From positions 2,852,001-2,916,000 of the forward strand of contig NZ_CP015098.1 of the NCBI RefSeq assembly GCF_001611795.1: a stretch of DNA of 64,000 nt, in the 5' to 3' direction. Below, one piece after another: positions 1 through 64,000 of the stretch. Position 1 is the stretch's first letter. Every line of letters starts with the position of its first letter. Below the pieces are notes generated by a model. The model did no database searches, had not been told where the DNA came from, and saw only the letters and a list, made by a program, of their open reading frames with translations. The position numbers and the translations under genes are program-made. Origin of the DNA: Streptomyces qaidamensis. Its GTDB lineage: Bacteria; Actinomycetota; Actinomycetes; Streptomycetales; Streptomycetaceae.

Positions 1-434
1 GCCTGGTCGGCCGGGGCGCGACCGGAGCGGCTCTGAACGCGGCGGCGGGCCGGCTGGCCGTCAAGCCGGTGGAGGGCAACGCGGATGCGAACGGTGTGGT
101 GCGGGTGACGAACTCGGGCGCCGTCACGCGCGACGCGCCGGCCCACGGCTTCGTCTACGCCCCGCTCTGGTTCACCGACCCGGGCCCCGGCGTCCGTGTG
201 GAGCAGTCGTACGCGACCGGGAACCCGCTGGTCTCCGGGCACTGGCGGCCGCTCGGGGACGGCACCGGCGGTCCAGGCGCCGCCTCCGGGCAGGCCTCGG
301 TCGTCAGCGGGGACCGGACGGTCCTGTTCGGTACCGAACCACTCTTCCGGGACCATCCCAAGGGGGAATTCCCGCAGGTGGCGAGGGCATTGTTCACAGT
401 GGCACACAGCGCTTCAGTCAAGGAGAGCGGATGA
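1..434 (+). CDS. M14 zinc carboxypeptidase, C-terminal end (partial)
   Basis: This is the 3' end of a gene that starts before the window; the reading frame is open from base 3 (codons at 3, 6, 9 and so on). The visible 143 residues are the C-terminal beta-rich region found in large secreted Streptomyces M14-family carboxypeptidases, with hallmark stretches such as NPLVSGHW, GQASVV and LFGTEPLFRDHPKGE. The zinc-binding catalytic residues of the family lie upstream and are not visible. The stop codon overlaps the next gene's start by four bases (ATGA), so the two are translationally coupled. Family assignment rests on recognition of the C-terminal sequence only. Confidence 0.72.
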   Translation, partial: LVGRGATGAALNAAAGRLAVKPVEGNADANGVVRVTNSGAVTRDAPAHGFVYAPLWFTDPGPGVRVEQSYATGNPLVSGHWRPLGDGTGGPGAASGQASVVSGDRTVLFGTEPLFRDHPKGEFPQVARALFTVAHSASVKESG

Positions 435-1576
435 CGCAGGAGATCCACGGCACCGTGGCGGACGGCTTCGAGGCGGTGCGCGAGGAGTTCGCCGCGTTCG
501 TCGCCGGGGAGCGAGCCGACTACGAGGGGCAGCTGTGCGCCCATGTCCATGGCCGGAGGGTCGTCGACCTGTGGGCGGGGACCGGCGCGGACGCCCTCTA
601 CGGTGTGTTCTCGTCCACGAAGGGCGCCGCCTACCTGGTCGTGGCTCTGCTCGTCCAGGACGGCACACTCGAACTGGACCGCAAAGTGACGTACTACTGG
701 CCCGAGTTCGCGGCCGAGGGCAAGGGCGCCCTGACGGTGCGGGACCTGCTGGCGCACCGGGCGGGCGTGGTCGGTACGGACACCGGCTTCACGCTCGCGG
801 AGCTGGCCGACGACCGCCAGCTCGCCGAACGCCTCGCCGACCAGCGGCCGTTCTGGCGCCCCGGCACGGCGTTCGGCTATCACGCGCTGGGCGCCGGCGC
901 CCTGGCCGGCGAGGTCGTGCGCCGTGCGACGGGCCGCACGCTCCAGGAGGTCTACCAGGAGCGCATCCGGACCCCGTACGGCCTGGACTTCCACCTGGGT
1001 CTGCCCGCGCCCGAGGAACCGCGTTTCCGCACCACCCAGCCGATGGTCCCGACCCCGGACCAGCAGGCCGTCCTGGACGCCACGCCCACGGGCCCGCACT
1101 CCCTGGCCTCGATCGCGTTCAACGGCAACGCGGCGGAGCCGACCGACCTCGTCTCCCTCCCGAACATGCCGCTGATCCGCGCCAAGGGCCCGGCGTCGGT
1201 GGGCGGGGTGGCGTCCGCGCGGGGCCTGGCGGGGATGTACGCGGCGGCGATCAGCGAGGTGGGCGAGCAGCCGGCGCTGCTGAAGCCCGACACCGTGGCG
1301 GAGTTCGGCCAGTTCCACTCGACCGGCTACGACCTGGTGGCCCGGGCCCACAAGTCCTTCGGGCTCGGCTTCCAGATGACGGCTGACACGTGGCACCCGT
1401 TCCTCGGCGCCGGGACGATCGGGCACAGCGGTGCGGGCGGCTCCCAGGCCTTCGCGGACCCGTGGAGCGGCCTCGCCTACGGCTACACGCGCCGCCGGTT
1501 CGCCTTCCCGGGCGGGGCGGCTCCGGAGAACGGCCGGCTGGTGAGGGCGGTCCACACGGCGGCGCTCGCGCTCTGA
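431..1576 (+). CDS. Serine hydrolase of the beta-lactamase/EstB family
   Basis: A 381-residue protein with the class C beta-lactamase / esterase EstB fold. The SxxK nucleophile motif is seen as SSTKG near residue 62, the tyrosine motif as FGYHALG near residue 149, and a HSGAGG loop near residue 336 stands in for the KTG box. No signal peptide is evident, so it is probably cytoplasmic. Members hydrolyse esters, amides or D-amino-acid peptides; the substrate cannot be told here. It overlaps the preceding peptidase gene by ATGA, so the ATG at 431 is well supported. A strong terminator follows at 1589. Confidence 0.9.
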   Translation: MTQEIHGTVADGFEAVREEFAAFVAGERADYEGQLCAHVHGRRVVDLWAGTGADALYGVFSSTKGAAYLVVALLVQDGTLELDRKVTYYWPEFAAEGKGALTVRDLLAHRAGVVGTDTGFTLAELADDRQLAERLADQRPFWRPGTAFGYHALGAGALAGEVVRRATGRTLQEVYQERIRTPYGLDFHLGLPAPEEPRFRTTQPMVPTPDQQAVLDATPTGPHSLASIAFNGNAAEPTDLVSLPNMPLIRAKGPASVGGVASARGLAGMYAAAISEVGEQPALLKPDTVAEFGQFHSTGYDLVARAHKSFGLGFQMTADTWHPFLGAGTIGHSGAGGSQAFADPWSGLAYGYTRRRFAFPGGAAPENGRLVRAVHTAALAL

Positions 1577-1588
1577 GCCCGGACGCGG

Positions 1589-1627
1589 GCGGAGGCCGCA
1601 CCCCACGTCCAAGGGTGCGGCCTCCGC
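1589..1627. terminator. Bidirectional terminator between convergent genes
   Basis: Perfect 15-bp inverted repeat: GCGGAGGCCGCACCC at 1589-1603 pairs with 1613-1627 across a 9-base loop. It lies between the convergent serine hydrolase and ohr genes, so it can end transcription from both sides. There is no long T tract, as is usual in Streptomyces. Confidence 0.85.
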
Positions 1628-1644
1628 GTACGCAACGACTGGGG

Positions 1645-2064
1645 TCAGACCAGCGTCACGGTGATGTCGCCGCGGGTCGCCTTCGAGTACGGGCAGACAC
1701 CGTGGGCCTTCTCGATCAGTGAGCGGGCGACCCCACGGTCCACCCTGGGGATGTCGGCCGAGATCTCGACGATGATCCCGAAACCGTCCCCGTTCTTGCC
1801 GAGGCCGACCTTGGCGGTGACGGTCGAACCGGTGAGGTCGGCGCCCTCCTCACGGGCGACGACGCCGAGGGCTCCCTGGAAGCAGGCGCTGTAGCCGGCG
1901 GCGAACAGCTGCTCCGGGTTGGTCCCGGCGCCGCTGCCGCCCATCTCCTTCGGCGGGTTGACGACGACGTCGAGCCTGCCGTCGTCGGTGGCGACCCGCC
2001 CGTCGCGCCCGTTCTCGGCGGTGGCGACGGCGGTGTACAGGACGTCGGACTGCTGGATCGGCAT
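1645..2064 (-). CDS. ohr: Organic hydroperoxide resistance protein (Ohr/OsmC family)
   Basis: Ohr is a cytoplasmic thiol peroxidase that reduces organic and fatty-acid hydroperoxides using a cysteine pair. At 139 residues it has the usual length. The two redox cysteines are in GYSACFQG (about residue 61) and HGVCPYSKAT (about residue 125), the diagnostic Ohr patterns, and NPEQLFAAGYSACF is the conserved active-site helix. The start follows a purine-rich stretch. It is transcribed in the same direction as the oxidoreductase upstream of it (stop at 2159). No adjacent gene looks like a dedicated OhrR: the nearby MarR protein lacks the N-terminal sensing cysteine of that group. Confidence 0.94.
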   Translation of the reverse strand: MPIQQSDVLYTAVATAENGRDGRVATDDGRLDVVVNPPKEMGGSGAGTNPEQLFAAGYSACFQGALGVVAREEGADLTGSTVTAKVGLGKNGDGFGIIVEISADIPRVDRGVARSLIEKAHGVCPYSKATRGDITVTLV

Positions 2065-2158
2065 GCGGTTGTGTTCCTTCGGTCGTCCGCCGCGGCTCGC
2101 GCCCGGGCCGAGCGGATTCGGAAAAAACTTACCGCATACCGAAAACTGGCAGAAGACG

Positions 2159-3181
2159 TCAGAGCTTGACGATCATCTTCCCGGTGTTGTCGCCGCGCAG
2201 AACACCCAGGAACGCCTCCAGGTTGTTCTCGATGCCCTCGACGACGGTCTCCCGGTACTTCAGCTCGCCGGAGGCGACCCAGGGGGCGACTTCCTGCACG
2301 AATTGCGGCTGCAGGTCGTAGTGGTCCCCGACCAGGAAGCCCTCGATGCGGCCGCGGGTCGCGATCAGGCGGGCGAGGTTCTTCGGGCCCGGGGCGGGCT
2401 CGGTGTCGTTGTAGACGGAGATCATGCCGCAGACGGTGATCCGGCCGCCCTCGTTGAGGGAGCCGATGGCCGCCTCCAGGTGGTCACCGCCGACGTTGTC
2501 GAAGTAGACGTCGATCCCGTCCGGGGCGGCGGCGCGCAGCTGCTGGGCGACGGGTCCGTCCTTGTAGTTGAAGGCGGCGTCGAAGCCGTACTCCTCCGTG
2601 AGGAGCTTCACCTTCTCGTCCGACCCGGCGGAGCCGATGACCCGCGAGGCACCCTTCAGCTTGGCGATCTGCCCGACCTGGCCGCCCACGGCGCCGGCGG
2701 CACCGGACACGAAGACGGTGTCGCCCTCCTTGAAGGCGGCGGTCCGCAGCAGGCCCGCGTAGGCGGTGAGGCCGGTCATGCCCAGCACACCGAGGTACGT
2801 CGACAGCGGCGCGGCCTGCGCGTCCACCTTCACGGCGTTCTTCGCGCCGACGACCGCGTACTCGCGCCACCCGAAGAAGTGCAGGACGTGATCCCCGACG
2901 GACAGACCCTCGGCGTTCGAGGCCACGACCTCGCCGACGGCACCGCCCTGCATGACCTTGCCGAGCTCGAACGGGGCGGCGTAGGACTTCGCGTCGCTCA
3001 TCCGGCCGCGCATGTACGGGTCCACGGAGAGGTACTTGTTCCGGACGAGGACCTGCCCCTCACCCGGCTGCGGGACCTCCGCCTCGACGAAGGCGAAGTC
3101 CTCGGGCTTCGGCCAGCCGACGGGGCGGCTCACCAGGTGCCACTCGCGGCTGACGGCGGGGAGGGTGGGGGTGTCGGTCAT
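2159..3181 (-). CDS. NADP-dependent oxidoreductase (MDR, leukotriene B4 DH/CurA type)
   Basis: A 340-residue zinc-free medium-chain dehydrogenase/reductase of the prostaglandin reductase / CurA type, which reduces alpha,beta-unsaturated carbonyls with NADPH. The N-terminal part carries the family signature LSVDPYMRGRM, and the Rossmann fold shows VSGAAGAVGGQVGQIAK followed by YFDNVGG. No zinc-ligand cysteines are present. The frame extends upstream, but the ATG at 3181 (MTDTPTLPAV) matches the family's N terminus. It is divergent from a MarR gene, and two inverted repeats sit in its promoter, so MarR repression is likely (inferred). A role in detoxifying reactive electrophiles is plausible. 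Confidence 0.92.
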   Translation of the reverse strand: MTDTPTLPAVSREWHLVSRPVGWPKPEDFAFVEAEVPQPGEGQVLVRNKYLSVDPYMRGRMSDAKSYAAPFELGKVMQGGAVGEVVASNAEGLSVGDHVLHFFGWREYAVVGAKNAVKVDAQAAPLSTYLGVLGMTGLTAYAGLLRTAAFKEGDTVFVSGAAGAVGGQVGQIAKLKGASRVIGSAGSDEKVKLLTEEYGFDAAFNYKDGPVAQQLRAAAPDGIDVYFDNVGGDHLEAAIGSLNEGGRITVCGMISVYNDTEPAPGPKNLARLIATRGRIEGFLVGDHYDLQPQFVQEVAPWVASGELKYRETVVEGIENNLEAFLGVLRGDNTGKMIVKL

Positions 3182-3212
3182 GATGCGCCTTACCTCACTG
3201 ACTCGATGCGAA

Positions 3213-3261
3213 TGTTTCAGTACCTGAAACAACCATGCTCCTGAAAATTTCAGGTTGTCAA
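3213..3261 (-). promoter_or_regulatory. Promoter with two MarR-type operators
   Basis: Two inverted repeats share the half-site TTTCAG/CTGAAA: TGTTTCAGTACCTGAAACA at 3213-3231 (8-bp arms, 3-bp spacer) and CCTGAAAATTTCAGG at 3240-3254 (7-bp arms, 1-bp spacer). Read on the minus strand, a -35 TTGACA lies at 3256-3261 and a -10-like CATGGT at 3232-3237 (18-bp spacer). The second repeat therefore fills the spacer and the first lies just after the -10. This is the layout expected of a repressed promoter for the oxidoreductase, with the MarR gene reading the other way. Confidence 0.75.
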
Positions 3262-3283
3262 ATAAGCGGGTACCCTCGATGGC

Positions 3284-3733
3284 ATGGCCTCCACCACACC
3301 GACGCCCCAAGACATGACCAAGCGCCCGGATCCGCTGACCATTGAGGTCGTCGAGCTGATCGGGGAGGTCGTGGCGCGGTTCCACGAGGACTACGAGTCG
3401 GCGGCGGCGGACCATGCCCTGACCGGCGCGCAGGCGCGGCTGCTGAGCCTGCTGTGCCTCGAACCGCTGCCGATGCGCAGGCTGGCCCGGCAGCTGAAGT
3501 GCGAGCCGTCCAATGTGACGGGGATCGTGGACCGGCTGGAGGCGCGAGGGCTCGTCGAGCGGCGGCCGGACCCCGCCGACCGCCGCGTGAAGGTGGCGGC
3601 GGCCACGGCCGAGGGCCGAAGGGTGGCCCGGAGCCTGCGGGAGTCGCTGCGGTTCGCAGGGGAACCCCTGGCGGGGCTCTCCGAGGCCGAACGCGTGGCG
3701 TTGCGGGACACGCTGCGGCGGATGATGGGCTGA
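3284..3733 (+). CDS. MarR family transcriptional regulator
   Basis: A 149-residue winged-helix regulator. The DNA-binding part (about residues 50-110) shows the helix-turn-helix PMRRLARQLKCEPSNVTGIV followed by the wing RRPDPADRRVKV, the classic MarR signature DRR. Flanking helices form the dimer domain. No cysteine suggests redox sensing in the N-terminal helix, so it probably binds a small ligand, perhaps a substrate of the divergently encoded oxidoreductase. Two palindromes in the shared 102-bp intergenic region are its likely operators and would also allow autoregulation. It runs convergently into a decayed transporter gene. Confidence 0.92.
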   Translation: MASTTPTPQDMTKRPDPLTIEVVELIGEVVARFHEDYESAAADHALTGAQARLLSLLCLEPLPMRRLARQLKCEPSNVTGIVDRLEARGLVERRPDPADRRVKVAAATAEGRRVARSLRESLRFAGEPLAGLSEAERVALRDTLRRMMG

Positions 3734-3744
3734 GGGCGGGCCGT

Positions 3745-4066
3745 CCCGGGGATGCGCCGAGGCCGGCCACGAAGCCGGACAGCACGGCGACGACGGGCAG
3801 CGCGTGCACGACCCCCAGCGCCCTGCGACCCGCAGCGCCATGCCCGCCGCGTAGAGCAGCGCGCCCGCCGAAGACGGGCCGGCCGCCCCAGCGGTCCGCA
3901 AGCCGCCCGGTGAAGACCGACGCCGCGCCTGCGACGGCCATCGCCGTGTACGACATCCGAAGGCCACCAGGTGTCCGTGGCGCTCGAAGTACGGGGGCTG
4001 CACGGTCCTGGACAGCCACATGCCCGTGAAGAACAGGAAGGTGAAGGCCGGCGGCTGCCGGTCACC
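3745..4066 (-). pseudogene. Decayed MFS transporter fragment
   Basis: Pieces of a major facilitator transporter can be read only by changing frame. About 4045-3956 encodes FTFLFFTGMWLSRTVQPPYF and on to VAFG. From about 3956 a second frame gives MSYTAMAVAGAASVFTGRLA followed by DRWGGRPVF, which contains the MFS loop 2-3 signature GRLADRWGGRP. Further on, LLYAAGMALRV appears in the first frame and ALGVVHALPVVAVLSGFVAG in the second. At least two frameshifts and loss of most of the roughly 400-residue protein show that it is dead. It was probably once the partner of the adjacent MarR gene (inferred). The rest of 3734-4272 holds nothing else I can recognise. Confidence 0.7.
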
Positions 4067-4272
4067 CGCCCGGGGGCGACTTCCTGGCGCGCAAGGCGAC
4101 TTGTCACGTTCACCCGTCATCGCGGCGACCATCTGGTCCAGGTCGGCGCGCGTGTCGGGTCAGTCGGGAGCGAGTACAGACCGCTCGGCAACGAGTGAAC
4201 TCCCGGGTGGGCGGGCCGAGGTGACGAGCGATCAGCGGCCAGGCGCCGGTTGCGGACGCCCGGTCAGGGGGC

Positions 4273-5088
4273 CTAGGTGCACCACCAGAGGAACCGCTTG
4301 CAAGGCTCGGACGGGGACGGTTCCGGTTGCGGGGGCTGGGTGGTCGGGTCCGACGTCGGGGCCGGGTCCGGGGGCGGCGGGGCCGCGGTGGGAGCGGATG
4401 CCGGGCGGCTGGGGGCGGCGCCCGCCGTGGCCGACTCGGGGTCCTTCGACGGTTCGTCGCCCTCCGGGGACTTCGACTCCTCGTCGTCGGGGGATGCGGA
4501 AGCGGACGGAGAGTCAGACGCCTCCGGCGAGGGCGAGCCTGCCGGGCCTTCAGCCCCGGCGGCCTTCCCGCCCGGACCGCTGCCCGGCTTCCCCGCCTCG
4601 ACCGAGGCGTCCCCGTCCGCCGACTCACCTCCGGCCGCGGCCGGCGTCGGCGTCGAGCTGGGGGCGTCCATGCCGAGTTCCGCGAGGCTCAGGCCGCCCG
4701 CCGCCAGCACGAACCCGGCTGCCACGAACAGGGTCCGGCGCCGTCGCCGACGGTGTGCCGCGGCCTTGCGGTCCCGTCGGCTCGCCCCGCCCGGCCCTTC
4801 GGCGGCCGGGCCGCGGCCACGCCCACGCCGCCGGGCGGCGCGCCCCAGGTGCTCGTCGTCGCCCTCACCGGCGTCTTCACCGACGTCACCGTCGTCGCCG
4901 CGTGTGCCGTCGTACGGGTCGTCGCCGTATCCGTCAGCGGAGGCATCCGGCCCGTCCGGTCCCGGCCCTGCCGGTCCCGCGCCGTACTCCGGCTCGCGCG
5001 AACGGCGCAGCGTTTCGGCCGAGGTGCCGCACCCCGGGCAGGCCAGGGCGCCGTTGAGGTGCCGTCGGCACGGGTCGCAGTAGTCCAT
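4273..5088 (-). CDS. Zinc-ribbon, single-pass membrane protein with disordered tail
   Basis: A 271-residue protein not assignable to a characterised family. The N terminus MDYCDPCRRHLNGALACPGC carries two CxxC pairs, a zinc ribbon of a type recurring in Streptomyces proteins. Next come an acidic Asp/Gly-rich linker, a very basic stretch (RRDRKAAAHRRRRRR, about residues 104-118), one transmembrane helix (TLFVAAGFVLAAGGLSLAEL) and a long Ser/Pro/Glu-rich extracellular tail ending in CKRFLWWCT. The basic-inside rule puts the zinc ribbon in the cytoplasm. The terminal cysteine pair may form a disulfide. Function unknown. Confidence 0.8.
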   Translation of the reverse strand: MDYCDPCRRHLNGALACPGCGTSAETLRRSREPEYGAGPAGPGPDGPDASADGYGDDPYDGTRGDDGDVGEDAGEGDDEHLGRAARRRGRGRGPAAEGPGGASRRDRKAAAHRRRRRRTLFVAAGFVLAAGGLSLAELGMDAPSSTPTPAAAGGESADGDASVEAGKPGSGPGGKAAGAEGPAGSPSPEASDSPSASASPDDEESKSPEGDEPSKDPESATAGAAPSRPASAPTAAPPPPDPAPTSDPTTQPPQPEPSPSEPCKRFLWWCT

Positions 5089-5206
5089 CTCGCGGGAAGA
5101 TTAAGTTCCGCGCAGGTCACGTTCCTAGATCCAGCTGTGAAGGTTCTGTAGGGACACACCTCACCCCTGGTTTCGAAACTGTCGAAACCGTTATGCGCGC
5201 GACCCA

Positions 5207-5236
5207 TTGACACCCTTGCCGCCGAATCCTTACTGT
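5207..5236 (+). promoter_or_regulatory. Predicted promoter of the dehydratase-dehydrogenase operon
   Basis: A TTGACA -35 (5207-5212) and a TACTGT -10 (5231-5236) are separated by 18 bp, about 100 bp before the dehydratase GTG. A perfect 10-bp palindrome GTTTCGAAAC (5170-5179) lies just upstream and TTCGAA motifs lie just downstream, so it is probably regulated. Confidence 0.6.
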
Positions 5237-5247
5237 CACGCCAGCAT

Positions 5248-5273
5248 TTCGAACGTGTGCCGAAATTTCGAAC
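5248..5273 (+). promoter_or_regulatory. Putative IclR-type operator A
   Basis: CCGAAATTTCGAAC at 5260-5273 matches the 14-bp imperfect palindrome that recurs before other sugar-utilisation units in the window. A second TTCGAA half-site lies at 5248-5253. It lies downstream of the predicted -10, where bound repressor would block transcription of the dehydratase operon. The link to the IclR gene at 34961-35734 is inferred. Confidence 0.6.
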
Positions 5274-5334
5274 ATGGCCCACGGACGGAACACTGACGGA
5301 AACTGAGCCGACGAACCTGCGAGGGACAACCGCC

Positions 5335-6498
5335 GTGCGCATCACCGGAATCAGCACACACGTGGTCGGGACGCCGTGGCGCAACCTGACGTACGTCCAG
5401 GTGCACACCGACGAGGGCATCACCGGAGTCGGCGAGACCCGGATGCTGGGACACACCGACGCCCTTCTCGGCTACCTGAGGGAGGCCGAGGCCAATCACA
5501 TTCTCGGCTCGGACCCGTTCGCTGTCGAGGACCTCGTCAAGCGGATGAAGTACGGCGACTACGGCCGTGCGGGCGAGATCGTGATGTCCGGTATCGCCGT
5601 GATCGAGATGGCGTGCTGGGACATCAAGGGCAAGGCCCTGGGCGTCCCCGTCTGGCAGCTGCTGGGCGGCAAGGTCACCGACAAGGTCAAGGCGTACGCC
5701 AACGGCTGGTACACCACCGAGCGGACGCCGGAGGCCTACCACAAGGCCGCCCAGGGCGTGATGGAGCGCGGTTACCGGGCGCTCAAGATCGACCCCTTCG
5801 GCACCGGCCACTTCGAGCTGGACCACCAGCAGACCCTGTACGCCGTCTCCCTGATCGAGGCGGTCCGCGACGCCATCGGCCCCGAGGCCGAGCTGATGCT
5901 GGAGATGCACGGCCGCTTCTCCCCCGCCACGGCCGTGCGCCTGGCCAAGGAGCTGGCGCCGTTCAAGCCTGCGTGGCTGGAGGAGCCGGTCCCGCCGGAG
6001 AACCTGAAGGCGCTGGAGAAGGTCGCCGCCAAGGTCGACATGCCGGTCGCCACCGGTGAGCGCATCCACGACCGGATCGAGTTCCGGGAGCTGTTCGAGA
6101 GCCAGGCCGTCGACATCATCCAGCCGGACGTCGGCCATATCGGTGGAATCTGGGAGACCAGGAAGCTCGCCGCGACCGCCGAGACCCACTACATGCTGGT
6201 GGCTCCCCACAACGTGGGCGGCTCGGTGCTGACCGCCGCGTCCCTCCAGGTCGGCTTCACCTCCCCGAACTTCAAGATCCTGGAGCACTTCAACGACTTC
6301 GCCGACGCGGAGATCAAGAAGGTGGTCAAGGGCGCGCCGCAGGTGAACCCGGAGGACGGCTGCTTCCACCTCTCCGACGCCCCCGGCCTCGGTGTGGAGC
6401 TGGACGTGGACGCCGCCGCCGAGTTCCCCCAGCAGCAGGCCCGCTTCGACCTCTGGGCGGAGGGCTGGGAACAGCGCAAGCCGAAGGGCTCGCAGTGA
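5335..6498 (+). CDS. Enolase-superfamily acid-sugar dehydratase (galactonate dehydratase-like)
   Basis: A 387-residue mandelate racemase/muconate lactonising enzyme family member that should dehydrate an aldonic acid to a 2-keto-3-deoxy acid. Candidate metal ligands E190, E216 and E242 are spaced 26 and 26 residues apart, and histidines H192 and H292 fall at +2 and +102. This matches the spacing known for E. coli D-galactonate dehydratase (D183, E209, E235, H185, H285), except that the first ligand is Glu. The segment MSGIAVIEMACWDIKGKALG is also GalD-like. The GTG at 5335 (VRITGI) after GAGGGA fits the family N terminus better than an upstream ATG at 5257. Its substrate may be galactonate or arabinonate. 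Confidence 0.85.
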   Translation: MRITGISTHVVGTPWRNLTYVQVHTDEGITGVGETRMLGHTDALLGYLREAEANHILGSDPFAVEDLVKRMKYGDYGRAGEIVMSGIAVIEMACWDIKGKALGVPVWQLLGGKVTDKVKAYANGWYTTERTPEAYHKAAQGVMERGYRALKIDPFGTGHFELDHQQTLYAVSLIEAVRDAIGPEAELMLEMHGRFSPATAVRLAKELAPFKPAWLEEPVPPENLKALEKVAAKVDMPVATGERIHDRIEFRELFESQAVDIIQPDVGHIGGIWETRKLAATAETHYMLVAPHNVGGSVLTAASLQVGFTSPNFKILEHFNDFADAEIKKVVKGAPQVNPEDGCFHLSDAPGLGVELDVDAAAEFPQQQARFDLWAEGWEQRKPKGSQ

Positions 6499-7499
6499 GC
6501 ACGGCTGTCGTCGTCGACGCCCCGGGCGAGCACCGGCTCGTCCCGCACGAGCCCCGGCGGCCCGAGGCGGGCGAGGCCCTGGTGCGGGTGCACGCCTCCG
6601 GGATCTGCGGCAGCGACCGCGAGGTCTACCAGGGCAACCGCCCCGAGGGCTATGTGCGCTATCCGCTGACCCCGGGCCACGAGTGGTCCGGGACGGTGGA
6701 GGCCGTGGGCGCCGGCGTCCCGGCGTCCCTCGTGGGCCGCAAGGTCGTCGGTGAGGGCTTTCGAAACTGTCAGGTCTGCGACCGCTGCCACGCGGGCGAC
6801 ACGACCCTGTGCAGCGCCGGGTACGAGGAGACCGGGTTCACCCAGCCGGGCGCGATGGCGGCCACGCTGACCCTCCCGGCCCGTCTCCTGCACGCCCTCC
6901 CGGACGACTGCGACCTCACGGCCGCGGCCCTCCTGGAGCCCGCCGCCTGTATCGCGGCCGCCGCGCTGAAGGGCAACGCCCAGCCCGGCGAGCGCGTCGC
7001 CGTGGTCGGCACCGGCACCCTCGGCATGTTCGCCGTGCAGTTCCTGAAGGCGAACTCGCCGGCCGAGCTGCTGGTCGTCGGCACACGCCGGGACCGGGAG
7101 GCGCTGTCGCGGCAGTACGGCGCGACGGACTTCCGGACGAAGGACCAGGAACTCCCCGACGACTTCGACGTGGTGATCGAGACGGCCGGGTCCGCGGACG
7201 CCGCCCGGATCTCGGCCGGTCTGCTGCGGCGCGGCGGCCGGCTGGTCCTGACGGGCATCCCGGCGCCCGGCGCCGACGGTCTCGACCCGACGGACCTCGT
7301 CGTGAAGCAGCTGGAGGTGCACACCGTCTTCGGTGCTCCGCCGGACGCCTGGGCGCACACGGTGCGGGTGTTCGCCGCCGGGCTGCTCGACCCGCTGCCG
7401 CTGGTGACGCACGAGCTGCCCCTCACCGAGTTCTCGCAGGCCATCGAGCTGGTCGGAGCCGGTGATCCCAAGGTGGGCAAGGTCCTGCTCCGCCCCTAG
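6495..7499 (+). CDS. Zinc-dependent alcohol/sugar dehydrogenase (MDR)
   Basis: A 334-residue NAD(P)-dependent medium-chain dehydrogenase. Catalytic zinc motifs are GICGSD (about residue 38) and TPGHEWSG. The structural zinc site is CQVCDRCHAGDTTLC (four cysteines), and the dinucleotide-binding loop is VVGTGTLGMFAVQ. Its GTG start overlaps the dehydratase stop by GTGA, so the two are co-translated. With a dehydratase and, elsewhere in the window, a sugar lactonase, it is a good candidate for the sugar 1-dehydrogenase that opens an oxidative arabinose or galactose route, although it could instead act on a downstream hydroxy acid. Confidence 0.87.
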   Translation: MSTAVVVDAPGEHRLVPHEPRRPEAGEALVRVHASGICGSDREVYQGNRPEGYVRYPLTPGHEWSGTVEAVGAGVPASLVGRKVVGEGFRNCQVCDRCHAGDTTLCSAGYEETGFTQPGAMAATLTLPARLLHALPDDCDLTAAALLEPAACIAAAALKGNAQPGERVAVVGTGTLGMFAVQFLKANSPAELLVVGTRRDREALSRQYGATDFRTKDQELPDDFDVVIETAGSADAARISAGLLRRGGRLVLTGIPAPGADGLDPTDLVVKQLEVHTVFGAPPDAWAHTVRVFAAGLLDPLPLVTHELPLTEFSQAIELVGAGDPKVGKVLLRP

Positions 7500-7501
7500 A
7501 C

Positions 7502-7546
7502 GTACGCCGGTACGGGGGCAACCTGACGGCTCCCGTACCGGCGTAC
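7502..7546 (+). terminator. Hairpin terminator after the dehydrogenase
   Basis: A 15-bp perfect stem (GTACGCCGGTACGGG at 7502-7516 with 7532-7546) and a 15-base loop directly follow the stop codon at 7499. It separates the dehydratase-dehydrogenase pair from the next unit, which has its own operator-like site. Confidence 0.7.
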
Positions 7547-7609
7547 ACCCACCGCATCCGAGCCTCGCCGTACCCGGGGGCTCGCAGTACCCAGAGCGGC
7601 GAACCTCGT

Positions 7610-7623
7610 CCGAAATATCGAAC
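7610..7623 (+). promoter_or_regulatory. Putative IclR-type operator B
   Basis: CCGAAATATCGAAC is a near-identical copy of operator A, 15 bp before the GTG of the barrel protein gene. No clear -35/-10 pair stands out immediately upstream. Confidence 0.55.
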
Positions 7624-7637
7624 CGAAGGACATTCCT

Positions 7638-8606
7638 GTGACCGACGCTCCCATCACGGCCGCCCGTAGGCCCGGTGAGCAGGCGCTCACCGCCCTGGGC
7701 CTGAGCGCGCCCGCCCCCGACCCCGCCGACGCCTCGCCGCACTCCTTCCCCGGCGGCGGCCGCTGGCGCACCGAGATCCCCTCCTGCGAGGGCCCCGAGG
7801 CGCTGGCCGTGGTGCTGAAGGAGGCCTCGCGGCTGGACGTGCCGATCCACCGGATCAGCCAGGGCAGCGGCGTGTGGATGCTCTCCGACGCCGAGATCAC
7901 CGAGATGGTCGAGTCGACCGGTGAACGCGACATCGAGCTCTGCCTGTTCACCGGCCCGCGCGGCACCTGGGACATCGGCGGATCCACGCGCACCGACTCG
8001 CGGGGGGCCGGGCTGCGCGCCCGGGGCCACGACGCCGTCGCCGGCTGCGTCGAAGACGCCGTCAGAGCCACGGAGTTGGGCGTCAAGTGCCTGCTCGTCG
8101 CCGACGAGGGCGTGCTGTGGACGCTGCACCGGGCACGGGCCGCCGGGATCATCCCGGCCGACACCACGCTCAAGGTCTCCGCGCTCATCGGCCCCGTCAA
8201 CCCGGCCGCGTACGCGGTCTACGAGCGCCTCGGCGCCGACTCGGTCAATGTGCCGAGCGACCTGACACTCGATCACCTCACCGAGATCCGGCGGGTGTCG
8301 GGCGCTCCGATGGACATGTACATCGAGGCCCCCGACGACCTCGGCGGCTACGTGCGGATGTACGAGGTCGCCGAACTCATCCGGCGCGGCGCGCCGCTCT
8401 ACCTGAAGTTCGGCCTGTCCAAGGCGCCCGGGATCTACCCCTACGGGCACCACATGCGGGAGCTGACCCTGGCCACCGCAAAGGAGCGGGTGCGGCGTGG
8501 CCGGCTCGCCCTGGACCTCCTGGCCCGCCACGGCGCGGACGGCGACATGGCGCCTCTCGGCTCTCGGCTGCCGGGCGATCTACAACGGTTCGAAATCTCG
8601 TCATAA
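7638..8606 (+). CDS. TIM-barrel protein resembling U32-type proteins, role unknown
   Basis: A 322-residue protein that I recognise only loosely. From about residue 45 it looks like an alternating alpha/beta barrel, with ALIGPVNPAAYAVYERLGAD, SVNVPSDLTLDHLTEIRRV, PMDMYIEAPDDLGGYVRM and APLYLKFGLSKAPGIYPYG, similar to proteins labelled peptidase U32. No protease motif is identifiable. The GTG at 7638 follows GAAGGA. Its place between an oxidative sugar dehydrogenase/dehydratase pair and a sugar transporter suggests a metabolic enzyme, possibly an aldolase or hydrolyase, rather than a peptidase (inference). Its last codons overlap an operator-like site for the following transporter. Confidence 0.75.
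   Translation: MTDAPITAARRPGEQALTALGLSAPAPDPADASPHSFPGGGRWRTEIPSCEGPEALAVVLKEASRLDVPIHRISQGSGVWMLSDAEITEMVESTGERDIELCLFTGPRGTWDIGGSTRTDSRGAGLRARGHDAVAGCVEDAVRATELGVKCLLVADEGVLWTLHRARAAGIIPADTTLKVSALIGPVNPAAYAVYERLGADSVNVPSDLTLDHLTEIRRVSGAPMDMYIEAPDDLGGYVRMYEVAELIRRGAPLYLKFGLSKAPGIYPYGHHMRELTLATAKERVRRGRLALDLLARHGADGDMAPLGSRLPGDLQRFEISS
8588..8601 (+). promoter_or_regulatory. Putative IclR-type operator C (inside the 3' end of a gene)
   Basis: GTTCGAAATCTCGT is the reverse-orientation form of the recurring motif. It lies within the last codons of the barrel-protein gene and about 145 bp before the ChvE gene, just upstream of a possible promoter at 8624-8652. Confidence 0.45.
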
Positions 8607-8623
8607 CGTTCCGGAAACTCGCC

Positions 8624-8652
8624 TTACAAAAGACGACACAGCCGCGCACAAT
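8624..8652 (+). promoter_or_regulatory. Possible promoter of the ChvE transporter operon
   Basis: TTACAA (8624-8629) and CACAAT (8647-8652) with 17-bp spacing lie about 90 bp before the lipoprotein start. The hexamers are weak; position and the nearby operator-like site are the main support. Confidence 0.35.
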
Positions 8653-8744
8653 CCCACACATCTCTTCTCGGTCTTTCCGGCACGACCACCCGGAGCGACT
8701 TCGCGCCTCAGACCGAGCCCTGCCACAGATCAAGGATGACGATC

Positions 8745-9857
8745 ATGCGTAACCGCAGAGCCGCTCTCACCGCCATAGCCGGAGCCGCTTCCCTCGCCCT
8801 CACCCTGTCCGCCTGCGGCCAGAGCGGTGAGGGGGGCAGCAAGGACAGCGAAGGCGACACCAAGGGCGCCACCATCGGCATCGCGATGCCGACCAAGTCC
8901 TCCGAGCGCTGGATCGCCGACGGCAAGAACGTCGTCGCGGACCTGGAGTCCAAGGGCTACAAGACCAAGCTGGTCTACGGCGAGGACGACCCCGACCAGC
9001 AGGTCTCGCAGGTCGAGAACCTGATCACGCAGGGCGTCAAGGCGCTGATCATCGCCGCGATCGACAACAAGTCGATGAACAACGTGCTCCAGCAGGCCAA
9101 GGACGCGAACATCCCGGTCATCTCCTACGACCGTCTGATCCTCGGCACGCAGAACGTCGACTACTACGCCTCCTTCGACAACGAGAAGGTCGGCGAGCTT
9201 CAGGGCACCTACATCGTCGAGAAGCTCGGCCTGAAGGACGGCTCCAAGAAGGGCCCCTTCAACATCGAGCTGTTCGCCGGCTCCAACGACGACAACAACA
9301 CCCGCTACTTCTTCCAGGGCGCGATGAACGTCCTGCAGCCCTACATCGACAAGAAGCAGCTCGTCGTCCGCTCCGGCCAGACCAAGCTCAACCAGGTCAC
9401 CACCCTGCGCTGGGACGGCGGCACCGCCCAGAAGCGCATGGACGACATCCTGACCTCGGCCTACAAGAGCCAGCGGGTCGACGCCGTCCTCTCCCCCTAC
9501 GACGGCATCTCCATCGGCATCCTCTCGGCGCTGAAGTCCGACGACTACGGCTCCAAGAGCAAGCCGCTGCCGGTCGTCACGGGCCAGGACGCCGAGGTCG
9601 CCTCGGTGAAGTCGATCATCGCCGGCCAGCAGTCGATGACCGTCTACAAGGACACCCGCCAGCTCGCCAAGGTGTCCTCGAACATGGTCGACGCGCTGCT
9701 CAACAAGAAGAAGCCCGAGGTCAACGACACCGAGACCTACGACAACGGCGCGAAGGTCGTCCCGGCCTACCTGCTGGAGCCGGTCGCGGTCGACAAGGCG
9801 AACTACCAGAAGGAGGTCGTCGACTCCGGCTACATCAAGGAGAGCGACCTCAAGTAG
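8745..9857 (+). CDS. chvE: ChvE-type sugar-binding lipoprotein of an ABC importer
   Basis: A periplasmic-binding-protein-like domain (family 1/4, ribose/xylose type) anchored outside the membrane by a lipid. The signal peptide starts [13 protein letters not shown] and ends in the lipobox LSAC, with the acylated cysteine at about residue 24. The mature region runs [18 protein letters not shown], then [20 protein letters not shown] and [20 protein letters not shown], as in ChvE proteins that bind L-arabinose, galactose and related monosaccharides. The ATG at 8745 is preferred because AAGGA (8732-8736) is spaced correctly for it, whereas the ATG at 8736 overlaps that site. ATPase and permease genes follow. 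Confidence 0.92.
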
Positions 9858-9903
9858 TCCCCGCCACCGACCGACGATTCACCACTGATTGGAAGGCACG
9901 ACC

Positions 9904-11454
9904 ATGGCGGGACCCGTCCTGGAAATGCGCTCGATCGTCAAGACCTTTCCCGGCGTCAAGGCGCTGTCGGACGTCACACTGACCGTCCGGCAGGGCGAGG
10001 TCCACGCCATCTGCGGGGAGAACGGCGCCGGCAAGTCGACCTTGATGAAGGTCCTTTCCGGCGTCCACCCGCACGGCACGTACGAGGGCGACATCCTCTT
10101 CGAGGAAGAGGTCTGCCAGTTCAAGGACATCCGGGCCAGCGAAGAGCGCGGCATCGTGATCATCCACCAGGAGCTGGCCCTGGTGCCCTACCTCTCCCTC
10201 GCGGAGAACATCTTCCTCGGCAACGAGCACGCCACCCGGGGGATCATCAGCTGGACCGAGACCCTGCGGCACGCCACCGAACTGCTGCGCCGGGTCGGCC
10301 TGTCCGACCACCCGGACACCCGCGTCGCCGACATCGGCGTGGGCAAGCAGCAGCTCGTGGAGATCGCGAAGGCCCTTTCGAAGAAGGTGAAGCTGCTCAT
10401 CCTGGATGAGCCGACCGCCGCGCTGAACGACGAGGACAGCGGCAAACTCCTGGATCTCATCCTGGAGTTGAAGAAGCAGGGCATCACCGCGATCATCATC
10501 TCGCACAAGCTCAACGAGATCCGCAAGGTCGCCGACTCGGTGACGATCCTCCGCGACGGCCAGACCATCGAGACCCTCGATGTGAAGGCCGAGGAGACCA
10601 CCGAGGACCGGATCATCAGCGGCATGGTCGGCCGCGACCTGGAGCACCGCTTCCCGGAGCGGTCTCCGCACGAGCCCGAGGAGGGCGCGGCACCGGCCCT
10701 GGAGATCCGGGGCTGGACCGTGCACCACCCGATCGACCAGCAGCGCAAGGTGTGCGACGACGTGTCGCTCCACGTGCGGCGTGGAGAGATCGTCGGGATC
10801 GCCGGCCTCATGGGCGCCGGCCGCACCGAGCTCGCGATGAGCGTCTTCGGACGGACCTACGGCCGGTACGCCGGCGGCACGGTCCTGAAGGACGGCAAGG
10901 AGATCCGTACGAAGTCCGTCCCCGAGGCGGTCAAGCACGGCATCGCGTACGTGACCGAGGACCGCAAGCACTACGGCCTCAACCTCATCGACACCATCAA
11001 CCGGAACATCTCGCTGAGCGCCCTGGGCAAGGTCGCCAAGCGCGGTGTGGTCGACGAGCACGAGGAGCGGCAGGTCGCGGAGGGCTTCCGCAAGTCCATG
11101 AACATCAAGGCGCCGACGGTGTTCGAGCCGGTGGGCAAGCTGTCCGGCGGCAACCAGCAGAAGGTCGTCCTCAGCAAGTGGATCTTCTCGGGTCCGGACG
11201 TGCTGATCCTGGACGAGCCGACACGCGGGATCGACGTCGGCGCCAAGTACGAGATCTACACGGTCATCGACCAACTGGCGGCCCAGGGCAAGGCGGTCGT
11301 CTTCATCTCCTCCGAGCTGCCCGAGCTGCTCGGTATGTGCGACCGCATCTACACGATGGCCGCGGGGCGGCTGACGGGTGAGTTCTCGCGGGCCGAGGCC
11401 TCCCAGGAATCGCTGATGCGTCAGATGACGAAGGACAAAGAGGTAACCCGATGA
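9904..11454 (+). CDS. gguA: Monosaccharide ABC transporter ATPase (GguA/MmsA type)
   Basis: A 516-residue fused tandem ATPase. The first domain has Walker [10 protein letters not shown], the ABC-like stretch [18 protein letters not shown] and Walker [12 protein letters not shown]. The second domain starts near residue 265 and lacks a canonical Walker A ([10 protein letters not shown]), which is normal for this family, but has the signature LSGGNQQKV and [13 protein letters not shown]. It energises import with the ChvE protein and the permease. The ATG at 9904 is placed 7 bases after GGAAGG (9891-9896). Its stop overlaps the permease start by ATGA. Confidence 0.95.
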
Positions 11455-12695
11455 GCACGGACGTGACCGCCAAGAGCCCGGCCCCCGCGCCGCCGGGCAA
11501 GAGCGGAGGGGCCGCGGCCGACGGCCTGTTGCAGCTGGTGATGGAGGGCATGCGCCGCAACATGCGGCAGTACGGCATGCTGATCGCGCTGGGCCTGATC
11601 GTGGCTCTGTTCGCCGTCTGGACCGACGGCGACCTGCTGCTGCCGCGCAACGTCTCCAACCTGGTGCTGCAGAACAGCTACATCCTGATCCTCGCGATCG
11701 GCATGATGCTGGTCATCATCGCAGGCCACATCGACCTGTCGGTCGGATCGCTGACGGCGTTCATCGGATCGATGGCGGCCGTGTTCATGGTCAGGAACGA
11801 CCTGCCCTGGCCGGTCGCGGTGATCCTGTGTCTGGCGGTGGGCGCGCTCGCGGGCGCCATCCAAGGATTCTTCATCGCGTACGGCGGCATACCATCGTTC
11901 ATCGTGACCCTCGCGGGCATGCTGATCTTCCGCGGTCTGACGGAGATCTTCCTGGAGGGCCAGACCCTCGGCCCGTTCCCGGAAGGACTGCAGAAGGTCG
12001 CCAACGGGTTCCTGCCCGAGGTCGGACCGAACACCAACTACCACAACCTGACCCTGCTGCTGGGCTTCGCGATGATCGCCTTCGTGATCTTCCAGGAGGT
12101 CCGTGACCGCAAGCGGCAGCAGGAGTTCAACCTGGAGGTCCCGCCCACCAAGCTGTTCCTGCTGAAGCTGGTCGCGATCGGCGCCGCGGTGCTGACGCTC
12201 ACCATGCTGCTGGCCAGCTACAAGGGCGCCCCGATCGTGCTGCTCATCCTGGGCGTGCTGCTCGTCGGCTTCGGCTACGTCATGCGCAACGCGATCATCG
12301 GCCGCCACATCTACGCCATCGGCGGCAACCTCCCGGCAGCCAAGCTGTCGGGTGTGAAGGACAAGAAGGTCACCTTCCTGGTCTTCCTGAACATGGGCAT
12401 GCTCGCGGCCCTGGCGGGTCTCGTCTTCGCCGCCCGCTTCAACGCGGCCTCTCCCAAGGCCGGCCTCAACTTCGAGCTGGAGGCGATCGCGGCCTCGTTC
12501 ATCGGCGGTGCGTCGATGAGCGGCGGTGTCGGCACCGTCCTCGGCGCGATCATCGGTGGCCTGGTCCTGGGCGTGCTGAACAACGGTATGAACCTCGTCG
12601 GCATCGGCACCGACTGGCAGCAGGTCATCAAGGGCATGGTGCTGCTGGCGGCGGTCGGGTTCGACGTGTGGAACAAGCGCAAGGTCGGTTCGTAA
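11451..12695 (+). CDS. gguB: Monosaccharide ABC transporter permease (GguB type)
   Basis: A 414-residue BPD_transp_2-family permease with about ten hydrophobic segments. The conserved segment [20 protein letters not shown] and the C-terminal [19 protein letters not shown] are hallmarks of ribose/xylose/multiple-sugar permeases. A long basic cytoplasmic stretch ([13 protein letters not shown]) interrupts the membrane segments in the middle, as is usual for the GguB subgroup. The start overlaps the ATPase stop by four bases. A terminator follows immediately. Confidence 0.95.
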
Positions 12696-12703
12696 GTCAG
12701 CTC

Positions 12704-12730
12704 GGGCCCCGCTGGAAGGCGGGGCCCTTT
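12704..12730 (+). terminator. Terminator after the ChvE-GguA-GguB operon
   Basis: GGGCCCCGC (12704-12712), loop TGGAAG, GCGGGGCCC (12719-12727) and then TTTCC: a perfect 9-bp GC stem with a short T run. Only 20 bases separate it from the epimerase start, so part of the epimerase mRNA may come from read-through. Confidence 0.85.
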
Positions 12731-12750
12731 CCTTATCGGGAGCCGCACAC

Positions 12751-13899
12751 ATGGAACTGAACAGACGCACGGTCATCGCGGGAGCAGCAGCGGCGGGCAT
12801 AGCCGCCACCACGCTCGGCGGCACGGCGCACGCCACGGGAGGCAGGAAGCCGGTGAAGACGCTCTTCGGCAAGCTGGCCGACGGCACCAAGGTCTACAGC
12901 TGGTCGCTGGAGAACGGCGGCACCCGCCTGAAGGTCCTCTCCTGGGGCGGTGTCGTCCAGTCACTGGAGATCCCCGACCGTCGCGGCCGGTACGCCAACG
13001 TCTCCGCGGGCTTCGACAACCTCGAGGACTACGTCGCGAAGACCCCGTACTTCGGCGCGCTGATCGGGCGTTACGGCAACCGCATCGGCAAGGGCAAGTT
13101 CACCCTGGACGGCAAGGACTACCAGCTGTCCGTGAACGACGGCGAGCAGAGCCTGCACGGCGGCACCCAGGGCTTCGACAAGCGCGTGTGGGACGTCGAG
13201 CCGTTCACCAAGGGCTCCGACGTCGGTCTGCACCTGTACTACACGAGCGTCGACGGGGAGATGGGCTACCCGGGCACGCTCAAGACGAAGGTGACGTACA
13301 CCCTCACCCGGCACGGTGACTGGCGCATCGACTACGAGGCCACCACGGACAAGGCCACTGTCGTCAACCTCACCAGCCACGTCTACTTCAACCTCGCCGG
13401 TGAGGGCAGCGGCACGATCGAGGACCACGAGCTCCAGATCGCCGCCTCCCGTTACACGCCCACCGACGCGGGCCTGATCCCCACGGGCGAGCTGGCCAAG
13501 GTCGCGGGCACGCCGTTCGACTTCCGCAAGGCCAAGCCGATCGGCCGGGACATCCGCGTCTCCCACCCGCAGCTGGTCACCGCCAAGGGCTTCGACCACA
13601 ACTGGGTCCTCGACAAGGGCATCACCGCCCGCCCCGAGCACGTGGCCACCCTGCGCGACCCGGCCTCCGGCCGCACGATGAAGATCGCCACGAACGAGCC
13701 GGGCCTGCAGTTCTACTCCGGCAACTTCCTCGACGGCACGCTCACCGGCCCGTCCGGCCGCACCTACCGGCAGGGCGACGCCCTGTGCCTGGAGACGCAG
13801 CACTTCCCGGACTCGCCGAACAAGCCGAAGTTCCCGTCGACGGTGCTGCGACCGGGGCAGACGTACCGCACGACCACGATCCACACGTTCGGCTGCTGA
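12751..13899 (+). CDS. galM: Secreted aldose 1-epimerase (mutarotase)
   Basis: A 382-residue GalM-family protein that interconverts alpha and beta anomers of galactose, arabinose or related sugars. It begins with a Tat signal peptide (LNRRTVIAGAAAAGIAATTL, cleaved near AHA). The enzyme proper has GRYGNRIGKGKF (substrate arginine), NLTSHVYFNLAG (catalytic histidine) and CLETQHFPDSPN (catalytic glutamate). Export suggests it conditions sugars outside the cell before ChvE uptake. It follows the transporter operon by 55 bp and has its own strong terminator after it. Confidence 0.93.
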   Translation: MELNRRTVIAGAAAAGIAATTLGGTAHATGGRKPVKTLFGKLADGTKVYSWSLENGGTRLKVLSWGGVVQSLEIPDRRGRYANVSAGFDNLEDYVAKTPYFGALIGRYGNRIGKGKFTLDGKDYQLSVNDGEQSLHGGTQGFDKRVWDVEPFTKGSDVGLHLYYTSVDGEMGYPGTLKTKVTYTLTRHGDWRIDYEATTDKATVVNLTSHVYFNLAGEGSGTIEDHELQIAASRYTPTDAGLIPTGELAKVAGTPFDFRKAKPIGRDIRVSHPQLVTAKGFDHNWVLDKGITARPEHVATLRDPASGRTMKIATNEPGLQFYSGNFLDGTLTGPSGRTYRQGDALCLETQHFPDSPNKPKFPSTVLRPGQTYRTTTIHTFGC

Positions 13900-13984
13900 G
13901 GCCACTGACAGGTCTTCACAGATAGAGCACAAGTTCTGACCGTCTTCACGACGGTTGAACAGTGTCACCGTGGTCTCCGTATGA

Positions 13985-14020
13985 AAGGGCGGCCCGCGCT
14001 CCCCCGCGCGGGCCGCCCTT
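13985..14020 (+). terminator. Long hairpin terminator after the epimerase gene
   Basis: A 15-bp perfect stem AAGGGCGGCCCGCGC (13985-13999) with 14006-14020 and a 6-base loop, ending in TT. It isolates the sugar operon from the aminotransferase gene, whose start is 51 bp further on. Confidence 0.88.
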
Positions 14021-14070
14021 AAACGTCGGGCCCGTCCGTCCCCAACGGGCCCGCCTCATACGGAGGTTCC

Positions 14071-15879
14071 ATGGCCGACAACGTCACGTCGCTGTTCCGC
14101 AGTACCGCGGCCCACAGCCCGTCGATGGCGGCTCTGACACGTGAGGGCGGCGAGGGTGCCGGCCCCGTGGACTTCTGTATCCCCTGCAACCCGTACTTCC
14201 CGACCCCGGCCATGTTCGAGGACATGGCGAGCCGGCTGCGCGACATCATCACGTACTACCCGAGCAGCGCCGACACGATCACGGCCGAGCTGTGCAGCCT
14301 GCTCCAGCTGCCCCCGCAGTGCGTGGCCATGGGCAACGGCTCCACCGAGCTCATCACCTGGATCGACCACCTGCTGGTCCGCGAGTCCCTCGCCGTGCCC
14401 GTCCCCACCTTCGGCCGCTGGACCGACCAGCCCATGGAGACCGGCAAGCGGGTCGACATGTTCCCGCTCCAGGAGTCCAGCGGCTTCGCCCTCGACCTCG
14501 CCCAGTACGCCGAGTTCATCCGGGCCCGCGGCACGCGCGTCGCCGTCATCTGCAACCCCAACAACCCCGACGGCGGCTTCCTGCACAAGCACGCCATCGT
14601 GCAGTTCATGGACGCCATGGCCGACCTCGACCTGGTCGTCATCGACGAGTCGTTCCTGGAGTTCGCGGACGCCGAGGCCGAACCGTCCGTCGTGCAGGAG
14701 GCGATGCTGCGGCCCAACGTCGTCGTGCTGCGCAGCCTCGGCAAGAACTTCGGCCTGCACGGCATCCGCTTCGGCTACCTCGTCGCCAACCCGGCGCTCG
14801 CGGGCCGCATCCGCTCGATGCTCCCCAAGTGGAACCTCAACTCCTTCGCCGAGCACGTCGTCTTCATGCTCAAGGAGCACGGCGCCGAATACGCGCAGAG
14901 CCTCCAGCAGGTGCGCCGCGACCGCCTCGACATGGCCGGCCAGCTGTCCTCCCTGCCCGGGCTGACGGTCTACCCGTCGCAGGGCAACTTCCTCTTCGTA
15001 CGCCTCCCCGTCGGTGCCGAGGGCACCGTCGTCCGGGACCGGATGCTCACCGAGCACCGGATCCTGGTCCGCGAGTGCGGCAACAAGATCGGCTCGTCCA
15101 GTCGCTTCCTGCGTCTCGTGGTGCGCCCCCAGGTGGACGTGCGTCGCCTGGTGTCCGGCCTGGAACAGGTGCTCTACGGGACGTCCAGGAGGGGAGCCGC
15201 CGTGCCCGAGCTGGGCAATGGGACCAGCTACAGCTCGGGCACGGCGGCCGTGGACCGCCTGGTGAGCGAGACGAACGGGTCGGGCATGCGGGGCCTCGCG
15301 GCGCAGGCGGTGGGGATGGCCGCGGCACCGGCCGCCGTGGCCGCGGCGCCGGCCCCCGCCGCGGCCACGGCGGCCGGGGGGCCGGGGCTCGCCCCGGCCG
15401 CGAGTACGGGCGGGGTGGGGTTCGCTCCTGCCGCGGCGGCCGCCGCCCCGGCTCCCGCGCCGGCGCCCACTCCGGCCACCGGCATCGGCATGCCGCTCCC
15501 CGCCGCCGCGTCCGCCGTTCCGGCGGGTGCGGGCGGTGGGATGCCGATGCCGGCTGCGGCGCAGATGCCGCAGCCGCAGCCCCAGATGCCGCAGGCCGTG
15601 CCACAGCCGGCCCCCCAGCCGGTGGCCGCCCCGGCCCCGCCCCTGGCGCCCGCGGCCCAGGCCCCGGCGCCGGTCCCTGCCCCCATGCCCGCGCCCATGC
15701 CCGCGCCGGCGCCCATGGCCGCCCCGTTCACCGGGCCGACGCCGCCCGGTGTTCCGGCCCGTGGGGGCCTGACGGCGGCGCAGGTGCGGGGGACGAACGG
15801 GCTGACGCCGGCGCCGGCCACGGGGTGGCCTGCGGCGCAGAGCTGGCCGAACGCGGCGGGGATGGGGCAGGCGGGGTAG
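14071..15879 (+). CDS. PLP-dependent aminotransferase with long Pro/Ala/Met-rich tail
   Basis: A 602-residue protein. Residues 1 to about 370 form a fold-type I class I/II aminotransferase resembling histidinol-phosphate aminotransferase and CobD-like decarboxylases: AMGNGSTELI, CNPNNPDGG (substrate/PLP motif), VVIDESFLEFA (Asp to the pyridine nitrogen), the PLP lysine in SLGKNFGLHGIRFGY, and the terminal arginine in RFLRLVVRP. The remaining 230 residues are low complexity, rich in Ala, Pro, Met and Gln (for example QMPQPQPQMPQAVPQPAPQP), with no recognisable domain. GGAGG sits 6 bases before the ATG. The substrate is unknown, and no biosynthetic partner lies next to it. Confidence 0.85.
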   Translation: MADNVTSLFRSTAAHSPSMAALTREGGEGAGPVDFCIPCNPYFPTPAMFEDMASRLRDIITYYPSSADTITAELCSLLQLPPQCVAMGNGSTELITWIDHLLVRESLAVPVPTFGRWTDQPMETGKRVDMFPLQESSGFALDLAQYAEFIRARGTRVAVICNPNNPDGGFLHKHAIVQFMDAMADLDLVVIDESFLEFADAEAEPSVVQEAMLRPNVVVLRSLGKNFGLHGIRFGYLVANPALAGRIRSMLPKWNLNSFAEHVVFMLKEHGAEYAQSLQQVRRDRLDMAGQLSSLPGLTVYPSQGNFLFVRLPVGAEGTVVRDRMLTEHRILVRECGNKIGSSSRFLRLVVRPQVDVRRLVSGLEQVLYGTSRRGAAVPELGNGTSYSSGTAAVDRLVSETNGSGMRGLAAQAVGMAAAPAAVAAAPAPAAATAAGGPGLAPAASTGGVGFAPAAAAAAPAPAPAPTPATGIGMPLPAAASAVPAGAGGGMPMPAAAQMPQPQPQMPQAVPQPAPQPVAAPAPPLAPAAQAPAPVPAPMPAPMPAPAPMAAPFTGPTPPGVPARGGLTAAQVRGTNGLTPAPATGWPAAQSWPNAAGMGQAG

Positions 15880-15914
15880 CGCCCTCTCGCCGTAGGTGGT
15901 TCCTGCGACGGTGC

Positions 15915-15957
15915 GGGTGCGGGTCCTTCGTGGTTGATCGCGCAGGTCCCCGCACCC
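15915..15957. repeat. Streptomyces intergenic palindromic repeat, probable terminator
   Basis: GGGTGCGGG (15915-15923) pairs with CCCGCACCC (15949-15957) around a 25-base loop containing GGTTGATCGCGCAGGTCC. From memory this resembles a short repeat found between genes in many Streptomyces genomes. It lies between convergent genes and can act as a terminator for both. Confidence 0.6.
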
Positions 15958-15965
15958 CTCGGGCG

Positions 15966-17402
15966 TCAGGCCGCCGTCAGTTTCCACTGCTGGCAGGTGT
16001 TGTTGAGCCAGGACCACTGGCGTACGTCGGCGCCGTCCGCCGTCGAGCAACCGGCGACGTCCGCCACCTTCCCCGTGGCCTTGTTGGTGATACGGACATA
16101 ACCACCGTCCGTAGCCACGAACTGGTACCGCTGACAGGTGTTGTTCAGCCAGGACCACTGGCGCAGGTCGGCGCCGTCGGCCGTCGAGCAGTCGGCGGTG
16201 TCGAGGACCTTGCCGGTGGCGACGTTCACCAGGCGGTGGGTGTCGTCGCCGAGGTCCTCCAGGCGCCAGCGCTGGTTGCCGCCTCCGTTGCAGCCGTACT
16301 GCTGGACGTTGGCTCCGTCGGCCGAGGAACTCCCCGCCACCTCCAGACACCTGCCGCTGTTGCGGTTGGTGACGGTGTAGGTCGTCGAGGCCGCCGACGG
16401 TTCCCCGGAGGGGCCGGGGAGGGACGCCCCGAGCCTGACCGGCGTGCCGAAGTTCGGCGTTCCGTCGGAGTTCCAGGTGAACTTCTGCGCCCGGGTCGTA
16501 CGACCGTTGTCGCAGCCGTCCGAGGCGGAGTCGTTGGCGTGGTAGACGATCCAGTTCTCGCGGCCGTCGGGCGAGGTGAAGAAGCCGTTGTGGCCGGGGC
16601 CGTACACCCCGTTCGCGTCACTGCGCTGGAAGACGGGCGTCGACTTCTTGGTCCAGGAGGAGGCGGACAGCGGGTTGGAGCCCGTCAGCTCCAGTTGCCC
16701 GAGCTTGTAGTCGGGCGTCCAGCAGCCGCTCGCGGAGTAGATCAGGAAGGTCCGGCCGTTGCGCTGGAGGACCTCCGCGCCCTCGTTGACCGTGCCGCCC
16801 TGCCGCTCCCAGGCGTGGGTCGGTGTGGAGATCGTCGAGTACGCGCCGCTGACGGTGTACGGGTTCGACATCGCCGCGATGACGACGTTCTGCGTCCCGC
16901 CGGTGTTGGCGCTGCCCAGCATGTACAGCCGGCCGCCCACGTTCAGCACGCTCGGGTCGAGCATCCAGGCGCTGTTGAGCTGCCCCTTGTAGGTGTACGG
17001 CCCCATGGGGTCCGAGCCCGCGCTCTCCAGCACATGGCTGCGCTGTGTCGGGTTGTAGTCGGACACGTTCTGCCCGGCCACGTAGTACAGGTACCAGCGG
17101 CCGTTGAGGAAGTGCAGCTCCGGCGCCCAGATGTTGCAGCAGCGGGAGGCGGCGTCGCCCTTCCACACCTGGACGCTGGGGGCGGTGGAGAGCCCGGCGA
17201 GGGTGGTGGACTTGCGGATGGTGATGACGTCGGTCCAACTGGTCGTCACCAGGTAGTAGTTGCCGTCGTGGTACGAGATCCAGGGATCGGCGCCTTTGAC
17301 GGACTTGACCGGGTTGGAGAAGGAGGCGGCGCTCGCGGAGGGCTGGCCGAAGCTCAGCGCGAGCAGCAGGGCCGCCAGCAGGGTCAGTAGGCGACGGGCC
17401 AT
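15966..17402 (-). CDS. Secreted GH43 arabinosidase/arabinanase with ricin-B (CBM13) module
   Basis: A 478-residue extracellular glycosidase. A Sec signal peptide (LLTLLAALLLALSFGQPSAS) precedes a GH43 five-bladed propeller: catalytic base Asp in KGADPWISYH, the pKa-modulating Asp in MLDPSVLN and the proton-donor Glu in GTVNEGAEVL. From about residue 345 a ricin-B-type trefoil has three repeats with QYG/QWSW motifs (ADGANVQQYG, ADGADLRQWSW, ADGADVRQWSW) that bind galactose or xylose-type polysaccharide. It likely releases arabinose from arabinan or arabinogalactan side chains. Its ATG lies inside the upstream GH43 gene, 19 bases before that gene ends, so translation is coupled. Confidence 0.88.
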   Translation of the reverse strand: MARRLLTLLAALLLALSFGQPSASAASFSNPVKSVKGADPWISYHDGNYYLVTTSWTDVITIRKSTTLAGLSTAPSVQVWKGDAASRCCNIWAPELHFLNGRWYLYYVAGQNVSDYNPTQRSHVLESAGSDPMGPYTYKGQLNSAWMLDPSVLNVGGRLYMLGSANTGGTQNVVIAAMSNPYTVSGAYSTISTPTHAWERQGGTVNEGAEVLQRNGRTFLIYSASGCWTPDYKLGQLELTGSNPLSASSWTKKSTPVFQRSDANGVYGPGHNGFFTSPDGRENWIVYHANDSASDGCDNGRTTRAQKFTWNSDGTPNFGTPVRLGASLPGPSGEPSAASTTYTVTNRNSGRCLEVAGSSSADGANVQQYGCNGGGNQRWRLEDLGDDTHRLVNVATGKVLDTADCSTADGADLRQWSWLNNTCQRYQFVATDGGYVRITNKATGKVADVAGCSTADGADVRQWSWLNNTCQQWKLTAA

Positions 17403-18364
17403 CCGCTGCTCCAGTTCAGGAGGTTGATGCCGAGTTTGGGTGTGCCGTTCGCGTTGCCGTCGTAGTAGTGGTAGACGATCAGGTCGCCGTCGGCGTCCTT
17501 CAGGATCGACTGGCCGCCGGGGCCGATGACGCTGCCGTGGGACTCCAGGACGGGCGTGCCGCCGTTCTTCATCAGGTCGACGCCATTCTTGTCGCGGTAC
17601 GGCCCGGTGACGCTGGAGGCGCGCCCCACCTTCACCTTGTACGTCGAGCTGGTGCCGGCGCAGCAGGTGTCGTACGAGGCGAAGAGGTAGTAGTAGCCGC
17701 CCCGCTTGACGATGAAGGGCGCCTCGACGGCCTTGGTCCCGGTGGGGCGGGAGGCGAGCGAGTGCCGGGTGGTGTTGGAGGAGAGCTGCTTCCCGGTGGA
17801 CGGGTTGATCTGGATCATCTTGATCCCGGTCCACCAACTTCCGAACGACAGCCACCACTTGCCGTCGTCGTCCACGAAGAGGTTCGGGTCGATGGCGTTG
17901 AAGTCGCTGGACGAGCTCGAGGTGTAGACCGTGCCCTGGTCGGTCCAGCTGCCCGGCTGGCCGGTGGTGGAGGTGGCGAGGCCGATGGCCGAGGTGTTCG
18001 AGCCGAACTTCGAGACGGAGTAGTACATCAGGTACTTGCCGCCGTGGTACGAGATGTCCGGCGCCCAGGCCTCCGGCACGGAGGAGTAGTTCCGCCACCA
18101 GCCCGGCCGGCTGGAGAAGGCGTCGCTGCCGTTGCGGAAGGCGGTGCGGTCGCTGCTGGTCTTGTTGGCGATGCCGCCACCGGTGGCGTAGAGCAGGTAC
18201 TGGCCCGACGAGGTGCGGAGCATCGACGGGTCGTGGGTGACGACGTCACCGGTCACCCGGCCGGGGTTGGGGTACGCGGACGCCGTGCTCGGAATCAGGG
18301 CGAGCAGGGCTGCGGCGGGGAGTGCGAGCAGGGCGGTGCGCCTGCGCACGGGGGTGCGGCTCAT
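17384..18364 (-). CDS. abnA: Secreted endo-1,5-alpha-L-arabinanase (GH43)
   Basis: A 326-residue enzyme matching AbnA-type endo-arabinanases in length and motifs. After a signal peptide (RRRTALLALPAAALLALIPS) come VVTHDPSML (catalytic base Asp), FNAIDPNLFVDDDGKWWLSF (second Asp), TKAVEAPFIVKRGGYYYLFA (acid Glu) and SHGSVIGPGG, the loop whose histidine coordinates the structural metal ion. It cuts linear arabinan internally. The start at 18364 has an excellent AAGGAGG site. It is the first gene of a two-gene arabinan operon, with a promoter/operator module at 18399-18463. Confidence 0.92.
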   Translation of the reverse strand: MSRTPVRRRTALLALPAAALLALIPSTASAYPNPGRVTGDVVTHDPSMLRTSSGQYLLYATGGGIANKTSSDRTAFRNGSDAFSSRPGWWRNYSSVPEAWAPDISYHGGKYLMYYSVSKFGSNTSAIGLATSTTGQPGSWTDQGTVYTSSSSSDFNAIDPNLFVDDDGKWWLSFGSWWTGIKMIQINPSTGKQLSSNTTRHSLASRPTGTKAVEAPFIVKRGGYYYLFASYDTCCAGTSSTYKVKVGRASSVTGPYRDKNGVDLMKNGGTPVLESHGSVIGPGGQSILKDADGDLIVYHYYDGNANGTPKLGINLLNWSSGWPVAY

Positions 18365-18398
18365 GCGGGTCCTCCTTGCGGTGGGGGTGAAAGTGCTG

Positions 18399-18463
18399 CC
18401 GATATGTCGAACAGCGATCGCAAGTTCGAACGGGACCGTAGAATCGAACCCCTTGCGCGTCAA
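18399..18463 (-). promoter_or_regulatory. Arabinanase promoter with IclR-type operator D
   Basis: Minus strand: -35 TTGACG (18458-18463), 17-bp spacer and -10 TACGGT (18435-18440). TCGA-containing half-sites flank the -10 (ATCGAA at 18443-18448, TTCGAA at 18425-18430). Downstream, CCGATATGTCGAAC (18399-18412) fits the recurring 14-bp motif. The same elements with identical spacings recur at 30325-30389. Confidence 0.75.
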
Positions 18464-18534
18464 TGGTTCGCGCAGCAACGACCGCGCCCCGAGGAGGAAA
18501 TCCCTCCCCGGGGCTGTCGCCGTTCCCCGGAAAA

Positions 18535-19593
18535 TCAGCCGGTGGGGAGACCCAACCCGTAGTACGTCACGTGATAGCCGTCCACGTACGCGGCCTCACC
18601 GCCGACGATCAGACCGGCCGGCTCGGCCACCCCCGCCGCCCTGGCCGTCGCCACGAGCATCTCAGCGAGGGCGCGGCCCTTGGGCTGGCCGGGCCCTCCC
18701 GCGTCCACGCGCCACACCGGATCGTCGTCGCGCCAGACCGAGGCGGTAGCCGGGTGTTCGGCGACGGTGCCCCAGCCGAGCGCAGCCGCATCGACGCCGT
18801 CCGGGGCGAAGCAGCCGATCGACAGCCGGTCGCCGCACGTGACATCGAAGAGGAGGGGCGCACCACCGCCGGTCCGCCCGTAGAACGGCATCCCGAAACC
18901 GACACCGAGGGCGACGGCCTCGGCGGGCAGGGCACCCAGGAAGTCGCCCAGCGACCGGGTGACGGTCTCCCAGCTGCGGGCGGTCCAGCCGCCGGGGAAG
19001 CCGAGGCCGGCGTTGGCCGGATCGCGATTGCTGCCGAAGAAGCCGCTGAGGGCGTGCTCTTCGCCGTGGCCCTGACGCCAGAACCAGTTCTCCGCCGGGC
19101 CGGTGGGCTGCAGGACCAGCTCCGGCCCCGCCTTCCCGGCGCGCAGCTCCAGGGTGTCCGGGCTGCCGCGCCAGCGCATGAAGGGGGCACCCCACAGCGG
19201 CCCGCTGTCGTAGAAGGGGCCCATGTCGCCGTGCGACCCCATGACGGACGGCCGGCCCAGGGCCGCGGTCAGTTCCTCGCCGGCCGCGCGGAAGGCGGCG
19301 GCCTGTGCGGGGGCGTCGGATGCGGCGGCCGCCACCGGTACCGCGAGCTCCACATACGACTCGCCGTCGGTGTACCGCTCTTCGTAGGTGCCGACGGGAC
19401 GCAGGCGGGCGTCGCCCGAGGAGAGGCCGGTGATCAGGACCGGACGGTCCGCCGTGCCGCCCCGGGCCCAGCCGAGCCCGTCCGCCAGGGCGTTCACCCC
19501 GTCCGGCGTCCAGCCGCCGGTGTCCGCCGCGCGGAGTCGTCGGGCGAGGTCCGCGAGCGATGGTTCTTCAGTGCTGCCCCGTTGTGCGTTCAT
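18535..19593 (-). CDS. Hypothetical protein, DUF6301-like N-terminal half
   Basis: A 352-residue cytoplasmic protein with no signal peptide or membrane helix. The first half (SLADLARRLRAADTGGWTPD and on to LRAGKAGPELVLQ) resembles the DUF6301 pattern seen in Streptomyces. The second half (ENWFWRQGHGEEHALSGFFG onward) is aromatic-rich and of unknown type. No catalytic motif is evident. It sits 20 bases after a PPOX-type gene on the same strand and may be co-transcribed with it. The family match is from memory and only moderately sure. Confidence 0.7.
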   Translation of the reverse strand: MNAQRGSTEEPSLADLARRLRAADTGGWTPDGVNALADGLGWARGGTADRPVLITGLSSGDARLRPVGTYEERYTDGESYVELAVPVAAAASDAPAQAAAFRAAGEELTAALGRPSVMGSHGDMGPFYDSGPLWGAPFMRWRGSPDTLELRAGKAGPELVLQPTGPAENWFWRQGHGEEHALSGFFGSNRDPANAGLGFPGGWTARSWETVTRSLGDFLGALPAEAVALGVGFGMPFYGRTGGGAPLLFDVTCGDRLSIGCFAPDGVDAAALGWGTVAEHPATASVWRDDDPVWRVDAGGPGQPKGRALAEMLVATARAAGVAEPAGLIVGGEAAYVDGYHVTYYGLGLPTG

Positions 19594-19613
19594 GCGCTCA
19601 TCGTGCCGCAGCC

Positions 19614-20072
19614 CTATCCCTCGATGTCGAGCACGGTCCCGTACAGCCGGTCCACCCTCAGCCGGATGACGACGCGCCGCTCGTCGACCAGTTGCCGGAG
19701 GAATGCGCCCTCGTCCTCCGGTTCGGCGCCCGCCGGGATCATCGCGAGCAACTCCCGGCCGACCGCGTCGCCGGGAACCGTGGTGGGCTCGGAGACCTCG
19801 GCGTCTCCCTCGGCGACGGCGAACGACCAGATGTCCCCGCCCTGTACGTGCAGCGCGGCACGGGGTGCGCGGCGCAGGTGCTTGACCTTGACGCGGTCGG
19901 CGGTGGTCGAGAAGCGCACCGTGCGGGACTCGGCGTCCCAGCTGTACACCATGGTGGTCAGGTGGGGGTGGCCACTGCGTTTGACGGTGGCGAGCGTGCC
20001 GAACTGCTGCTTGCCGAGCAGGTCGGAGAGGGCTGCGTCGGACAGGGGGCGGGGTTCCGGTCTCTGCGTCAT
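19614..20072 (-). CDS. PPOX-class F420-dependent oxidoreductase
   Basis: A 152-residue split-barrel flavin/F420-binding protein. The pattern LLGKQQFGTLATVKRSGHPH, then VYSWDAESRTVRFSTTADRV, KVKHLRRAPRAALHV and FAVAEGDAEVSEP is the TIGR03618-type F420-binding PPOX family common in actinobacteria. Members reduce diverse substrates with F420H2; this one's substrate is unknown. It is the third of four or five minus-strand genes packed with short gaps (20 to 35 bases), probably one transcript. Confidence 0.88.
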   Translation of the reverse strand: MTQRPEPRPLSDAALSDLLGKQQFGTLATVKRSGHPHLTTMVYSWDAESRTVRFSTTADRVKVKHLRRAPRAALHVQGGDIWSFAVAEGDAEVSEPTTVPGDAVGRELLAMIPAGAEPEDEGAFLRQLVDERRVVIRLRVDRLYGTVLDIEG

Positions 20073-20105
20073 GCCATCGCCAACACCGTTGCGGCGCAGA
20101 TCATT

Positions 20106-20477
20106 TCAGGGTGCCGGCCGGAATCTGACCTCGGCACGTACGGTCTTGCCGGGCGCCGGCTTCCGTTCCAGCACCTCCCACCGTTCGGCGAGCGCCGCGA
20201 CGAGGGCCAGCCCCCGGCCGTGTTCGTCGAGGGTGCCCGGCCGCGCCACGCCACACGGCCCTGCCGGGCTCGGCGGCCCGCTGTGCGTGTCGGTCACCTC
20301 GACGCGGACGCTGTCGCCGACGAGCGACAGCCGCAGCTCGAAGTCCCTGCCCGGCACGCGCCCGTGCGTCACGGCATTGGCGGCCAGCTCGGCGACGATC
20401 AGGGCGACGGCGTCGGAGGCGTCCGTGCCGTGGGGGACGCCCCAGGTGTGCAGCCGGTCCACGGCCGGGCCCGACAC
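20106..20477 (-). CDS. Short HATPase (anti-sigma-factor kinase-like) protein
   Basis: A 123-residue HATPase_c_2 (RsbW/SpoIIAB-like) protein. The N box is seen as VAELAANAVTHG and the G boxes as VEVTDTHSG and DEHGRGLALVAALAERW. Streptomyces encodes many such small ATP-binding proteins that act as anti-sigma or anti-anti-sigma kinases. This copy begins at GTG 20477, only 3 bases after the YciI stop. It lacks roughly 25-30 residues found before the first helix in typical members, so it is either minimal or truncated at the N terminus. No partner sigma factor is nearby. Confidence 0.72.
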   Translation of the reverse strand: MSGPAVDRLHTWGVPHGTDASDAVALIVAELAANAVTHGRVPGRDFELRLSLVGDSVRVEVTDTHSGPPSPAGPCGVARPGTLDEHGRGLALVAALAERWEVLERKPAPGKTVRAEVRFRPAP

Positions 20478-20480
20478 ACG

Positions 20481-21032
20481 TCACCGCCGCCCGCCGAACT
20501 CCCACGCGTGCACCTCGATGCCTGCGTACCGCCCCTGGTGGGCCAGCAGCGCACGCGCCGCCTCCGCGTCCGGGGCCCGCACCAGCGCTGCCGTTCCCAC
20601 CCACACGGCACCGTCGTCGGACAGCAGCGGCCCGTAGGCGATGAGATCGTCCCGGTCGTACGGCACGTCGAGGTCGACGGCCGTCCCCGCCCCGAAGCCG
20701 AGCACGAGGAATCGGTCCCCACCGCTCGGTCCACCGGGAAACTCCCACATGGTCCGCCCCAGCAGATTCCGCCACCGCCGCAGCAGCACGTCCCGGTAGA
20801 CCCCGGCCTGGTGGTTGGGCTCCTCGAAGGCGAACGCGCGGGCAGCGACGGCATCCGGCAGGTCGACGATGTGCACGCTGCCCGTGACCGTCTCCCCGTC
20901 ATCCGCGAAAGTCGGCCCACGGGCGATCAACTCCGCCTCGTACCGGTCCATATAGGCCCAGTGTGCCTCCCCCAGTTCCTCACGCAGGGGCAGGGAGCCG
21001 GGCCGGTCGCGGTGGTAGCAGAAAAACTCCAT
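20481..21032 (-). CDS. YciI-related (YCII) domain protein, duplicated
   Basis: A 183-residue protein built from two ferredoxin-like YCII units. The first is MEFFCYHRDRPGSLPLREEL with VTGSVHIVDLPDAVAARAFA. The second is FLVLGFGAGTAVDLDVPYDR with VWVGTAALVRAPDAEAARAL. YCII proteins are putative enzymes or dimerising scaffolds; some are fused to ECF sigma factors. No catalytic assignment can be made here. The stop at 20481 is 3 bases before the HATPase start. Confidence 0.78.
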   Translation of the reverse strand: MEFFCYHRDRPGSLPLREELGEAHWAYMDRYEAELIARGPTFADDGETVTGSVHIVDLPDAVAARAFAFEEPNHQAGVYRDVLLRRWRNLLGRTMWEFPGGPSGGDRFLVLGFGAGTAVDLDVPYDRDDLIAYGPLLSDDGAVWVGTAALVRAPDAEAARALLAHQGRYAGIEVHAWEFGGRR

Positions 21033-21146
21033 GGCTCATCCAACCTCGGTGACCACTCTCGTGTCCTCCGTCGTCACGACCGCAGGAGAGCAGACCGTGC
21101 GCAGCGCCGCCGTGACCCCCGAGGGCGACCGAATCCGCTGACACAA

Positions 21147-21185
21147 GGGGCGGCCCGCCGGACCACAGGCCCGGTGAACCGCCCC
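21147..21185 (-). terminator. Terminator after the DUF4360 gene
   Basis: GGGGCGG (21147-21153) pairs with CCGCCCC (21179-21185), with an inner CCGG/CCGG pairing, directly downstream of the minus-strand stop at 21197. The rest of 21033-21196 shows no gene. Confidence 0.65.
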
Positions 21186-21196
21186 CGTTCACCCCG

Positions 21197-21850
21197 TCAC
21201 GACTTCTTCGGGCACTCCTTCCACGCCAGGTGGTACACCGTGCTGATGTCCCCGTCCGTGGAGTCCATCGTCATGAAGCTGACCTTGTCGGCCGACTGGG
21301 TGCCGGCGTTGACGCGGATCTCGGTGTTGATGTTGAAGTTGCGTTGGACTCCGCAGGGTGCGTAGACCAGTTGGGCCCAGTCGGTCTCGTCGGTGGCCTG
21401 CCAGTTGTCGTTGAGGGGGCCGCTGAAGGGATGGCTCTTGTACACCGTGCTGGGCGAGCCCTGGAAGTAGTACGAGGCCCGCTGGGTGGCGCTCGCGCCC
21501 CGCTGGAGGGAGGCGAATCCCCGGTAGTCCGCGCTCGCGATGGCGTAGGTGAAGCCGCCGGGGACGTGGACCTTCAGGTTGAGCTGGCAGTTCCTGCGGA
21601 ACGCGGTCGGGTCGGAGCTTCCGCCGGCCTGTGCGAGGTAGTCGCTGTAGGTCACCGTGAAGGCGGTGTTGTCCTCGGAGACGGCGACCGCTGCCGTGCC
21701 CTGCGGGCAGCCGGAGCCGTTCACCGTGGCGACCTGGATGATGATCTTGTCCGGGGGCGGGTCGTCGAACCCGGAGGACGGGGATTGTGCGGGAAGTGCG
21801 CTGGTGAGCAGCGCGGCGATCGCGCCGCTCAGGAGCAGGCCACCGGCCAT
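21197..21850 (-). CDS. Secreted DUF4360 protein
   Basis: A 217-residue exported protein. The signal peptide MAGGLLLSGAIAALLTSALP is followed by the DUF4360 pattern: VATVNGSGCPQGTAAVAVSE, YLAQAGGSSDPTAFRRNCQL and VYKSHPFSGPLNDNWQATDE, with paired cysteines (GCP, NCQ, PCG, ECP). The domain is common in secreted fungal and streptomycete proteins of unknown function. The ATG at 21850 follows GGGAGA. A longer frame upstream lacks the signal peptide at its start and is unlikely. The 236 bases upstream hold no recognisable operator. Confidence 0.82.
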   Translation of the reverse strand: MAGGLLLSGAIAALLTSALPAQSPSSGFDDPPPDKIIIQVATVNGSGCPQGTAAVAVSEDNTAFTVTYSDYLAQAGGSSDPTAFRRNCQLNLKVHVPGGFTYAIASADYRGFASLQRGASATQRASYYFQGSPSTVYKSHPFSGPLNDNWQATDETDWAQLVYAPCGVQRNFNINTEIRVNAGTQSADKVSFMTMDSTDGDISTVYHLAWKECPKKS

Positions 21851-22086
21851 GGTTCTCCCATCCGTTCGTGGGGGGTGGATCGTGAAGTTGAATAAGCATG
21901 CACATGTCAAAGCGACAGGTACACGCACCCCCGGCCTGTGACCATTCCATGAAGGAGATGTGAAGAGCGGGAGCGGTCGCATCGTACGCAGGACGGCAGG
22001 GGTCGGCCAGGTCCCTCTCCGGCCATTCACACTGGCGGGAATTCACCCGGTACCGGCGGACGCATAGGGTGCGTTGCACCAGTGCG

Positions 22087-22407
22087 TCAGACCGAGGACA
22101 TCCCGAGGACGGAATGAGGATCACGCACAGCGCCGCGCACGGACACGATCGGCCCGTCCACGGCCCGGAACACGTCCGCGACCGTGACCTCCGAGGCCTC
22201 CCGGGCCAGCCGGTGGCCGCCGCCCCCGCCGCGCCGGCTGTCGACGACGCCGCCGCGCCGCAGATCGCCGCGGATCCCCTCCAGGAACTTGTGGGGGATG
22301 TCCTGCGCGGTGGCGACGGCCTCCGCCTTGACCGGCCCCTCGCCCTGCCGGGAGCCCGGCTCCACGACCGCTCGTCCCGCGCGGTCCGCACGTGCCGAGA
22401 TCCTCAT
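22087..22407 (-). pseudogene. Decayed Rrf2 family regulator
   Basis: The 106 codons still show the Rrf2 core: KAEAVATAQDIPHKFLEGI, DLRRGGVVDSRRGGGGGHRL and ASEVTVADVFRAVDGPIVSV. However, the first helix is eroded (ADRAGRAVVEPGSRQ where the family has an aliphatic ADYAVRA helix), and the C-terminal 40 or so residues are replaced by an unrelated tail (RDPHSVLGMSSV). The family is usually about 140-155 residues. It may still bind DNA, but decay is more likely. It is divergent from the GH35 gene. Confidence 0.6.
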
Positions 22408-22440
22408 AGGACCATGGTGGCCGTCACCCTGTAGACATGG

Positions 22441-22528
22441 AGCACACGCACCCCAGCACCACATCGAGCACGCACCCCGCACCACATCGACCACACGCAC
22501 TCCGTACGACAAGCACACGCACCACGCA
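22441..22528 (+). repeat. Imperfect tandem CACGCACC repeats before the GH35 gene
   Basis: About four degenerate units of roughly 18-25 bases (CACGCACCCC-GCACCACATCGA type) lie in the short region between the Rrf2 remnant and the GH35 start. They are purine-poor, unlike the rest of the window, and end just before AGGAGG at 22543-22548. No known binding site is recognised. Confidence 0.55.
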
Positions 22529-22555
22529 TCGCATGGCACAACAGGAGGCGCTCCC

Positions 22556-25528
22556 TTGGAGCTCAGCAGGCGTACCTTCCACGCTCTCGCCGGCACGGCC
22601 ACGCTCGGCTTCGCGCTGACCGGCAGCGGGTCGCCGACCTCCGCCGGCACGGCACGGAGCGTACCCACGGGCCCGCCGCCACCGGTTCCGCGCGCGGACG
22701 GCCGGCGGCACGAGGTCGGCTTCGACCGGTACTCGCTGCTGGTCGACGGCCGCCGACTGGTGATCTGGTCGGGCGAGATGCACCCCTTCCGGCTGCCGAG
22801 CCCGTCCCTGTGGCGGGACGTGCTGGAGAAGATGCGTGCCCACGGCTACAACGCGGTCAGCGTGTACGTCGCCTGGAACCACCACTCCCCCGCCCCCGGC
22901 CGCTACGACTTCACCGGCGTGCGCGACCTGGACCTGTTCCTGCGGACGGCCGCCGAGACCGGTCTGTACGTGATCCTGCGGCCCGGCCCGTACATCAACG
23001 CGGAGGTCGACGCCGGCGGCTTCCCCGGCTGGCTGACCGCGACCGAGGGCCGGGCCCGGACCTCCGACCCGACGTATCTGCGCTACGTCGACGAGTGGCT
23101 GACCGCCGTGAACGCCATCGTCGCGAAACGCCTGTTCACGCGGGGCACGGGCACGGTGCTGCTCTACCAGATCGAGAACGAGTACGACGCGCACGTCGAC
23201 GAGCCCTCCGGGCGCGCCTACATGTCGTACCTGTACGAGAAGGTCCGCGCCGACGGCATCGACGTGCCGCTGTTCCACAACGACAAGGGCAGGAACGGCC
23301 ACTGGACGCCCGGCTCGTTCGGCACCGGCGGCGAGAAGGGACGCTGGCTGTACGGGTTCGACGGATACCCGGAGCCGGACGAGGTGCCGCCCGACTGGGG
23401 GCACTTCGGGACCGGCGGGGCGAAGGGCGGGGCCACGGCCAGTCCGCGCACGCCAGGGTTCGTGCCCGAGTTCGGCGGGGGCTGGTTCGACCCGTGGGGC
23501 GGGTCCTGGTTCGACGGCAAGGGGTACGCCGAGGCGCGCCGGACCCGGGACGCGGCGTACGAGCGGCGCTTCTACCTCACCAACCTCGCCAACGGCATCA
23601 CGCTGCACAACGTCTACATGACGTACGGCGGCACCTCCTGGGGCTGGCTGCCCGCGCCCGTCGTCTACACGTCGTACGACTACGGCGCGGCCTTCGACGA
23701 GGCCCGCAACGCCACCCCGAAGCTCGCCACCATGCACCAGATCGGCCAGTTGCTGCGCCATGTGCCGGACCTCGCCAAGCTGAACCGGGGCAAGGCGGTA
23801 CAGGCCGCCGACGAGCGGATCAAGGTCTACCACCTGGCCAACCCCGACACCGGGGCCCACTTCTACCTCCTGCGCAACGACTCCGAGGAGACGGTCACCT
23901 CGACGCTGCCGGATGCCGGAATCGACGTGCCGGTCACGGTCCCGGCGCGGGACGCCAAGCTGATCGCCGCCGGGCTGAGACTCGGCAGGCGGACGCTGGT
24001 GCACGCCACCGTGCAGCCCATGCTGAGCCTGACCGCCGGGCGGCAGGACATCGCCGTGTTCGCGGGCCGGCGGGGCGATCTGGCGCAGGTCGTGCTGGAC
24101 TGCCCGGACGAACCGACGCCCATGCGGCTGGACCCGGAACCCGCGTGGGCCTACAACCTCGGCAAGCTGTACGTCACCGCTCCGCTCGGCGTCGGCGAGC
24201 TGAGCCGGGTGCGGATCGAGAGCGACGGCGTGGACACGCCGATGCTGCTGTTGTTCGCCGACGACGCGACGGCCGTGCGGCTGTGGCCGTACGAGACGCC
24301 GTCCGGCCGGCTCCTCGTCTACGGGCCGGCACTGCTGCGGTCGGCCGTGCTGCGCGGCTCCACCGTCCACCTCACCGGGGACACCACCGCGCTGACCGGC
24401 CTGGAGGTGTGGGGACCGCGCGGGATCACCCACGTCACGTGGAACGGACGCCCGGTGCCCACCCGGATCAGCGGCTCCGGCAGCCTGCTGGCGCTGCGGC
24501 CGCTGCCCGGTGTGACCCGGCCGGCCCTGCCCGCCCTGGACGGCTGGCGACGGCGGGCCGGGAACCCGGAGTCCGAACCGGACTTCGACGACTCGGACTG
24601 GACGACGGCCGACAAGGAGACCACGTTCAGCACCACGCCCGTGCCCGGCGGGCAGCCCGTGCTGTTCGCCGACGACTACGGCTTCCACTACGGCGACGTC
24701 TGGTACCGCGGCGAGTGGACCGGCGACAGCGGCATCGAGTCCGTGTCCCTGGCCTACAGCACGGGCACGCAGGGCCTGCTGATGGCCTGGCTGGACGGCG
24801 AGCCGCTGGGCACGCACCGGATGCCCGTGCCGGACAAGGAGCGGGCGCGGCAGGGCACGTGGACCGCGGAGGCCGGCTTCGACCTGCCGGAGCGGCTGCG
24901 GAAGAAGCTCCGTGAGGGAGAGCCTGAGCAGCGGCACGTGCTGTCCGTGCTCGTCCGGCGGATGCAGCACGACATGGACGGCGAGGCGCTCGACACGCAC
25001 AAGGCCGCGCGCGGGCTGACCGCCGTCACCTTCGAGGGCGGCTCCCCGAGGGTGAAGTGGCGTATCCAGGGCGCGACCACGCCGGACCCCGTGCGCGGTC
25101 CGATGAACAACGGCGGGCTGCACGGGGAGCGCGAGGGCTGGCACCTGCCCGAGTACGACGACGGGGACTGGAAGGACGCCGGGCTCCCCGCGGGCGACCG
25201 GCGGCAGGGCGTCACCTGGTACCGGACGGACTTCCGGCTGGACGTCGCCCCGGGCGTCGACGCCTCGGTCGGGCTCGTCCTCGACGACGACCCCGAACGG
25301 GCGTACCGCGTCCAGATCTTCCTCAACGGCTGGAACCTGGGCCAGTACATCAACGACGTGGGCCCGCAGCACACCTTCGTGCTGCCGAACGGCATCGTGC
25401 GCACCCGGGGCGCCAACACCCTGGCGCTGGCGGTGCTGTCCGACGGGAGCACCCCCTCCGGGCCGGGCGAGGTGCGGCTGACACTGCTGGGCGCCGCGGC
25501 CGGAGGGGTGCCCGTCAAACCGGTCTGA
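22556..25528 (+). CDS. Secreted GH35 beta-galactosidase, multidomain
   Basis: A 990-residue glycosidase starting at TTG 22556, 7 bases after AGGAGG; the open frame extends further upstream without a better start. A Tat-like signal (LSRRTFHALAGTATLGFALT) leads to a GH35 TIM barrel: GEMHPFRLP, GLYVILRPGPYINAE, acid/base E209 in QIENEYD and nucleophile E305 in VPEFGGGWF. Beta domains follow, and two jelly-roll modules lie near the C terminus (GFHYGDVWYRGEW about residue 705; GVTWYRTDFRLD about residue 890). It removes terminal beta-galactose, probably from galactan or arabinogalactan. It faces the arabinofuranosidase gene convergently, with an 18-base gap. Confidence 0.9.
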   Translation: MELSRRTFHALAGTATLGFALTGSGSPTSAGTARSVPTGPPPPVPRADGRRHEVGFDRYSLLVDGRRLVIWSGEMHPFRLPSPSLWRDVLEKMRAHGYNAVSVYVAWNHHSPAPGRYDFTGVRDLDLFLRTAAETGLYVILRPGPYINAEVDAGGFPGWLTATEGRARTSDPTYLRYVDEWLTAVNAIVAKRLFTRGTGTVLLYQIENEYDAHVDEPSGRAYMSYLYEKVRADGIDVPLFHNDKGRNGHWTPGSFGTGGEKGRWLYGFDGYPEPDEVPPDWGHFGTGGAKGGATASPRTPGFVPEFGGGWFDPWGGSWFDGKGYAEARRTRDAAYERRFYLTNLANGITLHNVYMTYGGTSWGWLPAPVVYTSYDYGAAFDEARNATPKLATMHQIGQLLRHVPDLAKLNRGKAVQAADERIKVYHLANPDTGAHFYLLRNDSEETVTSTLPDAGIDVPVTVPARDAKLIAAGLRLGRRTLVHATVQPMLSLTAGRQDIAVFAGRRGDLAQVVLDCPDEPTPMRLDPEPAWAYNLGKLYVTAPLGVGELSRVRIESDGVDTPMLLLFADDATAVRLWPYETPSGRLLVYGPALLRSAVLRGSTVHLTGDTTALTGLEVWGPRGITHVTWNGRPVPTRISGSGSLLALRPLPGVTRPALPALDGWRRRAGNPESEPDFDDSDWTTADKETTFSTTPVPGGQPVLFADDYGFHYGDVWYRGEWTGDSGIESVSLAYSTGTQGLLMAWLDGEPLGTHRMPVPDKERARQGTWTAEAGFDLPERLRKKLREGEPEQRHVLSVLVRRMQHDMDGEALDTHKAARGLTAVTFEGGSPRVKWRIQGATTPDPVRGPMNNGGLHGEREGWHLPEYDDGDWKDAGLPAGDRRQGVTWYRTDFRLDVAPGVDASVGLVLDDDPERAYRVQIFLNGWNLGQYINDVGPQHTFVLPNGIVRTRGANTLALAVLSDGSTPSGPGEVRLTLLGAAAGGVPVKPV

Positions 25529-25546
25529 CCGGACCGGCCGGGGCCG

Positions 25547-27061
25547 TCAGGCCAGCCGGATCACGTTCCAGGACAGCGGCTCCAGGGCGGCGCTCAGCGT
25601 GCCGTCCTGGAGGGTCGTGCCGTCGACGGTGTGCGGGGCGACCCGCTCGGGGTCGTCGAGGGTGTTGCGGGCGTCGGGGTCGGCGTCCGCGAGGGCGCTG
25701 TGCTCGACGACCCGCGTCAGGCCGAGGGCGTCGAGGGCGACTTCGAGCGGCAGGGCGTCGGTGCGGCTGCGGTTGACGGCGAACACGGTGACGGTGCCGT
25801 CCTCGGCGCGCACGGCGGTGGCGTGCAGCAGGTCGGTCTCGCCGTACTTCCTCGTCTCGTACGTCGGCGAGTCCACGCGGACGTCCAGGACCTGGCCGCG
25901 GCCGTACTGCGCGGCCTGCGCGAACGGGAAGAACGTGGTCTGCCGCCAGGCCGGGCCGCCGGGCTCGGTCATGATCGGCGCGATGACGTTGACGAGCTGG
26001 GCGAGGCAGGCGACCGTGACACGGTCGGCGTGCCGGAGCAGGGCGATGAGGAGCGAGCCGAAGACGACCGCGTCCGTCACGCTGTAGTTGTCCTCCAGCA
26101 GGCGCGGCGCCTCGGGCCAGTCGTCCTGCTCGAAGGTCTTGGCGCGGGCCTCCCACTCGGGCAGGTACCAGACGTTCCACTCGTCGAAGGAGAGGTTGAT
26201 CTTCTTCTTCGACTTCAGCCGGGCGCCCACGTGGTCGGCGGTCGCGACGACGTTGTCGATGAAGGACTCCATGTCGACGGCGGAGGCCAGGAAGGAGTCG
26301 AGGTCGCCGTCCTCGGGCCAGTAGTAGGCGTGCAGCGAGATGTAGTCGACGAGGTCGTACGTCTCCTTCAGGACCGTCGCCTCCCACTCGGCGAAGGTCG
26401 GCATGGACTGGCTGGAGGAGCCGCAGGCGACGAGTTCGACGCCGGGGTCCATCTGGCGCATGGCCCGGGCCGTCTCGGCGGCGAGGCGGCCGTACTCCTC
26501 GGCCGTCTTGTGGCCGGTCTGCCAGGGGCCGTCCATCTCGTTGCCGAGGCACCAGAGTTTGATGCCGAAGGGGTCCTTGTCGCCGTGGGAGACGCGCAGG
26601 TCCGACAGGGCGGTGCCCGCGGTGTGGTTGGCGTACTCCTGGAGTTCGAGGGCCTCGGCGACTCCGCGGGTGCCGAGGTTGACGGCCATCATCGGCTCGG
26701 CCTGGGGGCCGATCTTGCGCAGGAAGTCGATGTACTCGGAGAGGCCGAAGCGGTTGGACTCCGTCGAGTGCCAGGCGAGGTCGAGGCGGCGGGGGCGGTC
26801 CTCGGCAGGGCCGACGGAGTCCTCCCACTTGTAGCCGGAGACGAAGTTGCCGCCGGGGTAGCGGACGGCCGTGACGCCGAGTTCGCGGACGAGTTCCAGG
26901 ACGTCCTGGCGGAGGCCCTTGTCGTCGGCGGTGGGGTGGTCCGGTTCGAAGACGCCGGTGTAGACGCAGCGGCCGAGGTGTTCCACGAAGCTGCCGAAGA
27001 GGCGGGGGTTGACCTCGCCGACCGTGAAGGCGGGGTCGAGGGTGAAGCGGGCGGTGTGCAT
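25547..27061 (-). CDS. abfA: Alpha-L-arabinofuranosidase (GH51)
   Basis: A 504-residue intracellular enzyme that removes arabinofuranose from arabino-oligosaccharides. Catalytic acid/base E175 lies in CLGNEMDGPW and nucleophile E294 in LSFDEWNVWY, the same residue numbers as in the well-studied Geobacillus AbfA. Other family motifs are NPRLFGSFVEHLGRCVYTGV, VRYPGGNF and SLHAYYWPE. No signal peptide is seen, consistent with acting on oligosaccharides imported by the ABC system encoded just upstream. The ATG at 27061 follows GAAAGG. A 106-base gap containing a repeat separates it from the permease gene. Confidence 0.96.
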   Translation of the reverse strand: MHTARFTLDPAFTVGEVNPRLFGSFVEHLGRCVYTGVFEPDHPTADDKGLRQDVLELVRELGVTAVRYPGGNFVSGYKWEDSVGPAEDRPRRLDLAWHSTESNRFGLSEYIDFLRKIGPQAEPMMAVNLGTRGVAEALELQEYANHTAGTALSDLRVSHGDKDPFGIKLWCLGNEMDGPWQTGHKTAEEYGRLAAETARAMRQMDPGVELVACGSSSQSMPTFAEWEATVLKETYDLVDYISLHAYYWPEDGDLDSFLASAVDMESFIDNVVATADHVGARLKSKKKINLSFDEWNVWYLPEWEARAKTFEQDDWPEAPRLLEDNYSVTDAVVFGSLLIALLRHADRVTVACLAQLVNVIAPIMTEPGGPAWRQTTFFPFAQAAQYGRGQVLDVRVDSPTYETRKYGETDLLHATAVRAEDGTVTVFAVNRSRTDALPLEVALDALGLTRVVEHSALADADPDARNTLDDPERVAPHTVDGTTLQDGTLSAALEPLSWNVIRLA

Positions 27062-27099
27062 GCTTGCCTTTCGAGGTTCCGTTTCGTCTGCGGGTCTGT

Positions 27100-27162
27100 G
27101 GGGGCTTGTCGCGCCCACGCGGCGGAGCCGCACATCGCAACAGCCCCGCGCCCCTGCGGGTG
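27100..27162. repeat. Interspersed Streptomyces intergenic repeat
   Basis: A GC-rich element beginning GGGGGCTTGTCGCGCCCACG and ending CAGCCCCGCGCCCCTGCGGG. From memory it is a very common intergenic sequence in Streptomyces. It can fold (GGGGCTTG with the later CAGCCCC) and may reduce read-through from the permease gene into abfA. A related copy forms the 5' end of the gene at 42007. Confidence 0.6.
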
Positions 27163-27167
27163 CTGCT

Positions 27168-28001
27168 CTACTGCCCTGCCAAGCCCGTGTGGGCCACGCC
27201 GGCCACGATCTGGCGTTGGAAGAACACGAAGACGATGATCAGGGGCAGGCCCGCCATCAGGCCGCCGGCCATGAGCTGGGCCCATTGGATGCCGTAGGAG
27301 TTCATGACGGTCGCGATGCCGTTCGGCATGGTCATCAGGTCGGGGTTGTTGGTCACCATGTAGGGCCAGAGGAAGTTGTTCCACGAGGCGATGAAGGTGA
27401 AGATGCCGACCGCCGCCAGGGAGGGGCGGGAGAGCGGGAGGACGATGGTGAAGAAGACGCGCCAGCGGCCGGCGCCGTCGATGAAGGCGGCCTCTTCGAG
27501 TTCGCGCGGGATGCCCTGGAAGAACTTGTAGAGGATGTAGACCATCGCGGCGGGTGCGCACTGCGGCAGGATCATGCCCCAGTAGGTGTCGACCATGCCC
27601 ATCTGCTGGACGGTGGTGAAAAGCGGCACGCCGAGGACCGCCGGGGAGATCATCAGGCCCGCCATGACCACGCCCATGAGGACGTTCTTGCCGCGGAACT
27701 CGGTGCGGGCGAAGCCGTAGCCGGCCAGGGCGCTCACCAGCAGGACGACGGACGTCACGCAGACCGAGACGACCAGGGAGTTCACGAACCAGTTGGTGAT
27801 GTTGCCGGAGTCGAACAGGGCCTTCCAGGCCTGGCCCGTCCAGTCCTCGGGGAGCCAGTGCGCCGGGACCTCCACCGCCTCGGTCTCGGACTTGAGCGAG
27901 GTGAACAGGCCCCAGGCGAAGGGCGCGAGGAAGACGACCGACACGGCCGTGCCGAGCAGGGTGAGCAGGATCTGGCTGGGCGTCCACGCCTTGGTGGTCA
28001 T
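27168..28001 (-). CDS. Oligosaccharide ABC transporter permease (MalG type)
   Basis: A 277-residue inner-membrane permease with six predicted helices and the EAA loop EEAAFIDGAGRWRVFFTIVL that docks the ATPase. It is of the CUT1 (oligosaccharide) class and pairs with the MalF-type permease encoded upstream, whose stop overlaps its start (ATGA). No ATPase is encoded here. In Streptomyces such importers commonly share MsiK, encoded elsewhere (known of the group, inferred here). The likely cargo is arabino-oligosaccharide. Confidence 0.94.
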   Translation of the reverse strand: MTTKAWTPSQILLTLLGTAVSVVFLAPFAWGLFTSLKSETEAVEVPAHWLPEDWTGQAWKALFDSGNITNWFVNSLVVSVCVTSVVLLVSALAGYGFARTEFRGKNVLMGVVMAGLMISPAVLGVPLFTTVQQMGMVDTYWGMILPQCAPAAMVYILYKFFQGIPRELEEAAFIDGAGRWRVFFTIVLPLSRPSLAAVGIFTFIASWNNFLWPYMVTNNPDLMTMPNGIATVMNSYGIQWAQLMAGGLMAGLPLIIVFVFFQRQIVAGVAHTGLAGQ

Positions 28002-28936
28002 CGGGCGCTCTCCTCACGGTTGCGCAGCAGCCACATCCGGGCGAGGGCGACGGCCGCGATGATCACGAAGAAGATGACGGAGATCGCGGAGGCGTAGCCC
28101 ACGCGGTAGCTGGTGAAGCCCTCTTCGAGGGTGTACTGCACGAAGGTGCGGGTCGATCCCTCGGGTCCGGGGAGGAAGTCCATCATCACGACGGCCTGGT
28201 CGAAGATCTGGAGCGAGGCGAGGACCTGGAGGGCGATGACCAGGCCGGTGATGTTGCGCAGCATCGGCAGGGTGATGTGGACCATGCGGTGCCAGGCGTT
28301 CGCCCCGTCCAGTCTGGCGGCCTCGTAGAGGTGGTCCGGGATGCCCTGGAGGGCGGCGAGGTAGAGCAGGAAGCTGAAGCCGACGGTCCACCACAGGGTG
28401 GTGATGACGATGGCGAGCATCGCGTAGGACTTGTCGGTCAGCCAGGGCGTCTGGAGGCCGAAGACGTGGTCGATCATGCCGGTGCCGGGGTTGAACAGCC
28501 ACTGCCACAGGTTGGCTGCGACGGTGGACGGCAGCAGGAACGGGGCGAAGAAGCAGAGCCGCCACAGCCATTTGCCGCGTTCGATGTGGTGGGCGAGCAT
28601 CGCGAGGAGGAAGGCGAGGACGGTGATGCAGGGGACGACCAGGAGCGTGAAGTACGCGCTGTGGCCGAGGGAGTCCCACACCAGGGGGTCGTTGAGGGCC
28701 TCGCGGTAGTTGTCGAGGCCGACGAAGCTCGCGCCCTCGCCCGTGATGTTGGCGTCGGTGAAGCTGAGGTAGACGCCGCGCAGCAGCGGCCAGATCACGA
28801 ACACGGCGAACAGCAGCAGGAACGGGGCGACGAACCAGCCGCCGTGCTGGAATCCCTGTTTGCGGCGCAGGGTGGTGCTGCCGGCGGCGGTCGTCGCGCG
28901 TGCGGGTGCGGCGATGGTGTGGGCGCTGGTCGCCAT
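27998..28936 (-). CDS. Oligosaccharide ABC transporter permease (MalF type)
   Basis: A 312-residue permease. After a short Ala/Thr-rich cytoplasmic start come six helices, with the EAA loop YEAARLDGANAWHRMVHITL. The ATG at 28936 overlaps the binding-protein stop (28936-28938), and GGAGG lies 9 bases upstream. It forms the heterodimeric channel with the MalG-type partner. Confidence 0.94.
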   Translation of the reverse strand: MATSAHTIAAPARATTAAGSTTLRRKQGFQHGGWFVAPFLLLFAVFVIWPLLRGVYLSFTDANITGEGASFVGLDNYREALNDPLVWDSLGHSAYFTLLVVPCITVLAFLLAMLAHHIERGKWLWRLCFFAPFLLPSTVAANLWQWLFNPGTGMIDHVFGLQTPWLTDKSYAMLAIVITTLWWTVGFSFLLYLAALQGIPDHLYEAARLDGANAWHRMVHITLPMLRNITGLVIALQVLASLQIFDQAVVMMDFLPGPEGSTRTFVQYTLEEGFTSYRVGYASAISVIFFVIIAAVALARMWLLRNREESAR

Positions 28937-30291
28937 CAGGCGGCACCTCCTTCTGCGGCGGTCTTCCCGTCCATGGGGTTCTTCGTGGCGAGGAGCTGGG
29001 TGAGCGCCTTCTTCATGCGGCCGGCCGCGGTCTCCGGCTTGGCGGAGCCCATCGTCGAGGAGACGACGATGGGGCCGACGCGCTGGGCGAGGATGCCGGT
29101 GGAGCCCGCGAACCACACCTTCGGCTCGGTGGCCTGGTGGTCCATGGCGGCGACGTACTCGCTCTGCGGGTCCAGCTTCTTGTACGCCGCCGTGGACAGG
29201 GTGGGGGTGTAGGCGGGGATGTGGCCGCCGGCCGCCCACTGCTGGGCGTGCTGGACGACGTAGGCGGCGAGTTGGTGGGCGGCCTCGTTGGTGGCGCCGC
29301 CGCGGTCGGACTGGTGCGGCAGGACGAAGGAGTGCGACTCGGCGTGGGTGGCCGGCCGGCCGAAGACGGGCGGCAGCGGGGTCGCTCCGTAGTCGAGCTT
29401 CGCCCCGGAGTAGACCGGGACCGACCAGTTGCCCTCCCAGACGAAGGGGGAGCCGTTGAGGAACTGTTCGGCGCTCGCGAGGCCTCCGAAGCCCGGGTCG
29501 GAGTACCCGTCGGTGACGTGCCGGCGCAGGAACCGAAGGACCTGGACGGCCTTGTCGGTGTCGAAGGTGACCTCGGTGTCGGTGGCGTTGAACCAGGTGC
29601 CGCCGAGCTGGGTGTAGAAGGCGACGAAGAACCACCACTGGAAGTTCTGGTCGGCGTTCCACATGCCGATGGTCTGGAGCCCCTTCTTCGTGGCCCGCTT
29701 GGCCTCCTTCAGCACGTCGAACCACTCGTCGGGGGAGGTGACCGGCACGATCCGGCCGTCGTCGCCGAGCAGCCCCGCCTTCTTCAGCACGTCCTTGCGG
29801 TAGAAGCAGAGCTGGACGTGGATGTCGAGGGGGAGGGCGTAGAGCTTGCCGTCGATGACGCCGCGCTTCCACAGGGTGGGGTTGTAGTCCTCCTCCCGGA
29901 CGCCGTACTTGGCGAGCAGGCCGGTGTCCCAGGGGTCGAGGAGGCGGCCTGGCGCGAAGCCGGTGACCCGGCCGAGGTGCATGACGCCGAGGTCGGGGGC
30001 GCGGTTGCCCGCCGCCGCCATGGCGAGTTTGGTGTAGAAGGGGCTGCCCCACTGGAGGGTGGAGTCCTTGACGGCGATGTTGGGGTTGGCCGCACGGAAG
30101 GCGTCCAGCATGGCGATCATGTTGGAGCCGTCGCCGCCGCTGAAGAGGTTCCAGTAGCGCACCCGTGTGTCGGCGTCGGAGGCGAGTGCGTCGGCGCCGG
30201 TGCCGAGCGCGGCGAAGCCGAAGCTGCCGGCGACGAAGAGTCCGCCGAGCCCGCCGAGAAGCTGCCTGCGATTCAGGTCAGGTCGTCCCAT
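28936..30291 (-). CDS. Oligosaccharide ABC transporter substrate-binding protein (Tat)
   Basis: A 451-residue family 1 solute-binding protein. The N terminus LNRRQLLGGLGGLFVAG is a twin-arginine signal without a lipobox cysteine, so it may remain membrane-anchored or be free outside the cell. The mature protein shows the usual pattern (VRYWNLFSGGDGSNMIAMLD, GKLYALPLDIHVQLCFYRKD, FVWEGNW). It is the first gene of an operon with two permeases and abfA, behind a promoter that copies the arabinanase promoter. The substrate is probably arabino-oligosaccharides (inferred from context). Confidence 0.92.
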   Translation of the reverse strand: MGRPDLNRRQLLGGLGGLFVAGSFGFAALGTGADALASDADTRVRYWNLFSGGDGSNMIAMLDAFRAANPNIAVKDSTLQWGSPFYTKLAMAAAGNRAPDLGVMHLGRVTGFAPGRLLDPWDTGLLAKYGVREEDYNPTLWKRGVIDGKLYALPLDIHVQLCFYRKDVLKKAGLLGDDGRIVPVTSPDEWFDVLKEAKRATKKGLQTIGMWNADQNFQWWFFVAFYTQLGGTWFNATDTEVTFDTDKAVQVLRFLRRHVTDGYSDPGFGGLASAEQFLNGSPFVWEGNWSVPVYSGAKLDYGATPLPPVFGRPATHAESHSFVLPHQSDRGGATNEAAHQLAAYVVQHAQQWAAGGHIPAYTPTLSTAAYKKLDPQSEYVAAMDHQATEPKVWFAGSTGILAQRVGPIVVSSTMGSAKPETAAGRMKKALTQLLATKNPMDGKTAAEGGAA

Positions 30292-30324
30292 GCCCTGCCC
30301 TTACGATCGATGACGAATAGCTGT

Positions 30325-30389
30325 CCGGTATTTCGGATGGCGCTCGTTACTTCGAACGGGACCGTAAATTCGAAGCGCTTGCACGTCAA
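30325..30389 (-). promoter_or_regulatory. Oligosaccharide transporter promoter with IclR-type operator E
   Basis: Minus strand: -35 TTGACG (30384-30389), 17-bp spacer and -10 TACGGT (30361-30366). TTCGAA half-sites lie at 30369-30374 and 30351-30356, and CCGGTATTTCGGAT (30325-30338) lies downstream. Every spacing equals that of the arabinanase promoter at 18399-18463, and the flanking CCATTGACG-GCAAG is also shared. Confidence 0.78.
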
Positions 30390-30540
30390 TGGTCCGGCCA
30401 GAGTTGGGGTGGGACTTTTCCGGACAGGAACGGTCGTTCCCCTTTGAACATCGGACGTCGGATCGCATGACGCGCACACTTTCGGGCGCGTAGTCTCGGA
30501 CCCGCGACAGGCCGTCGGCCGGCGGTGAGAAGGGGGAGCG

Positions 30541-31152
30541 ATGGACATCGCGGGCGCGCGGGCCCGGGCCGCCCGACTCTCCGCCGCGCTCAGGCGCTCA
30601 CGCAGCGGCTCGGCCATGCGCGGCCTGGCCGCCGAACTCGCCACCGCGGTGCGGAAGAGACCCGAGTACCCCACCGACGTACGGTCCCTGTGCCGGGCAC
30701 TGTGCGAGGAGATGAGCAGCCGGCGCGGCGGGCGGCCCGTCGAGCTGCGCTTCGAGCGCTTCCCCGACGAGATCGAAGTGACCGGCCTGTGGATGGAGTT
30801 CCAGGACTTCGACCTCGTCATCGTCGAGGAACGGGCCGAGGCGGTGCAGCAGTTGGTCATCCTCGGGCATGAGCTGTGGCATCTGCACGCGGGGCACGGG
30901 CATCACCACGGGGCGGGTGCGGCGGCGGCTCACGCGTTCGCCGACCGGCCGGGGTGGGACGACGTCGCGCTGACGGTGGCCGCCCGCAACGGCTCCCGGG
31001 AACGGGACGAGGCCGAGGCCGACGCCTTCGGGCACCGGCTGGCGGCGGGGTGCCGGGCGCTGCTGCCGGGCGGGCGCGGGCCGGAGGTACCCCTCGACCC
31101 CGTGCAGCGGTCGCTGTACTACCGGGGGCCGCGAGGAGGTGCGGCACCGTGA
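30541..31152 (+). CDS. ImmA/IrrE-like metallopeptidase domain protein
   Basis: A 203-residue protein of the type often labelled toxin or regulatory component in Streptomyces. The zinc-protease motif HELWH (in ILGHELWHLHAGHGHHH, about residue 110) and the later EAEADAFGHRLA, which supplies the third ligand, mark an IrrE/ImmA-like peptidase. The N-terminal 60 residues are helical and basic. ImmA/IrrE proteins usually cleave a repressor; none is encoded here. Its stop overlaps the start of a MAB_1171c membrane protein gene (GTGA), so the two probably work together. Confidence 0.8.
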   Translation: MDIAGARARAARLSAALRRSRSGSAMRGLAAELATAVRKRPEYPTDVRSLCRALCEEMSSRRGGRPVELRFERFPDEIEVTGLWMEFQDFDLVIVEERAEAVQQLVILGHELWHLHAGHGHHHGAGAAAAHAFADRPGWDDVALTVAARNGSRERDEAEADAFGHRLAAGCRALLPGGRGPEVPLDPVQRSLYYRGPRGGAAP

Positions 31153-32378
31153 CGACGGTGGCACTGACCCCGGCCGAGTTCGTCAACCAGTTCTATCCGA
31201 ACTTCTGGTGGATCCCCGCGGGGGTCCTGGCCGCCGCTCTGGCCATCAAGCTGCCGAGCATCATCCGGCTCTGGAAGGACCCGATGCTGCGCGCGGTCGG
31301 CGGGCTCCTGCTGCTCGCCTGCGCGGTGTTCGTGTTCGTGGCGCCGTCGACGATCGCCCGGGTCAACCGGATCACCGGGGTGGCGAACTTCTCCGGCCCC
31401 TGGGTCTACTCGCTGCTCACCGCGTTCTGCGCCTTCTGCCTGCTGCTGATCATCTCCTGGCGCAACGGCCTGTCCGACCGGTCGGAGCGCACCCGGCGCG
31501 CGATGCGCGGGGTCGTGGCGGTCTATTCGGGTGTGATCGTCGCGATGTGGGTGCTGTTCGCTCTCGCGGACGTGCCGGAGGAGCGGCTGCGCGATCTCGA
31601 CACGTACTACGCGAACACCCCGTACATGCGCGAGGTGATCGTGCTGTACCTGCTCGCGCACACCGTGGCCGCACTGGTCACCAACGGGCTGATCTGGAAC
31701 TGGGTCCGCACGGACGGGCTCGACTCGCTGCTGCGCTGGGGGCTGAAGTTCCTCGGCGTGGGCTACGCGGCGCAGTTGTTCTTCGACGCCGCCAAGATCA
31801 GTGCCGTGGTGGCCCGTTGGTCCGGGCGGAACGTGGACTGGCTGAGCACGGCCGTCGCCCCGCCGCTCGCCTGCCTGTCCGCCGTGCTCATCGCGGTCGG
31901 CTTCATCCTCCCGCACGCCGGGCAGTACCTGCACGGCCGCTGGCACGTCCGGCTCGCCCTCCACGAACTGCGGCCGCTGTACCTGCTGATGAGGACGGTC
32001 AACGGCACGGGGGTCCCGTTCCTGCTGCGCGCGACGCCGGAGCTGCGACTGGTGCGCCGGGAGACGTTCATCCGCGACGTGCTGCTGCCGCTGGCCCGGC
32101 ACATCGACGAGGACCGGCGGATACGGTTCCACGACGCCGCCCTCGCCCTCGGCCACCCGCCCGACCTGGCGAAGACACTCGCCGCCACCGCGGCGATCCT
32201 GGACGCGGCCGACGCCGGGAACCGGACACGGGAGGACGACGGCACCGGTGCCCGGGACACCACGGACCTGCTGCGCGAGATCGGCGCCGTGTCCCGGGTG
32301 CTGCGCCGCACGGAGGACCTCCGGGCGATCCGCGCCCTGGCACGTGACCTCACGGACGGCAAGTCACTCACGGGCTGA
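31149..32378 (+). CDS. MAB_1171c-type membrane protein
   Basis: A 409-residue membrane protein with seven or so hydrophobic helices in the first 240 residues (for example FWWIPAGVLAAALAIKLPSI and LLLLACAVFVFVAPSTI). A soluble C-terminal half follows (LYLLMRTVNGTGVPFLLRAT, RLVRRETFIRDVLLPLARHI) that is typical of the family called putative transporters. The GTG start overlaps the metallopeptidase stop. It pairs with that peptidase and a downstream FAD monooxygenase, a set I recall seeing together in Streptomyces. Function unknown; a sensor or transporter role is equally possible. Confidence 0.8.
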   Translation: MTTVALTPAEFVNQFYPNFWWIPAGVLAAALAIKLPSIIRLWKDPMLRAVGGLLLLACAVFVFVAPSTIARVNRITGVANFSGPWVYSLLTAFCAFCLLLIISWRNGLSDRSERTRRAMRGVVAVYSGVIVAMWVLFALADVPEERLRDLDTYYANTPYMREVIVLYLLAHTVAALVTNGLIWNWVRTDGLDSLLRWGLKFLGVGYAAQLFFDAAKISAVVARWSGRNVDWLSTAVAPPLACLSAVLIAVGFILPHAGQYLHGRWHVRLALHELRPLYLLMRTVNGTGVPFLLRATPELRLVRRETFIRDVLLPLARHIDEDRRIRFHDAALALGHPPDLAKTLAATAAILDAADAGNRTREDDGTGARDTTDLLREIGAVSRVLRRTEDLRAIRALARDLTDGKSLTG

Positions 32379-32610
32379 CCACGCCCCCGGCCACGGCCGG
32401 TGCCCGTCGTACCCGGCGGATTGCACGGACGAGACCCGGACGGGGGCCGCGCACGGTACGTGAAGGTACGGTGAGAGCCGTCCGGAACGAGGCCTGTATG
32501 GCTCGAAACCGGTGTCGGCGGGCGGGTGTTGTGCGCCGCGCGGCTGTGGCCGGACGACGGGGAATGCCCTCAGGGCAAAGGAGCCTTCATGGCTGAGTGC
32601 GGGGAGTCGC

Positions 32611-34011
32611 ATGTCGCGTAGAGCTGTCGTCATCGGTGCGGGTCTGGCCGGCATGCTGGCCGCGGCGGCCCTGTCCGCCGTCGCGGACGAGGTGGTCGTG
32701 CTCGACCGCGACGATCTGCCCGAGGGGCCGGAGCACCGCAAGGGCCTGCCGCAGGGACGTCACGCGCATCTCCTCATGGCCGGCGGTCTGGCCCCCATGG
32801 AGGAGCTGGTGCCGGGCGTGAGCATGCGCAAGCACCTGCTCGCCGCCGGTGCGCACGAGATCCCGCTCGGCTCGGGCATGGTCGCGCTGACGCCCGAGGG
32901 CTGGTTCCGGCGCTGGCGGCACCCCGGACCGCGGATGCTGACCTGCACCCGGGCCCTGCTCGACTGGGCGGTGCGGGGCGCCGTGCTGGACAGCACCGGG
33001 GTGGTGATCCGCAAGGCGCGGGTGCTGGAGCTGACGGGGTCGCGGGAGCGGGTGACCGGGGTCCGCCTCTCGACCGCCGCCGGGGAGGAGGACCTCGCCG
33101 CCGACTTCGTGGTGGACGCGAGCGGACGCGGCTCGCGGATCGTGACCTGGCTGGCGGCGCTGGGCGTCGACGACGTGCGCGAGAAGACGGTGGACGCCGG
33201 CCTGGTGAACGCCACCCGTCTCTACCGCACTCCCGAGGGGGCCGGGCGTTTCCCTCTGACCATGGTGCAGGCCGATCCGTATCAGGGGCGGCCCGGCCGC
33301 AGCGGCATGGTGCTGCCGATCGAGGGCGACCGCTGGATGGTCAGCCTCGCCGGCACGCGGGGCGGCGGCGAACCGCCGTCCGATCCGGACGCGTTCCTCC
33401 GGTACACCCTCGACCTGCCCGACCCCATCGTGGGCCGGCTGATCTCCGGCGCGGAACCGCTCACCGACGTCCATGTCAGCCGCAGCACCAGCAATCACCG
33501 CCGGTACCTGGAGAAGGTCCGCTCCTGGCCCGACGGTCTCGTCGTCCTCGGTGACGCCCTGGCCACGTTCAACCCCGCCTACGGGCAGGGCATGTCGGTG
33601 GCGGCGCTGGGCGCCCGGGAGCTGGACCGCGAGCTGCGGGGGTCCGGCCTCGGCGAGCCCGGGCTGGCCCGGCGTGTGCAGCGACGGGTGGCCAGGCCGG
33701 TGGAGTCCGCGTGGACGATGGCGGTGAGCCAGGACGTCTGGTACCCCGGGACGCGCGGGGGCTCGCCCGGGGTCGCCGACCGTCTGGTCACCGCCTACAC
33801 CCGCCGCATGATCCGCACGGCGACCGGCTCGTACACGGCGGCGTCGGCGCTCTGGGACGTGATGAGCATGACGACGGGGCCGACGCGGCTGCTCCGGCCC
33901 TCGACGGTCCTGGCGACGCTGAGCGGGCCGCCGTTGCCTGCGGCGGTGGGGGCGCCGCTGACGGAGGAGGAGCGGGCGGTCCTGCGGCGGCTGGACGTGA
34001 CGGAACGCTGA
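32611..34011 (+). CDS. FAD-dependent monooxygenase/oxidoreductase
   Basis: A 466-residue flavoprotein of the PHBH/geranylgeranyl-reductase-like fold. The FAD-binding motif is VIGAGLAGMLAAAALS, and the conserved DG-like segment and GD motif are seen as DFVVDASGRGSRIVTWLAAL and VVLGDALATFNPAYGQGMSV. The LPQGRHAHLLMAGG stretch is typical of tailoring-type monooxygenases. The ATG at 32611 follows GGGGAG. It starts 232 bases after the MAB_1171c gene on the same strand; no gene is seen in that gap. The substrate is unknown. Confidence 0.86.
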   Translation: MSRRAVVIGAGLAGMLAAAALSAVADEVVVLDRDDLPEGPEHRKGLPQGRHAHLLMAGGLAPMEELVPGVSMRKHLLAAGAHEIPLGSGMVALTPEGWFRRWRHPGPRMLTCTRALLDWAVRGAVLDSTGVVIRKARVLELTGSRERVTGVRLSTAAGEEDLAADFVVDASGRGSRIVTWLAALGVDDVREKTVDAGLVNATRLYRTPEGAGRFPLTMVQADPYQGRPGRSGMVLPIEGDRWMVSLAGTRGGGEPPSDPDAFLRYTLDLPDPIVGRLISGAEPLTDVHVSRSTSNHRRYLEKVRSWPDGLVVLGDALATFNPAYGQGMSVAALGARELDRELRGSGLGEPGLARRVQRRVARPVESAWTMAVSQDVWYPGTRGGSPGVADRLVTAYTRRMIRTATGSYTAASALWDVMSMTTGPTRLLRPSTVLATLSGPPLPAAVGAPLTEEERAVLRRLDVTER

Positions 34012-34100
34012 GGCAGGGGCGGCCCGGCCCGGTCCGCGCCCGTCGGCAACCTCACGCGCGGGCGCGCCGAGAGCCGTCCGGCCGCCCGCCCTCGTCCCCC

Positions 34101-34121
34101 GTCAGCCGTCAGCCGTCAGCC
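34101..34121. repeat. Three tandem copies of GTCAGCC
   Basis: GTCAGCC occurs three times head to tail and overlaps the stop codon of the lactonase gene (minus strand, stop at 34116-34118). Slippage here could change the C-terminal end. Confidence 0.7.
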
Positions 34122-34964
34122 GGCGAAGACGGGCTGGGCCAGTCCCTTGCCCGCCCCCGGCACCACGAACAACGACCCCGCCAGCGCGGGCGGATCGGTC
34201 AGGCCCACACGAGCGGTCGTCACATACAGGTCGGTGAGCCCGGCCCCGCCGAACGCGCAGGCCGTCACCAGCGGCACCGGCAGCTCGATCACCCGGTCCA
34301 GCTCACCGCCGGGGGTGTACCGCCGCACCGCCGAGCCCTGCCACAGGGCGACCCACACGCACCCTTCGGCGTCCACGGTCAGCCCGTCCGGGAACCCCGC
34401 GCTCTCCTCGATCCGGGCGAGGGTGCGCCGCCCGGAGATCCGCCCGTCCGCGTAGTCGAAGACGTCGACCCGCCGGGTCGGGGAGTCGATGTAGTACATG
34501 AGCCGCCCGTCGGGGCTCCACCCCGTGCCGTTGCTGACGGCGACGTCGTCGAGCACGACCTCCACGGTGCCCCCGCCGGTGACGCGGGACAGCGTGCCGC
34601 CCCCCGGCGCCTCGTCGTAGCGCATGGTGCCCGCCCACAGCGCGCCGTCGGGCGCGATCGCGGCGTCGTTGGCGCGGCGGCCCGGGACCGGCTCGTGGTG
34701 GAGCCAGCGGAAGCGGTCGTCCGGGTCGAGGAGGCCGATCCCGTCGCGCAGGTTCAGCACCAGGCCGCCGCCGGCGCGCGGCCTGACGGCGCCGATGTGC
34801 TGTTCCGTGCGGCGGACGGTGCGGCGCCCGGTGGCGGGGTCGTAGGTGTGCAGGCGAGAGCCGAGGATGTCGATCCACAGCAGCCGGCCGGCCGCCGCGT
34901 CCCAGGTGGGGCCCTCGCCGAGCTCGGCCTCGGCCCGCACGGCGACTTCGTACGGCGTCGTCAT
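34116..34964 (-). CDS. SMP-30/gluconolactonase-type sugar lactonase
   Basis: A 282-residue six-bladed propeller that hydrolyses aldonolactones. The metal ligands are visible: Glu in ELGEGPTWD (about residue 16), Asn in GRRANDAAIAPDG, Asn in VSNGTGWSPDG and Asp in FPDGLTVDAEG. This would be the second step of an oxidative sugar pathway, between a sugar 1-dehydrogenase and an acid-sugar dehydratase, both of which have candidates at 5335-7499. Its start overlaps the stop of the IclR gene (ATGA), so regulator and lactonase are made together. Confidence 0.92.
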   Translation of the reverse strand: MTTPYEVAVRAEAELGEGPTWDAAAGRLLWIDILGSRLHTYDPATGRRTVRRTEQHIGAVRPRAGGGLVLNLRDGIGLLDPDDRFRWLHHEPVPGRRANDAAIAPDGALWAGTMRYDEAPGGGTLSRVTGGGTVEVVLDDVAVSNGTGWSPDGRLMYYIDSPTRRVDVFDYADGRISGRRTLARIEESAGFPDGLTVDAEGCVWVALWQGSAVRRYTPGGELDRVIELPVPLVTACAFGGAGLTDLYVTTARVGLTDPPALAGSLFVVPGAGKGLAQPVFAG

Positions 34965-35734
34965 GCCATGCTCCGGTGACCGAGGTGCTCGGACAGCTCG
35001 GCGGCGCCCTTGACGGCGAGCTGCTCCAGCTCGGCGCGGCGCTCCTCGCTCCAGCGGATCATGGGCACGGAGATCGACAGGGCGGCGACGACCTGCCCGG
35101 TGCGGTCGCGGACGGGCGCGGCCACGCAGGACACGTCCGGGTTGGACTCGCGGTTCTCCACGGCGAGGCCCCGCTCACGGATCTCGGCCAGGGCCTCGCG
35201 CAGCGCGCCCGGGTCGGTGATGCTGTTGGGGGTCATCGCGACCAGCTGGGCGTTGTCCGGGATGCGCGCGGTGAGCTCCGGCTCGGGAAGGGAGGCCAGC
35301 AGCATCTTGCCGACGGAGGTGCAGTGTGCGGGCAGCCTGCGGCCGGCCGCCGACACCATCCGCACGGCGTGCGTGGAGTCGACCTTGGCGATGTAGATGA
35401 CGTCCGTGTCCTCCAGGATCGCCACGTGCACGGTCTCGTCGCAGGTCTCGGCGACGGACCGGGCGACCTGCTGGCCCTCGGCCGCGAGGTCGAGCTGCTC
35501 GGAGTACCGTGCACCGAGCTGGTACGGGCGTACGCCGAGCCGGTAGCGTCCGGGCTGACCGGGCATCGGGACGATGTACTTCCGGGCGGCGAGCGTGGTC
35601 ACCAACTCGTGCACGGTGGTGCGCGGCAGCTGGAGCTTGCGCACGATGTCGGGGGCGGAGAGCGTTCCGTCCCCGTCGAGGAAGAGCTCCAGAATGTCGA
35701 GAGCCCGGGTCACGGCTGGTACGAGGCGTCCCAC
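34961..35734 (-). CDS. IclR family regulator (candidate regulon controller)
   Basis: A 257-residue IclR protein. The winged helix (residues 10-60) is ALDILELFLDGDGTLSAPDI, then PRTTVHELVTTL. The effector domain carries the family signature HCTSVGKMLLASLPEPELTA and ISVPMIRWS. It is co-transcribed with a sugar lactonase, and a copy of the recurring 14-bp palindrome sits 36 bp upstream, suggesting autoregulation. The same motif lies before the dehydratase, barrel protein, ChvE, arabinanase and oligosaccharide transporter units, so it is the best candidate for controlling all of them (inference). Confidence 0.92.
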   Translation of the reverse strand: MGRLVPAVTRALDILELFLDGDGTLSAPDIVRKLQLPRTTVHELVTTLAARKYIVPMPGQPGRYRLGVRPYQLGARYSEQLDLAAEGQQVARSVAETCDETVHVAILEDTDVIYIAKVDSTHAVRMVSAAGRRLPAHCTSVGKMLLASLPEPELTARIPDNAQLVAMTPNSITDPGALREALAEIRERGLAVENRESNPDVSCVAAPVRDRTGQVVAALSISVPMIRWSEERRAELEQLAVKGAAELSEHLGHRSMA

Positions 35735-35769
35735 GACCGGCCCCCTCCCTAATATGTCTCAGGCGCCTG

Positions 35770-35786
35770 TGTTCGAGATTTCAACA
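35770..35786 (-). promoter_or_regulatory. Putative IclR-type operator F (autoregulatory)
   Basis: TGTTCGAGATTTCAACA is an imperfect palindrome matching the 14-bp motif in reverse orientation. It lies 36 bp before the IclR ATG. Confidence 0.55.
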
Positions 35787-35949
35787 GGCGATCGGCATGA
35801 CGAACACAGGCTAGCCATAGAGGTATGTCCGGGCAATGGGCAGCGGACCTACGAGCGGAAACCCACGAGGCCCCACATTCGCGTGGTGTGCCCATTAAAG
35901 TGCCCGGTGTGCGACACGTCACAGGTGTCGCAGAGGTGGGGGGATTTCT

Positions 35950-37965
35950 GTGCGTGACATGACCATGGGCTCGAACGTGTCCTTGACGGCCCTGAGCGAG
36001 AACGTCGGCTCCGCGATCGTCAGCCTCGGCTGGTCCAGCCCGACCGGGGAGGGCGACGCCGACGTGTCCGTCCTGCTGCTGGACGGGAACGGCAAGGTAC
36101 GCAGCGATACCGACTTCTACTTCTACAACAACCCGGTGGCCGCCGACGGCAGCGTGCAACTGCTGGGCAAGGAGCCGACGGGTGACGGCAGCGAGGACCG
36201 GATCAGCTTCGACCTGACCGCGGTCCCGGCGGAGGTGGAGCGGATCGTCGTGGCCGCGAGCCGCTACGAGGGGGCGCGCTTCGGTGAACTGGACGACCTG
36301 AAGGTGACGCTGGCCGACGCCGTGGGCGAGAGCCTCCTCCGGTTCGTCATCGAGGACGCCGGCCAGGTGAGCGCGATCATCTTCGGTGAGCTGTACCGGC
36401 GGGGCGAGGAGTGGAAGTTCCGGGCCGTCGGCCAGGGGTACGAGAGCGGGCTGGCGGGGCTGGCGACGGACTTCGGCGTCGACATCGAGGACGACGAGGC
36501 GGAGCCCGGGACGGAGGCGACACCGGAGCTCGCCGTGAGCACCCCCGGCACTCTGCCGCACGCGACGCTGGAGGCGGTCCCCGCACCACGCCCGCCGGCC
36601 GAGGAAGAGGCCGCTCCCAAGAAGCGGGCCGGCCGGCCCCGCACCGCGAAGAAGGTCACACCACCCAGGGCGCCCGTGAAGAGCCTGGCGGAGAACGAGT
36701 CCTGGAGACAGGCCCGGCTCTTCCCGGTGTCTGCGCTCAAGAACGACCGGGACCGGGAGACACGGGCCACGTCGGTGCTGTTGTCGGTGATGGCCCAGGT
36801 ACCGCGGTTCGGCCGGCGCATCACCGCTCCCTTCGGTGCGCCGTCCGGCCGCATGGAGACGTTCACCGAGGTCTCCCTGCCGCACGGGGACACACCCCGG
36901 CGCCCCGACGGAGTCGTCCGCGTCGAGCGCGCGGGCAAGCTGTGGACGGCCCTCGTCGAGACCAAGACCAACGGCAATCCCCTGAAGTCCGACCAGGTGC
37001 AGGCCTACATGGACATCGCGGCCCGGCGTGGCTACGAGGCCGTGATCACCCTGTCGAACGACGTGGCGCTGGAGGGCAGCCCACTGGTCGACGTGAAGAT
37101 CGACCGGCGCCGCAAGCACCAGGTGGCGCTCTGGCACCTGTCCTGGGCCGAAGTGGCCCACCAGGCCCAGATGCTGATCCGGCACGAGGGTGTCGGCAAC
37201 GCGGCGCGCACCTGGTTGCTCCAGGACCTGCTCCACTACCTCCAGCACGACAACTCCGGTTGCCACGGCTTCCAGAACATGGGTGCCGCATGGGTGCCCG
37301 TGCGCAACGGGATCAACGACGAGACCCTCTGCCAGGGCGACCCCCGCGCCCTGGAGGTCGTGGAAAGCTGGGAGCGGCTCATCCGGCAGGTGTGCCTGCG
37401 GCTCGGGGGTGAGCTGGGGCAGAAGGTGCTGCCCGCCCAGCGTTCCCGGCGCGGTACCGACCCCGGGGCCCGCCGCGCCCGCTTGGCGGACCAGCTGTGC
37501 CTGGAGGGCAGGCTCTACGCGGAGTTGCGGGTCGAGGGGGCACCCGGCCTGCTCACCATCAGCGCCGATCTGCGGACCGCCAAGCTGCGCACGTCCGTGG
37601 AGATCCCGGCGCCCGAGCAGGGCTATCCACTGACTTGGGCCAAGCGCCTGATCCGTCGTCTCGCGGAGGCGCCGGCGGACCTGCACGTCGAGACTCTTGT
37701 GGAGGGCGAGGCGGGCGGCCCGCGGGGCACGCTGGAGCGGTTGCGTCCCGAACCGGGGGACCTGCTGCCGAAGGACAGCTCGACGCGCATCACCGGATTC
37801 CGGCTGTCACTCTTCAAGGGCATGGGAAGCGGCCGCGGCAGCGCGGAGTCCGGGTTCATCCGGAGCGTCGACGACGCCGTGCACCGCTTCCACACCTCGG
37901 TGGTGGCGCACTTGGACGCTCCCGCATCCGGACGGACCGCGGCGAAGGAGCGGGCCACGGTATGA
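35950..37965 (+). CDS. TerD domain fused to AT-hook and PD-(D/E)XK nuclease-like domain
   Basis: A 671-residue fusion. Residues 1 to about 175 are a TerD domain (VSLGWSSPTGEGDADVSVLL, calcium-site SDTDFYFYNNP, IIFGELYRRGEEWKFRAVGQ). A Pro/Ala/Lys linker contains the AT-hook-like KKRAGRPRTAKK (about 224-235). A domain from about 245 has the PD-(D/E)XK arrangement: D320 in RRPDGVV, E337 and K339 in LVETKTN, then the glutamine helix DQVQAYMDIAARRGYEAVIT. The remaining 250 residues are unassigned. Ter proteins act in stress and phage responses; a DNA-directed nuclease effector is likely. The GTG at 35950 follows GGGGGG; ATG 35959 is an alternative. Confidence 0.85.
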   Translation: MRDMTMGSNVSLTALSENVGSAIVSLGWSSPTGEGDADVSVLLLDGNGKVRSDTDFYFYNNPVAADGSVQLLGKEPTGDGSEDRISFDLTAVPAEVERIVVAASRYEGARFGELDDLKVTLADAVGESLLRFVIEDAGQVSAIIFGELYRRGEEWKFRAVGQGYESGLAGLATDFGVDIEDDEAEPGTEATPELAVSTPGTLPHATLEAVPAPRPPAEEEAAPKKRAGRPRTAKKVTPPRAPVKSLAENESWRQARLFPVSALKNDRDRETRATSVLLSVMAQVPRFGRRITAPFGAPSGRMETFTEVSLPHGDTPRRPDGVVRVERAGKLWTALVETKTNGNPLKSDQVQAYMDIAARRGYEAVITLSNDVALEGSPLVDVKIDRRRKHQVALWHLSWAEVAHQAQMLIRHEGVGNAARTWLLQDLLHYLQHDNSGCHGFQNMGAAWVPVRNGINDETLCQGDPRALEVVESWERLIRQVCLRLGGELGQKVLPAQRSRRGTDPGARRARLADQLCLEGRLYAELRVEGAPGLLTISADLRTAKLRTSVEIPAPEQGYPLTWAKRLIRRLAEAPADLHVETLVEGEAGGPRGTLERLRPEPGDLLPKDSSTRITGFRLSLFKGMGSGRGSAESGFIRSVDDAVHRFHTSVVAHLDAPASGRTAAKERATV

Positions 37966-37982
37966 CGCCGGGGCGGCGCCGC

Positions 37983-39236
37983 TCACCGTCCCCGCCGCCC
38001 CCGCACCCCGCCCAGCTCCCCCCTCAACCGCTGTGCCCGCAGCACCAGTTCCAGTTCGAAGCGGCGGTCGGGGTCGTCGATCTCGTCGCCCCACAGTTCG
38101 CGGATCTGGCGCAGGCGGTAGCGGACCGTCTGGGGGTGGACGCCCAGTCGGGTGGCCACCTCCGGGGCGCCGCCGCGGGTCTCCAGCCAGGCCAGGAGGG
38201 TCTCGGCGAGGCGGCGGCCGTGGGTGGGGCCGCAGTGGGTCAGGGGGGCCAGGCACCTCAGGGCCAGGTCGTCGATGAGTTCCTCGGGCTGGAGGAGGAC
38301 CAGGGCCTCGGTGTGCTCGGTGCAGTAGAGGACCTCGCCGGAGGGGAGGAGGTCCCGTTCCATCAGGCGGACCGCCGCCTCCGCCCAGCGCAGGGACTTG
38401 GCCGCTTCGGTGAGCGGGACCGGTGGGCCGATCGCGCCGGACCAGCCGGCCAGGGCCCGGTGCATGAGCTCGGAGCGGCCCGCCGCGTCCGGCTCCGGCA
38501 CGACCATGCGGGGCTGCTCGTACTCCATGTCCAGCAGGACGCCCTGGCCGACCGCCGGGGCCATCGCCTCGCGGGCCGGGCGAAGCAGGACGCCGACCGC
38601 GACCTTCGCCGGTAACGGCCAGCCGATCCGGGCGGCGCGTTCGGTCAGGGCCTCGGAGGGGTCGCCGCGGTGATGCTCGGCGAGGAGGAGCTCCATGAGG
38701 CGGCGTTGCAGGCGCAGGCGTTCCCCGGCCTGGCGGGCGGCTGCCTCGGCGTAGCCGCGTACGGACTGGTCGACCAGGCCGTCGAGGTACTCGTAGCCCG
38801 CGTCGACGAGTTCGTACATCGCCGGGGGCGGGATCTCCACGCGCTGGCCGATGTCGGCGAAGCGGCGCCAGGCCAGGCGTACGCCCATGCGGTAGATGGC
38901 CTGGAGGGAGTCGAGGGAGCGGCCGTTGAGGCCTTCGCCGCGGCCGAAGTCCTGGAAGACGCCGGGCGGGACGGTCGGGCGTCCCTCCGAGTGCTCCAGG
39001 TGCTGCACGAACACCTCGATGGCCCGGCGGATGCCGACCAGGGCCATCGGCTCGCCGGAGTCGTCGAGGACGACGGGCAGATGCGGGTACTCCCGCTGGA
39101 TCTCGCAGAGGATCTCCTCGGCGAGGGCGGGCGCCTCGGCCATGGCGATCGCGGCGAACCGGCGTACCTGGAAGCGCGGTACCTCGTGCCAGGCCGAGCG
39201 CGTCGAGAGGGCGGCTGCGGTGCGGGCGGCCGTCAC
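37983..39236 (-). CDS. PucR/CdaR-type transcriptional regulator
   Basis: A 417-residue regulator. The C-terminal PucR helix-turn-helix is clear: ATRLGVHPQTVRYRLRQIRE LWG-type (about residues 355-385), and GGD-like/CdaR middle-domain sequence precedes it. The N-terminal 170 residues (FGRGEGLNGRSLDSLQAIYR, YELVDAGYEYLDGLVDQSV) form the helical RsbRD-like domain common in Streptomyces PucR proteins. It starts at GTG 39236, 3 bases after the stop of a small membrane protein gene (39239), so the two share a transcript. Its targets are unknown. It converges on the TerD-fusion gene. Confidence 0.9.
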   Translation of the reverse strand: MTAARTAAALSTRSAWHEVPRFQVRRFAAIAMAEAPALAEEILCEIQREYPHLPVVLDDSGEPMALVGIRRAIEVFVQHLEHSEGRPTVPPGVFQDFGRGEGLNGRSLDSLQAIYRMGVRLAWRRFADIGQRVEIPPPAMYELVDAGYEYLDGLVDQSVRGYAEAAARQAGERLRLQRRLMELLLAEHHRGDPSEALTERAARIGWPLPAKVAVGVLLRPAREAMAPAVGQGVLLDMEYEQPRMVVPEPDAAGRSELMHRALAGWSGAIGPPVPLTEAAKSLRWAEAAVRLMERDLLPSGEVLYCTEHTEALVLLQPEELIDDLALRCLAPLTHCGPTHGRRLAETLLAWLETRGGAPEVATRLGVHPQTVRYRLRQIRELWGDEIDDPDRRFELELVLRAQRLRGELGGVRGRRGR

Positions 39237-39238
39237 GG

Positions 39239-39391
39239 TCAGCTCCCCTGGTCTGTTTGCTCGTACGTGATCAGGGGGGTGTTCGGTTGGTCGGGTGTGG
39301 CTTCGAGCAGCGCGACGACGCCCAGCGCGGCGCCCACGGCGAGGGCGGCGGCGAGCGCGACGGTCAGCGCGGCAGCGAGCAGTCTCGACAT
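39239..39391 (-). CDS. Small membrane protein, DUF2613-like
   Basis: A 50-residue protein: one transmembrane helix (LTVALAAALAVGAALGVVAL) and a short polar tail (EATPDQPNTPLITYEQTDQG). Small DUF2613-type proteins are often found beside DUF3068 and AftD-like genes in actinobacteria, which fits its place divergent from the DUF3068 gene here. The ATG at 39391 is chosen because it starts right before the helix; a longer 86-residue frame has a charged, unconvincing N terminus. Confidence 0.6.
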   Translation of the reverse strand: MSRLLAAALTVALAAALAVGAALGVVALLEATPDQPNTPLITYEQTDQGS

Positions 39392-39466
39392 CGCAGGGTC
39401 AGCCTCTCTGTCCGGATTCGTCCGGAGATCGTCCGGAGGTTTCCCCACCTCGGCGTCCCGTCCCTG

Positions 39467-39521
39467 CTTGTCGCGCCCAGTCTCGACAAGCATTGACACC
39501 CCGTCAAGAGCCGCCTACGGT
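39467..39521 (+). promoter_or_regulatory. Promoter of the envelope-glycan operon with inverted repeat
   Basis: -35 TTGACA (39493-39498), 17-bp spacer and -10 TACGGT (39516-39521), 85 bp before the DUF3068 start. Just upstream an inverted repeat CTTGTCG (39467-39473) / CGACAAG (39484-39490) with a 10-bp spacer could bind a dimeric regulator. Confidence 0.7.
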
Positions 39522-39605
39522 TCCCGGCCCAACCGCACGTGCGCATTCCGCCGCCGTGCCGGCCCTCTCGTACGTCGAGCCGTCCCAAGCCACTGGAGTG
39601 CCCGG

Positions 39606-40601
39606 ATGCGCCGTACAACCTCTCCCTTTTCCCTGGTCCTGCTGGGTCTCGGTACGTTCCTGCTGGTGCTGGCGCCCCTGCTCGCCTGGTACGTGGAGCC
39701 CCGTGCAGCGGTGAACCCGATCGACATCGACACGACCGCCGTCTACACCGGCCGGGGCAGCGTCTTCGACACTGACCGGATCGAGACGGTGCCGGACCGG
39801 AAGATCACCGTGACCCAGCGAGTGCGGGGCAACGTCGAGGACAGCGAACGCAGCGGCAACGCCGTCTGGGACGTGACGACGACGGTCGACACCGACAAGT
39901 CGCTGCCGGCCGCCGATCCGCACGACGCGCCGGATTTCGTGCCGCACCGCTGGGTGATGGACCGTAAGACCACACGGCCCGTGCACTGCTGCGGGGAGAA
40001 GCCCTACATCGAGGGCGAGGCGTATCTGAAGTTCCCCTTCGACGTGCAGAAACGCTCCTACCAGTGGTGGGACAACACCCTCGGCGACACGGTCGTGCTG
40101 CGCTACCGGGGCACCGCGAAGGTCCAGGGCTACACGGGCTACAAGTTCACCGGCTCCGTGCCTCCGACGAAGACCGGCACGCGCATGGTGCCCGGCAGCC
40201 TCGTCGACCAGCCGGACCGGCCGCAGGTGCTGGCCGAGGAGTGGTACTCCAACCACGGCTTCGAGCTGGTCGTGGACCAGGCGACGGGCCGCGTGATCTA
40301 CGCGCAGACCGGCCCGAAGCGGACCCTGCGGGCGCCCGGCGGGAAGAAGGACGCGGCGGTGCTGCTGGACACCCGGAAGGTCTCGTTCACGACCGGGACG
40401 CAGAAGGAAGCGGTGCGGCAGGCGAAGCGGGACAGCGGGCAACTGCGGATGGTGGGCACGACGCTGCCGATCGGAGCGGCCGTGGGGGGCTTCGTACTGG
40501 CGGTGGTGGGTGGCGCTCTGGTGGCGCGTGGGCGGAAGGAGCCGGAGAGCCCCGTTCCGGCCGATACGTCCGGTACGCCCCAGCCCACCCTCACGATGTG
40601 A
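39606..40601 (+). CDS. DUF3068 / PorA-family membrane protein
   Basis: A 331-residue protein with an N-terminal helix (FSLVLLGLGTFLLVLAPLLA), a large extracytoplasmic domain and a C-terminal helix (TLPIGAAVGGFVLAVVGGAL). The pattern LAWYVEPRAAVNPIDIDTTA and FPFDVQKRSYQWWDNTLGDT is DUF3068, named porin PorA family in some databases. In actinobacteria it recurs beside AftD-like arabinofuranosyltransferases, as here. It is probably a surface-glycan accessory or receptor protein. The function is not established. Confidence 0.85.
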   Translation: MRRTTSPFSLVLLGLGTFLLVLAPLLAWYVEPRAAVNPIDIDTTAVYTGRGSVFDTDRIETVPDRKITVTQRVRGNVEDSERSGNAVWDVTTTVDTDKSLPAADPHDAPDFVPHRWVMDRKTTRPVHCCGEKPYIEGEAYLKFPFDVQKRSYQWWDNTLGDTVVLRYRGTAKVQGYTGYKFTGSVPPTKTGTRMVPGSLVDQPDRPQVLAEEWYSNHGFELVVDQATGRVIYAQTGPKRTLRAPGGKKDAAVLLDTRKVSFTTGTQKEAVRQAKRDSGQLRMVGTTLPIGAAVGGFVLAVVGGALVARGRKEPESPVPADTSGTPQPTLTM

Positions 40602-40819
40602 TGTGACGTCAGCTCCAACAAAGCCGGAAATTGTCACGCCGGTGAGTAGCCGTGGGGAACGTCCGGGCGAAAACTGTCCAACCCCACCCGAGCACATCCC
40701 GTCCACACTCCCCTCCCAGGAAGAGCTCAGGCTCCGCACAGACCGACCCCCTGTGACGACCACACCCCCCACGTTTTCCCCACGCTGAGTTCCGCACCCC
40801 AACACGAGTTGGAGCACCC

Positions 40820-42010
40820 ATGCCCCAGCACGTACCGTCCCGGCTGCGTGCCGCGCTCCCCAGTGCGTCGCAGCGCCTGTCGGCGCTTCCCCCACATCCG
40901 CGCCGGATCGTTTTTCTCGCCCATCGTGATCTGGACAACCCCTCCGCCGGCGGCTCCGAGCTGCTGGTCGACAAGCTCGCCGACGGGCTGACCCGCCTGG
41001 ATCACCAGGTGACCCTGCTGTGCGGGGGGCCCGCCTCCCCCAAGCTCTCGGCTTCGCTCGAACAGGGTGGTACCCCCATCCGTGACTACCGGGTCGTGTC
41101 CGCGGGCGGCCCCTACGGGCACTATCTGCGCGCCCGCTCCGCCTTCACCCGGCAGGTCGGCGACTGCGACCTGCTGGTCGAGGTGTGCAACGGCATGCCC
41201 TACCTGGCGCCGCTGTGGCATCGCGGGCCCACACTGACCCTGGTCAACCATGTCCACACGGACCTGTGGTCGATGCGCTTCGGCGGGCCGCTGGCCCCGG
41301 CGGCGCGGATCGGCCGAAGACTCGAACACTGGGCGCTGACCGGGGCGCAGCAGCGGAGTCTGCTCGTCGCCGTGTCCTCCTCGACCGCGCACGCGCTGCG
41401 GGCGATCGGGGTCGAGCGGGACCGGATCCGGGTCGTGCACAACGGAGTCGAGGAGCCGGGGCCGAGAGCCGAGCGTTCACCGGAGCCGTTGTTCGTCGCC
41501 GTCGGGCGGCTCGTCGAGTACAAGCGGATCGATCTGCTGCTGCGGCTGTGGGAGCGGGTACGGCCGGTGACCGGCGGACGCCTGGTGGTCGTCGGGGACG
41601 GGCCCGAACGAGGCCGTCTGGAGCAACTGGCCGGAGACGGTGTCGAGTTCACCGGGTACGTCTCCGAAGCCGAGAAGCACCGGCTGCTGTGTGCGGCCTG
41701 GCTGCTGCTGCACCCGTCCGCCGTTGAGGGGTGGGGGCTGGTGGTGACGGAGGCCGCGGCCCGCGAGACGCCCGCCGTCGCCTTCGACGTCCCGGGGCTC
41801 AAGGACTCCGTGGTCGACGGCGAGACCGGCGTCCTCGCGCGGGGCGAGTCCTCCTTCGCCGCGGCGTGGTGTGCGTTGGCCCTCTCCGGGCGACGGCGGG
41901 AGCTGATGGGAAAGGCCGCGCGGGAGCGGGCCGCGCAGTTCCGGTGGGACCGGACGGTGCGGCAGTTCAGGGCGGTCGCCACGGAGGCGGTGAGGGGCTG
42001 GGCCCCGTGA
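40820..42010 (+). CDS. GT4-family glycosyltransferase
   Basis: A 396-residue GT-B fold enzyme. The N-terminal Rossmann domain has IVFLAHRDLDNPSAGGSELL (the glycine-rich acceptor loop). The C-terminal domain has VGRLVEYKRIDLLLRLW and the nucleotide-sugar motif EGWGLVVTEAAARETPAVAF (ExGxxxxEA type). No signal or membrane helix; it should act at the inner face of the membrane, adding a sugar to a lipid-linked glycan. It heads a string of overlapping genes: its stop overlaps the methyltransferase GTG by GTGA. The 218 bases upstream contain no gene. Confidence 0.93.
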   Translation: MPQHVPSRLRAALPSASQRLSALPPHPRRIVFLAHRDLDNPSAGGSELLVDKLADGLTRLDHQVTLLCGGPASPKLSASLEQGGTPIRDYRVVSAGGPYGHYLRARSAFTRQVGDCDLLVEVCNGMPYLAPLWHRGPTLTLVNHVHTDLWSMRFGGPLAPAARIGRRLEHWALTGAQQRSLLVAVSSSTAHALRAIGVERDRIRVVHNGVEEPGPRAERSPEPLFVAVGRLVEYKRIDLLLRLWERVRPVTGGRLVVVGDGPERGRLEQLAGDGVEFTGYVSEAEKHRLLCAAWLLLHPSAVEGWGLVVTEAAARETPAVAFDVPGLKDSVVDGETGVLARGESSFAAAWCALALSGRRRELMGKAARERAAQFRWDRTVRQFRAVATEAVRGWAP

Positions 42011-42792
42011 AGCCGCCCACGCGCCCGCGCGGCGCGGCCGCAGATGTCTCAGCCCCGCGCCCCCCTGTGCGCGACCCCTCGTTCCGGAGATCCCTCGCCC
42101 TGTTCCGTGCCTTCCTCCACGAGCAGGACGATCCCGAGGCCTGCTACTCGCTGCTCGCCCGCGACGCCGTCGACCAGGTCGAGTCCTACGACGGGCCGGT
42201 CGCCGGCCGCACCGTGCTCGACGTCGGTGGCGGCGGCGGGTACTTCACCGGGGAGTTCCGGCGGCGCGGGGCGAACGCGTTCCTCTTCGAGCCCGACCTG
42301 GCCGAGCTCGGTGAGAAGCCCCCCGAGTCGGCCGTCGTCGCCGACGGGTACCTCCTGCCCCTGAGGGACGGCGTCGCCGACGTCACCTTCTCCTCCAACG
42401 TGCTGGAGCACGTGGCCGATCCGGAGACGTTCCTCAGCGAGCTGGCCCGGGTGACCCGCCCGGGCGGGCTGATCTACGTGTCGTTCACCAACTGGCTGTC
42501 GCCGTGGGGCGGGCACGAGTGGGCCCCGTGGCACTACTTCGGCGCCGAACGGGCCCGGGCCCGCTACCTGCGGCGGACCGGCAGGCCGGCCAAGCACACC
42601 CTCGGCGAGAACCTGTTCGCCGTGCACATCGGCTCCACCCTGCGGCAGGTGCGGGCCCGGGACGACGTCACGGTCGTCTCGGCGCGCTCCCGCTACTGGC
42701 CGTTCCTCGCGGAGGCCGTCGTCAAGGCGCCCGGCATCCGCGAGTTCGCCACCTGGAACCTCCTCCTCATTCTGCGGCGGTGCCCTACATGA
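42007..42792 (+). CDS. Class I SAM-dependent methyltransferase
   Basis: A 261-residue methyltransferase_11 protein. SAM-binding motif I is VLDVGGGGGYFTGEF (about residue 72), followed by FEPD, VADGYLLPL, SNVLEHVADPETFLSELARV and TRPGGLIYVSFTNWLSPWGG. Coupled to the GT4 gene (GTGA overlap) and to the AftD-like gene (ATGA overlap). The first 20 or so codons derive from an interspersed repeat (42012-42069), so the conserved protein really starts at about DPSFRRSLALF. It probably methylates a sugar of the glycan. Confidence 0.92.
   Translation: MKPPTRPRGAAADVSAPRPPVRDPSFRRSLALFRAFLHEQDDPEACYSLLARDAVDQVESYDGPVAGRTVLDVGGGGGYFTGEFRRRGANAFLFEPDLAELGEKPPESAVVADGYLLPLRDGVADVTFSSNVLEHVADPETFLSELARVTRPGGLIYVSFTNWLSPWGGHEWAPWHYFGAERARARYLRRTGRPAKHTLGENLFAVHIGSTLRQVRARDDVTVVSARSRYWPFLAEAVVKAPGIREFATWNLLLILRRCPT
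42012..42069 (+). repeat. Interspersed repeat captured in the 5' end of a methyltransferase gene
   Basis: GCCGCCCACGCGCCCGCGCG through CAGCCCCGCGCCCCCCTGTG resembles the intergenic repeat at 27100-27162 (shared CGCCCRCGCGGCG, GCCGCA-AT and CAGCCCCGCGCCCC). Here it is read as residues 2-21 of the methyltransferase. Confidence 0.55.
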
Positions 42793-45700
42793 CAACCACG
42801 GTCCAGGCTCCTCCCCCGGCAGCCGTTCCCACCACCGCGACCGCCGCGGGCCCGCCCGACGGCCCGCGGTCGCGGCGCTGGCTGCTGGGTTTCTGGGCCG
42901 TGGTGTTCGTGTTGTTCCTGGTGGTGCAACCCGGGCGGCAGACCTTCGACACCAAGCTCGGTGTCACGGTCGATCCGGGGCAGTTCCTCGCCGACCTGGG
43001 CCAGTTGTGGCACGACCGGGCCGGGTTCGGCGGGATCCAGGACCAGTACGTCGGCTATCTGTGGCCGATGCTGCCGTTCTACTGGCTGTGCGACCTTCTG
43101 CGGCTGCCGGTGTGGCTGGCGGAGCGGCTGTGGCTGTCGCTGATCGTGTCCGTCGCCTTCTGGGGGGCGCTGCGGCTGGCGGAGCGGCTGCGGGTGGGCA
43201 GCGGGGCGTCCCGGCTGCTGGGCGCGGTGGCGTACGCGCTGTGGCCGGTGTTCACCACCGTCATCGGGTCGACGTCGGCCGCGGCGCTGCCCGGGGCGTT
43301 CCTGCCGTGGGTGCTGCTGCCGCTGACGAACGAGCGGTACGCCGCCCGGGTCGCGGCCCTGCGGTCGGCGCTGCTCGTGCCGTTCATGGGCGGGGTGAAC
43401 GCGTCGGCGACCCTGGCCTCGCTGCTGCCGGTCGGGTTGTACCTGCTGTCCCGGCCGCCCGGGCCGCGGCAGCGCAAGCTGATCGCCTGGTGGGCACCCG
43501 CCGTGATCGTGGTGACGGCCTGGTGGTGGGTGCCGTTGCTGCTGCTCGGCGTCTACGGCGAGAACTTCCTCCCCTATATAGAGACCTCGCAGACGACCAC
43601 CGACACCATGGCGGCGACCGAGGCGCTGCGCGGGGCCGGCAACTGGGTCGCCTATCTGCATCTCGGTGAGGCGTGGCTGCCGGCCGGCTGGGCCGTGGCC
43701 TCCTCCGTCGTGGTCATCGTGTGCTCGGCGCTCGCCGCCGGACTCGGGCTGGCCGGACTCGCGCGGCGGGACATGCCCGAGCGGCGGTGGCTGGTGCTGA
43801 CGGTGCTGGTGGCCGCGCTGGTGCTGCTCGCCGGGTACGGCGGGGCGTTCGGGGCGCCGTTCCACGGGGTCGTGCAGGGCTGGCTGGACGGGTGGCTGTC
43901 GCCGTTCCGGAACATCTACAAGTTCCAGACCGGTGTGGCGCTGGCGCTCGTGCTGGGTCTGGCGCATCTGGTGGGCGTGGCCTCCGAGCCGCACGGGGCC
44001 CGGCAGGTGCGCGGCCGGCGCTTCGCCCCACTGATCGCGGCCGTGCTGATCCTGCCGGGGCTGCTGTGGCCCTATCTCAACGGCTCGATCCTCAACCCGG
44101 GTTCCTTCCAGAAGCTCCCCACCTACTGGCAGGCCACCGCCGACTGGCTGGAGAAGTACTCGCCCGACTCGCGTGCCCTGGTCGTCCCGGCGACCGCGCA
44201 CGGCGTCTACACCTGGGGCTCCCCCATCGACCAGCCGCTCGACGTGCTCGCCGAGTCGCGGTGGGCGCAGCGCGACTACGTGCCGTTCGGCACGCCCGGC
44301 AACCGGCGCGCGATGGACGCCGTCGAGCAGGCGCTGATATCCGGCTCCCACGTACCCGGCCTGGCCGACTACTTGAGCAGGGCCGGGCTGTACTACGTCG
44401 TCGTGCGCAACGACCTCGACCCCGACCAGATCGGTCATGTGCCCACCGCGACCGTCAAGCGCACCCTGGAGCAGTCGGGGTACGAGCGGGTGACGGGGCT
44501 CGGGCCGGTGATGACCGGCGGCCGGATCGCGCAGGACGCGCCGCTCCAGGTCGAGGGGCTGTACGCGCGGCAGCGGGCCGTGGAGATCTACCGGCCGACG
44601 GGTGAGGACGTGATCCGGCCCGGGCAGGCCGGGCTCGCCCCGGTCTCCGACACGGCCGTGGTGTCCGGCGGGCCGGAGGCGCTGTTGCCGCTGGCGGAGC
44701 GGCTGCGCGGGCGGGCGACCGTCCTGACCGGCGACAACCACCCCGGGCTCGGCACGCCGGCCGTGCAGGTGGTGGGCGACGGGCTGCGGCGGGCGGACAC
44801 CCGGTTCGGGCTGGTCAACGCCGGTACGTCGTACACGTACACGCGCGACGAGCGCAACGCGCCGGACGCCCAGCAGGACCCGGGCGAGAAGCCGCGCCAG
44901 ATCCTGCCCGCCGAGGGCACCGGTCACCAGACGGTGGCCGAACTGCGCGGCGCCCGCTCGGTGTCGGCGTCCTCGTACGGCAACTGGCTGTTCCACCTCC
45001 CGCAGTACGACCCGGTGAACGCCTTCGACGGCAACCCGGACACGGCGTGGGCGGAGGGCGCGCCGGACACGCCGGACGGGCAGTGGCTGCGCATCGGCTT
45101 CACCGGCTCCTACGACATGCCGTCCTCCTTCAAGGTGACGCCGCTGCCGCAGGAGGGCGTGCGGGCGGCGGCGACGAAGGTGCGGGTGGAGACCGAGAAG
45201 GGCGAGAAGACCAGTTTCCTCCAGCCGAACGGCAAGACGCAGCGGATCAAGGCGCCCGAGGGTTCGACGGGGTGGATGAAGCTGACGATCGTGGACTCCG
45301 TGGAGCGCCGGAGCGGTCTCACCGGCGCCGGTTTCTCCGAGATCGACCTGCCGGACGTGCAGGTGACCCGTCTGCTGCGGCTCCCGGCGGACGCCGAGGA
45401 CGCCACGTCGGCGGCGACCGTCATCTCCCTGCACCGCGCCTCCGACCCGACGGGTCTGTCCGCGACCGGCACCGAGGCGGGCCTGCACCGCCGCTTCACG
45501 ACGCCGGCCGCCGGGACGTACGAGGTGAAGGCGAGCGCGGTGCCGGTGCCGGGCGAGGAACTCGACGAGCTGCTCTACGAGGTCGCGCCCGAGCAGCAGG
45601 CCCGGATCGTCGCCACCGCCGACTCCACGGCGCGCCTCGGCGCGGGCCTCACGGCGCGCAACCTCACCGACGGTGATCTGACGACGGCGTGGGTCGCGGG

Positions 45701-46961
45701 CGACCGGCCGACGATCCACCTGCGCTGGGAGGGCAAGCAGCCGGTCGGCGAACTGGTCCTGGCCCCCGCGGGCGGGCTGTCCGCCCGGGCTTCCGAGGTG
45801 CACATCAGCTCCCCGGACGGTGCGGCCATCGCCGGGGCCGACGAGAACGGCTGGGTCCGCTTCCCGCCGATCACCACGGACCGGCTCGACATCACGATCA
45901 CCGAGACGGCCCCGCTGACCCTGCACAACCCGGTCGCCGACGAGGACCTGCGCCTGCCGGTGGGCCTCACGGAGGCGTACCTCCCGTCCCTCGACCAGTA
46001 CCGCACCCCGCAGCCGGACGCCACCCGGACGTTCTCCCTGCCGTGCGGCAAGGGCCCGGACGTGGCGCTGGACGGCGAGCTGTACCAGACGAGCGCGAAG
46101 GGCACCGTGCGGGATCTGGTGGAGCGCCGGGGCGTGGAGGTGACCCTCTGTCAGGAGGGCCGGGGTGACGCCGAGGTGCGGCTCGCCTCGGGCGACCACC
46201 GGCTGGAGGGCGGCGACGCCGGCCCACTCGTGCTCACGGACGTGACCCTGACCCGCGGCACTCTCCCGGAGGCCGCGGCGGCCGGGCGTGACCTGCGGAT
46301 CCGGGACTGGCTGGGCGACCGGCGCGCGGTCACGGTCGGTTCGGGCGCGGCCTCGTACCTGACGACGTACGAGAACTTCAACGACGGCTGGAAGGCCACC
46401 CTGGACGGCAAGGAGCTGACCCCGGTGCGGCTGGACGGCTGGCAGCAGGGCTGGCGGGTCCCGGCCGGGGCGGGCGGCGACGTCGAGCTGTCCTATGAGC
46501 CGGCCACGACGTACGACGCGGCCCTGATCGGCAGCGGCGCCGGCATCGCGGTTCTGCTGGGCCTGGCGCTGTGGCGGCGCCGCGCCCCCAACCCCGACGC
46601 GCCCCAGCCGGTCCCGCCGCTGCCCGGCCTGTGGCTCGGCACGGTGGCGCTGACGCTGGTCGGTGTCGTGATCGCGGGCTGGTTCGCACTGCTGGTCCCG
46701 GCGCTGGCGCTGCTCGCCGCCCGGCGGCACACCCTGCTGGTGCCGATCGCGTTCGCCGCCCTGGCCGCAGCCGGGATCGTCGCGGCCTCCGGGGCCGGGG
46801 AGCCGGTGGGCGCCGGTGAGGGCGCGTTCGGACACCTGGCCCAACTGCTGGCGCTGATCGGCCTGTTCGCGGGCCTGGTCAGCCTGCGCGAGGGACCGGC
46901 CCCACAGGTTCCGGCACAACAGCTGCCGAGGACGGAAACGGGGGAGGGCAAACCCGCATGA
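42789..46961 (+). CDS. AftD-like alpha-(1->3)-arabinofuranosyltransferase family protein
   Basis: A 1390-residue GT-C membrane glycosyltransferase. Residues 30-440 hold about eleven helices, and the conserved loop DQYVGYLWPMLPFYWLCDLL corresponds to the AftD/DUF3367 active-site region. The extracytoplasmic part carries two discoidin-like (F5/8 type C) carbohydrate-binding modules, one near residue 731 (VNAFDGNPDTAWAEG) and one near 956 (NLTDGDLTTAWVAG). Four C-terminal helices start near residue 1243. Mycobacterial AftD adds arabinofuranose from decaprenyl-phosphoarabinose; the donor and acceptor here are unknown. Stop/start overlaps on both sides place it at the centre of the operon. Confidence 0.9.
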   Translation: MTTTVQAPPPAAVPTTATAAGPPDGPRSRRWLLGFWAVVFVLFLVVQPGRQTFDTKLGVTVDPGQFLADLGQLWHDRAGFGGIQDQYVGYLWPMLPFYWLCDLLRLPVWLAERLWLSLIVSVAFWGALRLAERLRVGSGASRLLGAVAYALWPVFTTVIGSTSAAALPGAFLPWVLLPLTNERYAARVAALRSALLVPFMGGVNASATLASLLPVGLYLLSRPPGPRQRKLIAWWAPAVIVVTAWWWVPLLLLGVYGENFLPYIETSQTTTDTMAATEALRGAGNWVAYLHLGEAWLPAGWAVASSVVVIVCSALAAGLGLAGLARRDMPERRWLVLTVLVAALVLLAGYGGAFGAPFHGVVQGWLDGWLSPFRNIYKFQTGVALALVLGLAHLVGVASEPHGARQVRGRRFAPLIAAVLILPGLLWPYLNGSILNPGSFQKLPTYWQATADWLEKYSPDSRALVVPATAHGVYTWGSPIDQPLDVLAESRWAQRDYVPFGTPGNRRAMDAVEQALISGSHVPGLADYLSRAGLYYVVVRNDLDPDQIGHVPTATVKRTLEQSGYERVTGLGPVMTGGRIAQDAPLQVEGLYARQRAVEIYRPTGEDVIRPGQAGLAPVSDTAVVSGGPEALLPLAERLRGRATVLTGDNHPGLGTPAVQVVGDGLRRADTRFGLVNAGTSYTYTRDERNAPDAQQDPGEKPRQILPAEGTGHQTVAELRGARSVSASSYGNWLFHLPQYDPVNAFDGNPDTAWAEGAPDTPDGQWLRIGFTGSYDMPSSFKVTPLPQEGVRAAATKVRVETEKGEKTSFLQPNGKTQRIKAPEGSTGWMKLTIVDSVERRSGLTGAGFSEIDLPDVQVTRLLRLPADAEDATSAATVISLHRASDPTGLSATGTEAGLHRRFTTPAAGTYEVKASAVPVPGEELDELLYEVAPEQQARIVATADSTARLGAGLTARNLTDGDLTTAWVAGDRPTIHLRWEGKQPVGELVLAPAGGLSARASEVHISSPDGAAIAGADENGWVRFPPITTDRLDITITETAPLTLHNPVADEDLRLPVGLTEAYLPSLDQYRTPQPDATRTFSLPCGKGPDVALDGELYQTSAKGTVRDLVERRGVEVTLCQEGRGDAEVRLASGDHRLEGGDAGPLVLTDVTLTRGTLPEAAAAGRDLRIRDWLGDRRAVTVGSGAASYLTTYENFNDGWKATLDGKELTPVRLDGWQQGWRVPAGAGGDVELSYEPATTYDAALIGSGAGIAVLLGLALWRRRAPNPDAPQPVPPLPGLWLGTVALTLVGVVIAGWFALLVPALALLAARRHTLLVPIAFAALAAAGIVAASGAGEPVGAGEGAFGHLAQLLALIGLFAGLVSLREGPAPQVPAQQLPRTETGEGKPA

Positions 46962-48205
46962 CGGCACCGGTACGCATTCCGTTCCCGGTGGTGGACGAGG
47001 TCTCCCGGCACTGCCTCCAGGAGGAGGAGCCGGAGACGGTCCACATCGAGGTCCACCTCCCTGGCCCCCTCGACCGGGCGCGGCTGCGCAAGGCGTTCCT
47101 GGAGGCCCTGCACCGGCATCCGCGGATCCTGATGCGGGAGGCACGGGGGCCGTGGTACCGGCGGCAGTACGAGTGGGAGCTGACAACGGAGCCGGACGTG
47201 GAGGTGGTGACCTTCGCCCCGCCGGGCCCACGAGCCCTGCTGGACGCCCGGACCCGGGCCCTCGCGGCCGCCCCGCCGCTGTCGACGTCCCCGCCGATCC
47301 GGCTGGAGGTGGTGGACTCGGTCCTCCTCCTCACCATCAACCACACCGCCCTGGACGGCCCGGCGTGCCTGCGTGTCCTGGCCACGGCCGCCGAACTGTA
47401 CGGCGGCCGGGACAACGCCCCGGCGGCGCCCCCGACCCGCCCCGCCGAACCCCGGCAGGAACCCCCGGACACCCCGGCCGGCTGGTCGCCCCCGGCGCGG
47501 GTGGCGCACGGCACGCCCGACCCCTCCCCCGGCAACGGCATGCTCGTCGCCGAGCTGCCCCTCCCGCACCGCCCCAAGGGCTCCCCGTACACCGTCAACG
47601 ACCAGCTCATGGTCACCACGGCCCTGACCATCGCCCACTGGAACCGGGAGCACGGCGCCCGCCCCCGCCCCCTGCGCATCACGATGCCGGTGGACGACCG
47701 CCCCCGCGACACGACGATGCCCATCGGCAACGGCACCCGGCTGGTGGAAGTCCCGTACGCGCCGGGGGAACTGGACGTCACCGACATGCCGGCCCTGCTG
47801 CGCCGCACCGCTGAGCGGACCCGCGCCCTGAAGTCCCTCCCCCGCCCCCAGCTGGGCCACGGCGCCGCCCTTCTGACCGCCCCCTGGGCGCCCGTCACCG
47901 CCCGCGCCGCCCTCACCCGCACCCTGCGCCGGGCCGCCGCGCCCTGGACGTCGACGACCCTGCTCAGCAACATCGGCCGCATCCCCTACCCCCTGGACTT
48001 CGGTGAGGAGGCGGGGCGCGCACACGCGGTCTGGTTCTCGGCACCGGCCCGGATGCCCCGCGGCCTCACCGTGACCACCGCCTCCACGGCCGGCCGCCTC
48101 CATCTGGCCCTGCGCTGGTCGAAGGCCCTGCTCAGCCACGGCGACGGCGCCCACCTCCGCGACCTGTTCGAGCACTACCTGCACACCACGGAGGTGACCC
48201 CGTGA
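46958..48205 (+). CDS. Condensation/PapA-like acyltransferase
   Basis: A 415-residue protein of the CoA-dependent acyltransferase/condensation superfamily. The active-site motif is NHTALDGPA (HxxxDG, about residue 129). The structural pattern (VHLPGPLDRARLRKAFLEAL at the N terminus, VNDQLMVTTALTIAHWNREH and ITMPVDDRPRDTTMPIGN later) matches stand-alone acyltransferases such as PapA proteins. No carrier-protein or adenylation gene is near, so NRPS work is unlikely. It probably acylates the glycan or a lipid carrier. ATGA overlaps at both ends. Confidence 0.82.
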   Translation: MTAPVRIPFPVVDEVSRHCLQEEEPETVHIEVHLPGPLDRARLRKAFLEALHRHPRILMREARGPWYRRQYEWELTTEPDVEVVTFAPPGPRALLDARTRALAAAPPLSTSPPIRLEVVDSVLLLTINHTALDGPACLRVLATAAELYGGRDNAPAAPPTRPAEPRQEPPDTPAGWSPPARVAHGTPDPSPGNGMLVAELPLPHRPKGSPYTVNDQLMVTTALTIAHWNREHGARPRPLRITMPVDDRPRDTTMPIGNGTRLVEVPYAPGELDVTDMPALLRRTAERTRALKSLPRPQLGHGAALLTAPWAPVTARAALTRTLRRAAAPWTSTTLLSNIGRIPYPLDFGEEAGRAHAVWFSAPARMPRGLTVTTASTAGRLHLALRWSKALLSHGDGAHLRDLFEHYLHTTEVTP

Positions 48206-48948
48206 CCACGCCGACCACCACCGGGCCCCCGCCCGGCGACCTGCGCGACTTCTACGAGAACCCGGCCGTGCCCGTCGCGTCCGGCACCCCGCGCAGCCTC
48301 CGTCAGGCCCGCATGCTGGCCCGTGCCCTGAGCGGCCCGGCGACCGCGGGCCCGCAGACGATCCTCGACATCGGCTGCGGGGACGGCACCGCCGCCGCCA
48401 CCGCCGCCCCGCTCCTGCCCGGCCACCGCGTCATCGGCGTCGACTGGTCCCAGGACGCCCTGCGCCGCGCCCGCACCCGCATCCCGTACGCGGTGCGCGG
48501 CGAACTCACCGGCGGCGGCCTGCCGTTCGCGTCCGGCGCGGCGGACGCCGTGCTGTTCAGCGAGGTCGTCGAGCACCTCGTCGACCCCGACGCGGCCCTC
48601 GACGAGATCCGCCGGATCCTGCGCCCCGGCGGGCACCTGATGCTGTCCACGCCGAACCTGGCCGCCTGGTACAACCGCGGCCTGCTGCTGGCCGGCGTGC
48701 AGCCCGTGTTCTCGGAGGTCAGTCTGCGCGGCATCCACGGCCGCCCGGGCAAGGAGGTCGTGGGGCATCTGCGCCTCTACACCGCCCGCGCGCTCAAGGA
48801 GTTCGTCGCCGCGTCCGGGTTCACGGTCGAACGGCTGGAAGGGGCTCCCTTCCACGGCGTGCCGCGCCCGCTGCGCCCGCTGGACCGGCTGGCCTGTGCC
48901 CGGCCGCAGCTCGCGTCGATCCTGCTGCTGCACGCCAGGAGGACCTAG
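48202..48948 (+). CDS. Class I SAM-dependent methyltransferase
   Basis: A 248-residue enzyme with motif I ILDIGCGDGTAAAT (about residue 54), VIGVDWSQDAL, the acidic loop FSEVVEHLVDPDAALDEIRR and LRPGGHLMLSTPN. The start overlaps the acyltransferase stop by ATGA-type coupling. It is the second of three methyltransferases in the operon. O-methylation of sugars or acyl groups is plausible. Confidence 0.92.
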   Translation: MTTPTTTGPPPGDLRDFYENPAVPVASGTPRSLRQARMLARALSGPATAGPQTILDIGCGDGTAAATAAPLLPGHRVIGVDWSQDALRRARTRIPYAVRGELTGGGLPFASGAADAVLFSEVVEHLVDPDAALDEIRRILRPGGHLMLSTPNLAAWYNRGLLLAGVQPVFSEVSLRGIHGRPGKEVVGHLRLYTARALKEFVAASGFTVERLEGAPFHGVPRPLRPLDRLACARPQLASILLLHARRT

Positions 48949-48951
48949 CCG

Positions 48952-49869
48952 ATGTGGTGGGGAGTGGCCGCGGCCCTGCTGGCGAACACCCTGTACAGCC
49001 TGGGCTTCGTGCTGGAGAAGCGGGCGCTCACCTCTCTCCCCGAGGTGAGCATCCGGCAACCGGCCCGGCTGCTGCGCCTCGTCCTCGGCAGCCCCCTGTG
49101 GATCGGCGGGTCCCTCGCCCTGGCCGCGGGTTTCGCCGCGCAGCTCGTCGTCTACCGCACCCTGCCGATCGCCGCCGCCCAGGGCATCTTCGTCTCCGGC
49201 CTGGTGCTGCTGGTGCTGCTGTCGGCGCGGCTGCTCGGGGAGGAGACGTCCGGCCGGGAGCGGTACGCGCTGGGCGCGATCCTGCTTGCGCTGCTGATGG
49301 TGGTGCTGTCGCTGCGGGAAGGGTCGGACACCATCAGCCAGGACGCGCCCTACCAGCTGATCCTGCTGGTGTGCGTACCGGCGCTGGCGGCCGGGGTGTG
49401 GCTGTACGGCTCGGCCGAGCGGCGCACCCGCAACCGGCACCGGCGGCCCACGACCGGCGTCGAGTACGGCGTGGCCGTGGGCCTGCTGTACGGCGTCAGC
49501 TCGCTGGCCATCAAGGGCGTCGCCGGCCACCTGACCACCCACGGCATCGGCGGCGCCCTCCTGGACCTGCTGAGCTCCCCCTATCCGTATCTGCTGCTGT
49601 TCACGGGTGTGTTCGGCCTGGTGATGTCCCAGGCGGCGCTGCAACGCTGCCGGGCCTCGCTGATCGTGCCGGTGTGCACGACCGTGACGTCCCTGTTCAC
49701 GGCAGTGCTCGGCACCCTGTCGTTCGGCGAGGCCCTGCCGGACGAACCGCTGCGGCTCGCGCTGCGGGTGGCGGGCACGGCCCTGGCGGTCGCCGTCCTG
49801 CTGACCATGCCGAAGCACGACACCGCTCCCCAACCCTCCCCACCCGCCAAGGAGCTGGCATCACCATGA
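48952..49869 (+). CDS. EamA/DMT-type membrane protein
   Basis: A 305-residue protein with nine or ten short helices arranged as two repeats, as in drug/metabolite exporters and NIPA-like transporters: WWGVAAALLANTLYSLGFVL and VEYGVAVGLLYGVSSLAIKG start the two halves, and GEETSGRERYALGAILLAL ends the first. It may flip a glycolipid intermediate or export a metabolite (inferred from the operon). The ATG lies 3 bases after the methyltransferase stop. Confidence 0.85.
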   Translation: MWWGVAAALLANTLYSLGFVLEKRALTSLPEVSIRQPARLLRLVLGSPLWIGGSLALAAGFAAQLVVYRTLPIAAAQGIFVSGLVLLVLLSARLLGEETSGRERYALGAILLALLMVVLSLREGSDTISQDAPYQLILLVCVPALAAGVWLYGSAERRTRNRHRRPTTGVEYGVAVGLLYGVSSLAIKGVAGHLTTHGIGGALLDLLSSPYPYLLLFTGVFGLVMSQAALQRCRASLIVPVCTTVTSLFTAVLGTLSFGEALPDEPLRLALRVAGTALAVAVLLTMPKHDTAPQPSPPAKELASP

Positions 49870-50087
49870 AGCCCGACGACCCGCTGCTGAAGATCCTGGC
49901 GTGCCCGCTCGACAAGGGGCCGCTGCATCTGCTGGCCGAGGAGGCCGGTCAGGAGGAGGCGCTGTACAACCCGCGCCTGCACCGCCGTTACCCGATCACC
50001 GACGGCATCCCGCAACTGCTGCCGTCATCGGGCGCGCAGGTCCCGGACGACGAGCACGAGGAACTCCTGAAGAGGATGGCACCGTGA
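49866..50087 (+). CDS. Trm112-like small protein (atypical cysteines)
   Basis: A 73-residue protein with the Trm112/UPF0434 outline: LLKILACPLDKGPLHLL at the start and RRYPITDGIPQLLP near the end. Classical members have zinc cysteines in CPxC and a second pair; here CPLD keeps only the first cysteine and no later cysteine is present, so zinc binding is doubtful. Trm112 proteins activate methyltransferases by forming a complex. Lying between two methyltransferase genes and overlapping both neighbours (ATGA, GTGA), it may do the same here. Confidence 0.82.
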   Translation: MKPDDPLLKILACPLDKGPLHLLAEEAGQEEALYNPRLHRRYPITDGIPQLLPSSGAQVPDDEHEELLKRMAP

Positions 50088-50911
50088 CCAGCCTGGCGGC
50101 CCGTGTCGCCCCCCTGCTGCCCACCCGTCTGGTGGCCGCGGCGGCCCGGGCGCTCTACCCCCGGTTCGAACCGGAGCTGGCCCGGCTCGCCGAGCTGTGC
50201 CCGCCGGGCTGCCGTACGGCGGTGGACGTCGGCGGCTGGTACGGGCCCTGGACCCACCGCCTGTCGGGCCTGGCCGAGCAGGTCGTGACGGTCGAGCCGG
50301 TGCCCCATCTGGCCCGGCTGCTGGCCGCCGCCGCCCCGCCGAACGTGCGCGTGATCCGGGCGGCGGCTTCGGACCGGCCGGGCATCGCCCGCCTGTGGCT
50401 GCCCTCGGACGACTCGGGCGACCGGGGCGTGTCCTCGCTGGTCCGCCGCGACATCCACGGCCGCGCGCTGGACGTCCCCTGCGTCACGCTGGACGAGCTG
50501 GGGCTGCGCGACGTCGGCTTCATCAAGATCGACGTGGACGGCAACGAGCCGGCGGTGCTGCGAGGCGCGACGGGCCTGCTGGCCCGCGACCGGCCGGCCC
50601 TCTTCGTGGAGCTGGAGTCCCGCATCCAGCCGATCGCGCCGGTGGTGACCTATCTGTCCCTGCTGGGCTACGACGGCTGGGTCCTGCCCGGCGACACCTG
50701 GGTGCCGCTCGCCCGCTTCCCCCTGGAGGACCACCAGGCGGACGCCTCCTACGTCGTCTCCCACGGCCTGCTCCGCCGTGTCCTGCCCTCCCCGCTCCTG
50801 CGGGGCCCGCGCTACGTCAACTCCGTCCTGTTCCTCCCCGACGGCCGCCGCCCGGGCAGGTCCCCGGTGGGCGACGATGGGACCCATGCCCTCCGGAAAG
50901 CACCCCGCTAG
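50084..50911 (+). CDS. FkbM family methyltransferase
   Basis: A 275-residue SAM methyltransferase. It shows AVDVGGWYGPWTHRLSGLAE (SAM loop), VEPVPHLARLL, SSLVRRDIHGR and the FkbM signature FIKIDVDGNEPAVLRG. FkbM enzymes methylate hydroxyls of sugars and natural products. The GTG at 50084 overlaps the Trm112-like stop (GTGA). It is the last gene of the overlapped envelope-glycan operon and overlaps the next hypothetical gene by about 25 bases. Confidence 0.9.
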   Translation: MTSLAARVAPLLPTRLVAAAARALYPRFEPELARLAELCPPGCRTAVDVGGWYGPWTHRLSGLAEQVVTVEPVPHLARLLAAAAPPNVRVIRAAASDRPGIARLWLPSDDSGDRGVSSLVRRDIHGRALDVPCVTLDELGLRDVGFIKIDVDGNEPAVLRGATGLLARDRPALFVELESRIQPIAPVVTYLSLLGYDGWVLPGDTWVPLARFPLEDHQADASYVVSHGLLRRVLPSPLLRGPRYVNSVLFLPDGRRPGRSPVGDDGTHALRKAPR

Positions 50912-51485
50912 CCCCTTCACCCCGCTCGACTTCCAGCTGGTGCTGCTGCGCCGCATGGCCGACCACAATCCCGGCCTCGTGGAGGACGCCCGGCACGAGC
51001 TGGGGGTGTCGATCGCGGACATGCGCGAGGCGAACAAGCGCTGGCAGGCGATGGTCCGCTCCCCGCGCTCCCGCGCGCCCCTGTCCCGCTACCGCCAGGT
51101 GCTGGGCGAGCCGGAGTCCCGTACGTCCCGCCGGATCGGCGATCTCGACTGCGAGGCCTGGCTGTGGCCGGTGCCGCTCTGGCCCTCCTTGCGTTTCGAG
51201 GTGCTGACCGCCCCGAACCGCGCGGTGTGGAACGAGTGGCTGGTCCGCGCCCCGGGCGCGAAGGGCCCCGGGCTGCGCACGCTGGACGACCTCACCCCCT
51301 GGTCCTGCACGGTCGACGAGGCGGCCCGCGCCTTCGCCCCGGCCCGCCCCCTTCAGGGCACGGCACCGACCCGGTGGGGACTGGCGTTCACCGCTCCCGA
51401 CGCCGAGGGCGTCCGGCGGGAGGCGGTCGCGGAGTTCACCTGGGGGCTGGTGCAGCGGGTGGCCGTCACCGGCGCTCAGGGCTGA
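50886..51485 (+). CDS. Hypothetical protein
   Basis: A 199-residue soluble protein, Trp- and Arg-rich, with no motif I recognise. The N-terminal third is helical (FQLVLLRRMADHNPGLVEDA, IADMREANKRWQAMV). The rest looks like a beta-rich fold (CEAWLWPVPLWPSLRFEVLT, RTLDDLTPWSCTVDEAA). The start is uncertain: ATG 50877 or 50886, both inside the 3' end of the FkbM gene. Its homologues are unknown to me. It may be co-transcribed with the glycan operon but need not share its function. Confidence 0.65.
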   Translation: MPSGKHPASPFTPLDFQLVLLRRMADHNPGLVEDARHELGVSIADMREANKRWQAMVRSPRSRAPLSRYRQVLGEPESRTSRRIGDLDCEAWLWPVPLWPSLRFEVLTAPNRAVWNEWLVRAPGAKGPGLRTLDDLTPWSCTVDEAARAFAPARPLQGTAPTRWGLAFTAPDAEGVRREAVAEFTWGLVQRVAVTGAQG

Positions 51486-51498
51486 GACGCGTGCGTCT

Positions 51499-52869
51499 TC
51501 AGGAGGTGTCCGGGTGCCGGGTCCTGGCCGGTACGCAGCCCCATGCGAGGACCGCCGCCGTCAGACAGGCGAGCGCCCCGATGCCCATGCTGGTCCGGAT
51601 TCCGGTGCCGTAGTTCGCGGCCGAGGCGAGCAGGCTGCCGCCGAGCGCGACGCCGGTGGCGCTGCCGACCTGGCGGGTGGTGTTGAACAGGGCGGAGGCG
51701 GCCCCCGAGTAGGCCGGGGGCGCGGCGCCCATCACGGTGGCGGTGGAGCCGGTGAGGGCGAAGGACGTGCCGAAGCCGGCGGCCATCATCGGGAGCACCA
51801 GCAGCCCATAGGCGGGGTCGGGGCCCGCGGCGGCCCAGCCGGCCAGGCCCAGCGCGGCCAGGAGCATGCCGGAGACCACCAGCGGACGGTCGCCGGTACG
51901 GCGGGACAGCCACCCGGACAGGACCGAGGCGAACATCGTCATCGCCACCGCCGGGAACAGCGCCAGGCCGGTGCCGAGGGCGCTGTAGTCGCGCTGGTGC
52001 TGGAACTCCAGACTGGCGGTGAACACCATGCCGTAGAAGCCGAAGTTGAACAGCAGGCCGATGACGGCACCGCCGCTCATGGCGCGTGAGTGCAGCAGGC
52101 CCAGCGGGAGGGCGGGAGACCGGGCCAGCCGCTCGCGCAGGACGAAGGCAGCGGCGGACAGGACGGCCAGGCCCAGACCGGCGAGCACGGCCGGGTCGGA
52201 CCAGCCGCGCCGCCCGGCCTCGTTGAGCGCCGCGGTCAGCAGGGCGACGGCCGCGACGACGGCGACCTGCGCCGGCCAGTCCAGGGCCCGGTCGGCCCGC
52301 CGGGGCGAGCGGGCCACGTGCCGCAGGGTGAGCGCCAGGCAGGCTGCGCCGACGGGCAGGTTGATGAGGAACACCCAGCGCCAGCCCACCGTGGACACGA
52401 GCAGCCCGCCCAGCAGCGGCCCTGCGGAGGCCGCGATGCCGGCCATCGAACCCCACAGCCCGAAGGCCCGTGAGCGTACGTCCGGCTCCGGGTAGGCCTG
52501 CTGGAGCAGGGCCAGCGAACCGGGCACGATCAGCGCCGCGCCGAGCCCCTCCACCAGCCGGGCCACCACCAGGAAGCCGACGTCGGGGGCGAGTGCGCAG
52601 GCCGCCGAGGACACGGTGAACACCGCCACGCCCCAGCAGAAGACCCGCCGGTTGCCCAGCCGGTCCCCCAGCGCCCCGCCCGTCAGCAGGAACCCGGCGA
52701 GGACCAGCGTGTACCCGTCGGTGATCCACTGGATCCCGGTGAGCGAGGCCGACAGCTCCCGCCCGATCACGGGCACGGCGACGTTGATGACCGTCACGTC
52801 CAGGATCACCATGAAGTACCCGGCGCACACCGCGAGCAGCGGTGCCCAGGCCCGCGGCTCGGGGGGCAT
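51499..52869 (-). CDS. MFS drug exporter, DHA2/EmrB type (14 helices)
   Basis: A 456-residue major facilitator protein. The DHA2 opening motif LDVTVINVAVPVIGRELSAS, motif A GGALGDRLGNRRVFCWG, motif C-like GPLLGGLLVSTVGWRWVFLI and about 14 helices mark a proton-driven multidrug/antibiotic efflux pump. The ATG at 52869 starts directly before helix 1. The next gene on this strand, an ATP-grasp ligase, ends 57 bases upstream and might make or modify an exported compound. No TetR-type regulator is adjacent. Confidence 0.92.
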   Translation of the reverse strand: MPPEPRAWAPLLAVCAGYFMVILDVTVINVAVPVIGRELSASLTGIQWITDGYTLVLAGFLLTGGALGDRLGNRRVFCWGVAVFTVSSAACALAPDVGFLVVARLVEGLGAALIVPGSLALLQQAYPEPDVRSRAFGLWGSMAGIAASAGPLLGGLLVSTVGWRWVFLINLPVGAACLALTLRHVARSPRRADRALDWPAQVAVVAAVALLTAALNEAGRRGWSDPAVLAGLGLAVLSAAAFVLRERLARSPALPLGLLHSRAMSGGAVIGLLFNFGFYGMVFTASLEFQHQRDYSALGTGLALFPAVAMTMFASVLSGWLSRRTGDRPLVVSGMLLAALGLAGWAAAGPDPAYGLLVLPMMAAGFGTSFALTGSTATVMGAAPPAYSGAASALFNTTRQVGSATGVALGGSLLASAANYGTGIRTSMGIGALACLTAAVLAWGCVPARTRHPDTS

Positions 52870-52925
52870 GGTGGTACCCCTACACCAAAAGCCTCACCCA
52901 GGGATGTATGCCTCGCGCGCCGCGC

Positions 52926-53804
52926 TCAGCCGACGACGGCCAGCACCGCGTCCACCACCCTCGGCACGGAGTCCGGATGCAGATGGAGGAACAGGTTCGG
53001 CTCGATCAGCTCCAGCTCCATCACGCACGGCTCTCCGTCGGGCCCGGTGACCAGGTCCACGCGCGCGTACAGCAGCTCCGCGTCTCCGGGCACGGCGGCC
53101 AGCGCCTTCTCGGCGACCGCCAGTTCGGCGGCGGTCGGCTCCCAGGGACGGAGGTCGGGGTGGGCGACCTTGTCGGCGTCGTACGGTGTGCCCGGCGCGA
53201 GGACGGCGCCCTTGACGCCGGCGTGCAGCAGGCGTCCGCCGAAGAACTGCAGGGCCCGCTCGCCGTGGGTGTCGATGCTGCTCAGGTAGGGCTGCACCAT
53301 GACGGTGAACCCCTCGCGGTGCATGCGCTCGGCCTGCCGGACGGCTGCGTCCCGCTCCCCGGCCGGGTAGCGGGCGGCGTAGCGGGCACCGGCCCCGGAG
53401 GCGGGCTTCACGACGAACTCGCGGTCGGCGGGCAGGTCGAGGGGGTCGCCGGGCGCGAAGTACCGGGTGGGCACGACGGGCACTCCGGCCTCCGCGAGCT
53501 GTCCGAGGTAGCGCTTGTCGGCGTTCCATTTCACGACCCCGAGCGGGTTGGCGAGCCGTGTCGCCTCCCCGCACCGCTCGGCCCACGCCGTGAACTCCTC
53601 GGCGCGCCAGCTGTAGTCCCAGGTGGAGCGGATGAGGGCCAGATCGAAGGCGGCCCAGTCCACGTCCGGCTCGTCCCAGGGAACGGCGACGGCGTCGGCA
53701 CCGGCCTCCCGCAGCGCCCGCACCAGCACCGGCAGGTCGCGGTCCTTGTGCTCCTCGCCGCGGGGGTCGTAGGTGACGACGGCGATGCGCGGGGTGCCGG
53801 CCAC
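52926..53804 (-). CDS. ATP-grasp ligase (RimK/DcsG-like)
   Basis: A 292-residue enzyme that should couple ATP hydrolysis to amide/peptide bond formation or cyclisation through an acyl-phosphate. ATP-grasp elements seen: FVVKPASGAGARYAARY (nucleotide-binding loop), VMVQPYLSSIDTHGERALQF and the metal-binding end VMELELIEPNLFLHL. The N-terminal pre-ATP domain contains LALIRSTWDYSWRAEEFTAW, seen in DcsG-like proteins. The GTG at 53804 after GGAG is preferred over upstream starts that lack a ribosome site. Product unknown. Confidence 0.85.
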   Translation of the reverse strand: MAGTPRIAVVTYDPRGEEHKDRDLPVLVRALREAGADAVAVPWDEPDVDWAAFDLALIRSTWDYSWRAEEFTAWAERCGEATRLANPLGVVKWNADKRYLGQLAEAGVPVVPTRYFAPGDPLDLPADREFVVKPASGAGARYAARYPAGERDAAVRQAERMHREGFTVMVQPYLSSIDTHGERALQFFGGRLLHAGVKGAVLAPGTPYDADKVAHPDLRPWEPTAAELAVAEKALAAVPGDAELLYARVDLVTGPDGEPCVMELELIEPNLFLHLHPDSVPRVVDAVLAVVG

Positions 53805-53967
53805 GGCGACTCCATCCTCGTACGGACGATCGATGCGATGTCCGTCGCAGGCTAACAATCCCGTCCGGAACCGCGACACCCCGTTTGACCTTCACCTTCG
53901 GTGAAGCCCCAGCATCGGTGGCGGAACGAGAAGGAGCGCGAGGAGCGCGAGGACCGCAGGGGGTCGC

Positions 53968-55044
53968 ATGGCCATGCTGACGATCGGCGCGTTCGCGAAG
54001 GCGTGCCGGCTCTCGCCGAAGGCACTGCGCCTGTACGACGAGCTGGACCTGCTGCGGCCCGCCCGCGTGGACCCGGACACCGGATACCGGTACTACGCGG
54101 CCGGGCAGCTGGAGCAGGCCCGGCTGGTGGCGTGGCTGCGGCGGCTGGGCATGCCGCTGGCCGAGATCCGCCGGGTGTGTCTCCTGCACGACCGCGACTC
54201 CAAGGCCGCCGCCCGCGAGATCCGTGCCTACTGGGCGCGGGTCGAGACGGAGACGGCGGTCCGGCGGGACCTCGCCGCGTTCCTGGTCGATCACCTGACG
54301 ACGGGCCCGGACGGGCCCGGGAAGGACACCGCCATGCTGGAACTGCGTTACTGCGCCCACTCGGACACCGGCCGCGTACGCCCCGCCAACCAGGACACCG
54401 CCTACGCGGGCACCCGGCTCCTCGCCGTCGCCGACGGCTTCGGACCGGCGGGCGCGCCCGCCAGCAGCGCCGCCGTGGAGGCGCTGCGCTTCCTGGACAC
54501 GGACGAGATCCCGTCCGGCGGCGTCCTCGACGTCCTGGAGGACGCGGTACGGGGCGCCGAACAGGCCGTCCGGGACGTCGCCGACGGCTCCGACGAGGCC
54601 GGCACGACCCTGACGGCCCTGCTGTGGACGGGCTCGCGGCTGGCGCTGGTGCACATCGGCGACTCCCGCGCGTATCTGCTGCGCGACGGCGAACTGTTCC
54701 GCATCACGCACGACCACACGATGGTCCAGTCGATGGTCGACGAGGGCCGGCTGGCACCCGAGGAGGCGGCTTCCCACCCCGAGCGCGCCCTGCTCCTGAA
54801 GGCTCTGACCGGAGGCGGGCCCAGCGCGTCCCCGGACCTCCGCCTCCACGACACCCGGGCCGGCGACCGTTATCTGCTCTGCTCCGACGGCCTGACGGGC
54901 GTCGTCCCCGACCACCGCGTCAGGGAACTCCTCGCCTCTCCCCTCTCCCCCGGCGAAACCGTCCAGGCCCTGATCGGGGCGGCGAACGCGGCGGGCGGCC
55001 CGGACAACGTCAGCTGCGTGGTGGCCGACGTGGTGGAGCCCTGA
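53968..55044 (+). CDS. MerR regulator fused to a PP2C-type protein phosphatase
   Basis: A 358-residue fusion. Residues 1-72 are a MerR winged helix (LTIGAFAKACRLSPKALRLY, VDPDTGYRYYAAGQLEQARL), and a coiled-coil helix runs to about residue 110. Residues 123-358 are a PP2C Ser/Thr phosphatase: TGRVRPANQDT, VADGFGPAG (DGFG replaces the usual DGMGG), GTTLTALLW, HIGDSRAYLLRDGELFRITH, LLCSDGLTGVV and GGPDNVSCVV, so the metal-binding aspartates are kept. It may dephosphorylate a protein in response to a ligand, or link phosphorylation to transcription. ATG 53968 and ATG 53974 are both possible starts. Confidence 0.9.
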   Translation: MAMLTIGAFAKACRLSPKALRLYDELDLLRPARVDPDTGYRYYAAGQLEQARLVAWLRRLGMPLAEIRRVCLLHDRDSKAAAREIRAYWARVETETAVRRDLAAFLVDHLTTGPDGPGKDTAMLELRYCAHSDTGRVRPANQDTAYAGTRLLAVADGFGPAGAPASSAAVEALRFLDTDEIPSGGVLDVLEDAVRGAEQAVRDVADGSDEAGTTLTALLWTGSRLALVHIGDSRAYLLRDGELFRITHDHTMVQSMVDEGRLAPEEAASHPERALLLKALTGGGPSASPDLRLHDTRAGDRYLLCSDGLTGVVPDHRVRELLASPLSPGETVQALIGAANAAGGPDNVSCVVADVVEP

Positions 55045-55124
55045 TCCGGACGGCGTAGCACCACGGGCCGTGGGGGTCCCCGGCCGGTCTACTGGCCGGG
55101 AGACCGACGGAGGAAGGGATTCCC

Positions 55125-55424
55125 ATGGCTGTGGTGCTGACGCTGCGCTGGGCCGGGGTGACGCCCGAGCAGTACGACGCGATGCTCGACACGGTGGGCT
55201 GGGAGCAGCGGGTGCCGGACGGTCTCGTCCTGCACGTGGCCTGGTTCGAGCCGGGGGTCATGCACGTGACCGACGTGTGGGACGCCGAGGGGGACTTCCA
55301 GCGCTTCTTCGCCGAGCGCCTCGCCCCGGCCGTCCAGGAGGTCGGACTCGCCGGGCAGCCGGACGTCCGCTTCGCACCGGTCCACCGGCGGTTCGTGGCG
55401 CCCGGCGCCGGCGGCGGGGCCTGA
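55125..55424 (+). CDS. Small hypothetical protein, dimeric alpha/beta-barrel-like
   Basis: A 99-residue protein with GGAGGAAGG before the ATG. The pattern WAGVTPEQYDAMLDTVGWEQ, VLHVAWFEPGVMHVTDVWDA, EGDFQRFFAERLAPAVQEVG suggests a ferredoxin-like dimeric barrel similar to antibiotic-biosynthesis monooxygenase-type or EthD-type proteins, but no catalytic residues can be named. A stand-alone gene convergent with the DHFR-like gene. Confidence 0.8.
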   Translation: MAVVLTLRWAGVTPEQYDAMLDTVGWEQRVPDGLVLHVAWFEPGVMHVTDVWDAEGDFQRFFAERLAPAVQEVGLAGQPDVRFAPVHRRFVAPGAGGGA

Positions 55425-55497
55425 TCCGAACCCCGCCACCAGGCGCGGCTCGGTCAACTGTCACCCGTCATCCGTCAGTCCGGGAACAGGCTTGCCC

Positions 55498-56088
55498 TCA
55501 GCCGCGGGTGTAGGTGAGGAATGCCGCCCCGCTCTCCAGGACGATGTGGTCCGTCAGGTTCCAGGTGCGCGGATCGAACGCGGCTGTGCGGCCGAAGAGG
55601 GGGATCCCGGTGCCGATGGTCAACGGGCCCAGTTTGACGATCAGCCGGTCGATCTCGGTGTACAGGGCGCCGGCCAGTTCGCCCCCGCCGATCAACCAGA
55701 GGTCCTTGCCGTCCTCCTGCTTCAGCTCCCGTACCTTCGCCACCGGGTCGCTCGTGACCAGTTCCACGGCCGGGGCGGGGCTTTCGGTCAGCGTGGTGGA
55801 GAACACCAGGTGTCTCAGGTGCGGGTAGGCGTCGGTGATTCCGGCTTCGAGGCCGATCTCATACGTCTTGCGTCCCTCGAGGACGGTGTCGAAGTGTGTG
55901 CCCTCCGCGGTGACGGACAGCGCCTTCCTGGCCGGGTCGGGCAGGGTCTCGGGGTACTCCGCGGCGAGGTACTGCACATAGTCGCCGGGGATCGGCCAGA
56001 AACCGTCAGGTCCTGTGGGGTCGGCGCCGTCGGGCCCGGCGATGAAGCCGTCGAGGGTGGCGGCGATGTAGTACACGAGCTTGCGCAC
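55498..56088 (-). CDS. Dihydrofolate reductase-family (RibD C-terminal) protein
   Basis: A 196-residue NADPH-binding reductase-like protein: YYIAATLDGFIAGPDG at the N terminus, GRKTYEIGLEAG (nucleotide binding), LWLIGGGELAGALY (the conserved GGG turn) and IPLFGRTAAF. Such proteins are widespread in actinobacteria, and most are not true folate reductases; the substrate is unknown. The start is GTG 56088 after AAGGAA. Confidence 0.9.
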   Translation of the reverse strand: MRKLVYYIAATLDGFIAGPDGADPTGPDGFWPIPGDYVQYLAAEYPETLPDPARKALSVTAEGTHFDTVLEGRKTYEIGLEAGITDAYPHLRHLVFSTTLTESPAPAVELVTSDPVAKVRELKQEDGKDLWLIGGGELAGALYTEIDRLIVKLGPLTIGTGIPLFGRTAAFDPRTWNLTDHIVLESGAAFLTYTRG

Positions 56089-56169
56089 GGGGTTCCTTGT
56101 CGATCGGGTGGCGGATGGTGAACGGGGCGGACCGGGCGACAGCCCGAGATCCTTTGCGCCGGGACGGTG

Positions 56170-56425
56170 TCAGCCGTGCTCGGGAGCAGCCCACTCGACG
56201 AACTGGACGATCATTCCGTTGGGGTCGGTGCCCTGCAAGAGGCGCTCGCCCCACGGTTCCCGGCGCAACGGCATGGTGACCCGAACTCCGGCCTCGCGCA
56301 GCCGCTTTTCCTGCTCCTGCAGGCCGGAGGCGACGGTGAAGGCCAGAATCAGGCCACTGACACGCTGATCACGCTGCTCGGGCGGCAGCACCTCGATGCC
56401 TCGGGCGAGCGCCTGGTCACGCCGC
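56170..56425 (-). pseudogene. 5'-truncated VOC (glyoxalase-fold) gene
   Basis: The C-terminal half of a VOC-family protein remains: RGIEVLPPEQRDQRVSG, LILAFTV, REAGVRVTMPLRREPWGERL and TDPNGMIVQFVEW, ending at the stop 56170. The first 50 or so residues and the start are missing. Upstream of about 56425 the sequence becomes the remnant of a plus-strand transporter gene, which places a deletion junction there. Confidence 0.75.
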
Positions 56426-56660
56426 GCTCGCCGTCTCGGCGACGGTCGTCGACGTCAGCCCGTTCTCCACGGACGGCGCACTCGTCCTCGCCGCCGCACC
56501 GGACGTCTACCGCGAGCGTTTCTTCCGGCAGTTGATGGTGTACGGAGGGATCGTGGTCGCGGTCGTCCCCGCGGCGGCGTGGCTGGTGATGGTCGTCCCC
56601 GGCTGGGGGTGCCCACCGCCGGCCAGTGGAGCAGGCAGACAGTTGCAGGCAAACAGCTAA
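56425..56660 (+). pseudogene. 5'-truncated MatC-like (SLC13) transporter gene
   Basis: Reading plus strand to the stop TAA at 56658-56660: HAALAVSATVVDVSPFSTDG, ALVLAAAPDVYRERFFRQLM and VYGGIVVAVVPAAAWLVMVV. This is the last 75 or so residues of an SLC13/MatC-type dicarboxylate carrier (the VDVSPFST motif and final helix). The other 350 or so residues are gone. Because MatC imports malonate and matB lies 13 bases downstream, this was probably the malonate transporter of a matC-matB operon. Confidence 0.72.
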
Positions 56661-56673
56661 GGAGACGTGACGC

Positions 56674-58119
56674 GTGACCTCCCTCTTCCCCGCCCTGACC
56701 GGCGGCTCGGCCGACCGGCCCGCCCTGCGGTTCGGCGAGCGCTCGCTGACGTACGGAGAACTCGCCGCCGCGGCCGGTGCGACGGCCGAACGCATCGGGG
56801 ACGCCCGCCGGGTCGCCGTCTGTGCGACGCCCACGATGGAGACGGCCGTCGCCGTCGTCGCCGCGCTGCTGGCCGGGGTGCCCGCCGTGCCGCTCAACCC
56901 CAAGTCCGGCGAGAAGGAACTCGGGCACATCCTGACCGACAGCGCCCCCGACCTGGTGCTCACGGCGCCCGACGACCAACTCCCGGACCCTGTACGAGAC
57001 TTGGCCCGGCTCGACGTCGATGTGCACGGCACCGGCACCGCCCCCGCGGAGCCCGCGGACGAGGGCGCCCCGGCCCTGATCGTCTACACCTCCGGCACCA
57101 CCGGCCCGCCCAAGGGCGCCGTCGTCCCGCGCCGGGCCATCGCGAGCACCCTCGACGCGCTGGCCGACGCCTGGCAGTGGACCGGCGACGACGTCCTCGT
57201 CCACGGACTGCCGCTGTTCCACGTGCACGGCCTGGTCCTGGGCACCCTCGGCCCGCTGCGGCGCGGCGGGTCGGTGCGGCACCTGGGCCGTTTCAGCACC
57301 CAGGGCGTCGCCCGCGAGCTCAACGCCGGCGCGACCATGCTGTTCGGCGTGCCGACGATGTACCACCGGATCGCCGAGGCCGTGACCGGCGACCCGGAAC
57401 TGGTGAAGGCGCTGGCCGGGGCGCGGCTGCTGGTCTCCGGCTCCGCGGCGCTGCCCGTGCACGACCACGGCCGGATCGCGACCGCGACCGGGCGGCGGGT
57501 GATCGAGCGGTACGGCATGACGGAGACACTGATGAACACCAGCGTCCGCGCGGACGGCGAGGCCCGCCCCGGCACGGTCGGCGTGCCGCTGCCGGGCGTG
57601 GAGCTGCGGCTGGTCGAGGAGGACGGTTCGGAGGTCGCCGCGTACGACGGGGAGACGGTGGGCGAGATCCAGGTGCGCGGTCCGAACCTGTTCACCGAGT
57701 ACCTCAACCGTCCCGACGCCACCGCCGCCGCCTTCACCGCCGACGGCTGGTTCCGCACCGGCGACATGGCGGTGCGCGAGCCCGACGGCTACGTCCGGAT
57801 CGTCGGCCGCAAGGCCACCGACCTGATCAAGAGCGGCGGTTACAAGATCGGGGCCGGTGAGATCGAGAACGCGCTCCTCGAACACCCCGGGGTGCGGGAG
57901 GCGGCCGTCACCGGGGAGCCCGATGCCGATCTGGGTGAGCGGATCGTGGCGTGGATCGTGCCGGCGGATCCCCAGTCGCCGCCCGGTCTGGAGGAGTTGG
58001 CCGGTCATGTGGCGCGGCGGCTCGCCCCGCACAAGCGGCCGCGGGTCGTGCACCACCTCGGCGCGCTGCCCCGCAACGACATGGGGAAGATCATGAAGCG
58101 GGCGCTGGCCGATGGCTGA
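56674..58119 (+). CDS. matB: Malonyl-CoA synthetase
   Basis: A 481-residue ANL-superfamily ligase: malonate + CoA + ATP to malonyl-CoA, a polyketide and fatty-acid precursor. It matches the characterised S. coelicolor MatB nearly throughout: LRFGERSLTYGELAAAAGAT, P-loop YTSGTTGPPKGA (residue 138 on), LFHVHGLVLG, ERYGMTETLMNTSVRADGE, FFRTGDMA-type hinge and the catalytic lysine K472 in NDMGKIMKRAL. The GTG at 56674 follows AAGGAG, which overlaps the stop of the MatC remnant. Loss of the upstream transporter gene may have removed its original promoter. Confidence 0.96.
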   Translation: MTSLFPALTGGSADRPALRFGERSLTYGELAAAAGATAERIGDARRVAVCATPTMETAVAVVAALLAGVPAVPLNPKSGEKELGHILTDSAPDLVLTAPDDQLPDPVRDLARLDVDVHGTGTAPAEPADEGAPALIVYTSGTTGPPKGAVVPRRAIASTLDALADAWQWTGDDVLVHGLPLFHVHGLVLGTLGPLRRGGSVRHLGRFSTQGVARELNAGATMLFGVPTMYHRIAEAVTGDPELVKALAGARLLVSGSAALPVHDHGRIATATGRRVIERYGMTETLMNTSVRADGEARPGTVGVPLPGVELRLVEEDGSEVAAYDGETVGEIQVRGPNLFTEYLNRPDATAAAFTADGWFRTGDMAVREPDGYVRIVGRKATDLIKSGGYKIGAGEIENALLEHPGVREAAVTGEPDADLGERIVAWIVPADPQSPPGLEELAGHVARRLAPHKRPRVVHHLGALPRNDMGKIMKRALADG

Positions 58120-59452
58120 GCGCCTCTCCGCCCGCGAGGCCGTCAGCGCCCTCGCCGACGACGCCACCTTCGCCGAACTCCCCGTCCCCGTACGGAGGCC
58201 GAAGCCCGACGGCCCCCTCGGCTGGCCGGGCTACGACGCCTCCCGCGCCCGGGCCGCCGAACGCACCGGCGAGCAGGAGTCCGTGGTGTGCGGCACCGCC
58301 CGGGTCGGCGGCACCCGGGCCGTGCTGATCGCGTTCGAGTTCGGCTTCCTCGGCGGCTCCCTGGGCGAGGGCACCGGCGACCGGCTGGAGGCGGCGTACG
58401 CGTACGCCCGGGAACGCCGCTTCCCCGTCGTGCCCCTGGTGGCGACGGGCGGCAGCCGGATGCAGGAGGGCATGCTCGCGCTGACCCAGCTCCAGCGGGT
58501 GGCCCGTCAGTCGGCGCTCACCCGGGAGGCCGGTCTCGCGCAGGTCGCGGTCCTGCGCGACCCGACGACCGGGGGCGGCTGGGCGACCCTGGGCGCGGGC
58601 GCCGACGTGGTGCTCGCGCTGCCCGGTGCCCAGGTCGGTTTCGCCGGCTCCCGGGTGCGGCCGGCGGACGCGGACCCGGCGGCGTACACCGCGGAGGCGC
58701 AGCTCGCGGCGGGCGCGGCGGACGCGGTCGTACGGCCGCAGGAGCTGCGGGAGACGCTCGGGCGGTGGCTGCGGCTGCTGACCTGCCCGTCCACGACGCC
58801 CGCGCCGCCGCCCGGACCGCTCGGCGGGTCCGCGGTCCTGCCCGCCACCGGCTGGGACGCCGTCCGCCGTGCCCGGCCCCCCCAACGGCCGCGCGCCACC
58901 GCCTACCTGGACGCCTACTTCACGGACCGGGCCGCGATCAGGGGTGACCGCTGCGGCGGCACCGACCCGGACGGCATGCTGTGCGGCTTCGGCACGCGCG
59001 AGGGCCGGACGGTCGCCTACGCCGCGCAGACCGGGACGGCGACCCGCCCCGCCGGATACCGCACCGCCGCCCGGCTGATCCGCCTCGCGGACCGGCTCGG
59101 CATCCCGGTGCTGACCCTCGTGGACACCCCGGGCGCGGCCAACGACGCGGAGGCGGAGCGGCAGGGCGCGGGCGCGGCGATCGCCGACCTGTTCGCCGCG
59201 GTGGCGGGCGCCCGCACTCCGGTGACGACGCTGGTGATCGGCGAGGGCGGCTCCGGCGGCGCGCTGGCCCTGGCCGCGCCCGGCAACACCTGGGCCACCC
59301 CCGACAGTTACTTTTCGGTGATCGCGCCGGAACTGGCGGCGGCCATCCTCAAACGGCCACCGCGCGAGGTGGAGGCGACGGCGGACCAACTCCGCATCCG
59401 GCCACAGGACCTGGTGGAGCTGGGGGTGATCCGGGGGACCGTCGGTGGGTGA
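58112..59452 (+). CDS. AccD-type acyl-CoA carboxyltransferase (beta-alpha fused)
   Basis: A 446-residue carboxyltransferase with two crotonase-like halves: SRMQEGMLALTQLQRVARQS with GGGWATLGAGADVVLA in the first, and LTLVDTPGAAND with IGEGGSGGALALAAPG (oxyanion glycines) in the second. No zinc-finger cysteines precede the first half. It overlaps matB by 8 bases, so the two are co-expressed. It may decarboxylate malonyl-CoA, or carboxylate acyl-CoA with a biotin carboxylase encoded elsewhere. Confidence 0.88.
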   Translation: MAERLSAREAVSALADDATFAELPVPVRRPKPDGPLGWPGYDASRARAAERTGEQESVVCGTARVGGTRAVLIAFEFGFLGGSLGEGTGDRLEAAYAYARERRFPVVPLVATGGSRMQEGMLALTQLQRVARQSALTREAGLAQVAVLRDPTTGGGWATLGAGADVVLALPGAQVGFAGSRVRPADADPAAYTAEAQLAAGAADAVVRPQELRETLGRWLRLLTCPSTTPAPPPGPLGGSAVLPATGWDAVRRARPPQRPRATAYLDAYFTDRAAIRGDRCGGTDPDGMLCGFGTREGRTVAYAAQTGTATRPAGYRTAARLIRLADRLGIPVLTLVDTPGAANDAEAERQGAGAAIADLFAAVAGARTPVTTLVIGEGGSGGALALAAPGNTWATPDSYFSVIAPELAAAILKRPPREVEATADQLRIRPQDLVELGVIRGTVGG

Positions 59453-59532
59453 GTTCCCTGAATGCCCCCTGCGTCATCGAGCACCTTCCGTCACAATGGT
59501 GCTGCCCAGCGCAATCGAACGACGGGGGTGTC

Positions 59533-59871
59533 GTGGACGGTTTGGTCGAGTTCAGAACCGGTGACGGGGCCGTGGTCGCGGTCGAGGCGGTGGAGGAGCG
59601 GTCCGGCTCCCGTCTGGTCTCCCGCGGCGACGGCACGGTCCAGGCGGCCCGCACCTTCGAGGGCGCCCTGGACGGTGTGCGGGCGGCGGCCGAGTCCGCG
59701 CTGCGCGTCTTCCGGGACGGCTCGCTGAGGCCCGACGGCGTGGAGATCGAGTTCGGGGTGAAACTGGCCGCCGAGACGGGCGCGTTCATCGCCAAGGGCA
59801 CCGCCGAGGGCCATCTGGTCGTCAAGCTGACCTGGTCCCCGGAGGCCCCTGGGGCGAGCTCCGCCTCATGA
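59533..59871 (+). CDS. Trypco1-like (CU044_2847 family) protein
   Basis: A 112-residue protein: LVEFRTGDGAVVAVEAVEER, TFEGALDGVRAAAESALRVF, PDGVEIEFGVKLAAETGAFI and EGHLVVKLTWSP are the CU044_2847 pattern, named trypsin-co-occurring domain 1. The GTG at 59533 fits the family start. It overlaps the trypsin-VMAP gene by ATGA, as expected for a component of the same system. Proposed role in the family: an adaptor or target of the protease in a conflict system (from computational work, not shown here). Confidence 0.85.
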   Translation: MDGLVEFRTGDGAVVAVEAVEERSGSRLVSRGDGTVQAARTFEGALDGVRAAAESALRVFRDGSLRPDGVEIEFGVKLAAETGAFIAKGTAEGHLVVKLTWSPEAPGASSAS

Positions 59872-61556
59872 ACAGCGCCGAGTGGCACGCCCGGATCGAG
59901 TTACGGGGCCGGGTGGCCGGAGCGGGTTTCCTCGTCACCCCGAGCACGGTACTGACCTGTGCTCATGTCGTGGGCGACGGCGAGGACCTGGCGGTGACCT
60001 TCACCGAGCGGCCCGGCACCCCGGCCGTGTCCGCCCGGGTCGTCGCGCACGGCGGCTGGGCCGGTGGTGTCACCGACCCCGGTGACCTGGCCGTGCTGGA
60101 GCTCGACCGGGAGGTGCCGGTCGCCCCGGCCGCACTGGCCCCGGCCGACGCGGCACACGGCACGACGGACCGCAAGCTCGTCGTCTACGGCTTCCCGCGC
60201 GGCTTCGACGAGGGCACCCTCACCGAATGCCGTGTCACGGCGGCGCAGTTGATCCGACGGGAGTGGCTCCAGCTGGAGGCCTGGCACCAGGGCGGCCAGC
60301 CCCTGGCCCCCGGCTTCAGCGGGGCCGCCGTCACCCTGGCCGACACCGGCGAGGTCGTCGGCATGGTCACGGCGGACGCCGGCAGCGGCGAGGTGCGCAC
60401 CGGCCGGATGATGCCCACCCAGGTCATGGCCCGCTACTGGCCGGGCCTGCAAGGCTTGGTCCCGGCCTCCGGCCACGCCACCGCCGACCGCGCCCGGCTG
60501 CGCGCCCTGGTCGAGAGGGCGGCCCGCGCGGGCGTCGACTGCGACCCGGTGCGGCTGTACCGGGCGGCGGCCGACCCGTTCGACCCTCCGCCGCCCGAGG
60601 AGGGGTTCGGCTCGCTGTGGTCGGCGGCCCTGTTCGTGCTGTGCGAACTCGACGGCCCGGGCGCCGCACGGACCGTCGCCCGGTTCGCCGACCGGCTCCA
60701 GGACCTGCTGCACGCCCCGGCCGTGGAGCCGTCGGCTCCGGACTGGTCGCCGATCCTCGTCGAGCTCGGGCACAGCGGAGCGGGCGACGGCCTGGTCCGG
60801 GTCGAGGTGTCCGCGTACAGCGAGGGGCGGCGCCACCCGGTCGACTCCGGCACGGTCGAGCGGCACCGGCTGCGCGCGTACGTGCAGGAGGGGATCGAGG
60901 CGGCCTTCCGCCATCTGACGCCCGGCGCGGACGAGCTGGTCGCTTTCGCGCTGCCCCGGGACTGGCTGGACTGGCCGGTCGACCGCTGGGAGAGCGCCCC
61001 GGACGACGACACGCCGCTCGGCTGCGTCTCCCCGCTGGTCGTCACCGACCACGCCCGCCGCAAGGCCAGCACCCGGCACGTGCTGACCCGGACGTGGAAG
61101 CGCCTCGACTCCTGGCCGGGCGCGCGGATGCACCGGGTGGAGTGCGGCGTGCCGGAGGAGCCCGGGCGGCTGCGGTTGCGGCTGCGGCAGCGCGACGCCT
61201 GCCTCGCCGGGTTCGGCACCGCCCCGGCCGCCGCCCGCACCCGGCCCCACTTCGACACCTCGCTCGCCGCGCCCGCCCCGGTGATCGTGTGGTCGCGGGG
61301 CGGCTGCGGCTCCGGGCAGGAGGAGTGCGCCGGGGCGGACGGCTGCACCGGCAAGGCGTTCCTCGACGCGCTCGACACCCACGTCATGGCCGTACCGCCC
61401 GCCGAACTCCCGCGCCAGGTCCTCGCCCTGCGCGAGGAGGCGCTCGCGGAGGTGGACCACTGGGCCCGCGGCATCCAGCTGCTCTGGGACGACCCGCGGG
61501 TCTTCGCCGACCCGCACGCCGTCGCCGCCGCGCACGCGAGGTCGCCGGTGGCCTGA
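59868..61556 (+). CDS. Trypsin-like protease with VMAP C-terminal domain
   Basis: A 562-residue protein without a signal peptide. Residues 1-195 are a trypsin-like serine protease with intact triad H33 (TCAHVVGDG), D73 (DPGDLAVLELD) and S151 (PGFSGAAV). Residues 205-562 are the VMAP (vWA-MoxR-associated protein) region, including DPVRLYRAAADPF, WSPILVELGHSG, FALPRDWLDWPVDRWE and the closing RGIQLLWDDPRVF. A cysteine cluster (GGCGSGQEECAGADGCTG) lies near residue 490. In these systems VMAP carries the effector, here a protease, gated by MoxR and vWA partners encoded next. Confidence 0.87.
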   Translation: MNSAEWHARIELRGRVAGAGFLVTPSTVLTCAHVVGDGEDLAVTFTERPGTPAVSARVVAHGGWAGGVTDPGDLAVLELDREVPVAPAALAPADAAHGTTDRKLVVYGFPRGFDEGTLTECRVTAAQLIRREWLQLEAWHQGGQPLAPGFSGAAVTLADTGEVVGMVTADAGSGEVRTGRMMPTQVMARYWPGLQGLVPASGHATADRARLRALVERAARAGVDCDPVRLYRAAADPFDPPPPEEGFGSLWSAALFVLCELDGPGAARTVARFADRLQDLLHAPAVEPSAPDWSPILVELGHSGAGDGLVRVEVSAYSEGRRHPVDSGTVERHRLRAYVQEGIEAAFRHLTPGADELVAFALPRDWLDWPVDRWESAPDDDTPLGCVSPLVVTDHARRKASTRHVLTRTWKRLDSWPGARMHRVECGVPEEPGRLRLRLRQRDACLAGFGTAPAAARTRPHFDTSLAAPAPVIVWSRGGCGSGQEECAGADGCTGKAFLDALDTHVMAVPPAELPRQVLALREEALAEVDHWARGIQLLWDDPRVFADPHAVAAAHARSPVA

Positions 61557-61644
61557 CCCACCCCCGCACCCGAGGCGTCTGCCCCGCCGCCTGCCACTCC
61601 CCCGAGAAGCACCCGCACGAAGACGGAGAGCGAGACCACTCCCC

Positions 61645-62652
61645 ATGCCGCACTGGTCCGTCTACACCGGCCGCGACGAGCCGCACGACGGCATCGACGA
61701 CCTGCCCGCCCCGCCGCCCTGGCGTGCCTTCGACGGCGGGCCCGCCCTGCCGCCGCCGCACGACGGCGACGACGCGACGGCTGTCTCCCCCGACCGTGTG
61801 CACCGGGCGAAGTCGTACGTCGCCACCGAGGAGAGCGTCCGGCTCGTCAACGCCGCGCTCTGCCTGCGCCGCCCCCTGCTCGTCACCGGCCCGCCCGGCA
61901 CCGGCAAGTCGTCCCTCGCCTACGCGGTGGCGCGCGAGCTGCGGCTCGGCCCGGTGCTGCGCTGGAACATCACCAGCCGCAGCTCGCTGGCCGACGGCCT
62001 CTACCAGTACGACCCGCTGTCCCGGCTGTACGCGGCCCGGGAGGCACGGGAGGAACGGGGCGGTGTCGAGGACCACCTGCGCCTCGGCCCGCTCGGCACG
62101 GCCCTGCTCCCCTACGACCGGCCCCGCACCCTGCTCGTCGACGAGATCGACAAGAGCGACCTCGACCTGCCGAACGACCTGCTGAACGTCCTGGAGGAGG
62201 GCCAGTACGAGATCCCCGAACTGGTGCGTGCCGCCCGGCACTCCGGCGACGGCGCGGCGGAGGTGCTCGCCGACGGCACGGACACGCCGGTGACCGTCCG
62301 CCGCGGCCGGGTCCGCTGCCGGGCGTTTCCGTTCGTCGTGCTGACCAGCAACGGGGAGCGCGAGTTCCCGCCCGCCTTCCTGCGCCGCTGCGTCCGGCTG
62401 AAACTGCGCCGCCCCGGCCGGGACCAGCTCACCCATATCGTGCGGGCCCATCTGGACACGCCGAGCGGGGACGCGGACCGTCTGATCACCCGCTTCCTTG
62501 AGCGGGCCTCCGGCGGCGAACTGGCCACCGACCAGCTGCTGAACGCCCTCTACCTCACGGGAGTGGCGGGCCTGGACGCCGAGTCCCGCGACGACCTCGC
62601 CGAGCAGCTGATGCCGTACCTCAGCGCGGCGGCCGACGGCGATGGCTTCTGA
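61645..62652 (+). CDS. MoxR-type AAA+ ATPase
   Basis: A 335-residue ATPase. Walker A GPPGTGKS (residues 82-89), Walker B LLVDEID (163-169), sensor 1 VLTSNGEREF, and FLRRCVRL as the arginine finger are all intact. The MoxR insert is seen in NITSRSSLADGLYQYDPLSR. The N-terminal 50 residues are disordered and acidic. It lies 88 bases after the VMAP gene and overlaps the next gene by 11 bases, completing a vWA-MoxR-VMAP set. It likely works as a chaperone-like switch between vWA and VMAP proteins. Confidence 0.93.
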   Translation: MPHWSVYTGRDEPHDGIDDLPAPPPWRAFDGGPALPPPHDGDDATAVSPDRVHRAKSYVATEESVRLVNAALCLRRPLLVTGPPGTGKSSLAYAVARELRLGPVLRWNITSRSSLADGLYQYDPLSRLYAAREAREERGGVEDHLRLGPLGTALLPYDRPRTLLVDEIDKSDLDLPNDLLNVLEEGQYEIPELVRAARHSGDGAAEVLADGTDTPVTVRRGRVRCRAFPFVVLTSNGEREFPPAFLRRCVRLKLRRPGRDQLTHIVRAHLDTPSGDADRLITRFLERASGGELATDQLLNALYLTGVAGLDAESRDDLAEQLMPYLSAAADGDGF

Positions 62653-64000
62653 CGGCGGACCCGGGCCGTCCCCGGTCGCCCGGCTGCAGGCGGCCCTGTC
62701 GGCGGCGGGCGCCGCGCCGACCCCGCGGGAGATCGCTGAACTGCTGTGGCTGGCCGGACAGTTGGAAGCGCCGTCCGGCGAGCCCCGGACAGGCCGGCCG
62801 AACGCTCCCGAGGCTCCCGTCACGCAGGGAGCGGCTCCCGGCCCGGACGAGCCGGCACCCGCCGCCCCCGCATCACCGCAGACCGCCGAGCCCCCCGCCC
62901 CGGCCGGCCCGGGCCGCGTCCCGCTCCGCCTCCCCGCCCCGCGCTCCCCGGACCGCGCCGGCCACCACTCCGGCGGCGGATCGGCGCTCCTCGCGCCCGC
63001 GCCCCCGATGCTGCCCCACCCCCTCGCGCTCCAGCGCGCCCTGCGCCCGCTCCAGCGCAAGGTGCCCTCCCCGCATCTGCGCCTGCTCGACGAACGGGCG
63101 ACGGCCGACCGGATCGCGCGGCTCGGCGCCCACCCGGACGTGTGGTTCCCCGTGCTGCGGCCGGCGCCCGACCGCTGGCTGCGCCTGAACCTCGTGCACG
63201 ACACCGGCCCCACCATGCCGGTCTGGCGCCCCCTGGTGAGCGAACTGCACACGGCGCTCGCCCAGTCGGGCATCTTCCGCACGGTCACCCTGCACCCCGC
63301 GACGCCCGACGGCCGGGCCCGCCAGGTCCCCGTCCTCGACGACGGCCGCACGGCCACCCTCCTCGTCAGTGACTGCATGGGCCCGCAGTGGCGCCCGGGC
63401 GAGGCGGGCGAGCGCTGGTACCGCACGCTGCGGCAGTGGGCCCGTCGCATGCCGCTCGCCGTGGTCCAGCCCCTCCCCGAACACCTGTGGCCCACAACGG
63501 CGTTGCCCGCCGAGCCGGGTCTGCTGACGTCCCCGTCCACCGCGGCCCCCTCGGCGGCCCTCGCGTTCACCCCGTACGACGGGTCACCGCAGCCGGGCCG
63601 GGCCCTGCCGCTGCCGGTCCTGGAACCGGGCGCCCCCTGGCTCGCCCACTGGGCGGCCCTGCTCGCCGACCCGGGCGGCGCCCGGACACCGGGCGCGGTG
63701 GCCTGGCTGCCGCCGGCACCCGCACCGCCCGCCGAGCCCGCCCCCGACATCACCACCGCCTCCCCCGAAGACCTGGTCCTGCGCTTTCGCGCGACCGCGT
63801 CCCCGGAGGCCTTCCGCCTCGCCGGGCATCTCGCGCTGGCGGTCCCCTCGGTGCCGGTGATGCGCCTCGTCCAGCGCACTCTGGAGCGCGACCCGCGCCC
63901 CCAGCACCTGGCCGAGGTCATCCTCAGCGGCATGCTCACCTCCGCGCCCGGCCCGCCCGGCTCCTACGCGTTCCGGCCCGGCGTACGGGAGTTGCTGCTG
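62642..64000 (+). CDS. SAV_2336-type protein with degenerate vWA domain (partial)
   Basis: Open from the ATG at 62642 to the window edge (453 codons so far, no stop). The N terminus has VARLQAALSAAGAAPTPREI and LLWLAGQL, the SAV_2336 N-terminal pattern. A Pro/Ala linker follows. From about residue 160 there is a vWA-like fold: LNLVHDTGPTMPVWRPLVSE holds the MIDAS-like D-x-G-x-T-M, followed by LLVSDCMGPQWRPGEAGERW. A helical part starts near residue 380 (ASPEAFRLAGHLALAVPSVP). It overlaps the MoxR gene by 11 bases. The C-terminal part, which in this family often carries NTPase or sulfatase-like domains, lies outside the window. Confidence 0.85.
   Translation, partial: MASDGGPGPSPVARLQAALSAAGAAPTPREIAELLWLAGQLEAPSGEPRTGRPNAPEAPVTQGAAPGPDEPAPAAPASPQTAEPPAPAGPGRVPLRLPAPRSPDRAGHHSGGGSALLAPAPPMLPHPLALQRALRPLQRKVPSPHLRLLDERATADRIARLGAHPDVWFPVLRPAPDRWLRLNLVHDTGPTMPVWRPLVSELHTALAQSGIFRTVTLHPATPDGRARQVPVLDDGRTATLLVSDCMGPQWRPGEAGERWYRTLRQWARRMPLAVVQPLPEHLWPTTALPAEPGLLTSPSTAAPSAALAFTPYDGSPQPGRALPLPVLEPGAPWLAHWAALLADPGGARTPGAVAWLPPAPAPPAEPAPDITTASPEDLVLRFRATASPEAFRLAGHLALAVPSVPVMRLVQRTLERDPRPQHLAEVILSGMLTSAPGPPGSYAFRPGVRELLL

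Follow-up and report, generated by a model that had tools for sequence, protein, structure and literature searches.

In the window (the whole 64-kb stretch of Streptomyces qaidamensis DNA analyzed here), the following promoters and genes are considered:

5207..5236, plus strand: promoter of the dehydratase operon (also termed the dehydratase/ChvE operon; promoter at 5.2 kb), TTGACA-18-TACTGT
5335..6498, plus strand: MR_MLE-type sugar-acid dehydratase, galactonate dehydratase-like (likely true start GTG 5335)
15966..17390, minus strand: second GH43 protein with a ricin-type lectin domain, 3′ of abnA (start approximate)
17384..18364, minus strand: abnA, secreted GH43 endo-arabinanase, behind promoter A
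18463-18397, minus strand: promoter A, upstream of abnA
25547..27133, minus strand: ArfA, GH51 alpha-L-arabinofuranosidase (NF051901, above cut-off)
27168..28001, minus strand: ABC importer permease
28014..28946, minus strand: ABC importer permease (assigned by position; without a Pfam match)
28936..30291, minus strand: ABC importer solute-binding protein (SBP), gene 1 of operon B
30389-30323, minus strand: promoter B, upstream of the ABC importer and arabinofuranosidase operon
34116..34964, minus strand: SMP-30/gluconolactonase-like lactonase, in an operon with iclR
34961..35734, minus strand: iclR, regulator of the IclR family, proposed to own the sites described below
35808..35836, minus strand: iclR promoter, TTGCCC-17-TAGCCT

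Promoters A and B lie 12 kb apart and are alike over ~65 bp. The original prediction described both as the same block with identical gaps, and the blocks are indeed present on the minus strand with their elements in identical register. In A, TTGACG-17-TACGGT runs from 18463 to 18435 (−35 TTGACG at 18458..18463, kept in abnA orthologues; −10 TACGGT at 18435..18440; TTCGAT within the 17-bp spacer), followed by TTCGAA at 18430-18425 and the palindrome-like TTCGACATATCGG, which ends at 18399. In B, the same pattern runs from 30389 to 30361 (−35 TTGACG at 30384..30389; −10 TACGGT at 30361..30366; TTCGAA within the spacer), followed by TTCGAA at 30356-30351 and the palindrome-like TCCGAAATACCGGA, which ends at 30324. 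The gaps (12, 18 and 17 bp) are equal in the two, and the context CCATTGACG.GCAAG is common to both. The 14-bp palindromes claimed for the two blocks were found in each, albeit imperfect in both. The 29-base −35/−10 pattern TTGACGNGCAAGNGNTTCGANTNTACGGT had exactly two matches in the 9.08-Mb genome with up to three mismatches allowed, at A and B, and its reversed control had none; the likeness of A and B is therefore not due to chance.

Sites were scored over 16 bp against the GTYCRA-W4-TYGRAC consensus that Suvorova and Gelfand 2021 (PMC8222616) published for an IclR-family subgroup (NGTYCRAW4TYGRACN, with a distance of 18-22 nt between tandem sites). The assignments, listed together with the palindrome in the B spacer, are as follows:

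5239..5273, plus strand: two operators in tandem before the dehydratase operon, 19-bp spacing (12/16 and 14/16)
7608..7623, plus strand: single site GTCCGAAATATCGAAC, upstream of the gene at 7638 (16/16)
18397..18412, minus strand: A site O1, GTTCGACATATCGGCA, the 14-bp palindrome of the original prediction, centre 19 bp from O2 (13/16)
18416..18431, minus strand: A site O2, GTTCGAACTTGCGATC (13/16)
18434..18449, minus strand: A site O3, GTTCGATTCTACGGTC, a third site of IclR type that overlaps the −10 (13/16)
30323..30338, minus strand: B site O1, ATCCGAAATACCGGAC, centre 19 bp from O2 (14/16)
30342..30357, minus strand: B site O2, GTTCGAAGTAACGAGC (13/16)
30360..30375, minus strand: B site O3, CTTCGAATTTACGGTC, missing from some orthologues (13/16)
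30373..30380, minus strand: palindrome AAGCGCTT within the spacer of B, possibly a LacI-type operator
35771..35805, minus strand: two operators in tandem at the iclR promoter, 19-bp spacing (11/16 and 12/16)

Each promoter thus carries two IclR-family-type sites with centres 19 bp apart, within the published 18-22 bp, the first of them 2-3 bp past the −10; the pair covers about the initial 35 bases together with the start point, whose position is inferred from the −10. Genome-wide occurrence was assessed by pattern searches with mismatches: A and the iclR promoter were the sole places with zero mismatches, B had two, and two of the remaining 2-mismatch places precede distant genes for a secreted GH51 and a GH43-AbfB arabinofuranosidase. 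O1 and O2 scored 11-14 of 16 at the four window promoters and 12-15 at the two distant ones, and the 16-bp core fits the consensus better than chance (scores of ≥13 occur at a background rate of 1.4e-4 of positions). All six promoters had pair scores of 23-27 at 19 bp, and at none of them did another spacing score higher; the highest values reached in 20 Markov 64-kb sequences were 20-23. B's O1 and iclR's O2 are degenerate in this S. qaidamensis strain. The arrangement had been taken as limited to two promoters; the same site pair is also found at iclR, the dehydratase operon and the two distant arabinofuranosidase genes, including promoters that differ in −35/−10 sequence. Judged by their sequences, A and B are two instances of a putative regulon promoter module, not a two-copy cassette.

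Alignment with homologous Streptomyces promoters, which had been put forward as a check, showed the operator pair to be conserved: among 96 orthologous promoters, drawn from relatives that are not phylogenetically independent, 19 bp was the best or joint-best spacing in 95 (abnA, 16/16; SBP, 20/21; iclR, 30/30; dehydratase, 29/29), and the gap from −10 to O2 was 2-3 bp in nearly all. The strict module was retained in 78 of 80 further iclR promoters. In one relative (L172) without importer genes at that place, the module sits directly 5′ of arfA; it has been lost in some distant abnA orthologues (L118, L119 and L121). Of the genomes with iclR, 23/24 had the pattern, against 2/22 of those without (controls, 0), a comparison in which the iclR promoter contributes part of the signal, since genomes lacking iclR necessarily lack its promoter too.

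Several half-sites were also predicted to form one cooperative unit. Such an operator-promoter architecture is real and would be compatible with a multimeric regulator over the start region. The claimed spacer half-site exists too, as part of O3, but the conserved unit is the two 16-bp sites 19 bp apart, 3′ of the −10, rather than a unit of four half-sites. O3 is well kept in abnA promoters and patchy in importer promoters; the spacer half-site is missing in about half of the importer orthologues, and its distance slides from 18 to 17 in many relatives, so that it moves with the −10 and not with the operator pair. The spacer TTCGAA was consequently downgraded from equal partner in a four-half-site unit. 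The most conserved spacer element of the importer promoters is instead the central-CG palindrome AAGCGCTT (17/21, versus 1/14 abnA promoters), which the original prediction did not name.

The protein encoded at 34961-35734 carries an HTH_IclR domain (PF09339, 6e-13) and an IclR_C effector domain (PF01614, 2.2e-48) and matches KdgR, IclR and TtgV (TtgV match, E = 4.6e-18). The site pair precedes its own gene, iclR adjoins the importer (SBP) operon in many relatives, and iclR and the dehydratase gene co-occur (29/29 genomes versus 0/9). Other IclR-family genes exist in the genome, which counts against this protein as the sole candidate. Most likely, as read from these sequences, one nearby repressor would bind the pair at at least six promoters and govern the breakdown of plant arabinan. 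We consider it probable that A and B are outputs of one arabinan/L-arabinose regulon under the IclR protein at 34961-35734, which would repress them as a dimer pair until a breakdown product releases it. By IclR-family precedent, two dimers, probably as a tetramer on one DNA face, would block RNA polymerase at the start region; a breakdown product of arabinan or L-arabinose, perhaps a sugar acid or keto-deoxy acid, would release them, and the endo-arabinanase, the arabino-oligosaccharide importer with ArfA, the dehydratase/ChvE operon, the lactonase and iclR itself would be induced. O3, overlapping the −10 at A and less regularly at B, may give an extra contact that occludes the promoter. A more speculative extension, which we regard as somewhat unlikely, is that a three-site IclR array (18 + 19 bp), its first site fused with the −10, serves an undescribed master regulator of Streptomyces arabinan use at the two extracellular/import promoters, where three dimers, or a tetramer able to sit in either of two registers, would make for a tighter or two-step switch compared with the two-site catabolic and autoregulatory promoters.

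It appears improbable that the sites are owned by a different regulator whose motif resembles theirs, for instance a LacI-family protein like BxlR that recognizes CGAANxTTCG. CGAANNTTTCG/CGAANxTTCG is the BxlR-type motif in Streptomyces (PMC12772271), and the dehydratase site includes CGAAATTTCG; however, CGAANNTTTCG is missing from A and B, and the constant 19-bp tandem spacing, with a pair before iclR, fits IclR-family behaviour. Nor was any LacI-family gene linked to the cluster, as in an AraR/BxlR-type LacI regulon, found in the 64-kb window. The missing linkage also bears on joint control, in which IclR would act on the tandem sites and a trans-encoded LacI-type protein on the spacer palindrome (AAGCGCTT at B, decayed GCAAGNNNTTCG at A). 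Such a second regulator might conceivably bind AAGCGCTT between B's −35 and −10, as the palindrome is retained in some importer promoters that lack the TTCGA spacer half-site, AGCGCT is the core of the LacI-type CebR box of Streptomyces, and the genome has >40 LacI matches. At A orthologues, however, the element varies at its centre and AAGCGCTT itself is all but absent, and we regard joint control as plausible but on balance doubtful.

Activation by IclR at A- and B-type promoters, rather than repression, is likewise unlikely; some IclR-family proteins are activators, but sites lying 3′ of the −10, over and past the start, suit repression. Least probable is a recent duplication that copied one promoter to the other place, leaving shared ancestry and no shared regulation. 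The ~65-bp likeness of A and B, which lie 12 kb apart, would suit it, but in many Streptomyces A and B have each been kept alongside their own gene, one separately from the other, and promoters with other −35/−10 sequences carry the operator pair as well; both forms are old, and recent duplication was rejected.

Control by the IclR protein at 34961-35734 would give the use of arabinan and L-arabinose in Streptomyces, a large genus of soil bacteria noted for degrading plant biomass, a candidate regulator, operator and set of target genes. With the 19-bp geometry recurring cleanly at four kinds of promoter in dozens of species, binding of IclR in tandem and the role of the third site within the −10 can be tested directly, and the module could yield arabinose-inducible promoters for Streptomyces. 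Our literature search returned nothing direct on repressors of arabinan use in Streptomyces, whether of the IclR family or otherwise. Switches of this type are already known, whereas an arabinan sugar regulon of IclR type appears to be undescribed. LacI-type AraR/XylR are the regulators named for arabinanase genes in a 2024 review (PMC10766802). The regulon proposed here would resemble AraR/XylR (arabinan/xylan genes), Streptomyces BxlR and CebR in substrate-induced repression of hemicellulase genes, but protein family and operators differ, and here the cluster is without a linked LacI gene. With the tandem NGT-12-ACN regulons of PMC8222616 it shares the 16-bp consensus, the 18-22 bp spacing, sugar or sugar-acid targets and a regulator-linked operon; the main text of that paper is without arabinan or arabinofuranosidase targets, and the present sites stand in strict register with the −10, with a third site at two promoters. 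TtgV of Pseudomonas putida, also of the IclR family, has a solved DNA complex (PDB 2XRO), a tetramer on a long operator, with which the spacing here is compatible only, and it governs efflux pumps, unlike the proposed arabinan regulator. As in PcaU-type three-box IclR sites, a third element lies beside the site pair; in PcaU it is a single box, whereas the one described here is another 16-bp site that lies 17-18 bp upstream and overlaps the −10.

Alignment of promoter A (upstream of abnA; 18399-18463) with promoter B (upstream of the ABC importer and arfA operon; 30325-30389), both on the minus strand, required no gaps and every listed spacing was identical, which upholds the original prediction of two promoters with the same element order and gaps. 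Across the 9,083,372-base genome, TTGACGNGCAAGNGNTTCGANTNTACGGT occurred at A and B only at up to three mismatches (reversed control: 0) and exact matches to TACGGTCCCGTTCGAA were confined to the same two places; the shared block is therefore true and not due to chance. Behind A lie abnA, a GH43 endo-arabinanase (NF053747, E = 1.5e-93, under the model's cut-off), and, downstream, a second GH43 that carries a ricin-type lectin domain; the operon behind B encodes an SBP_bac_1 solute-binding protein (SBP), two permeases and ArfA, a GH51 arabinofuranosidase passing the curated cut-off. Judging the substrate from these families, A would provide the enzyme that works outside the cell, while import of arabinan fragments and the enzyme acting on them inside would depend on B. 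On the opposite strand, the stretch from abnA to arfA also contains a large GH35 beta-galactosidase gene (22184-25528), with no tandem site seen in front; arabinogalactan use would require a beta-galactosidase-type enzyme such as this. The window likewise holds an aldose epimerase gene and the following:

5.3-12.7 kb: operon of an MR_MLE dehydratase, a dehydrogenase and a ChvE/GguAB-type sugar importer
34116-35734: SMP-30 lactonase with an IclR-family regulator (iclR, 34961-35734, minus strand)

A survey of IclR-family sites gives one subgroup the consensus NGTYCRAW4TYGRACN, with sugar and sugar-acid genes as frequent targets, and reports tandem pairs for 94 groups, their centres separated by 18-22 nt and interpreted as tetramer binding (PMC8222616). 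Scored with this outside consensus (pair maximum 32), six promoters (four in the window plus those of the distant GH51 and GH43-AbfB genes) all had 19 bp as best or joint-best pair spacing, at scores of 23-27; maxima in 20 Markov-generated 64-kb sequences were 20-23. Pair scores of at least 23 in the window were limited to the four promoters and one other place, at 7608, where a single perfect 16/16 site (GTCCGAAATATCGAAC, 7608-7623) precedes a 322-aa gene at 7638 within the dehydratase/ChvE cluster; this gene had no Pfam or NCBIfam match. A weaker IclR-type site was seen at 8587.

In orthologous promoters, 19 bp was best or joint-best in 95/96, and the first site began 2-3 bp past the -10 in nearly all 96. 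SBP upstream regions of 21 Streptomyces species kept CATTGAC..AAGCGCTT..TACGGT-CC(C)-GTTCGAAGTTACGNGC-ATTCGATATCTCGAACA, and the tandem part was largely retained upstream of distant SBP homologues (proteins 40-46% identical). The abnA orthologue promoters kept CCATTGACGCGCAAG-N3-TTCGATTCTACGGTCC(C)GTTCGAACTTGCGATCG-TGTTCGACATATCG; abnA regulation may have been rewired in the lineage of L118, L119 and L121, since these orthologues lacked the module and had a different upstream region. A second abnA-like gene (~50% identical) was observed between permease and arfA in the importer operon of several relatives (L125-L127, L129-L133). In one relative (L172, G101) that has no importer genes at this place, the module stood directly before arfA; at L173 (G049) an SBP gene remnant was still there. 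Among 30 relatives the iclR promoter nearly always read TAGCCTGTGTTCGTCATGCCGATCG(C/T)CTGTTGA(A/T)ATCTCGAACA, with the module strict in 78/80 named genomes, and among 29 genomes the dehydratase promoter read TACTGTCACGCCAGCATTTCGAACGTGTGACGAAATCTCGAACAG almost without exception (most divergent: L235, L256). Dehydratase promoters (L228-L256, upstream of the start) also carried a second conserved element, GTCGAAACCGTTATGCGTTCGACCCATTGACA, overlapping and preceding the -35, for which the IclR consensus does not account.

Of the candidates examined, only iclR appears to fit as owner of the sites, because its own promoter bears the pair with 0 mismatches to the combined pattern of the genome search, it adjoins the importer operon in many relatives and the dehydratase gene in one (G015), the dehydratase gene was present in 29/29 genomes with iclR versus 0/9 without (38 genomes), and the pattern (≤1 mismatch; reversed-pattern matches 0) occurred in 23/24 genomes with iclR versus 2/22 without, a comparison to which the iclR promoter itself supplies part of the signal. 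Two of the remaining two-mismatch places in the genome precede secreted arabinofuranosidases (CBM4_9 plus ASD1 domain; GH43 plus AbfB), whose genes played no part in building the pattern; the two secreted arabinofuranosidase genes, which lie far from the window (L187 and L190, 1.82 and 8.19 Mb), bear the 19-bp site pair. A similar pair before secreted GH27-type alpha-galactosidases in two other species (L219, L224) hints at a wider or paralogous regulon.

The extra half-site predicted in the spacer held in part: TTCGA of A and B forms the left half of an additional 16-bp match (O3; 13/16 at each promoter), overlapping the -10 and lying 18 bp upstream of O2, the second tandem site. O3 scored at least 11 in 13/16 abnA promoters and in 11/21 importer promoters; no iclR or dehydratase promoter scored above 9 at this position. 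O3-O2 distance was 17 or 18 across orthologues because one base past the -10 varies; O2-O1 was constant at 19. O3 may represent a third repressor site that only the two front-line promoters possess; alternatively, promoter sequence and another factor may together have left this footprint. AAGCGCTT, which fills the spacer in 17/21 importer promoters, is similar to core sequences of LacI-family sites, the CebR box among them; no LacI gene linked to the cluster was found within the 64-kb window.

The operator module, as observed in its sequence, register, conservation and gene context, would be bound at its two sites by the IclR protein, whose most likely form is a dimer of dimers, known for TtgV and extended here to this protein. 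Such binding would repress the target promoters, as the sites lie over and just past the expected start, with an arabinan or L-arabinose breakdown product as putative inducer. Of the solved structures, a KdgR (1ysp) comes closest to its effector domain, which suggests, as a guess, a keto-deoxy sugar acid. The regulon module is real, well conserved and ordinary in kind (an IclR tandem operator), with a putative third site at A and B; the regulon itself is new with respect to the literature searched. An independent hint for the mechanism comes from Streptomyces sp. SirexAA-E, in which a run of genes by annotation coding for galactonate dehydratase (SACTE_1895), dehydrogenase (1896), sugar-binding protein (1898), ATPase (1899), permease (1900) and arabinofuranosidase (1901) were more abundant on xylose versus glucose (PMC12772271); their order resembles that of the 5-12 kb operon, with orthology taken from names and order alone.
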